A stretch of 29,192 bases of DNA from a virus. The first letter of the stretch is position 1; every line of letters starts with the position of its first letter. Location: the IMG/VR virus record IMGVR_UViG_3300005663_000166, positions 1 through 29,192 of that record; one strand, written 5' to 3'. Shown here piece by piece: positions 1 through 29,192 of this stretch. A model generated the notes under the pieces. The model saw only the letters and a program-made list of their open reading frames with translations. It ran no database searches and was not told the DNA's origin. A program made the translations under genes and the position numbers.

Positions 1-1
1 T

Positions 2-61
2 TGGGCGGAACGGGCTCTAAACCAACGGGGTGAGGCGCAGCCGGCCTCACCCACCCTCTAA
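2..61 (+). CDS. 3' end of an upstream gene, probably portal protein (partial)
   Basis: An open frame enters from the left edge in frame 2 and stops at TAA 59-61, giving about 19 residues ending in PASPTL. It is the longest of the three frames that enter from the left. The gene directly before a scaffold and capsid gene in tailed phages is normally the portal protein, and a polar, Pro/Ser-rich tail is compatible with that. The identity rests only on position, and frame 1, ending at 33, is the alternative. Confidence 0.35.
   Translation, partial: WAERALNQRGEAQPASPTL
28..52 (+). other. 9-bp perfect hairpin before the scaffold gene
   Basis: GGGTGAGGC (28-36) pairs perfectly with GCCTCACCC (44-52) around a 7-nt loop. 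No T-run follows, so it is not a canonical intrinsic terminator. It sits just before the scaffold gene and may be an RNA processing or stability element. It could also be incidental within the coding end of the preceding gene. Confidence 0.35.
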
Positions 62-110
62 CGGGCGTGATAGCGAGTAGCTGCCGCCGAGCTGCAAGGA
101 GGTAGGAACC

Positions 111-806
111 ATGACGGAAGAAGGCAAGGACAAAGAAGGTGGAGCTGGTGAAGGTGACGACGAGAGGATGGTCCCCCTGAACGTAGTCACGTCTATCAGG
201 GCCGACGAGCAGGCCAAGCGCACAGCCCTCGAAGCTCAAATCGAGGAGCTAGAAGCGGAGAAGGATGTTCTGAGTCGGGCCGACGAGCCTGCGTATACGG
301 GGAAATACGACGAGGAGGATAGGGCTGAGGTCAAGAGCATCGCTCAGGGCTTGCTGGAAGACCAACTTGGCCCATTGGTGAGCGTCATTGAGACGCTCGT
401 AGGGAACACTCAGAACAGCGCCCTGAAGTCCAAGCTGGAGGGCGTTGAGGGTCTTCCCGCAGAGATGACCGATGCCCTGTTGGGGAAGGTGGAAGATTAC
501 AGGGCAGAAGCAGCGAAGCAGGGGCGAACCATTACACACCAAGAGGCCCTTGGTTATCTGCTGGTCGAAGACCTCCCCGGCGTCGTCAAGTCAATCAGCG
601 AAACCTCCGAGGAGAGCCGCAAGACGGCTCTGGACAAGAAGAGGGCAGCCGCGATGGTCGCTGCCGGCGGCGGGCTCCCTGTAGGCGTGCCAACCGAGTT
701 GGACAAGGACTGGCACAAGTCTCTGCCTGATGGGGTGGACCCCGCTGATTTCGCTCTGGCGAGGGTGCTGGAGGCGAGCGGCGTAGAGCTTCCCGGCCCC
801 TCTTAG
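111..806 (+). CDS. Putative capsid scaffolding protein
   Basis: This 231-aa protein is acidic and helix-prone. It has a Glu/Asp/Lys-rich N-terminus and a coiled-coil-like stretch near residues 30-55. It lies immediately upstream of the major capsid gene, where most tailed phages encode the scaffold that templates procapsid assembly and then leaves the head. The start is fixed by a perfect Shine-Dalgarno, AAGGAGGT at 96-103. No protease motif is visible, so this looks like a scaffold only and not a protease-scaffold fusion. The call depends on composition and position, since scaffolds are poorly conserved; a head-associated protein of other function is possible. Confidence 0.65.
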   Translation: MTEEGKDKEGGAGEGDDERMVPLNVVTSIRADEQAKRTALEAQIEELEAEKDVLSRADEPAYTGKYDEEDRAEVKSIAQGLLEDQLGPLVSVIETLVGNTQNSALKSKLEGVEGLPAEMTDALLGKVEDYRAEAAKQGRTITHQEALGYLLVEDLPGVVKSISETSEESRKTALDKKRAAAMVAAGGGLPVGVPTELDKDWHKSLPDGVDPADFALARVLEASGVELPGPS

Positions 807-820
807 ACAAGGAGGGCTAA

Positions 821-1801
821 ATGCCTGGAGGAGCGACGATAACCACAAAAGTCCTCGCGGAGACACTCTTTGAGCTGTCCCCGGTAATGGAGGACAACAT
901 CTCGCAGATGATTCCCCTGTTTTGGTTTCTCAAGGCAAGGGGTCAGGTGATTGAGGTGGATGGTGGTTATGACTTCCGTGAAAGGCTGGCGTATGGAAAG
1001 GGTTCGTTCGGCTACTACGAGCGATTCGGGACCCTGGACACCACGCCGCAGGAAGGATTTACACACGCCATCTACTTACAAAAGCGGTGCGCCGGGTCAA
1101 TCGTGGTCGAGGAATGGGACGTTCTTCAGAACAAGGGTCGCCATGCGATTGGGCAGCTCGTGAAGGACACCCAGCTACAGACCGAGATCACGATGGCCGA
1201 GGAGCTGGGTGAGGACCTTTTCAATGACGGGTCCGACTCGGCCCGGATTCATGGGCTTCAGCACTTGGTAGCTGACGCCCCGACCTCCGGCACTGTCGGT
1301 GACATCGACAGGTCGGATGCAACCAACTCGTGGTGGCGGAACAACATCTACACCACCGCGCTCTCCACGTTCGAGGCCACCTGGCTCAACGGCTGGCACG
1401 TCTTTCAGCGCCTCTACATCGCTGCCAGCAAGCGGGCAAACGATGGTCCGAACTTCATCGTGACTACCGATGACATCTATCGGTACTACACGGCAGGCCC
1501 CGCCGACAGGCTCCGGTTCCAGGGCGGCACACCCACTCAGATGGCCGAGGCCGGGATGGCGGTGGCTGGTTTCCACGGAGCAGCGGTCACGTTCGACGCG
1601 TTCTGCCCCGCAAGCCACGCCTACTTCCTCAATACCAAGTATTTGAGGATGAAGGCTCTGCGTGGCGCAAATTTCGTGATGAAGCCAACGAAGACTCCAG
1701 CGAATCAGCCGTGGGTCGACATCGGAGCCCTCGTCCTGATCGCACAGCTCACCATGAGCCAAGCTGCGAAGCAGGCCGTGGCCACCAACATCACAGGTTA
1801 G
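821..1801 (+). CDS. Major capsid protein
   Basis: This 326-aa protein has the length and composition of an HK97-fold phage coat protein. An N-terminal helical part (LAETLFELSP) leads into a mixed alpha/beta body. The segment HGLQHLVADAPTSGTVGDID followed by a WWRN element is familiar from coat proteins of uncultured phages, and a hydrophobic strand near the end (WVDIGALVLIAQL) resembles the axial domain. It follows the scaffold gene by 14 nt, and its ribosome site is AAGGAGGG at 809-816. It would form the icosahedral shell after scaffold-directed assembly. No N-terminal delta domain or maturation protease is evident. The role is well supported by position; the exact coat family was not verified. 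Confidence 0.85.
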   Translation: MPGGATITTKVLAETLFELSPVMEDNISQMIPLFWFLKARGQVIEVDGGYDFRERLAYGKGSFGYYERFGTLDTTPQEGFTHAIYLQKRCAGSIVVEEWDVLQNKGRHAIGQLVKDTQLQTEITMAEELGEDLFNDGSDSARIHGLQHLVADAPTSGTVGDIDRSDATNSWWRNNIYTTALSTFEATWLNGWHVFQRLYIAASKRANDGPNFIVTTDDIYRYYTAGPADRLRFQGGTPTQMAEAGMAVAGFHGAAVTFDAFCPASHAYFLNTKYLRMKALRGANFVMKPTKTPANQPWVDIGALVLIAQLTMSQAAKQAVATNITG

Positions 1802-1815
1802 GGAGGAGTGAAACG

Positions 1816-2334
1816 ATGAAGCGACTACTGAACATCATCGCTACATTGGCCCTCATCCTCGTGATGGTGGGGCCAGCGTGGGCTACAGAAAGCCCAATGG
1901 TAACGGGCTTAACGGATACGGATTATCACGATGTGACTGTCCGAAACGTCTGCTACAAGGCTGCGGTTCAGTGCACGATGGCACCGGGCGACGTCGTTGT
2001 ATGGGTTCCAAACGCGACGTACCCCGGCAAGGACGTGAGCAAGATGGACGTGGCGGACTCTACCCGTATCGCTGGAGTAATCATCGGCGATACGGCGGGG
2101 AACTCAACAAGTATCGCCTCTGGCGAGTACGCCAAGATGAGGATTTGGGGCTACTACGCCTTTGTGAGGACGACGGGCTCTCCTGTTATCAACGCCACGC
2201 TCGGCGCATCGACAACGGCCGGTGTGGCTGCGGCCGGGAACGGACTCGGCCAGGTCATCACGCTCGCGCCCGACTCCACGAATACGAACCTCCGTGGGGT
2301 GATGATCCGGACGATGGGCAACTGGGCCGATTAA
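1816..2334 (+). CDS. Capsid decoration-like protein with Sec signal peptide
   Basis: This 172-aa protein starts with a textbook Sec signal peptide: MKR, a hydrophobic core through VMVG, and an AWA cleavage site near residue 23. The mature part is small and beta-rich (TGLTDTDYHDVTV, a YAKMRIWGYYAFV strand, Gly/Ala/Thr-rich loops), like head decoration or stabilisation proteins encoded right after the coat gene. The ribosome site GGGAGGAG at 1801-1808 selects the ATG at 1816 over an upstream in-frame extension. An exported decoration protein is paradoxical, because capsids assemble in the cytoplasm. It may instead be a periplasmic protein, or the N-terminus may act as a membrane tether. Confidence 0.55.
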   Translation: MKRLLNIIATLALILVMVGPAWATESPMVTGLTDTDYHDVTVRNVCYKAAVQCTMAPGDVVVWVPNATYPGKDVSKMDVADSTRIAGVIIGDTAGNSTSIASGEYAKMRIWGYYAFVRTTGSPVINATLGASTTAGVAAAGNGLGQVITLAPDSTNTNLRGVMIRTMGNWAD

Positions 2335-2395
2335 GGCCCTAGCGGCTGAGGGAGGGCCTTCTCGCCTTGCATGGGGTGATTTGAGGCTCTCCCTC
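2333..2395 (+). promoter_or_regulatory. Mutually exclusive RNA hairpins (attenuator-like)
   Basis: AAGGCCCT (2333-2340) is perfectly complementary to AGGGCCTT (2353-2360). An overlapping segment, GAGGGAGGGCC (2348-2358), pairs over 11 bp with one G-U to GGCTCTCCCTC (2385-2395). The two stems share 2353-2358 and cannot form together. This lies in the 79-nt gap before the zinc-ribbon and O-antigen-ligase-like genes. No T-run follows either stem, so translational or processing control is more likely than intrinsic termination. Confidence 0.4.
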
Positions 2396-2413
2396 GGGCC
2401 GGGGGAATGAACG

Positions 2414-2572
2414 ATGGGCATGGCGTGGGGTCCGACCCCGCCTAGGTGTTGGGGGTGCTGTAGAGACTACGGCATAAAGAAGTCTCTGCTCACGCATATT
2501 TGCTTTCTCTGTTGGGCCAACGGTATTACGGAGTGGCGTGAAGACCAGTACTTCCACGGCCAAGGGGACTAA
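2414..2572 (+). CDS. Small zinc-ribbon protein
   Basis: This 52-residue frame encodes a Cys-rich protein with a CWGCC motif near residue 12 and a CFLC motif near residue 30, a two-knuckle zinc-ribbon spacing. It is followed by an acidic/aromatic tail. It has only a weak G-rich ribosome site upstream and ends 3 nt before the ATG of the next gene, so it may help couple translation of the O-antigen-ligase-like protein. Function is unknown. Small zinc ribbons recur several times in this genome. Confidence 0.55.
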   Translation: MGMAWGPTPPRCWGCCRDYGIKKSLLTHICFLCWANGITEWREDQYFHGQGD

Positions 2573-2575
2573 GTG

Positions 2576-3919
2576 ATGGGCTGGGCGGTCGTTATCTTTC
2601 TGCTGATTCAGTCGTTCTTCCTCATCCCGCAGGGCGGGCTGGAGGGGTTCGCGGCCGTGCCTAAGCTCGGCTCTAGGGTAAGTGTCCCTAGAGAGCTTTT
2701 GACCCTGTGGGCGATCTACGCGCTCATCGGCTACGTTGTGATAAGGGGGACCGTCCGAAAGCCCCCCAAGTGCCTTTTCTTCGGGCTCTTCTTGGTGTGG
2801 GTGGCGATTCAGGTCATCTACCCCACGTCTTACTATTTCAAACAGGTCTTCTTCTACATCAATCCGTTCGGCCTGAAAATCTTCCACTACATCCTATTCT
2901 TCAGCCTAGGGTGGTGGATGCTGTCCGGGGTCCTGACCAGACGCGATGTGAGGATTATCGGGACGGGGCTGGTGGGGATCGGGCTCATCCACTCGATACT
3001 CGTCATCGCCCAATGGGCGGGCCATCCCCCAATTCTCTGGCTTCCCGCCAAGTGGATACCAGTTGACCCGAAGCACGTTGTAGGCTTCGTCGGCAACACT
3101 TGGCACTTGGCGGCGTACCTCGCCTTTATCGTACCTCTGGCTTTAGACCGATTCCGCTCCACATGGGCCAACTTGATTGTCTATCTCCTGCTCGGGCTCG
3201 CCCTCTACTACACCAAAAGCACGGCGGCGGTCATAGCTGCTGTCGTGGGGGTCTTGGTTTACGGAGGGAGGGAACTCTTTCGGGGCTGGGCGGCATTTGC
3301 GATGGTCGCTCTTATCATAACTGTTCCTGCATACATCATTGCCGTGGACCGGCCCGGACAGTTCGATTGGGACCGCTACTACATCTGGAAGACCACGCTC
3401 AAGATGGTGGCTCCGCCTGGGTTCAGGACCGAGATACAGATGGTCAAGCGAGACGAGCGGTTTCTGCCTCCAGCGACGGCCTTTGCAATCGGCTACGGTC
3501 CGTCAGGGTATCAGAGGGTTTTCCCGGCGATGAGCGGGAGGGTCAACGGAAACGTCTATTTCAACTATCAGGGGTCGGGGTCGGCGTTCATCCATTCCGA
3601 CGGCAGAAGGCAAGACCTCACCAAGACCGCTGGATATGCTCGGCCCACTCCAACTCTCCATGCCCACAACGAGCCGCTGCAAGTCTTGTTCGAGCATGGG
3701 CTTATCGGCTTGCTCCTGGTTGCGGGTACCGTGTGGTGGTTCGTTAGGCGGACAAGTCATTACCTCTTTCTTGCCGAGGATAGTGAGGTTAGGAGGCTGG
3801 TCGGCGTTCTCTCAGCCATAGGGACGCATAGCCTTCTGTTCCAGACCTTTCACGTTGCACAGCTCGCCACCGTGGCCGTCGTGGGCGCGGCTGGCCTGTT
3901 CGTGCTGACGGAAATGTGA
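2576..3919 (+). CDS. O-antigen ligase/polymerase (Wzy_C) family membrane protein
   Basis: This 447-aa polytopic membrane protein has about ten hydrophobic segments and a large extracytoplasmic loop at about residues 255-360. The loop holds RYYIWKTTLKMV and AIGYGPSGYQRVFP, matching the usual R...W...and G.GP..F..FP pattern. It is followed by HAHNEPLQVLFEHGLIG starting at His362, the signature of the Wzy_C/WaaL domain (HN..L....E.G..G). WaaL transfers O-polysaccharide from undecaprenyl-PP to lipid A core, and Wzy polymerises repeat units; both act in the inner membrane. The gene sits inside the virion operon between the decoration and fibre genes. Here it may remodel host LPS to exclude other phages or stop progeny re-adsorbing. 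GTG 2573 is an alternative start. The family is confident; ligase versus polymerase is not. Confidence 0.85.
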   Translation: MGWAVVIFLLIQSFFLIPQGGLEGFAAVPKLGSRVSVPRELLTLWAIYALIGYVVIRGTVRKPPKCLFFGLFLVWVAIQVIYPTSYYFKQVFFYINPFGLKIFHYILFFSLGWWMLSGVLTRRDVRIIGTGLVGIGLIHSILVIAQWAGHPPILWLPAKWIPVDPKHVVGFVGNTWHLAAYLAFIVPLALDRFRSTWANLIVYLLLGLALYYTKSTAAVIAAVVGVLVYGGRELFRGWAAFAMVALIITVPAYIIAVDRPGQFDWDRYYIWKTTLKMVAPPGFRTEIQMVKRDERFLPPATAFAIGYGPSGYQRVFPAMSGRVNGNVYFNYQGSGSAFIHSDGRRQDLTKTAGYARPTPTLHAHNEPLQVLFEHGLIGLLLVAGTVWWFVRRTSHYLFLAEDSEVRRLVGVLSAIGTHSLLFQTFHVAQLATVAVVGAAGLFVLTEM

Positions 3920-3929
3920 GGACTAGCCA

Positions 3930-4262
3930 ATGGCCCAGCCAACCATAACACCCGGTTCGTTCAATAAGTTAGTAGCATCCGCCGGGGTCGCCGAGGCGTT
4001 GAGTTCGGTCTCCCTCAAAGTCATGTGGTTCCTCGTGCAGGCGATTCCCGGTAACACGGGGAACGTATTCCTTGGCGCGAGTGACGTTGACAGCACAAGG
4101 GGGCTTGTCATAGAGCCTTCAATGTCGCAGCCGGTCAACCTGGATGTTCCCGACGCCTTCCATGCCGGTGGGCTCAGGCTTGACCTGTCTGAGTGGTACA
4201 TCGACGCCGCCAATAGCGCTGACGGCGTTGTTGTCCTCTACGGGCTGTATCCGGGGGATTGA
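3930..4262 (+). CDS. Small beta-rich virion structural protein
   Basis: This 110-aa protein starts MAQPTITPG and continues with short beta-strand segments (SLKVMWFLVQAIPGNTGNVF and LRLDLSEWYIDAANS). Phages often encode such small beta-sandwich proteins, which report as head fibre or neck components. The shape of the sequence, roughly a scaled-down external protein with no membrane segment, fits a decoration or adsorption accessory role. Its stop TGA shares the A of the next gene's ATG, coupling it to the fibre-like gene. Family assignment is by resemblance only. Confidence 0.5.
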   Translation: MAQPTITPGSFNKLVASAGVAEALSSVSLKVMWFLVQAIPGNTGNVFLGASDVDSTRGLVIEPSMSQPVNLDVPDAFHAGGLRLDLSEWYIDAANSADGVVVLYGLYPGD

Positions 4263-5932
4263 TGATGAATAAGAACCGAAGCTCACTCAACCAAGTCTTC
4301 GCCGTGGTTTTAATTGCGGCGATGGCCCTTGTCTACCAGTTCACCCCCCGGTTCTTGCACGTCGGCAGTCCAGGGCCAGCGATGGCGGGGTTCGGCTCGG
4401 CGAGGGGCTTTCCTTCCATTATCACCAAGGCCATCAGGCACACCGCAGACATAACCCTCAACGATGATGTGCGGTTGTTTTGGGGCACCGACCAGGACGC
4501 CAATTGCGAGTTGAACGGCGGGACTAACTTCATCTGCTCCGGGCCATCAGGCGCCATGGCGCAGTTTGGCAAGGGTGCTAATCAGGTAAACATTGGCGAT
4601 GGTGCCGGGACAAATGCGCCCATATTTCAGCTTTCAGGAGATGGGGATTATACTTTTGGAACCGTTGGGACAACCGATGCGACTATGAAAGTGTCGGGCA
4701 ATACTGAAAAGTTTATATTCCAAGACGGTAGTACGATTGGCTTTGTCATTGACGGTGCGAACCAGCTAGTTGCTGGCGATAAAGCTTCCGGCGGCGACCT
4801 CACGCTGATGAGCACCACGGATGCGACGAAGGGCAGTATTCTTTTTGGGACCAGCGGTTACGATGAGACCAATAACCGCCTTGGCGTAGGGACGGCTGCG
4901 CCGGATGAAGACTTGGAGGTTTTCGGGGCCTCTTCCATACTGCGCCTTCGTGACTCAGGAGCCACAGAAGATGCAACTCTAGCTTTCATGGAATTTGGAG
5001 GCACAGATACCGGGTCTTGGGTTAGAACAGGATATGTGGGTGACATAAGTAGTGCAAATAGACATATACATCTACAAGCAGAACTCAGCGAGTTGCATCT
5101 TGGAGATTCTTCCGGAGGTTCGGTATTGGTGTTGTCAGGGGGTCAGGTAGGTATCAATGCAGCTACACCAATCACCCCCTTGACGCTTGGCAGCGGCACA
5201 TTTAGCATTAAGGAGCTGGCTAGCGCAGATGCGCCTACGGCTGCATACGGCCAGCTATGGGTCAAGACCGCCACCCCCAACACCTTGCAGTTTACGAATG
5301 ATGATGGCGCAGACTTTCCCTTAGGCGACCATGATGCGCTCGTAAACTTCGCCGCAGGCGAACACGTAGACGAGGCCGCGATTGACCACGGTAGCATAGC
5401 GGGTCTTGCGGACGACGACCACACGCAATACATCTTAGTTGGTGGGACTAGGGCTTTTACAGGCGAGCAGAGCATGGGCACGAACAAGCTCACCAACGTC
5501 GTAGACCCAACAGTAGACCAGGATGCGGCTACGAAGAAGTACCACGATGACAACGCTGGTGGTGGGGCACTTCAAACCGTATCCTTTGGAGGAACTTGGG
5601 ATGGTGCGGGGAACTTCCTGTGGTCTAACGGTCTATCGGCCGATGGCGACGAAGCAACCAGCACATCACAAACCAGGCATGGAGCCGTAGCGGGAACAAT
5701 ACAGAAAATGGTGTTCTATCACGCGGGCAATCTGTCGAGCAACAACGCCACCATCAAAATCCACGTCAACGGTACCCCGGCAGCCACGAAAACCGCAACT
5801 GGGGCCGCCGCCACGGCTGATGTATTTAACGCTATCGGCGTGGCCGTGAATGACGGCGACATAATTGAAGTGGAATTTGATGCAGGCTCTACGAATCCTG
5901 GCCAGTCAATGGTCACAATCATGATTGAGTAG
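4262..5932 (+). CDS. Tail-fibre-like protein with N-terminal membrane/signal segment
   Basis: This protein is about 556 aa. Residues 12-30 form a hydrophobic segment after MMNKNR, a signal anchor or signal peptide. A repetitive beta-rich shaft follows, with NRLGVGTAAPDEDLEVFGAS near residue 204, the GIGT..P.. knob motif common in trimeric phage fibres. Near residues 379-430 is the classic fibre element GLADDDHTQY, then TKLTNV-like and DQDAATKKY motifs. The C-terminal about 120 residues (from TVSFGGTWDGAG) look like a jelly-roll/lectin-type head ending in EVEFDAGSTNP. It probably binds the host surface or attaches to the tail. A hydrophobic N-terminus is unusual for a fibre. ATG 4265 is an alternative start. 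Confidence 0.75.
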   Translation: MMNKNRSSLNQVFAVVLIAAMALVYQFTPRFLHVGSPGPAMAGFGSARGFPSIITKAIRHTADITLNDDVRLFWGTDQDANCELNGGTNFICSGPSGAMAQFGKGANQVNIGDGAGTNAPIFQLSGDGDYTFGTVGTTDATMKVSGNTEKFIFQDGSTIGFVIDGANQLVAGDKASGGDLTLMSTTDATKGSILFGTSGYDETNNRLGVGTAAPDEDLEVFGASSILRLRDSGATEDATLAFMEFGGTDTGSWVRTGYVGDISSANRHIHLQAELSELHLGDSSGGSVLVLSGGQVGINAATPITPLTLGSGTFSIKELASADAPTAAYGQLWVKTATPNTLQFTNDDGADFPLGDHDALVNFAAGEHVDEAAIDHGSIAGLADDDHTQYILVGGTRAFTGEQSMGTNKLTNVVDPTVDQDAATKKYHDDNAGGGALQTVSFGGTWDGAGNFLWSNGLSADGDEATSTSQTRHGAVAGTIQKMVFYHAGNLSSNNATIKIHVNGTPAATKTATGAAATADVFNAIGVAVNDGDIIEVEFDAGSTNPGQSMVTIMIE

Positions 5933-5940
5933 GTGAAATC

Positions 5941-6033
5941 TTGGACGACCTGCGGAACTGCGACAATGCGCTAGACCACGACTTCAGCGGGAGGGCGTGC
6001 AGGCCCCGCAGTAGCGTGGTCATAAGTCAATAA
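5941..6033 (+). CDS. Possible 30-aa peptide (TTG start)
   Basis: The 100-nt gap before the adaptor gene contains a TTG-initiated frame of 31 codons ending in TAA, whose last A is the A of the next ATG. That TAATG junction is the same kind used between genuine genes here. The ribosome site is weak (GTAGGTG). The peptide is Asp/Arg/Cys-rich and resembles nothing familiar. It may simply be leader sequence translated for coupling, or not translated at all. Confidence 0.2.
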   Translation: MDDLRNCDNALDHDFSGRACRPRSSVVISQ

Positions 6034-7010
6034 TGAGAACCTTTCTACAAATGAAGCAGGCCCTACAGCGCAGGGCCAGAAACACGACGATATCAGAGGT
6101 TTCGTCTTCGCTGCAGGATTGGGCCGATGACGCCCGTGACTTCCTTATGGCGTGGCCCTGGGAGAGCCTCAAGAGGACGTGGACGCTCACCACGGTTGCC
6201 GACAAGGCCGAGTACGGGATAGCCGACCGCATCAGTGATATCTACGTCGTCAAGTTCACGACCGACATTGAGAAGATTCTTAACCCTGCCGACATGCAGG
6301 AGATTGACCGGGGCGACCCCAACCCAAGTACGACCACCTATCCCGATTTCTACTATTTGAACGGTGTGAGCAATGTCCAGAACCAGCCGTCCAGTGGGTC
6401 GGTAATTAGGGTTCAGTCCTCTGCGGGGGCCGACACGACTCAGAGCGTCCGGGTGACGGGCCTCGTAAGCAGCATCATCCGAACCGAGGAAATATCCTTG
6501 AACGGCACCACGCCCGCCTCCGGAAGCCTGACCTTCACCGAGATACTGGAGCTTGCCCTTGATGCGGTCTGCGCGGGCTTTGTGACCATTGACAGCAACT
6601 CAGCCGCCGTCACCAACGGGATAATCCCCCCGAACAAGATTTCTCAGGAGTTCACCATATTTGGGCTCTATCCCACGCCTTCGACGGCTGGCAAGACCCT
6701 CACGATAAGGGGCCACGCCGAACTCCTCCCACTCAGGAACGATGAAGATATATGGCCCGAGCAACTCCAGCAGTTGGCCATGCAGTACATCTATGCTCGT
6801 TGGCTGGAGTACGACGGCCATGAGCGAGCTCCGGGTGCGATGGCCGAGCTCACAAATCCGCTAAATGGAGAGGCGGGGCCGATGCTTCGAAGGGCGCTGG
6901 TTAAGGAAAGGCGCAGCCTCGACAGGACGCGCTATATCAGGGGCGGTAGGCGTGGAAAGCTCCGCTGGCCGCGACTGCTTGACCAGGACTTTCCCGTGGG
7001 GACTTGGTGA
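6033..7010 (+). CDS. Head-tail adaptor (SU10/P22 gp4-type) protein
   Basis: This 325-aa protein begins with the helical element MRTFLQMKQALQRRARNTTI, then a WADDARDFLMAWPWESLKR segment and TLTTVADKAEYGI. That pattern is typical of podovirus and SU10-like adaptor proteins that dock on the portal and form the first tail ring. The middle holds beta-sheet insertions (residues 120-200), and the C-terminus is basic (RRALVKERRSLDRTRYI...). It lies directly before the nozzle-like gene, and the two share TGATG. Seen: the N-terminal helical/WPW motif and gene order. Inferred: ring assembly below the portal. A T7 gp11-like tail-tube role is a related alternative. Confidence 0.7.
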   Translation: MRTFLQMKQALQRRARNTTISEVSSSLQDWADDARDFLMAWPWESLKRTWTLTTVADKAEYGIADRISDIYVVKFTTDIEKILNPADMQEIDRGDPNPSTTTYPDFYYLNGVSNVQNQPSSGSVIRVQSSAGADTTQSVRVTGLVSSIIRTEEISLNGTTPASGSLTFTEILELALDAVCAGFVTIDSNSAAVTNGIIPPNKISQEFTIFGLYPTPSTAGKTLTIRGHAELLPLRNDEDIWPEQLQQLAMQYIYARWLEYDGHERAPGAMAELTNPLNGEAGPMLRRALVKERRSLDRTRYIRGGRRGKLRWPRLLDQDFPVGTW

Positions 7011-8812
7011 TGGCGAGACGATATAGACCATTTCCCGTCCTGGCACCCCTTGGGGTGAACAACAGGGACCAGCGTATCGGTGGGTTCCTGCGAGAGGCCA
7101 CGGACTCTCGAAATGTGGACTTCTTCGGTTCCTACATCGAGAGCCGAAAGGGCCGAAGAAGGTACAACACGGCTAGGAACGGCGATGGGCTGGACATAGT
7201 GAGCTTCCACTTCTTCAGGGATGAAAACGGTGTCGGCTATTTATTCAAGGTCGCCGGAGACAAGATATTCAAGGCAGACTCCTTGCTTCCCAATGGGACG
7301 TGGACGCTCAAGAAGGATGGCCTGACCGTTTCCGATGCACGGATGACCTCCGTTCCCTTCTACGAGGGGACCGAGATTATGCTGTGTCTGACCAACGGCT
7401 CCGATCCGCCCCTGAAGTACAGCCACGTCACGGATGCGATTTCTGAGCTTTCTACCGATAGCAATGTTCCCAAGGGTGCGCTTTGCTTCGTGCTTGCCCA
7501 AAGGCTGTTTATCGGCCCGATGGCTGCTGCCAATGAAGACCTTACATTCAACCACTCGGACTTCCTGGACGCCATAAGTGGCACGGCCTGGAGCGATGGA
7601 AACAATTTTATCCAGGTGGAGTCTCGGGGGGTTGCCAAAGCCGCCGTGACGATAGGTGACTCTGCCTACATCCTGACCGAGGACGAGATCCACGCTGTCC
7701 CTACGACAGGCGACGCCGTGAGTCCATTCAGGGTGGTTCAGGTGGCCAACGTGGGGACCCTCAGCCAGGAGAGCGTCAAGGTCATCCCAGGAGAGGGCTA
7801 CTTCTGTTTCTTGGGCCGGGATGGGATGCCCTATTCATTCGACGTACAAAACAGGCTGGTTCCCATCGGGTCGAAGATTCCAGCCGTTCTGCTTGGAAGC
7901 GACGACTCGGACTACGGTGGCCTCAACAAGAACAAGTTCGATGGCGCTGTAGCTGTCCACGACAGCGAACTCGGGCGGTATCGTCTATACGTTCCCAACG
8001 CAGGGTCGAGCTACAACAACCTGGTTCTCGACTATTACTACCGGGTTCGGCTGTTTGACCTTGACCCCACAACAAAGACCGGGACGGGGCACTTGCTCGG
8101 CCAATGGTTCTTCTCGGACTGCGATGTGAGGGCCGTGGTCGAGGCGCTTGATGGGAACAATGACCGTGTGATTTACACCTCTTCCGGCAAGTCGGATGAG
8201 ACGACAGGGACCGTGGCGATAGACTCCGATGGCAACGTCACGGGGACCGACACCGTTTTTGACCAGTCGATGGTCGGCGATGACTTCATAATCAGCGCCG
8301 GAACATGGGTTGTGAGTCAAGTCGATACAGGCACGGCTCTTGTTCTTACCTCATACGATGGCGGGACTCAATCAGCCGGCACGAGCTACACGATATCGAG
8401 GCGCGGGCTGGCGTACCAGGAGGATTACGGAACGAACGACGATGGAAAAGCCATTGACGCAAAGTATTGGACCCGCTGGTTCGATTTCGGAATGATGGGA
8501 GAGAACAAATTCGTACCTGAAGCCAATGTCCTGACCCGCAAAAGCGGGGCCTGGGACCTAGATGTGTATCACATGGTCGATTTCGAGGACGGCGAAGGGC
8601 TGAGAAACTTAATCGACCTCACGCCCGTCGGCGCTGTGGTTGGGACAGCCATAATCGGAACTGCCGTTATCGGCTCCGAGGGGGCCGTGCCGTTAATCGT
8701 TCCGACGAACACTTATGGCCAAGCGGTGAGGTATCGCATAGGCAACGGGAACCTTGACCAGACGTTCGCTTTCTACGGGATTATCCCGAAGTTCTTGCCC
8801 GCAATTTTCTGA
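7010..8812 (+). CDS. Tail nozzle / DNA-stabilisation (P22 gp10-like) protein
   Basis: This 600-aa protein opens with FPVLAPLGVNNRDQRIGGFL, then REATDSRNVDFFGSYIESRK and GRRRYNT, the hallmark start of phage tail nozzle or packaged-DNA stabilisation proteins. The body has repeated beta-strand segments suggesting a beta-propeller (LCLTNGSDPPLKY, AYILTEDEIHAV, YFCFLGRDGMPYSFD). The C-terminus is a beta domain (AVRYRIGNGNLDQTFAFYG). It would close the portal-adaptor channel and carry fibres. It sits between adaptor and accessory genes, with TGATG coupling at both ends. The upstream in-frame TTG/GTG lie inside the adaptor gene, so the ATG is preferred. Confidence 0.75.
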   Translation: MARRYRPFPVLAPLGVNNRDQRIGGFLREATDSRNVDFFGSYIESRKGRRRYNTARNGDGLDIVSFHFFRDENGVGYLFKVAGDKIFKADSLLPNGTWTLKKDGLTVSDARMTSVPFYEGTEIMLCLTNGSDPPLKYSHVTDAISELSTDSNVPKGALCFVLAQRLFIGPMAAANEDLTFNHSDFLDAISGTAWSDGNNFIQVESRGVAKAAVTIGDSAYILTEDEIHAVPTTGDAVSPFRVVQVANVGTLSQESVKVIPGEGYFCFLGRDGMPYSFDVQNRLVPIGSKIPAVLLGSDDSDYGGLNKNKFDGAVAVHDSELGRYRLYVPNAGSSYNNLVLDYYYRVRLFDLDPTTKTGTGHLLGQWFFSDCDVRAVVEALDGNNDRVIYTSSGKSDETTGTVAIDSDGNVTGTDTVFDQSMVGDDFIISAGTWVVSQVDTGTALVLTSYDGGTQSAGTSYTISRRGLAYQEDYGTNDDGKAIDAKYWTRWFDFGMMGENKFVPEANVLTRKSGAWDLDVYHMVDFEDGEGLRNLIDLTPVGAVVGTAIIGTAVIGSEGAVPLIVPTNTYGQAVRYRIGNGNLDQTFAFYGIIPKFLPAIF

Positions 8813-9042
8813 TGGGCAAGAGGAGGACGTTCAGGCCCGCAAGCCCGTATTCGGACGTTCCGGGCCTTGGTAGGGACTTAGAGAGGGTTGCCGACCTCTT
8901 CTTGAGGCCGTCGGCGTTCCGAAGGACGCCCTCTAGCGCGACGGACAAAGGCAATCCGGGGGATTGGGCTTACGATGCCAGCTATATATACATCTGCGTT
9001 GACACGGACATTTGGAAGAGGGTGGCTATCTCGACTTGGTAG
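8812..9042 (+). CDS. Small tail-associated protein
   Basis: This 76-aa protein has a basic N-terminus (MGKRRTFRP) and a C-terminal motif GDWAYDASYIYICVDTDIWK ending RVAISTW. That strand-rich ending is very common in phage tail and fibre-associated proteins of the form GD..YDD.Y.YVC...N.WKR. It is coupled to the nozzle gene by TGATG. The next gene begins inside it (68-nt overlap). It is probably a minor tail component; the function is not known. Confidence 0.6.
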   Translation: MGKRRTFRPASPYSDVPGLGRDLERVADLFLRPSAFRRTPSSATDKGNPGDWAYDASYIYICVDTDIWKRVAISTW

Positions 9043-9421
9043 GCTCGCTCTCTTCGTTGTCTTGGTGGTGGGCCTTGTCGGGTGCTCCCAGGATGAGCCG
9101 ATATTCGTCAAGGCAGTCTCGGGGTTGTCCATTGAGGCCCGGATCGTCGAGGTCCATGCGGCCACCAAGGAACTGAGGGGCAATTACGAGGCCCTAAAGC
9201 TCCGATACCGTGAAATCGGGTCGGACCGCACCTACGCCCGAAGGATTCTTGAGGGCGCGGATGGGGACATAGCGATTCGGCTCAATTTCATCATCTCCAT
9301 GACCAACGACCTTTTGAAGGCCCCATCACCCTACAACCTCATCAGGGTTCAATGGGAGATAGGGGAGACTGCAAAGCTCATGTTTGACCAGAATCGACGC
9401 ATCAACCGCTTGAAGGAATAG
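8975..9421 (+). CDS. Phage-encoded lipoprotein with coiled coil
   Basis: This 148-aa protein has a positively charged leader and a hydrophobic stretch (LALFVVLVVG) that ends in the lipobox GLVGC (Cys37). It would be lipidated and anchored in the envelope. The residue after Cys is Ser, favouring outer-membrane sorting by the +2 rule. The mature part is helical and charged (ATKELRGNYEALKLRYREI). The first 68 nt overlap the preceding gene in another frame, and TTG 8999 is a shorter possible start. Candidate roles are superinfection exclusion or an outer-membrane spanin, but no inner-membrane partner is adjacent. Confidence 0.65.
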   Translation: MPAIYTSALTRTFGRGWLSRLGRLALFVVLVVGLVGCSQDEPIFVKAVSGLSIEARIVEVHAATKELRGNYEALKLRYREIGSDRTYARRILEGADGDIAIRLNFIISMTNDLLKAPSPYNLIRVQWEIGETAKLMFDQNRRINRLKE

Positions 9422-9425
9422 TGCC

Positions 9426-9566
9426 ATGAGTTGGACAGAATGGATTCTTTCGTTGTTCCGCAGGAAGAAAAAGCCGCTGGAGCCCATTGAGCCGGTCGAG
9501 CCTGCTGATTGGGATGAGTTCGAGCGGGGGAAAGAAGAGGAAAAAGATGAGACGGATAACTCTTAG
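9426..9566 (+). CDS. Small amphipathic/acidic protein
   Basis: This 46-aa frame begins MSWTEWILSLFRRKKKPLEP, an amphipathic helix followed by a basic patch. It then becomes very acidic (FERGKEEEKDETDNS). AAGGA at 9413-9417 gives a good ribosome site. The C-terminal codons overlap the signal-peptide gene that starts at 9547 by 20 nt. It could be a membrane-surface peptide. No homologue is recognised. Confidence 0.5.
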   Translation: MSWTEWILSLFRRKKKPLEPIEPVEPADWDEFERGKEEEKDETDNS

Positions 9567-10575
9567 CCTCATTGCCCTGGTCCTTGCCGCCGCCTCGCCC
9601 GCGTCGGCGGGAACGCTCAGTCTGCCGCGTGTCTCCACCGGGGATACCATCACAGCCAGTACGCTTAACGATCCCCGCGCTGCGACTGAGGCCGTGGTTA
9701 ACAGCCTTGAGAACGTCAACATCTCTGCCACCGCCGCTATCGACGAGAGCAAGATACTTCACAAGTCCGGTGGACACGACCACAGCGGGGGCGCTGAGGG
9801 AACCAACGTCACCGGCGTAGCCCTTGAAGGTTACATCACCGGCCTTTGGATTGATAACAATTCCGGCGATGCCAGCCACGATATCGACATAGCTACAGGC
9901 AGGGCCAACGACTCCACCGATTCCACCAACATAGCAGTATCGGCCACCCTGACTGCCGCAATCGACACCCAGGGCGCTAATGGGATGGACGATGCCGACG
10001 ACGTAGCCAGTGATGCCGAGGCAGACACTTGGTACGATATGCTTGTAATCCAGACCTCGGATGGTGCCACCCAGGCGGGCTACTACAACAAGAAGGGCAC
10101 GTCCATGAACTGCCCGAGCGGGTACGCGGGTTGTACCTTCAGGGTCATTGGCTATGTGCGGACGGACTCATCGAAGAATATCCTAGCGTTCGGTCGTGTC
10201 CGGAACTACTTCAGCTTCGACGACCCGATTCAGGATGAGAGTGATGGGAGCATTGTAGATAACACCGCTGAGACTGCGACGCTTACTGTGCCACCCAGCA
10301 CCTTGGCCCATGTGCGGCTTTATATAGTCAACAATGGGGGCAACAATGCCATAGCGGGTTTAGTCAGACCCGTCGGTGGGGCCGGCACCACATCAAATTA
10401 CGACGAGGCTACTGTTATAGAACCTTATTCCATAGCCAATGTAGGCGTTTCTGGCGAAGCTCTAGTCCCTGCAGATGGCTCATCGCAAATCGAATACATG
10501 GGTCGTGCCAGCTCTGGGACTCTCACGATAGAGATAAACACCCTAGGTTTTTGGGACGATATTCATGTGCATTAA
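9547..10575 (+). CDS. Fibre/appendage-like protein with Sec signal peptide
   Basis: This 342-aa protein starts with a clear Sec signal (MRRITLSLIALVLAAASPASAG, cut after ASA). It then has LPRVSTGDTITASTLNDPRA and NVNISATAAIDESKIL, a pattern common in phage tail-fibre or appendage proteins, followed by GGHDHSGG. The C-terminal about 120 residues are a beta-sandwich (ATLTVPPSTLAHVRLYIVNN through LTIEINTLGFWDD). The ribosome site is GAGG within the previous gene. A fibre with a signal peptide may be displayed on the infected cell or tethered to membrane rather than assembled in the cytoplasm. The alternative is a structural protein whose hydrophobic N-terminus is an anchor. Confidence 0.65.
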   Translation: MRRITLSLIALVLAAASPASAGTLSLPRVSTGDTITASTLNDPRAATEAVVNSLENVNISATAAIDESKILHKSGGHDHSGGAEGTNVTGVALEGYITGLWIDNNSGDASHDIDIATGRANDSTDSTNIAVSATLTAAIDTQGANGMDDADDVASDAEADTWYDMLVIQTSDGATQAGYYNKKGTSMNCPSGYAGCTFRVIGYVRTDSSKNILAFGRVRNYFSFDDPIQDESDGSIVDNTAETATLTVPPSTLAHVRLYIVNNGGNNAIAGLVRPVGGAGTTSNYDEATVIEPYSIANVGVSGEALVPADGSSQIEYMGRASSGTLTIEINTLGFWDDIHVH

Positions 10576-10590
10576 GAGAGAGATAAACTG

Positions 10591-10827
10591 ATGGGTTTTG
10601 ACTGCGCCAAGTGCGGAGCGTGCTGCAAGCTGTTTAACCCGTTTACGGGCCTTGGGCGTTGCCCTCAACTGACGGCAGATGGCCTCTGCTCGATATATGA
10701 CGAAAGGCCAGATATTTGCCGGGTCGATGAGATGGCGAAGCGGTCCGGAGTTCCAATTGACGAGTATTACAAAATGGCCGAACTGTCTTGTGTGGCGCTT
10801 AAAGAGGCCGTGGAGGTAGCGGCATGA
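10591..10827 (+). CDS. YkgJ-family Cys-cluster (zinc/iron-chelating) protein
   Basis: This 78-aa protein contains FDCAKCGACCKLF at residues 3-15, then a CP...LCSIYDERPDICR block, and one further Cys. That is the CxxCxxCC...CxIYxxRPxxCR signature of the YkgJ/UPF0153 zinc- or iron-chelating family. Some members are linked to flagellar or protein modification, but the biochemical role is generally unknown. It sits between a fibre-like and an internal virion protein gene and ends in the ATGA overlap with the latter. Its phage role is unclear; modification of a virion protein or metal handling are possibilities. Confidence 0.8.
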   Translation: MGFDCAKCGACCKLFNPFTGLGRCPQLTADGLCSIYDERPDICRVDEMAKRSGVPIDEYYKMAELSCVALKEAVEVAA

Positions 10828-11570
10828 CATCACAAATATTCAGAATAAGAGGGCTTTGGAACAGGGCTGCTTGCTTGGTTGCAACGGTCGCCACTTGGGG
10901 ATTCGTGATTTTCGACCTTTTTCATTCCCAACCCCCTGGCATTGTATATGCTATCGAGCCCATGACGGCAATCGCGCTTGCCAGCCTTGTGGCTGGTGGT
11001 GCAAGCACAGCGAGTAAGTTTTTTGGCTCCAAGAAAAAGGAGACCACGACCAGGCCCCCCGTCGATCCGGGGATCGCCACGGGGCAAATCCAAGGCATTG
11101 AGCGGAGCCTTGGCGGGAGACCCGACTTTAATCAGTTCCTTCAAGGTCCGGGCAAGAGCCTATCCGAGGCCATAGCCCGTATCATGTCCGCCCCGGTACG
11201 GAAACAGGCCGGAAGGGCGAGTGGCCAGCGAAGGGAGACGGCCCGACGGCTCGGGACGCTGAGAACAGGCGGGTTCACGCGGCGGAACCAGATGGCGAAC
11301 GTGGACCTCCAGGGGACGCTTTCCGGTATCAGCGACCGCGCCTTTCGTACCCTTCCAGGCATATTCCAGCAGACCGAGCAAGCCCCCTTCCAGCAGAGAA
11401 TGAACTCCATCCTCCGGCTTCTCGGGATTCAATCTGGCCAGGGACCGACAACCACAACAACTACAGGTGGCGGGGGGGCTGGCCCCGCACTCGCCGCTGG
11501 TGGTGAGGCTGCTGGTGACTTTGGGAACCTCTTAGTCATGCTGGAAATGCTGAAGCGGATGCCACAGTAA
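10824..11570 (+). CDS. Internal virion / membrane-associated virion protein
   Basis: This 248-aa protein has a hydrophobic N-terminal stretch (LVATVATWGFVIFDLF, about residues 18-33) and a second weakly hydrophobic element, TAIALASLVAGGAST. A basic helical segment follows, then a Thr/Gly-rich linker (TTTTTTGGGG) and a short C-terminal helix. Its small size, membrane-active N-terminus and place before two large internal proteins match T7 gp14-type ejection proteins, which form the outer-membrane pore. ATG 10962 would give a shorter protein without the first TM; ATGA overlap with the upstream gene supports 10824. The assignment is from architecture and order, not motif. Confidence 0.55.
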   Translation: MTSQIFRIRGLWNRAACLVATVATWGFVIFDLFHSQPPGIVYAIEPMTAIALASLVAGGASTASKFFGSKKKETTTRPPVDPGIATGQIQGIERSLGGRPDFNQFLQGPGKSLSEAIARIMSAPVRKQAGRASGQRRETARRLGTLRTGGFTRRNQMANVDLQGTLSGISDRAFRTLPGIFQQTEQAPFQQRMNSILRLLGIQSGQGPTTTTTTGGGGAGPALAAGGEAAGDFGNLLVMLEMLKRMPQ

Positions 11571-11586
11571 GGCGCGGGGTGAGCCG

Positions 11587-12912
11587 GTGCCTTCTCCAAT
11601 CGCAAAAATCACGGATGCCCTGCTCCAGCTCCAGAAGCTACGGGTCAGCCAGAGCAAGACCCGCCGCAAGCGCGAGAAAGAACTGTCGGCGGGTGAACAG
11701 AAGCTGGCTGACCAAAGGCTGAAGTTCCTAGAGAAAAAGCTCAAAGCCACCCAAGCCCAGCTAAAAGAGGTCTCAACCAAGAGGACGAAGGCTGCCGAGG
11801 CCGACGTGGACTTTAGGCCAGGTGAGCCTCTGCACGAGCAGGCAGGAAGGATTGCCAAGCAGAAGCGTCTGGGTAAGGCGCGGACAGGGACCAAGGCAGC
11901 CGTTAGAATCCTCCGCGAGCGGGAACAAGAGTTCAAGCGGCTGGGGGGTAGCGAGGCGGATGCGAAGCGGCTTAAATCGTCGCAGTTGAAGGCCCGAATC
12001 GTTTCCATGAAGGGCGAGGCGAAGAAAAAGGCGGCAGATGAGAAGTCGCTGAAGGCGAGGCGTGTCAAGGCGGCGACGGCTGGCTTACCGTTCCGGGAAA
12101 GCGATACGGACCTCAGCCTCGCCAAGAGGATAGGGGGAAGGAAGAGGCTTACCACCGCTCGGGGCAAGGCTCAAGCGTCGATTCGCAAGCTGAAAGAACG
12201 TGAGGAGGAGTTCAAGCGTGGGGGCGGGGACCCGAGAGTCGCCGAGACCATGACATCATCCCAGCTTCGTTCCGGCATAAAACGCCAGAAGAAGGTCCGA
12301 TCTGATGCCGACAAGCTGGCCAAGGCCAAGGCGTCTCATATCAAGGAAGTCGATGGCCTAATCTCGACCGACAAGAAGACCGGGGAGCAGTTCGTCAATT
12401 TAACGGAACCCCGCAGAGTCCATCTCCGGAAAAGACAGGAGAGGCTATTCCCCGGCGACCCCGTTCCTCGGTCGCTGTGGGCTCCCGAAGAGGACCGCAC
12501 CCTTGAGGATAAAATAGCCGCGCTAGGGCCCAGGCCAAGGGATCGGGGCGGGCTGGGTCGGCTCCTAGCGAACGTGCCAGGGTTTGGGGGTGGCGAGCTT
12601 GCCGAGGCAGATATTCAGCAGTACGACTTAGCAGTTGAGGAGATTACGAGAACTCATGTGGTTGCACCCGCTACAGGTATTGCTCCCACACAGCCAGGGC
12701 CAGCCCAAACACCCACAGGAAGACAACCCAAAAGGCTGCTCGGGAGAAAAGGGACCGCCCGCCAAGCCAACGGAAAAACAGCCAGAGGAAGTAAGCCGCT
12801 GGTACGCCGAACCAAACAAGATAGGTCAAGTGGTCCAGGAGCTGGTCAACCATTGAAGGCCCCCGCCGAGATGACGGACCAAGAGATACTTAACGCTCTA
12901 GGGGTAAGATAA
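11587..12912 (+). CDS. Basic internal virion (ejection) protein with tandem repeats
   Basis: This is a 441-aa, very Lys/Arg-rich, helical protein with a GTG start after GGTGAG. Residues about 69-160 and 162-250 are two related units at a constant 93-residue offset (FR at 76/169, EREQEFKR at 111 against EREEEFKR at 204, SSQL at 131/224). The C-terminus is proline-rich and basic, with KRLLGRK (382) and KPLVRR (403), resembling motifs in the giant neighbour. It ends in TAATG overlap with that gene. It is likely packaged in the head next to DNA and ejected; DNA condensation is suggested by the charge. No enzymatic motif is visible. Confidence 0.6.
   Translation: MPSPIAKITDALLQLQKLRVSQSKTRRKREKELSAGEQKLADQRLKFLEKKLKATQAQLKEVSTKRTKAAEADVDFRPGEPLHEQAGRIAKQKRLGKARTGTKAAVRILREREQEFKRLGGSEADAKRLKSSQLKARIVSMKGEAKKKAADEKSLKARRVKAATAGLPFRESDTDLSLAKRIGGRKRLTTARGKAQASIRKLKEREEEFKRGGGDPRVAETMTSSQLRSGIKRQKKVRSDADKLAKAKASHIKEVDGLISTDKKTGEQFVNLTEPRRVHLRKRQERLFPGDPVPRSLWAPEEDRTLEDKIAALGPRPRDRGGLGRLLANVPGFGGGELAEADIQQYDLAVEEITRTHVVAPATGIAPTQPGPAQTPTGRQPKRLLGRKGTARQANGKTARGSKPLVRRTKQDRSSGPGAGQPLKAPAEMTDQEILNALGVR
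11791..12336 (+). repeat. Two tandem coding repeats, 279-nt period
   Basis: Aligned residue motifs recur at an exact 93-residue (279-nt) offset within the basic virion protein, with divergent DNA but conserved spacing. This indicates an old internal duplication kept for structural reasons. Confidence 0.6.
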
Positions 12913-15900
12913 TGCCTGCCGTCGCAGAACGCAACAGGAGCCTCGAGCTTCTCTTGGAGGCAGACAGGCGGGGAATCCTCCCTGAAGGTAAGCTCGGCCT
13001 GCTGGATGAGGCCCTAAAGAGGGGCCTGGTTCCATTTGACCCCGAAGGGAGCGGCTTCGATTATGGGTCTGCTGAATCTCGGGGCATCACTAGGGACCCG
13101 GTATCTCAGCACTTCCAGAGTGCGGCACCCTTGGCTCCCGAGGAATCCGAGGCACTAGGTCTGCCGCCAGATACCAGCAGAATACTTAAAGGCAGGAGGC
13201 ACGAAACCTTTCAAGAGGAAGTAGAGGCAAGTCGTGGCCTTGGCCGAGAGATCGTCCAGGGTCCAGATGGCAATTATTATTCCGTTCCCGTTCAGCCTGA
13301 TATTGCCCTGCAAAAAGAGGCCCCGCCCACCATGCGGCAACGTCTCATGGACACCCTTGCGCAAAAGGGGGGCGAGGGCGGTGCCATGCTTGCCGAAGCC
13401 CTTCAGCCACCGGACGTTGGGGGTGGTCCTGGACAGGAGGAAGCGTTCTTAGAGCAGGACCCGCTCATATCCTCCCTGGCTGACATAATGACCGTCACCC
13501 CGCCGGGCGATACGGAGGAGTTTGACGCCGCCACCTTGCCAGAGGGCTACCCCGAGGCGATAGGGGGAATCCTCGGTCAGGCGGCGATAGGAGTGGCTGG
13601 GGCCAACGTCTCAACTGCCCAAGGATTGGCTGAGGTCTTCGGTGTGGACTTGAAGACTCTTGAGGAAATAGACCTCGGCGCAGACCCCGAAGGCGTCCTT
13701 GAGGAAACAGCCCGAACCGCTGGCTCTTTCATGGGCGATATACCCCTGATGGTCGGCCTAGGGAAAGCCGTCTACGCCATTCCTGGACTGAGCGCACTAC
13801 CCCCGAATGTCATCTCCAACGGCATCAAGCACGGCCTCATCTTCATGGGCATCCATCAGGCCAAGGCTGGCAGGGATATAGAAAAGAAGGAGTTGGCCAC
13901 ATCGTTCGCTACGGGCTTTTTGCTCGGATTCCCCCTATCTATGCCCAATTTGCCCGCAAGAGTGGCTACAAGCGGCGGTTTAGGGGCCACGATAGGCTTT
14001 GTAGCAGGGGAAGAGCCACAGCAGATACTCCATCGGGGCCTTTCGACGGCTTTCTTGGGTGCGATCGGGCGGCGCCAACCCCTGGCTGATATCAGGGTTG
14101 ACCGGGCTCCGAGGGCGAAGCGGGTCAGGACGAAGCCCCTGACCGAGGCGCAGCGGGCGGAGGTCGCCAAGGAGGTCAAGGAAGTCAAGCCGGCGGAGGA
14201 GCCTGAGCCTGATATCAGACTTGAGAAGCGGGCCCCCGCCAAGCCAGCACCCAAGGTAGAGGTCCCCACCAGGGAGGAGGTCTTAGCGCGTCGAGAGGAG
14301 GGCAAGGCCCGCCGTGAGCGGACCGAGGAGGCGAGGGCTAAGGCGTCGGCTGCTGTGGCCAAGGCCAAGGTGGAAGGCAGGGACGTGCCGACCCCCAAAG
14401 ATAGACCGAAGGTCAAGCCCCTCGTCAGGAAAAAGCCGGCGGAGAAGAAGCCCCTCCTGCGGAAGGAGGCCGAGGTCGGGATACCCAGTACGTTTGCGGG
14501 GGAGACACCAACGAAGGAAAGCACTCAGAGAGATTTGAAGTCAGGTCGATTCGCTAGGGCCATTCAGCGGGGTGGCATCACGCCAGAGGGGGCCATAGCG
14601 CAGATTGAGAGGTTTGGCCTAAAGGTTCCAGAAGGACTGAGAAAGATAGCCGAGCCTGTTACCGCCCCCAAGAAGCCCCTCCTCAAGAAGGCGAAGCCGC
14701 TTCAGGGCGAGGCAGGAAAGAAGACTAAAGCCTTCGATTCCAAGGGCAGGGAATACGAGTTTCGGTTCCGTGTCGTCGAGGCCAATGAACTTATTACCTC
14801 TCACACCGATTTGCTTGGTGTGAACCCTAGATATCCCCAAGAGCTTCAACCTAGAGAGCGGAGCAGGGCGGCATCAAAGGCCCAAGTCGCCGAACTATCC
14901 CAAAAGCTCCGACCGGAGTTGCTCACAGCAGACACTCAGGCACTCGATACGGGTACACCGATTGTTGGGCCAGACAGCATCGTTGAGAGCGGGAACGCTC
15001 GGATAATTGCAGCCAGAAGGGCATATCGGGGGCACTCGGACTTTGAGGAACGGATGAAATCCCATCTTGTCGAACGGGCCAAAGGCTTGGGCCTTGACCC
15101 CAAGAAGGTCCAGGCCATGAAAAGGCCAATTCTTGTCCGTGAGCGGCTGTCCGAGGTTGACAGGGTGAAGTTTGTTCAAAGGGCCAATGAGCCACCTGTG
15201 GCTCGATTCTCTGCCCCTGAACAGGCCAAATCGGATGCCGCCAAGATAACGACAGAGCAAATCGCCAACATGCCGTCCATTGAGGGCAGCGCCAGAGAGC
15301 TAATCTTGTCTCCACTCAACCGTGAATTCGTCCGCAGCTTCATCGGTGAGCTTCCCACGGCGGAACAGGGAGAACTCCTTGACGCTTCGGGCAAGTTGTC
15401 GGAGCGGGGCGTTCAGCGAATTCAAGCCGCACTCTTTGAACGGCTTTATGGAAGCGACCTCACGCCGATCCTCTCCGAACTCACCGACGTAAACATAAAG
15501 AACATCATGGAAGGGTTGCTGGGTGCCTCGGGCCGTGTTGCCCGCGCCAAGGGCCTGCTTGACAAGGGGGATAGGCTCAAGGAACTAGACATTACCAAAG
15601 ACCTTGTTCGGGTCGTGAGGCTTATCAGCGAGACGAGACGCAAGGGGCTCAAGCTCAAGGATGCGCTCGCACAAAAAGACTTCTTCGGTGCGGAGCTGAC
15701 ATCGTTCCAAAAGACCCTTGCCGAGGAGCTGCAAAAGCGATCTAGGTCAAGGAAGGACATAAGGGAACTCGTCGAAAACTACCACAAATTAGTCGAGGAG
15801 TCTCCTCATCCAGACCAGGAAGCGTTGTTTGGTGCTGAGAAACTGACCAAGGAAGACCTATTCAAGCGAGCGCTCAAGCGCAGAGTGACCGAAGAGCTGT

Positions 15901-18029
15901 TCCCGGCAACGGAGAAGGGACCGAAGCGGCTACTCAGACGCAAGGCTGAAATCCCCCCCGTCAGGGGTGGTCAGGACCCCAAGGAGGTCACGAGAGCCCT
16001 TACAGGGAAGATCGAGGGCGCAACCCATATCAGGCACCTTGAGAACATCCTAATCAAGCACCGTGAGGCCATCGAGTCCCTGCCCCAAGAAGACCAAGAA
16101 ATCCTCGAATACATCATAAACCTCAAGGAAGAGCAGCTCGGCGGGCGGCTCGTAGAGACCAAGGAGAAGGAAGCGGAGTTTGAAAAGCTATCCGCCGAGG
16201 ATCGCCAGCTCGCCAAGGACCTAGATATTGACATTATCGACCCAGCGGACATACCCCTGCTTGAGCATGACATCATCGAGAAGCTCAAGGAGATGGATAA
16301 GCTCGTCGACGGCTCCGAGTTCAAGGAGCTGTCGACCAAGCCGAAGCCGATTGGCATTTATAGAAAGCTCTTCAGGGCCAAGCGTCGGTCTGTTGGTGAT
16401 GATGCCATGCTCATCGCCGTCAGGCACAAGGCGGCAAGGGACCGGGAGCTGGCGAAGTTCGGTGGCCAGCTACGCACTATCCTACATCCCTGGAAGCCTT
16501 CCCTCATAGATGCGATTGAAAAGAAACGGCTTGTGAAACGGCAGGGGATTTACGACTGGATGGACGGGAAAAACGTAGACCTTGACCCCGCCCAGCTCGA
16601 AGCTGTTCCAAAGATGCGGAAGCTCTTTGACGAGATGGGCAAGTTCTACGGGCAGAAGATCGTAAAGCATTACGCCCCAAGGCGAAGGGGCACCTTTCCT
16701 GATGCGGTCGCTAGGGAGTTTGCCCCCGACGAAATTGTGAACATCCATCGACTGGAGAGAACGGGCCAGATGGAGGATGTGCAGAGAGACATCTGGACGG
16801 CCGCGCTCGGCTACATCCGCACCAATGCCAACGAGAAGCACGTCAACCCAATGCTCATTGAAATGGCCCCGTTCCTCAACAAACTCGATGCTTCAAGGCG
16901 GCAGATCGCCGATGATTGGATTAACCATCAGATACTTGGGGTGCCAACGGAGACACAGAAGGCTCTCAACACCAGCGTCAAGAAGCTAGGGAAGATTGCG
17001 GGTCTCAACCTTTCTGACAGAGCCTACCAAGCCTTGACCCAGCGGTTTATGGTCTTGCACATGACCGGGACGATTGCTTGGCGTCTCAAGATGGTGACGA
17101 GGAACGCTGCCCAAAACTCTCTTACTGGGGTTTACTCTGGATTTGGTAACTTAATCAAAGCGAACAGTATGCGAAACACTCCCGAGGGGCGGGAAATACT
17201 AGAGAAGAGTGCAGCCCTGAAGGCGAGAGAGAATTTCTACATTGAGAACCAGGAAGACCAAGCGCCGGCAGGCTGGGATAAGAAGATATTTGACGTGGGC
17301 ATGACGCTGTATCGGGGCATAGACAAAATTAATGTTAAGAACTCGTTCCTGGCTGAGTGGATAAACAAGAAGGGTCTTGACGAAACTGAAAGGATAAGGG
17401 CGGCCGACCTTGCGGTAGCCAATACACAATACCTCTACGGGCTCGATATGCCCGGAATAATGACGGGTGCTGGCAAGCCCGCTTTCGCTTACTGGTCCTG
17501 GCCCCTTTTCTTCACAGACTTCGTTATCGGTCTTGCGGAGGCCAAGAACACCGCTGCGTTCGGACGGCTTGCTGCTGTCACCGTCATGTTTTGGCTTCTC
17601 AAAGAGACGACGGGAATTGATTGGATGGGCTCAACCGCCTTCGGCCCAACAGCAAACCTTCTCAGGGGTAGATTTGGCCCCATTGCGGCGGGGACATTCT
17701 ATGCCTTGAGGGCGGCGGGCGAGCTGTATCTAGGCAATACCAAGAAGGCCGAGAGAGAGCTTAAAACGGCGTGGCGGACGCTGAAGCCCGCAGTTCCCTT
17801 CATCGGGTGGCTCGCGTTCAAGGACCTGGAAGCGGTGTCCAAGGGCAAGGTCAAAAAGGTCTTGTTCCATACCGAGAGGGAAGCCAAGCCCCCCGACAAG
17901 AAACGCCTGATCCAGCGTCGGTCAACCCGATTGCCTCCGGCCCGGAGGCTCATAGGTCGGCGCCGAAGCATTGGCCCCAAAAGGCGGGCCATCGGCGGGA
18001 CGCGCAAAAGGAGGCTGATAAGGCGATGA
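12912..18029 (+). CDS. Giant internal virion protein with DdrB-like ParB-superfamily domain
   Basis: This protein is 1,705 aa. The N-terminal 200 residues are acidic, and membrane-like segments lie at about 213-243, 271-316 and 332-390. A Lys/Glu/Pro-rich linker spans about 400-600. A DdrB-like ParB-superfamily domain at about 603-840 contains ELQPRERSRAASKAQV and GTPIVGPDSIVESGNARIIA, its usual core for nucleotide binding. Long helical regions follow, hydrophobic segments lie at about 1523-1565 and 1587-1608, and the tail from 1660 is extremely basic (RRLIGRRRSIGPKRRAIGG). Such proteins are probably packaged in the capsid and ejected with DNA. It is coupled on both sides (TAATG upstream, ATGA downstream). 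The ParB-like domain may nick, bind or modify DNA or consume NTP. Confidence 0.7.
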   Translation: MPAVAERNRSLELLLEADRRGILPEGKLGLLDEALKRGLVPFDPEGSGFDYGSAESRGITRDPVSQHFQSAAPLAPEESEALGLPPDTSRILKGRRHETFQEEVEASRGLGREIVQGPDGNYYSVPVQPDIALQKEAPPTMRQRLMDTLAQKGGEGGAMLAEALQPPDVGGGPGQEEAFLEQDPLISSLADIMTVTPPGDTEEFDAATLPEGYPEAIGGILGQAAIGVAGANVSTAQGLAEVFGVDLKTLEEIDLGADPEGVLEETARTAGSFMGDIPLMVGLGKAVYAIPGLSALPPNVISNGIKHGLIFMGIHQAKAGRDIEKKELATSFATGFLLGFPLSMPNLPARVATSGGLGATIGFVAGEEPQQILHRGLSTAFLGAIGRRQPLADIRVDRAPRAKRVRTKPLTEAQRAEVAKEVKEVKPAEEPEPDIRLEKRAPAKPAPKVEVPTREEVLARREEGKARRERTEEARAKASAAVAKAKVEGRDVPTPKDRPKVKPLVRKKPAEKKPLLRKEAEVGIPSTFAGETPTKESTQRDLKSGRFARAIQRGGITPEGAIAQIERFGLKVPEGLRKIAEPVTAPKKPLLKKAKPLQGEAGKKTKAFDSKGREYEFRFRVVEANELITSHTDLLGVNPRYPQELQPRERSRAASKAQVAELSQKLRPELLTADTQALDTGTPIVGPDSIVESGNARIIAARRAYRGHSDFEERMKSHLVERAKGLGLDPKKVQAMKRPILVRERLSEVDRVKFVQRANEPPVARFSAPEQAKSDAAKITTEQIANMPSIEGSARELILSPLNREFVRSFIGELPTAEQGELLDASGKLSERGVQRIQAALFERLYGSDLTPILSELTDVNIKNIMEGLLGASGRVARAKGLLDKGDRLKELDITKDLVRVVRLISETRRKGLKLKDALAQKDFFGAELTSFQKTLAEELQKRSRSRKDIRELVENYHKLVEESPHPDQEALFGAEKLTKEDLFKRALKRRVTEELFPATEKGPKRLLRRKAEIPPVRGGQDPKEVTRALTGKIEGATHIRHLENILIKHREAIESLPQEDQEILEYIINLKEEQLGGRLVETKEKEAEFEKLSAEDRQLAKDLDIDIIDPADIPLLEHDIIEKLKEMDKLVDGSEFKELSTKPKPIGIYRKLFRAKRRSVGDDAMLIAVRHKAARDRELAKFGGQLRTILHPWKPSLIDAIEKKRLVKRQGIYDWMDGKNVDLDPAQLEAVPKMRKLFDEMGKFYGQKIVKHYAPRRRGTFPDAVAREFAPDEIVNIHRLERTGQMEDVQRDIWTAALGYIRTNANEKHVNPMLIEMAPFLNKLDASRRQIADDWINHQILGVPTETQKALNTSVKKLGKIAGLNLSDRAYQALTQRFMVLHMTGTIAWRLKMVTRNAAQNSLTGVYSGFGNLIKANSMRNTPEGREILEKSAALKARENFYIENQEDQAPAGWDKKIFDVGMTLYRGIDKINVKNSFLAEWINKKGLDETERIRAADLAVANTQYLYGLDMPGIMTGAGKPAFAYWSWPLFFTDFVIGLAEAKNTAAFGRLAAVTVMFWLLKETTGIDWMGSTAFGPTANLLRGRFGPIAAGTFYALRAAGELYLGNTKKAERELKTAWRTLKPAVPFIGWLAFKDLEAVSKGKVKKVLFHTEREAKPPDKKRLIQRRSTRLPPARRLIGRRRSIGPKRRAIGGTRKRRLIRR

Positions 18030-18298
18030 CGGATCGAGACCTCGAAAGAGTGATTATTGAGACCGCCGCAGAGCTAAAGGGAATAAGGGCCGGTGTGACC
18101 AGGATGGAGGATGGCCAGAAAGAACTCTGGAAAGCGATAGACGGACTACGAGAAGTCGAGCAAGAAAACAGGATAGCAATCACCGAACTTAGTAGCATCA
18201 AGGGCACTCTCACAATACACCTAACCCTTATCCTTGCCACTATAGCAGGGATAGTTTCTCTAGGACTTTGGTGGATGCGCGTGGGGATGGGGAAATGA
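18026..18298 (+). CDS. Coiled-coil protein with C-terminal TM (XhlA/holin-accessory-like)
   Basis: This is a 90-aa protein with a helical N-terminal part (RDLERVIIETAAELKGIRAG, then MEDGQKELWKAIDGLREVEQ) and one C-terminal TM (LTLILATIAGIVSLGLWWM). This layout is that of XhlA-like proteins and small antiholin/holin accessories near lysin genes. ATG 18026 overlaps the giant gene's stop (ATGA) and has GGAGG at 18010-18014. The open frame continues 85 codons upstream out of frame with the giant gene, so the short form is chosen. It directly precedes the lysin. Confidence 0.6.
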   Translation: MTDRDLERVIIETAAELKGIRAGVTRMEDGQKELWKAIDGLREVEQENRIAITELSSIKGTLTIHLTLILATIAGIVSLGLWWMRVGMGK

Positions 18299-18588
18299 AG
18301 GAGACATCTTGGAGCGTTTCGCCCCCTAGAACAGTTGGGGATTTTCACGAGCGGGCAAAGCTCCTGTCTGACCTCTATCCTTTTTCGGTACACGGTGGGG
18401 GACGCACCCCTAGATACAACAAGAAGGTCGGGGGCAAGGACGATAGCTGGCATATCATGTGGCTGGCCCTGGACTGCATACTCGACGACCCGACGCAGGG
18501 GCCAGCCCTAAAGGAACGTGCTGCCCGGATGGGCCTAGAGGTCACGTTGAAGAGCAACGGCAATTTCCACATGGAACCGATGGGATGA
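18295..18588 (+). CDS. Compact M15 peptidase (D-Ala-D-Ala/L,D-type) endolysin
   Basis: This 97-aa protein fits the peptidase M15_3 fold. It has HGGGRTPRYNKKVGG (residues 33-47, the usual GYRTP..N..VGG), DSWHIMWLALD (His53 and Asp60, matching SxHxxGxAxD with Trp in place of Gly) and FHMEP (His92, the C-terminal metal/catalytic His). M15 enzymes cut peptide stems of peptidoglycan in the periplasm to lyse the cell. It is catalytic only, with no cell-wall-binding domain or signal peptide, so it should need a holin, probably the membrane proteins at 19382 or 20030. Overlap ATGA selects the ATG at 18295. The motif match is good; the Gly-to-Trp change is noted. Confidence 0.8.
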   Translation: MKETSWSVSPPRTVGDFHERAKLLSDLYPFSVHGGGRTPRYNKKVGGKDDSWHIMWLALDCILDDPTQGPALKERAARMGLEVTLKSNGNFHMEPMG

Positions 18589-18809
18589 AGGCCGAGAAGT
18601 GCTTCAAGGTGACGGCGGTTTGCCGACGGTGTACCCACAGACAAGTGATGCTGGTTGGGGCTGACGACAAACTTGAGGCCGAATTAACGACAGCGCGGGC
18701 GATATGTCGAGCCTGCGGGCCTCCAAGGTGGGATATAAGGAAAGTGGAGGACATGGAAGGCGAGGAATGTGACAAGCCGCCGGCGGACGATGCGATCCGC
18801 TGGCAATGA
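18585..18809 (+). CDS. Small zinc-ribbon protein
   Basis: This 74-aa protein has a CRRC motif near residue 14 and CRAC near residue 47, two CxxC knuckles that fit a zinc ribbon, plus a final acidic stretch (EDMEGEECDKPP). The start overlaps the lysin stop by ATGA, and the longer upstream frame is inside the lysin gene. It may bind nucleic acid or protein; the role beside the lysin is unknown. Confidence 0.6.
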   Translation: MKAEKCFKVTAVCRRCTHRQVMLVGADDKLEAELTTARAICRACGPPRWDIRKVEDMEGEECDKPPADDAIRWQ

Positions 18810-18821
18810 GGAGGAACAACC

Positions 18822-19385
18822 ATGAGCAAAGACGACCAGATCATTGAGCTTTTAGGCGAGCTTCTCAAGGAAACCCGCAGGGGCCGAGGCGCAGACCCCA
18901 GCCCAAGCGTATCGGACCCATCGGCGGTCCCAAAGGGTGTCCTTGTCCCGCTCCCCGGCCCTCCACATGAGCACGACTGGCATTTGCTGGAGCACGGTGA
19001 AATAGGCCATCCGACAGGGTTTTACCTTGGCCGACGACCCGAGGACATGCACCCGCTGAACCCGCCTGAGTTTGTGGGCCAGCTCTACGACACCGCCTTC
19101 AACGACCTCGTGCCGTTCGTGGGCATGGTGGTGCACGTCTACAATAGGATGGAAGCAAATCTCGTCGTGTGGGATCACTTCGGGCACCAGTTTCACGTCG
19201 TCAAGGCGCGGCGCGGCGATCCGGACAACATCGTGCGCGAGAAGGCGGAGTCTGGCACGGCGGAAGAGCTGCCCGACGCGACGGTCGAGCTGTACGGCTA
19301 CTCGGACCTCCATCGGGGGACCAAGGTTGGCTGGATTCCGGGCCGCAGCATCTTCTACGCTCCGCTCCAAATCGGGGTTGCATGA
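18822..19385 (+). CDS. Hypothetical protein in lysis region
   Basis: This 187-aa protein has a short helical start (DDQIIELLGELLKETRRG), a Pro-rich linker (residues 25-47) and a compact, His-containing alpha/beta domain (FVGMVVHVYNRMEANLVVWD then HFGHQFHVVKARRGD). GAGGAGG lies before the start. The final ATGA overlap couples it to the holin-like gene. No known domain is recognised, so it is listed as hypothetical. Confidence 0.6.
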   Translation: MSKDDQIIELLGELLKETRRGRGADPSPSVSDPSAVPKGVLVPLPGPPHEHDWHLLEHGEIGHPTGFYLGRRPEDMHPLNPPEFVGQLYDTAFNDLVPFVGMVVHVYNRMEANLVVWDHFGHQFHVVKARRGDPDNIVREKAESGTAEELPDATVELYGYSDLHRGTKVGWIPGRSIFYAPLQIGVA

Positions 19386-19597
19386 TGGCCGACGAGGAAC
19401 CAAGGCGCATCAGACCGCAGCCAAGCCGCATCATTGCGCCTTGGGTGCGAGGCGCATTGGCGCTCATCGTCAACGCTGGGGTGTTGTACCTCGTGTATCT
19501 AAAGATAAAGGGGGTGATAGTCGTACCCATACCTGGGGAACTTTGGATTACCGTAGGTCTCATCAACGGGTTTTATTTCGGCTCGCCAAAGGGGTAG
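19382..19597 (+). CDS. Holin-like two-TM protein
   Basis: This 71-aa protein has a basic, Pro-rich N-terminus and two hydrophobic segments (ALALIVNAGVLYLVYL at about 29-44 and ELWITVGLINGFYFG at about 53-67). Size and topology fit a small holin, which permeabilises the inner membrane so that the M15 lysin can exit. It is coupled by ATGA with the preceding gene, and the PLA2-like gene follows 4 nt after its stop. Homologous sequences ending in FYFGSPKG are common in phages. A longer upstream frame is rejected because it lies inside the previous gene. Confidence 0.65.
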   Translation: MMADEEPRRIRPQPSRIIAPWVRGALALIVNAGVLYLVYLKIKGVIVVPIPGELWITVGLINGFYFGSPKG

Positions 19598-19601
19598 GGG
19601 C

Positions 19602-20030
19602 ATGAAAGTGCCCGCTCAAACCTATCGGGGGTATTCGTCTCGATGGACAATCCCGGCCTACAAAAACCGGGTCAAGGCCGAGGCTGCGTGGATTGGCTCC
19701 GACGGATGCTCAGGGGTGCCTGATTTCTACTGGATCGTGTGCCTCGAACACGACATCCACTATGCCACCCACAGGGACTTTCTGACGGGCGCACCGCTCA
19801 CCAAGGAGGATGCAGACAGGTATTTGAGATGGGGCATCCAGTACCATTCTAGCCTGGGGCGGCAGTCCCCGATGGCTCTCTGGCGATGGTGGGCCCTCTC
19901 CAAGAAGAAGGGTATGGGGCTCGGCTCCAGGGCATGGGAGACCGGGCCAGAGAGGATGAAGCGCCGCTTGGCCCTGGCAGAATCACAGCCCCACAAAAAC
20001 CCTTGGAATGAATGGTCGGCGTCGGCCTGA
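19602..20030 (+). CDS. Phospholipase-A2-like protein
   Basis: This 142-aa protein contains GSDGCSGVPDFYWIVCLEHD (residues 32-51), followed by IHYATH. That matches the core of bacterial/PLA2 folds: a DGCS.VPD metal/loop element, then C..HD..Y with the His50-Asp51 dyad that hydrolyses glycerophospholipid sn-2 esters. A KEDADRYLRWG helix follows, then a basic tail. It has no signal peptide. Being between a holin-like protein and another membrane protein, it may act in lysis, attacking membranes once the inner membrane opens. In other viruses PLA2 domains breach membranes at entry. Catalytic loop residues look intact, but activity is untested. Confidence 0.7.
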   Translation: MKVPAQTYRGYSSRWTIPAYKNRVKAEAAWIGSDGCSGVPDFYWIVCLEHDIHYATHRDFLTGAPLTKEDADRYLRWGIQYHSSLGRQSPMALWRWWALSKKKGMGLGSRAWETGPERMKRRLALAESQPHKNPWNEWSASA

Positions 20031-20224
20031 TGGGTGTCTTGGAGTTCATCTTCTGGCTCGGTCTGATGGAGCCACCCCTTGAGTCCCTTACGCGGGGGTG
20101 GCTCCTAATCGTGCTGGTCGTGTGCCTATTCTGGTACTGGTACATAAAGCTGCCGGGGCTCGCCAGAAGGGATGAGGTGGTAGGGGTGGATCATCGACCC
20201 CGAAGCCCTCGCATAAGAAAATAG
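20030..20224 (+). CDS. Small two-TM membrane protein (second holin-like)
   Basis: This protein is about 64 aa (or 70 aa from ATG 20012). It has two hydrophobic segments, VLEFIFWLGLM and WLLIVLVVCLFWYWYI, and a basic C-terminus (RRDEVVGVDHRPRSPRIRK). ATG 20030 makes the TGATG overlap typical of this genome, so it is preferred. The topology fits a holin or a pinholin partner. Its last 34 nt overlap the end of the convergent lipoprotein gene. Confidence 0.55.
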   Translation: MGVLEFIFWLGLMEPPLESLTRGWLLIVLVVCLFWYWYIKLPGLARRDEVVGVDHRPRSPRIRK

Positions 20225-20571
20225 CCCTGTATGGCTTCCCCTCTCGCCCTTTCGCGTGCAACCGCAGTTTGTCCACTTGCCCTTTCACGTTCAATAATAA
20301 GCTGGTTCACCAATGCCCGTCTTTCTTCAGGCGGTAGTGACTCAAGATATTGCTGAAACTGTTTTTCTTTTTCCCTAGCGCGTGCTTCGGCACTTATTTT
20401 ATACTTAATGTTTTCCATCTCAATTTCGCTTATGCCTAACGTTCCAACCCCAAGGAGAGTTCTTGCCGTAACCTTCACAACCTTAGAGCCGGCAGGATCG
20501 TCTTCATTAATAAGCAAGTTCGAACACCCAACCAAGAATACAGATAAAATGATTAAAGTTCCAAGTCTCAT
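20191..20571 (-). CDS. Leftward-encoded lipoprotein, moron-like
   Basis: This 126-aa product is on the minus strand. It has a lipoprotein signal MRLGTLIILSVFLVGC (lipobox FLVGC, Cys16), then Ser at +2 favouring the outer membrane. A charged coiled-coil follows (ARAREKEKQFQQYLESLPPE). The start is chosen because reading the minus strand gives GGAGGAGAAACTAATG, a near-perfect ribosome site; the longer upstream MLIY start lacks it. It is the only convincing minus-strand gene, its local sequence is AT-richer than its neighbours, and it has its own leader region. This fits a moron expressed from the prophage or early, for example for exclusion or surface change. The function is unknown. Confidence 0.75.
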   Translation of the reverse strand: MRLGTLIILSVFLVGCSNLLINEDDPAGSKVVKVTARTLLGVGTLGISEIEMENIKYKISAEARAREKEKQFQQYLESLPPEERRALVNQLIIERERASGQTAVARERARGEAIQGYFLMRGLRGR

Positions 20572-20647
20572 TAGTTTCTCCTCCCCTTTATAAATTAACA
20601 CCTTGCGCTATTTTCCACAACTTTTTTCCTGAAGGGCCATTTTTCCC

Positions 20648-20676
20648 TTGACACCCACGTCCGGCAGGTGTATATT
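20648..20676 (+). promoter_or_regulatory. Consensus sigma70-type promoter
   Basis: TTGACA (20648-20653), a 17-nt spacer and TATATT (20671-20676) form a near-perfect housekeeping promoter. The expected start, about 7 nt after the -10 box, falls at 20683-20684, which is the ATG of the ribbon-helix-helix gene. The transcript would therefore be leaderless or nearly so. Confidence 0.75.
20651..20671. promoter_or_regulatory. Candidate operator inside promoter
   Basis: ACACC (20651-20655) and GGTGT (20667-20671) are inverted repeats centred at 20661. They overlap the end of the -35 and the start of the -10 boxes. This position would let a bound dimer or tetramer of the adjacent ribbon-helix-helix protein block the polymerase. 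The arms are short, so chance pairing is possible. Confidence 0.4.
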
Positions 20677-20683
20677 GTCCAAC

Positions 20684-20854
20684 ATGAAGGACGATAATAA
20701 AAACACCGTTGAGATGCGGATACGGGACGTTCCCAAAGACATCCACAAGCAGTTTACCCACCTATGCCTAGACGAGGACAAGACCATCAGCACCAAGGTA
20801 ATTGAACTCGTTCGGGAATACGTTTCCAAAAACAAACACAAGGTATTGAAGTAA
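20684..20854 (+). CDS. Ribbon-helix-helix (Arc/MetJ-type) regulator
   Basis: This 56-aa protein starts MKDDNKNTVEMRIRDVP, a predicted beta-strand that would enter the DNA major groove. It is followed by two helices (KDIHKQFTHLCLDEDK and STKVIELVREYVSK), the ribbon-helix-helix fold. Such proteins act as dimeric repressors. It is driven by the consensus promoter ending 7 nt upstream, and no Shine-Dalgarno exists between promoter and ATG, implying a leaderless mRNA like that of lambda cI from PRM. The same region lies between it and the divergent lipoprotein gene, which it may also control. The HNH gene follows after 4 nt. Confidence 0.75.
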   Translation: MKDDNKNTVEMRIRDVPKDIHKQFTHLCLDEDKTISTKVIELVREYVSKNKHKVLK

Positions 20855-20858
20855 TATC

Positions 20859-21332
20859 ATGTCACGTCAAGGGACAGCTTCCGATAAGATAGGTTATGTT
20901 AACTCCCCCCCTGAATTCTTGATTTGCTCGAAGTGCAGAAAGGAAAAGCCACCGGGGGAATTTGCCAAATATGGACGGACTTGCAAGGAATGTCATAATC
21001 AAAGAACCCGAGAGTGGAGATACAAGAACCCCGAGCGCTGGCGACAGATATTAGCAAGCAGCAGGAAAAGAAATCCTACGCCCCTGCAAGACTTGGTGGC
21101 CCACCAAAAGACATATTCCAAAAGCAATAGACATAAAAGATGGGCGGCTGACAAAATTAGTTCTGCGATTAGATCCGGTAGGATAGTTAAGCCGACCGAA
21201 TGCTCAAAATGTAGCAACAGCACTCCTAGCAAACAGCTTCACGCCCATCATCCTGATTACTCAAAACCATTAGAAATCATTTGGCTGTGTCACCCTTGTC
21301 ACGGCTTGGAGCATCGGATTCATGACGCATAG
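20859..21332 (+). CDS. HNH-type/zinc-finger nuclease-like protein
   Basis: This is a 157-aa Cys/His-rich protein. The N-terminal CSKCRKEKPPGEF...RTCKEC block (residues about 23-46) is a zinc finger seen in many phage HNH proteins, followed by a basic RTREWRYKNPERWRQ helix. The C-terminal ECSKCSNS...LHAHHPDYSKPLEI and WLCHPCHGLEHR elements give the paired CxxC knuckles and an HH/N-type motif. Such proteins are often called HNH endonucleases, though the catalytic Asn is not clear here. It lies in the AT-richer cassette after the RHH gene and is followed by a strong terminator. It may be a selfish nuclease or a DNA-binding protein. Confidence 0.65.
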   Translation: MSRQGTASDKIGYVNSPPEFLICSKCRKEKPPGEFAKYGRTCKECHNQRTREWRYKNPERWRQILASSRKRNPTPLQDLVAHQKTYSKSNRHKRWAADKISSAIRSGRIVKPTECSKCSNSTPSKQLHAHHPDYSKPLEIIWLCHPCHGLEHRIHDA

Positions 21333-21350
21333 TAAATCCACCAAACTCTT

Positions 21351-21427
21351 AGCGGTCCGGCCGTCCCGTCTTGCGGTTCCCACCGCAAAACCGTCATTCC
21401 TCCAAGCCTCGGCCGGGCCGCTTTTTT
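21351..21427 (+). terminator. Intrinsic terminator with 13-bp stem and inner hairpin
   Basis: AGCGGTCCGGCCG (21351-21363) pairs with CGGCCGGGCCGCT (21410-21422) with a single G-U, and T 21422-21427 follows. Inside the loop a second hairpin pairs TTGCGG (21371-21376) with CCGCAA (21383-21388). It lies 18 nt past the HNH stop and would end the regulator/HNH transcript, separating it from the next operon. Confidence 0.75.
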
Positions 21428-21439
21428 GTGAGTGACCCC

Positions 21440-21619
21440 ATGAGCGCCTCTACCTGTAGAGACTGCTCTGTGCGTTCCCAGCTCGTGGAAATTGAGTCTA
21501 GGATTCATCGGGTTCTCGTCCACTTGGTCAGCGAGAACGACTTGGACATGGCCCACAGGCTCCTCGGCGAGACGACGGAACTGCTGGGGACGGTCATTGA
21601 TATCAAGAAGGAGCTGTAG
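21440..21619 (+). CDS. Small CxxC helical protein
   Basis: This 59-aa protein has CRDC at residues 6-9 and a helical segment (QLVEIESRIHRVLVHLVSEN) of coiled-coil type. ATG 21440 is the first plausible start after the terminator; earlier in-frame codons are in the terminator stem-loop. It is TAGTG-coupled to the next gene. No function is recognised. Confidence 0.55.
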   Translation: MSASTCRDCSVRSQLVEIESRIHRVLVHLVSENDLDMAHRLLGETTELLGTVIDIKKEL

Positions 21620-21765
21620 TGAAACCGAAGTGTGAGCGGTGCAAGCGGCTCGTTGAAATGAAATACCTCGGCCCGATGACAAATCGTGCGGTCATAAATC
21701 GGCACGGCCAAGTTCATTACTACCACGACCTCTGCTACTGGAAGCTAATGGAGCGTGTGGCGTGA
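21619..21765 (+). CDS. Small zinc-ribbon protein (GTG start)
   Basis: This 48-aa frame has KCERCKRL at its start and a distal HDLCY, giving Cys/His ligands for one zinc site. It starts with GTG overlapping the previous stop (TAGTG) and ends in the GTGA overlap with the next gene. Function is unknown. Confidence 0.5.
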   Translation: MKPKCERCKRLVEMKYLGPMTNRAVINRHGQVHYYHDLCYWKLMERVA

Positions 21766-21893
21766 TTTCCTCTGTGGTTGTAGGCATGACACTTAAGAAC
21801 GTCCTGGTGGGCCTACTGGTCGCCGTGATGACGGGCATGGTGGGCCTCCTGGTCCACCTTGTTATTTCGGAGAGCTGGGATGCGGGCGGTTGA
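21762..21893 (+). CDS. Small single-TM protein
   Basis: This 43-aa frame (GTG start; ATG 21786 is an alternative) consists largely of one TM segment, VLVGLLVAVMTGMVGLLVHL. It overlaps both neighbours by a few bases (GTGA upstream, 14 nt downstream). It is probably a small inner-membrane protein of unknown function. Confidence 0.5.
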   Translation: MISSVVVGMTLKNVLVGLLVAVMTGMVGLLVHLVISESWDAGG

Positions 21894-22008
21894 ACCGGCG
21901 GGGGATCCCAACCTCGTTATCGTAACTCAGCTGGAGGGTACGCTTCCGGTGTTGCAGGCCCGTCCCCGCATCCTTCAACTAGGGCCGGAACGGGAGAGCG
22001 AGACATGA
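21880..22008 (+). CDS. Small hypothetical protein
   Basis: This 42-aa frame begins at an ATG within the end of the previous gene after a GGAGAG site, and finishes with an ATGA overlap into the next. It has strand-like segments (PNLVIVTQLEGTLPVL). No domain is recognised. Its reading depends mainly on the coupled junctions. Confidence 0.4.
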   Translation: MRAVEPAGDPNLVIVTQLEGTLPVLQARPRILQLGPERESET

Positions 22009-22229
22009 AGGCCGAAGGTAGGCGCGCTGTTGAGTCCAACAATCCGGCTGTTTCTGCCATGACCCCTGTTCCGGCCCAAACCTCATTTCCCGGTAGGTGC
22101 GGGACCCTGGAAGGTATGTTGTTCCTGCTGGCGATGGACCAGCCAGGCGTCCCAAGCGCCAAGGAGTATTGGCAGAAATATCTGGAGAAATACCCGGAAG
22201 CAAAAGTGGAGGGAAGTGATGGGCGTTGA
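22005..22229 (+). CDS. Hypothetical protein
   Basis: This is a 74-aa frame with a low-complexity start, a short hydrophobic element (GMLFLLAMDQPG) and a helical end (KEYWQKYLEKYPEAKVE). It couples by ATGA to the upstream gene and overlaps the next by about 11 nt. No recognised family. Confidence 0.5.
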   Translation: MKAEGRRAVESNNPAVSAMTPVPAQTSFPGRCGTLEGMLFLLAMDQPGVPSAKEYWQKYLEKYPEAKVEGSDGR

Positions 22230-22443
22230 TGCCAAGTACGGGAAGGTTGAAACCGAGAAGAAACCGATTCCCGACGATGAGCCTGTCTTTCTAGTCAGGG
22301 CCCAGGATGCGCTGTCGGGGCCAATAGTTCGGGACTACGCCATCCTTTACCTTTCCGTCACAAATGACCGTCCCGGCTTCAATCGGATTATCGACGTAGC
22401 CGAGCAGATGGACAGGTGGCCGACCAAAAAGGTGCCGGACTAA
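22219..22443 (+). CDS. Hypothetical protein
   Basis: This is a 74-aa frame from ATG 22219 (GTG 22216 is also open) with GGAGGG before it. It has a charged N-terminus and an alpha/beta core (EPVFLVRAQDALSGPIVRDY and ATILYLSV-like region), and ends in TAATG overlap. The LVRAQD start is common in small phage proteins of unknown function. Confidence 0.5.
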   Translation: MGVDAKYGKVETEKKPIPDDEPVFLVRAQDALSGPIVRDYAILYLSVTNDRPGFNRIIDVAEQMDRWPTKKVPD

Positions 22444-22703
22444 TGTCTACAACGTGGACCAGACCACACTACACAATGACCTTTGACGCTCTCATAGACC
22501 ATATCCTCACTGAGCACGAGGATTGGCTGAGGGAGCGGTTCAAGGTCCTTATCCGCACCATCGAGGACTTGGGCGAGAAGGTGGGGCAGGAGCAGCTCGA
22601 GGAGCTGGCCGAGACCTATGCCCACGAGATTGGCTACCCCCTCAGCGATGAACCCGACGACTCGCTTGTGGACTGCAAGCTGTGTCGGGACGGGGCCGCA
22701 TAG
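22443..22703 (+). CDS. Hypothetical protein, helical, acidic
   Basis: This 86-aa protein is mainly helical (DALIDHILTEHEDWLRERFK and EQLEELAETYAHEIG) and ends with CKLCRDG. ATG 22443 makes a TAATG junction. The CxxC end might bind metal. No function is assigned; the next gene follows after a repeated leader sequence. Confidence 0.5.
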   Translation: MSTTWTRPHYTMTFDALIDHILTEHEDWLRERFKVLIRTIEDLGEKVGQEQLEELAETYAHEIGYPLSDEPDDSLVDCKLCRDGAA

Positions 22704-22726
22704 ACGAAACCTGCGGGTTAGGGAGG
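22701..22726 (+). repeat. Repeated gene leader, copy 1
   Basis: Starting on the TAG stop codon of one gene, this segment matches 23171-23196, which also starts on a TAG stop, at 20 of 26 positions (TAGA-GAAACCT-CGGG...GGG). It contains the ribosome site region of the next gene. Confidence 0.4.
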
Positions 22727-22732
22727 AGCACC

Positions 22733-23173
22733 ATGTACGGACTTAGGATTAAGGGCGACATCGCCAACATGAAAGCTAAGAGGAACGCGGAGGATGAGCT
22801 TGTCGTGGACTTCGGGTTTGCGACTGTCGCAACAGCGCCGTTGCTGTCCAAGCTAGGCGTGAGCGCCGACTTGCTCAAAAACCTCGACAACCTCCAGATC
22901 ATCAAGCTCTCTAGCGAATCGCACCGGGAAGAACAGCTTATCGAAATCTTCTCCAAGAAGGAAGGCAAGAAGCCTCGGGAGTCTTTTCCCGGCGCGATTG
23001 TCGCCGTATCGCTGACGGCGGGCGTGGATGGAATCAAGCCGGGGCTGAAGGCCACAATCCGGGTGGACGCGGGCAAGGCCGACGAGCCCCTGGCGGGTTT
23101 TCTTGCGGCCAACTGCGGCAAGACGTGGTGGATCGACATTCAAGACCGCCAAACCTCCATGCCTGGGTTGTAG
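22733..23173 (+). CDS. Hypothetical protein of recombination module
   Basis: This 146-aa protein has a GGGAGGAG ribosome site. It is beta-rich with charged surfaces (YGLRIKGDIANMK, ELVVDFGFATVAT, GLKATIRVDAGKADEP) and lies directly upstream of the PD-(D/E)XK nuclease, SbcC-like ATPase and putative annealing protein. That context suggests a DNA-binding or nuclease-regulating partner. No family is recognised. The upstream extension is rejected because it overlaps the preceding gene's stop without a ribosome site. Confidence 0.55.
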   Translation: MYGLRIKGDIANMKAKRNAEDELVVDFGFATVATAPLLSKLGVSADLLKNLDNLQIIKLSSESHREEQLIEIFSKKEGKKPRESFPGAIVAVSLTAGVDGIKPGLKATIRVDAGKADEPLAGFLAANCGKTWWIDIQDRQTSMPGL

Positions 23174-23196
23174 AAGAAACCTACGGGCCGGGGAAG
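23171..23196 (+). repeat. Repeated gene leader, copy 2
   Basis: Second copy of the 22701-22726 leader, here beginning at the stop of the hypothetical gene and preceding the hairpin region before the nuclease gene. Confidence 0.4.
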
Positions 23197-23202
23197 GTGC
23201 GC

Positions 23203-23255
23203 GAGTAGGTGGTCCCGGCGGGTGGCTTCGGAAAGCCATCTCCCGCCACCTACTC
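23203..23255 (+). promoter_or_regulatory. Long hairpin leader before nuclease gene
   Basis: GAGTAGGTGG (23203-23212) pairs perfectly with CCACCTACTC (23246-23255). Inside, GCGGG (23218-23222) can pair with CCCGC (23242-23246) and TGGCTT (23223-23228) with AAGCCA (23233-23238), closing a 4-nt loop. No T-run follows. It ends 9 nt before the GGGAGGA ribosome site, so translational control or transcript processing is likely. The outer and inner stems compete for one base. Confidence 0.5.
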
Positions 23256-23277
23256 ACACCAACGGGAGGAACAGGCC

Positions 23278-24093
23278 ATGAGCATAGAGACCGTCGTAGA
23301 GAAAAAGCCCCACCTTTCGCCAACCCAAATACTGATGATGCAACGGTGTCCCGCCCAATGGTACTACCGCTACATCTGCGGGCTCGTGGTGCCACCTAGC
23401 GGGGCCATGACCTTGGGCTCTTCCGTTGATACGGGGATCACCCACAACTACAAGCAGAAGATTGAGTCTGAGGCCGATCTGCCGACGGACGATGTTCTGG
23501 ACGCTTTCTCAACCGACTTCGAGGCCCGCAAGGGCGAGACACAATGGGGCAAGGACGAGGTTGCGGGGGATGTTAAGGACGACGGGGCAAGGGTAATCAA
23601 GGTGTACCAAGACGAGATCGCCCCCATCGTCCAGCCCGTAACCGTGCAAGAGATAACGCGGCTGGAGATACCCAACTTCGACTACGACCTGATGATTGTG
23701 CCCGACGTTGAGCAGACCGGCAACATCATCCGGGATACCAAGGTCGTAGGCAAGAGCCCTCCGGGGGTCAAGTCTGGAAACCCCCAGCCCCAGCCCCATC
23801 ACTTCGTCCAAATGACGGCATACGCATTAGCAACGTCGGAAAGAACACAGGAACCCACAGCGGGAGGGTTCATTGACTACTGTGTTAGAACCAAGGAAGC
23901 GAAGGTCATACCCGTTCCCGTCAGCTTCACGGAAGCTGACTACACTTATTTCAAGAACATGATTGCGCTCACGGCTCGACAGATCGAGCTTGAGCACTAT
24001 CCCCCGAACCGCCAGAACATGATGTGCTCCCGCCGGTTCTGTGGCTATTGGGAGAAGTGCCAAGGGGACTTCGGTGGGACGGTGAAGGAGTGA
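23278..24093 (+). CDS. PD-(D/E)XK nuclease with Fe-S-type cysteines (Cas4/RecB-like)
   Basis: This is a 271-aa protein. It starts with LSPTQILMMQRCPAQWYYRY (Cys24), has His56 in a LGSSVDTGITH helix, and an acidic IVPDVEQTGNIIRDTK core with Asp143 and Asp153-x-Lys155, the PD-(D/E)XK pattern. A QMTAYALA helix follows. The C-terminal MCSRRFCGYWEKC gives Cys250, 255 and 261, which with Cys24 could hold an iron-sulfur cluster as in Cas4/AddB. It is a likely DNA exonuclease. GGGAGGA at 23264-23270 sets the start; the longer upstream frame contains the hairpin. It is followed closely by the SbcC-like gene, a recombination/repair set. Confidence 0.8.
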   Translation: MSIETVVEKKPHLSPTQILMMQRCPAQWYYRYICGLVVPPSGAMTLGSSVDTGITHNYKQKIESEADLPTDDVLDAFSTDFEARKGETQWGKDEVAGDVKDDGARVIKVYQDEIAPIVQPVTVQEITRLEIPNFDYDLMIVPDVEQTGNIIRDTKVVGKSPPGVKSGNPQPQPHHFVQMTAYALATSERTQEPTAGGFIDYCVRTKEAKVIPVPVSFTEADYTYFKNMIALTARQIELEHYPPNRQNMMCSRRFCGYWEKCQGDFGGTVKE

Positions 24094-24097
24094 AGCC

Positions 24098-25426
24098 ATG
24101 AAGATTCTAAAGCTGGAGGCCGAGAATTTCAAAAGGCTGTCCGTGGTGGAGATCACGCCACAAGGCAATCTCATTCCCATCACCGGCAAGAACGCATCGG
24201 GCAAGAGTTCGGTGCTCGATTGCATCTATGCCGCCTTCGCCGGCAAGGGGGCGGTTCCGGGCAAGCCCATCAGGGACGGCGAGGCGAGTGCCACCATTCG
24301 GCTGGACTGCGGCGACCTGATAATCACCCGGCGGTTTACCGAGAGGGATAGCTACCTGTCTGTGGCCAGCGCGGAGGGGGCCGAATACAAGAGCCCTCAG
24401 AAGATGTTGGACGCGCTTCTAGGCGCGTTCACCTTCGATCCTCTAACCTTCTCCCGCCAGAGCGCGGTGGCGCAGTTCAAGGCCCTGAGCGACCTCGTTG
24501 GCCTGGACTTTCAGCAACTTGAAGAGGCCAACATTGTAGACTATGACGAGCGCACGGCCCTAAACCGCAATGCTAAGAGCGCCAGAGCCAGCGCTGAAAA
24601 CATCCAGGTTTCCGATAATATACCAGAGGATATAGTTGATACCTCTCTGCTTGTGAACGAACTGGCTGAGGCTGGGGAGTGCAACGCCAACATCGAACGG
24701 GAGAAGGAGAAAAGGACGTCACGAACACGGATGATTGATGCCATGCTGGAGGAGGCGACCGCCCTAAAGGCAAAGCATAAGGCCGCAATAAAGGAGATTA
24801 ACCGCCTGGAGGTAGAGGCCAAGCAGGACAAACCCCTTGCGGAGCCCATCGCCATCACCGACCTTCGCCAGCGAATCGAAGTTGCGGGAGCGACAAACGA
24901 AGCCATTATCTTGAGAGACGAGGCCAGGGCGCGCAAGAAGGAATATGCAACCAAGGCCAAGAAGGCCGAGGCCGAATCCAATATGCTTACCAAGCACATC
25001 GAGGCCCGCAAAGAGCAAATTGCCAAGGCCATTGCCAGCGCAAAGCTCCCCATCGAAGGGCTGTCCCTAGACGACGGACAAGTGTTCCTCAACGGCATCC
25101 CGTTCGACCAATGCTCCTCCGCTGAGGTTCTGAGGGCCAGCGTTGCCATCGCTATGAGTGCGAACCCGCAACTCAGGGTCATCCGCATCGAAGAGGGCAG
25201 TCTGCTCGACAACGACGGCTTTGAGCTTATCGCTGAGATGGCGAAAGCGGAGGACTATCAGGTCTGGATCGAAAGGGTCAGCGACAACGGCAACGTGGGA
25301 ATCGTCATGGAGGACGGCCACGTTAAGGCTGATAACCAAGAGCCTGCGCCCCACAACTTATCCGAAGAGCAGGAGGGGCCCCTGGAAGGCCAGGAGCCCC
25401 AACTGTTTATCGTGGAGGATGAGTAG
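24098..25426 (+). CDS. SbcC/SMC-like AAA ATPase
   Basis: This is a 442-aa ATPase with Walker A GKNASGKSS at residues 30-38 following the LKLEAENFKRL entry typical of SbcC/RecF-like proteins. A coiled-coil body spans about residues 170-310. A degenerate ABC signature (CSSAEVLRASVAIAM) comes next, and a Walker-B-like region RVIRIEEGSLLDNDGF. The coiled coil is short compared with bacterial SbcC, giving a compact phage version. It would use ATP to open or process DNA ends together with the neighbouring nuclease. The acidic C-terminus (EEQEGPLEGQEPQLF) is probably flexible. AAGGAG precedes the start, and the next gene begins directly after the stop. Confidence 0.75.
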   Translation: MKILKLEAENFKRLSVVEITPQGNLIPITGKNASGKSSVLDCIYAAFAGKGAVPGKPIRDGEASATIRLDCGDLIITRRFTERDSYLSVASAEGAEYKSPQKMLDALLGAFTFDPLTFSRQSAVAQFKALSDLVGLDFQQLEEANIVDYDERTALNRNAKSARASAENIQVSDNIPEDIVDTSLLVNELAEAGECNANIEREKEKRTSRTRMIDAMLEEATALKAKHKAAIKEINRLEVEAKQDKPLAEPIAITDLRQRIEVAGATNEAIILRDEARARKKEYATKAKKAEAESNMLTKHIEARKEQIAKAIASAKLPIEGLSLDDGQVFLNGIPFDQCSSAEVLRASVAIAMSANPQLRVIRIEEGSLLDNDGFELIAEMAKAEDYQVWIERVSDNGNVGIVMEDGHVKADNQEPAPHNLSEEQEGPLEGQEPQLFIVEDE

Positions 25427-26203
25427 ATGAGTGAGAAGAAGGCTGAGAGCCCGATGGCCGGGGTCGCCACGCCCAAGATAGTAGCACCGGCACCGAAGGG
25501 CAACGACGAGCAGGCCCCGATACAGGATGCCGAGATTTATTTGGTGATGGAGAAGCGGGACGAGGCCCAAATAGTCGAGGCCCTTGAGGGGCGATACATC
25601 GAGGAGTTTGTCTACGAGTTCCAATCGGGCGGGCAAAAGGTGGTGGGCCTCTCGTGGATGGGCATACAGGAAGCGTCCCGTGAGTATGGGGGCATAGAGT
25701 GTCCCATCGACAAGATGAGGATCGAGCACTCGGAGTCCCATGTCACCGTCACAATCGAGGCCAAGGACATCAAGACCGGCTCCGTCCGCATCGGCCGCTC
25801 CAAGCAAGCCCTTCGCATGAAGTTGAGGTCGGGCAAGTTCATGGATGATGAGTTTGCCGACCAGAAGGCCATCAGCAAGGCCCAAAGGAACGCTATCCGC
25901 CAGCTCTTGCCACAGACCCTTCTCAAGCAGTGGATCGAACGGCACCGGGACGGGTCGGGCGGGGGGAAGCCCCCGAAAGCGGCGGATAAAAAAGGGGCAA
26001 CGGGTGACGTAAGCCTGGACATATTGCTGGACAAAATGGAGCTGGCCGAGACCATTGCAGAGCTGTCGGCCATCATAAACGAACACGCCGATGTCTGGAG
26101 CGGGCTCGAAGGAGACGCCCGATCCGAGTTCCACGCCGCCCGCGAGACGATGATGGACAAGCTCAAGGCGGCGGCAGGAGTCGCGCAAGAAGAGATGCTA
26201 TAG
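25427..26203 (+). CDS. Putative ssDNA-annealing/recombination protein
   Basis: This is a 258-aa protein. The core from about residue 55 has EGRYIEEFVYEF, then KVVGLSWMGIQEASREYGGI and a beta-rich stretch (VTVTIEAKDI). Then comes SKAQRNAIRQLLPQTLLKQW near 150-167, the segment often found at the end of phage single-strand annealing or DNA-binding domains. The linker (GSGGGKPPKAADKK) and a helical C-terminal domain suggest a partner-binding tail, as in annealing proteins. It lies with a nuclease and an SbcC-like ATPase, as in phage recombination operons. The homology is not certain, so this is a context-supported call; a replication accessory is the alternative. Confidence 0.4.
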   Translation: MSEKKAESPMAGVATPKIVAPAPKGNDEQAPIQDAEIYLVMEKRDEAQIVEALEGRYIEEFVYEFQSGGQKVVGLSWMGIQEASREYGGIECPIDKMRIEHSESHVTVTIEAKDIKTGSVRIGRSKQALRMKLRSGKFMDDEFADQKAISKAQRNAIRQLLPQTLLKQWIERHRDGSGGGKPPKAADKKGATGDVSLDILLDKMELAETIAELSAIINEHADVWSGLEGDARSEFHAARETMMDKLKAAAGVAQEEML

Positions 26204-26280
26204 CCGGGGCATTGGGTTGTTTGTCGGCTAGTGTCAAACGGTTAGGGGCCGGGGATTGTGTCTCTGGCCCCGCCCCGGCT
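26202..26280 (+). other. Nested structured spacer (tRNA-like words, no T arm)
   Basis: The 94-nt gap holds an outer AGCCGGGGC (26202-26210) with GCCCCGGCT (26272-26280), 9 bp, and an inner GGGGCC (26245-26250) with GGCCCC (26266-26271). The strands stack without a gap on the 3' side. It carries GGTTAG and GGATTGTG words seen in tRNA D and anticodon arms, but no TTC-type T arm. It has no T-run. It is best read as a structured untranslated RNA or leader. Confidence 0.4.
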
Positions 26281-26297
26281 TCACCCCCCAAGGAACG

Positions 26298-26453
26298 ATG
26301 AAGCTGCTTATTTGGGCCTACCGTTCAGATATGTTTCTTCTGATAGTCCCCGCCATCATTGTCCTCATCCTGTTCCTGTTCTTTTACGGCTCCATCTCAG
26401 GGCTCTTTGGCTTCATTAAAAGGCGGCGCGACTGGAGGCGGTTCGATGGATGA
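26298..26453 (+). CDS. Small membrane protein
   Basis: This is a 51-aa frame with AAGGAAC before ATG 26298. It has a strong TM (MFLLIVPAIIVLILFLFFYG) and a basic tail (FIKRRRDWRRFDG), the positive-inside pattern for a C-in orientation. It overlaps the next gene by 8 nt. A host-takeover or scaffold-like membrane peptide is possible; the function is unknown. Confidence 0.55.
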   Translation: MKLLIWAYRSDMFLLIVPAIIVLILFLFFYGSISGLFGFIKRRRDWRRFDG

Positions 26454-26583
26454 GCAATATTGCCCCACCTGTAATGCCCGCCACGAGTGGCCCTGTATGC
26501 GTATCTGGCAACGCAGGGTGCTCCTGGTGGCCTTGTGTGCGTTCGTCGTGCTGGGGCTATTCCACGCCCTCCTACCGTTCTGA
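26446..26583 (+). CDS. Small zinc-knuckle membrane protein
   Basis: This 45-aa frame starts MDEQYCPTCNARHEWPC, giving a C..C..H..C metal site, and then one TM (VLLVALCAFVVLGLFHALL). It overlaps the upstream gene by 8 nt and the downstream gene by TGATG. It joins a metal-binding knuckle with a membrane anchor in under 50 residues. Function is unknown. Confidence 0.55.
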   Translation: MDEQYCPTCNARHEWPCMRIWQRRVLLVALCAFVVLGLFHALLPF

Positions 26584-26741
26584 TGCCTCTCAGAATATGG
26601 ATAGCTAGGCGGCTTGAGAAGCTGATTGCGATTGTTTTACAGAGGCGGGTAATGATTATAACCGAGTTTCCGCTATTTCGCTCCCACGACCACTTCATCC
26701 GTCGCGTGCCAGAATTTGAGGTGTTTGAGGTGAGGAAATGA
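26583..26741 (+). CDS. Small basic protein
   Basis: This 52-aa frame has an amphipathic, Arg-rich start (LRIWIARRLEKLIAIVLQRR) and an EFEVFEVRK end. TGATG and ATGA overlaps flank it. The N-terminal half could lie on a membrane surface. No domain is recognised. Confidence 0.5.
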   Translation: MPLRIWIARRLEKLIAIVLQRRVMIITEFPLFRSHDHFIRRVPEFEVFEVRK

Positions 26742-26893
26742 CTAAGCGTCGGGCCTGGCGCAAGCGCAAGCGGCCAAGCAGTAAATTAGATGTTCGCAAG
26801 ACGACAAGAATGTGGGGCTTGGTATTGCTGGTCTGCGTGGTGACGGCGCTGCTGCTGGTATTTGTGGTGATACCGTCATGGCAGAGGTTCTAG
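26738..26893 (+). CDS. Small basic TM protein
   Basis: This 51-aa frame begins with a highly basic segment (MTKRRAWRKRKRPSSKLDVR) followed by one TM (WGLVLLVCVVTALLLVFVVI). It overlaps the RuvC-like gene by 16 nt and the upstream gene by ATGA. The arrangement resembles single-pass membrane peptides with a DNA/RNA- or phospholipid-binding basic face. Confidence 0.5.
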   Translation: MTKRRAWRKRKRPSSKLDVRKTTRMWGLVLLVCVVTALLLVFVVIPSWQRF

Positions 26894-27396
26894 CTGTGGT
26901 TCGTCAAGAACTTGCCCAGGAGCCGGTGGCTTCCAGAATTGCCGCCTTTGACTTGGGCAAAGCTAACACCGGATGGGCGATGAATCGCAACGGTCAGACG
27001 CAGACAGGTCATATTTCGTTCAGCCATGTAGGGTGCCACGGTGAACTATTCTGCGAGTTCGATACGTTTCTGCGCGAACATTACGACGACCTATTTCCTT
27101 GGGAGTTTGCGATTTACCTTTACAGCCACTTGAAGGGCTCGGCGGCTGTGTCGGTTATTGTAGGGATGCAAGCAATCCTGCAAGCATTTTGTTATTCCTT
27201 CGACGTAAAAGTAGACACCGTAAACGACAAGACCCTAAAAAAGTGGGCCACCGGGAATGGAAACGCATCGAAGGGTGAGATGATGGACGCCTACCGGGAA
27301 CGGCGCGGGTGCGATCCACTCAGCCACGACGAGGCCGATGCTTGGTGGCTGCTCCAGTACGCACAGCATAAGCTCGCAGGGACGGGGCCGGGATGA
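26878..27396 (+). CDS. RuvC-like Holliday junction resolvase
   Basis: This is a 172-aa RNase-H-fold protein of phage RuvC type. It has IAAFDLGKANTGWA with Asp25, KKWATGNGNASKGEMMDAYR in the conserved TG.GNA.K region, and SHDEADAWWLL with Asp151 and Asp154. RuvC resolvases cut branched DNA for packaging and recombination. The usual second acidic residue after strand 4 aligns to Tyr80 in FAIYLYSHLKG, where Glu is typical, so catalysis may be altered or supplied by Glu76. The ATG at 26878 is chosen because the upstream extension lies in the previous gene. It is the most recognisable DNA-processing enzyme in this segment. Confidence 0.75.
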   Translation: MAEVLAVVRQELAQEPVASRIAAFDLGKANTGWAMNRNGQTQTGHISFSHVGCHGELFCEFDTFLREHYDDLFPWEFAIYLYSHLKGSAAVSVIVGMQAILQAFCYSFDVKVDTVNDKTLKKWATGNGNASKGEMMDAYRERRGCDPLSHDEADAWWLLQYAQHKLAGTGPG

Positions 27397-27740
27397 TACC
27401 CGACGACAACACCCTCACCACCGAGGAGGCTGAGGTCTGGACGTTGCTTCGCAACCGACCAAGAATCTTTGCTAAAAACTCTTGGTGGCTCGCTGGAATG
27501 ACAGAGATAAACCAGCGGGCATTACGCAAGATTGTTCAGGCACTTAGAAGGAAAGGAAAGGCCATAGGCTCTTCAAGCCAAAAGCCGGCCGGGTATTGGC
27601 ACCTAGTCGACCCCGAGGAAAAAGAGAGGGTGGCTGCACAGCTTCGCCGCCAGGGGCTACGAACCCTAGAGACTGCGGCGGCTATAAAGAACAGCACCCC
27701 TGAAGAAGAGCTGGCCGTGGCTCAGATGGAGCTGCTCTAA
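27393..27740 (+). CDS. Winged-helix DNA-binding protein
   Basis: This is a 115-aa protein with TEEAEVWTLLRNRPRIFAKN, a helix leading into a WLAGMTEINQRALRKIVQAL recognition-helix region. A beta-wing KAIGSSSQKPAGYWHLV follows, typical of small phage helix-turn-helix proteins of the replication region. The C-terminus is an additional helix (EKERVAAQLRRQGLRTLETA). It overlaps the RuvC-like gene by ATGA and the next gene by TAATG. It may regulate early genes or help load replication proteins. Confidence 0.65.
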   Translation: MIPDDNTLTTEEAEVWTLLRNRPRIFAKNSWWLAGMTEINQRALRKIVQALRRKGKAIGSSSQKPAGYWHLVDPEEKERVAAQLRRQGLRTLETAAAIKNSTPEEELAVAQMELL

Positions 27741-27868
27741 TGCGCTACCTCTTCACCCGCTCCCTGCGCTGGCTTCGTGAGCTATTTGAAATGATAAGAG
27801 AAGAAGCCGTCTATGGTCCACACGGAGAGGACTATTTCCATAAGGTCAACAGGGAGATAGAGGAATGA
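27740..27868 (+). CDS. Small hypothetical protein
   Basis: This 42-aa frame starts at TAATG and ends with an ATGA overlap. It has an amphipathic, basic start (MRYLFTRSLRWLRELFEMIR) and an acidic end. No family is recognised. Confidence 0.5.
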   Translation: MRYLFTRSLRWLRELFEMIREEAVYGPHGEDYFHKVNREIEE

Positions 27869-27981
27869 AAGCCCCCGGTAAGTGGTGGGTAAAAAGCTGG
27901 CTACTCGGCATCTTTATTTATCTTGTTTACTTCGCAATTATGTTTTGTACGCTTGTCAATGCCCAGCCCGCCGCCTCGTAG
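27865..27981 (+). CDS. Small single-TM protein
   Basis: This 38-aa frame has a basic start (MKAPGKWWVKSW) and one TM (LLGIFIYLVYFAIMFCTLV). ATGA overlaps the upstream stop. The NAQPAAS end could be a signal peptidase site (VNA). It is probably a small membrane or exported peptide. Confidence 0.5.
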   Translation: MKAPGKWWVKSWLLGIFIYLVYFAIMFCTLVNAQPAAS

Positions 27982-28056
27982 AACGAATGGAGCCAAGCAA
28001 TGAGCCGAGACTTGACCGACCATGTTAGGGAGAGGGATGAATCGGAGGGGCCACCC

Positions 28057-28470
28057 ATGAAGCCCATAACCGACGACGAGGCAAAGGCATTTCTAGGTCT
28101 ATTCGACTCGATTGACCCCGAACCTTGGGAGGCGTGGCAAGAAGGGGGGAAGGGGCTTGGGGGCCTCGCCTACGTTATTACGCCAAGGGGTGAGTTATGC
28201 GTAGGCTGTGACAAGGACGGTGACGCAGACATGGGGATGGCGGCATGGATAGTCGTAGCTCGGAGCCTTGCGCCTCGCCTACTCGCAGACCGCACCGTGG
28301 CGATGGAGATTATTGAGGGGCTACTTGCAGATTACGACTTGGTTGCCAAAGAGTCTAAAAGGGCCTTTGTGTTCTGTCACCATCATGGGTACAAATATGA
28401 AGGAAATGTTGTTAAGCACTACAATGAAAAAGCCCACGCCCTAATCGCCGCAGTGAAGGGAGGGGAATGA
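28057..28470 (+). CDS. Hypothetical protein
   Basis: This protein is 137 aa from ATG 28057, which has the better site GGAGGGG (28044-28050). ATG 28000 would add 19 charged residues with a GGAG site, so the start is uncertain. It is alpha/beta with FLGLFDSIDPEPWEAW, a Cys pair (CVGC) and a helical VVARSLAPRLL region, and later a HHHG segment. No domain is recognised. It is coupled to the next gene by ATGA. Confidence 0.55.
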   Translation: MKPITDDEAKAFLGLFDSIDPEPWEAWQEGGKGLGGLAYVITPRGELCVGCDKDGDADMGMAAWIVVARSLAPRLLADRTVAMEIIEGLLADYDLVAKESKRAFVFCHHHGYKYEGNVVKHYNEKAHALIAAVKGGE

Positions 28471-28658
28471 TGATGGACAAGAGTGCGAACATCTTTACGA
28501 TGGCCTTGTGGCTGTATAAGTGCTTGCGCTGTAAAAATACTTGGGCCTCGCCAGATGCGGCTTGGGAGTGTCCAAGGTGCAAGCATAACCAGTTTGAGGT
28601 TAAGAGAGACGAACCAAAGATAGCGAAGGGAAGTCACGCCCCTAATCGTTATGCCTAA
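28467..28658 (+). CDS. Small zinc-ribbon protein
   Basis: This 63-aa protein has KCLRCKNTW and ECPRCKHNQF motifs, two CxxC knuckles of a zinc ribbon. Three ATGs in a row (28467, 28470, 28473) follow GGGAGGGG, so the exact start is uncertain. The compact two-knuckle form is typical of small phage zinc-ribbon proteins. Confidence 0.65.
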   Translation: MMMDKSANIFTMALWLYKCLRCKNTWASPDAAWECPRCKHNQFEVKRDEPKIAKGSHAPNRYA

Positions 28659-28671
28659 GTAAGGAGCCCCG

Positions 28672-29022
28672 ATGAACGAGCGCAAACGCAAGATGAGCAA
28701 GGAGCGCATCGAGGAAGCGTTGGAGCTATGTCGGATGCTCGATGAAGACATAGCAGTGGCGGATTGGTTTGGTTGCTCGGAAGATATAGTTAGCTACATA
28801 ACCAACAGCCGAATATTCTTAAAGGACCTCATCCACGACCTCCGGCTTGCTGATGTCGAGATAGAGAGGTTGCGGAGAATTGAGAAACGAGAAGCCGAAC
28901 ATGACTGCTTCAAGTGGCTTGATGGGTGGATAGAACTTTATGAGTCCGATGGGCCAGCAGACGGCAAGGCTCAAGGCTTCATAGATTGGGTGAATCAGCA
29001 ACCAATGTCGGGGGGCGGGTAA
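28672..29022 (+). CDS. Hypothetical helical protein
   Basis: This is a 116-aa protein with AAGGAG before ATG 28672. It is helical, with IEEALELCRMLDEDIAVADW and a coiled-coil ending in DVEIERLRRIEKRE. A C-terminal acidic/aromatic segment (HDCFKWLDGWIELYESDGP) follows. The nucleotides of EIERLR recur in the next gene. TAATG couples them. Function is unknown. Confidence 0.55.
   Translation: MNERKRKMSKERIEEALELCRMLDEDIAVADWFGCSEDIVSYITNSRIFLKDLIHDLRLADVEIERLRRIEKREAEHDCFKWLDGWIELYESDGPADGKAQGFIDWVNQQPMSGGG
28857..28875 (+). repeat. 19-nt direct repeat, copy 1
   Basis: CGAGATAGAGAGGTTGCGG recurs exactly at 29144-29162 in the next gene, in the same reading register (EIERLR). It is coiled-coil coding DNA shared by two neighbouring genes. 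Confidence 0.8.
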
Positions 29023-29192
29023 TGGAACCGATGGACACAAAGCAGGAGGAGGAGTACGGGCGTAAATTTGCCCAAGAAATGCAACCCCATGTCTGCGTGT
29101 GTAGATATTCTCCAGGCTATAAAGGCGAGTGCAAACTAAAAGCCGAGATAGAGAGGTTGCGGGGCCTCGTTGTTGAAGCAATAGAACTGGCG
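29022..29192 (+). CDS. Partial hypothetical protein cut at window end
   Basis: This frame runs from ATG 29022 to the right edge without a stop (57 codons). It has a Cys-rich CVCRYSPGYKGEC segment followed by a coiled-coil KLKAEIERLRGLV. The 3' part is missing. The shared EIERLR repeat suggests a related origin with the upstream gene's coiled coil. Confidence 0.55.
   Translation, partial: MEPMDTKQEEEYGRKFAQEMQPHVCVCRYSPGYKGECKLKAEIERLRGLVVEAIELA
29144..29162 (+). repeat. 19-nt direct repeat, copy 2
   Basis: Exact second copy of the 28857-28875 sequence, in the partial gene at the window end. Confidence 0.8.

Follow-up and report, generated by a model that had tools for sequence, protein, structure and literature searches.

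A resident Wzy_C/WaaL-fold enzyme gene behind an exported coat-type protein gene in the head operon of an uncultured phage

The enzymes with which the mycobacteriophages Che8, Corndog and Myrna glycosylate their virions are cytoplasmic glycosyltransferases. The Wzy_C domain is common to WaaL ligases, Wzy polymerases and protein O-oligosaccharyltransferases (O-OTases), and therefore does not tell ligase, polymerase and O-OTase apart (PMC12645811). The O-OTases TfpO, TfpM and PglS are often encoded beside their substrates, which is not true of the general PglL enzymes (PMC12645811). Phage Wzy proteins that alter the O-antigen or capsule of the host are established, as with Wzy-beta of D3 and the Wzy (Wzy_C domain) of epsilon15 (PMC4815439), and an Acinetobacter prophage encodes its enzyme, Wzy1Ph, near phage-formation genes (PMC13228068).

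We analysed a stretch of 29,192 bases, IMG/VR virus record IMGVR_UViG_3300005663_000166 (hereafter the window), in which a Wzy_C gene lies within the virion operon. The features that concern this gene are listed here; L209 denotes IMGVR_UViG_3300005663_000017, a distinct phage that is compared below.

821 to 1801, + strand: major capsid protein (MCP), by profile match to NF033394 (capsid_maj_Podo) and phrog_9953
1816 to 2334, + strand: exported coat-type protein, 172 aa, proposed acceptor; signal peptide MKRLLNIIATLALILVMVGPAWA, followed by T
2414 to 2572, + strand: doubtful, unsupported 52-aa ORF in the interval from the exported-protein gene to Wzy_C
2576 to 3919, + strand: Wzy_C/WaaL-fold polytopic membrane enzyme, 447 aa (ORF, Pfam, motif, AF2 model)
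3374 to 3376, + strand: R267 codon; the residue is invariant both in an alignment of 18 phage and bacterial homologues and in one of 30 phage homologues
3665 to 3667, + strand: codon of H364, catalytic-motif histidine of H[NSQ]x9GxxG, invariant in the alignments
3930 to 4262, + strand: 110-aa protein of unknown function, 42% identical and in the same place in L209
4265 to 5932, + strand: fibre-like protein, possible further substrate; TTG at 4259 is an alternative start; N-terminal export-type hydrophobic segment
9026 to 9421, + strand: protein from the same operon with a lipobox or signal peptide; the signal is of cleavable type in L209
9547 to 10575, + strand: virion-operon protein with a signal peptide that is conserved in L209, where the homologue is 61% identical

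A first-pass annotation of this DNA had proposed a full-length 447-aa Wzy_C enzyme, and such a reading frame is present at 2576-3919. It starts at ATG 2576 (GTG 2573 is an alternative), with a Shine-Dalgarno-like AAGGGG site 8 nt 5' of the ATG. In the hmmscan protein scan, PF04932 (Wzy_C) matched with E=2.3e-7 and 31.1 bits against a cut-off of 31.7; a six-frame search of the window raised the score to 34.7 bits, over the cut-off, and 28 of 30 phage relatives of the enzyme matched the same family at E<=0.001. The HAHNEPLQ signature and RYYIW stretch picked out earlier both hold, as HNEPLQVLFEHGLIG fits H[NSQ]x9GxxG intact (H364-N365-x9-G375-LI-G378) and RYYIW begins at R267. Ten TM segments were counted by hydropathy. 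R267, G306, H364, N365, E373 and G375 are invariant across the 30 phage homologues, and R267, G306, G308, H364, G375 and G378 in an alignment with homologues from Pseudomonadota and Acidobacteriota, which are 18-23% identical to the window enzyme. One Wzy_C-like gene (L331:3270-4382) reads ADNEYVQ at this motif, with Asp in place of His, and is possibly an inactive member.

A profile of the phage and bacterial homologues matched two solved structures, WaaL 7tpg (2.4e-20) and the oligosaccharyltransferase 9rmk (1.2e-17), and a phage-only profile placed 9rmk (5.4e-21) ahead of WaaL (2e-15). An AF2 model of the window enzyme, built with the 30 phage homologues aligned, reached pLDDT 75.6 and pTM 0.81; the model made without an alignment (pLDDT 45) was unusable. 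Foldseek ranked WaaL 7tpg as its top PDB match (probability 1.00, TM about 0.5, E 5e-3) and FtsW second, and the sole confident viral structure match was BFVD A0A3G2KG04 of Arthrobacter phage Faja (probability 1.00, E 1.8e-3). The gene product is accordingly predicted to be an enzyme of the Wzy_C/WaaL superfamily (GT-C), an assignment that we regard as sound, with the Foldseek E-value alone being modest. PF04932 was the only domain found in Pfam, PglL_A and Wzy_C_2 being absent, and neither the curated TfpM model nor the other O-OTase models matched the window enzyme. The TfpM model was matched by 4 of the 30 phage relatives, but L216 scored 31 bits where the cut-off is 600, which rules out TfpM equivalog identity. 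Some family members weakly matched the IctB transporter model.

The MCP scored 197 bits against NF033394 (curated cut-off 80) and, with the fibre-like gene downstream, bears out the placement of the enzyme gene between capsid and fibre genes. The gene at 1816-2334 begins 14 nt past the MCP stop with a strong Shine-Dalgarno site, and the start of its product reads as a textbook Sec signal peptide. In L209 its homologue is 46-48% identical and the signal peptide is conserved (MKRILRSLIVSALIFVMVAPAWA). Neither Pfam nor PHROG yielded a family match for the protein, Phage_cement_2 (PF09956) included, and hhalign gave no significant link between it and the A10 cement group described below; its coat or cement identity is assigned by position only. 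A spacing of 3-10 nt on each side of the Wzy_C gene had also been claimed. Downstream the spacing is indeed 10 nt, but the 3 nt upstream depend on the unsupported 52-aa ORF, which has no counterpart among the ORFs listed for L209 (the gap there is 114 nt); the last well-supported gene, 1816-2334, stops 241 nt before the ATG. The G+C content of the Wzy_C gene, about 57%, is that of its surroundings, in keeping with the earlier remark on composition. At least two more operon proteins, 9026-9421 and 9547-10575, look exported in both the window and L209. The fibre-like protein has its N-terminal hydrophobic segment in both phages, with the signal-peptide rule positive only in the window. Among the window genes scanned with Pfam and PHROG profiles, no other polysaccharide, O-antigen or conversion gene was recognised.

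Several other window genes were noted in passing. The virion operon includes a CxxCxxCC zinc- or iron-chelating family protein (PF03692; 10591-10827), 49% identical in L209. A 1705-aa protein (12912-18029), one stretch of which matches phrog_5143 and phrog_2299 (unknown function), is possibly an internal virion protein, and a 142-aa protein (19602-20030) has a CLEHDIHY stretch that by eye resembles a phospholipase A2 active site. The region 20000-21500 has lower G+C (about 47%) and looks like a later insertion; it encodes an HNH endonuclease (20859-21332) and, on the minus strand, a lipoprotein (20191-20601).

The 43.5-kb contig IMGVR_UViG_3300005253_000592 is 99.97% identical to window positions 1-13916 (13.9 kb) and carries the Wzy_C protein, 100% identical, in the same place. 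The more distant L209 (MCP 68%, portal 48% and Wzy 48% identical) keeps the full order of scaffold, MCP, exported protein, Wzy_C, 110-aa protein, fibre and tail genes. Given the same place in an independent contig and a 48% identical, syntenic homologue in a distinct phage, we consider the gene resident and not newly acquired, as the first-pass annotation had held. The two ends of the 43.5-kb sibling (L003:671-922 and L013:1-252) overlap with 98% identity. The last 325 window bases had no match in the compared 12-kb stretch of the sibling, which may reflect strain variation or imperfect circularisation.

Among the capsid relatives of the window, PF04932 was found in 0 of 80 viral contigs and 0 of 5 phages; the gene is therefore not general to this capsid family. 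Single-protein scans for direct relatives returned the near-identical 43.5-kb contig only. By tblastn, the window Wzy_C protein had no match in 50,697 phages and 72,556 plasmids, and the Wzy proteins of L211, L212 and L214 had none in the 50,697 phage records; neither PHROGs nor a single-protein scan of bacterial genomes yielded a homologue of the window protein. A tree built from 30 phage and 17 bacterial Wzy_C proteins brought 25 of the phage sequences together, with weak deep branches, and the phage label changed 3 times, compared with 14 in shuffles. The Wzy_C family looks long resident in phages.

Because exported virion-operon proteins adjoin a glycan transferase that faces the periplasm, a link between the two was suspected. 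IMG/VR was scanned with a DNA motif for the histidine region and the neighbourhoods were then read, so that the sample is motif-seeded; signal peptides were scored by a simple home-made rule, not by SignalP. Clustering at 60% identity gave 48 Wzy_C clusters, which are not equivalent to independent lineages, and an upstream gene was present in 44. A signal-peptide protein was encoded directly upstream of Wzy_C in 26 of these 44 clusters compared to 11 of 153 other ORFs (P=1.3e-12), and restriction to proteins of <=330 aa with a single hydrophobic segment gave 25/44 versus 8/163 (P=7e-14). When clustered at 30% identity, 8 of the 15 clusters having an upstream gene showed an upstream signal peptide. 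The true fraction is probably higher, since the rule misses evident cases and some contigs are truncated. The directly preceding exported protein is typically 130-330 aa long with a Sec signal peptide, and most junctions with Wzy_C measure from -32 to +13 nt, the pattern of translationally coupled genes. Among the genes two and three positions upstream are those for major head, head protease and scaffold proteins from some ten unrelated PHROG families; in the same motif scan, Wzy_C closely followed the major capsid gene in phages of about ten unrelated capsid families. In dozens of uncultured phages that are unrelated to one another, the same enzyme type comes immediately after an exported coat-type protein. 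Some related contigs have IMG/VR numbers resembling those of isolate genomes (for example 2751185577, 2829002044 and 2829404553).

In 152 capsid-matched loci without Wzy_C, the first two genes after the MCP included a signal peptide in 6 loci and a TM-rich gene in none. Neighbourhoods of bacterial Wzy_C genes served as a further control, small (n=17) and weak, with 6/17 positive without the size filter (P=0.08) and 3/17 with it (P=0.006). Two of these 17 bacterial homologues (L376 and L388) sit directly after type IV pilin genes and are likely TfpO-like pairs. Further small signal-peptide proteins lie downstream of Wzy_C in other phages (L227, L229, L272 and L276), and several structural-module proteins seem to be exported in phages of this kind.

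The reciprocal question was put to A10, one exported family that precedes Wzy_C in other phages, by searching for it in IMG/VR. Wzy_C was the next gene in 16 of 18 groups of stand-alone exported A10 forms, and one of the two exceptions is a locus cut by the contig end that retains a partial Wzy_C. Where A10 continues into a long, fibre-like C-terminal part, Wzy_C followed in 0 of 14 cases, and where the signal peptide is lacking, in 0 of 4 (16/18 versus 0/18 combined, P=2e-8). A non-exported A10 relative matched Phage_cement_2 (PF09956) above the cut-off. Within A10, therefore, Wzy_C goes with the exported, single-domain capsid-cement protein, and the fibre fusion and Wzy_C look like alternatives. 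Exported cement-type domains joined to long fibre-like repeats, never then followed by Wzy_C, were seen in L342, L345, L347-L349, L351-L353, L356-L359 and L361. Exported cement proteins without Wzy_C also occur.

We favour protein glycosylation because Wzy_C is linked to one exported protein, as are TfpO, TfpM and PglS. The window enzyme would then be a dedicated protein O-OTase acting on the exported protein, a reading to which we assign a probability of about 0.5; the acceptor, the glycan donor, incorporation into virions and the benefit are what we infer. The GT-C, WaaL-fold enzyme would reside in the inner membrane. Late in infection, the host Sec system would export the coat-type protein 1816-2334, and perhaps the fibre-like protein too. 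At the periplasmic face, Wzy_C would use H364 and R267 to move a host undecaprenyl-pyrophosphate-linked glycan onto the exported protein, which would end up either on progeny virions, joining them when the membrane breaks down or later, or on the surface of the infected cell. An exported-protein gene does adjoin the enzyme gene, with the doubtful 52-aa ORF between, and its product is the presumptive substrate. It differs from known substrates of dedicated O-OTases in having no type IV pilin motif and in ending in Asp, not in a C-terminal Ser/Thr acceptor. A further point against this reading is that the exported protein must reach a capsid assembled in the cytoplasm. More tentatively, many uncultured tailed phages may share a two-gene head-operon module in which an exported capsid-decoration protein is paired with its own WaaL-fold O-OTase, so that virions would be coated outside the cytoplasm with host lipid-linked glycans.

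The function first proposed for the gene was that of a Wzy polymerase or WaaL-type ligase that, at a late stage of infection, changes the O-antigen or capsule of the host, and so blocks superinfection or stops progeny from sticking to debris. The phage precedents cited above speak for it, as does the direct match of the predicted fold to WaaL, and its superfamily assignment stood. Remodelling of the O-antigen was not supported, as the domain is indecisive, no O-antigen genes were recognised nearby and the enzyme is linked to an exported protein. Such a function leaves unaccounted for both the presence, in unrelated phages, of an exported protein immediately upstream and its near-absence in capsid-matched phages without Wzy_C; the scan of window genes recognised no companion polysaccharide gene, and no homologue was found in the 50,697 phage records or PHROGs. 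We regard it as possible but not best supported, a somewhat unlikely reading over which the dedicated O-OTase is favoured.

More doubtful still is a same-fold GT-C enzyme that transfers some different lipid-linked group or changes envelope glycans at lysis, while the exported protein has a separate role at the envelope. Members of this broad superfamily are only distantly related to the window enzyme, as its bacterial homologues show, and both the FtsW match and the weak IctB matches fit such an activity, but the full active-site motif is conserved with typical spacing and WaaL is the best fold match. That the gene is an assembly chimera or decaying cargo might be thought from a Pfam score at the cut-off and from the lack of such a gene in most capsid relatives; its identical position in the independent contig and the syntenic L209 homologue rule out a chimera, and with catalytic residues invariant throughout we consider this explanation extremely improbable.

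The Wzy_C gene is real and resident, and its domain is known, but its setting is, as far as these searches go, unreported. Literature searches on phage-encoded protein oligosaccharyltransferases or exported decoration proteins returned nothing on point, and the linkage of an exported coat-type protein with Wzy_C across capsid families was not found in PHROGs, the 50,697 phage records or the literature searched. The data suggest that these phages sugar-coat their own exported proteins and do not only alter the host surface. If this is true, structural proteins of phages would receive their glycans in the periplasm, by way of host Sec and from the host's lipid-linked sugars, and one must then ask how a protein that has left the cytoplasm comes to join a capsid assembled there. 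A new set of oligosaccharyltransferases, each paired with a small acceptor protein, would also be defined, and these uncultured phage genes, as a class, would become open to direct test. Should the chemistry prove different, the linkage across many capsid families still stands as unreported in the sources searched.

Compared with described systems, the window enzyme resembles TfpO/PilO, TfpM and PglS in its Wzy_C domain, its polytopic form and its position next to a single exported-protein gene, and resembles TfpO and TfpM in having neither PglL_A nor Wzy_C_2 (PMC12645811). The substrates of TfpO, TfpM and PglS are type IV pilins or pilin-like proteins, whereas here phage coat-type proteins are proposed, and the score is below the TfpM equivalog cut-off. 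Like D3 Wzy-beta, epsilon15 Wzy and Acinetobacter Wzy1Ph, it is a phage-encoded Wzy-type enzyme (PMC4815439, PMC13228068); the D3 and epsilon15 genes lie in seroconversion loci, whereas the window gene sits among the head genes, after the one for an exported protein, and no conversion genes were recognised. With the O-antigen ligase WaaL (PDB 7tpg) it shares the motif, the best fold match and a strong family-profile match, but identity in the structural alignment is 13% and no LPS genes were recognised in the window. The Phage_cement_2 (PF09956) likeness comes through a non-exported protein related to A10, the exported family found ahead of Wzy_C in other phages; unlike that relative, the A10 forms carry Sec signal peptides, and the window protein 1816-2334 has no PF09956 match. 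Che8, Corndog and Myrna use enzymes of their own to glycosylate their capsid and tail proteins (PMC12363180), as we propose for this phage, but here with a periplasm-facing GT-C enzyme and an exported acceptor.
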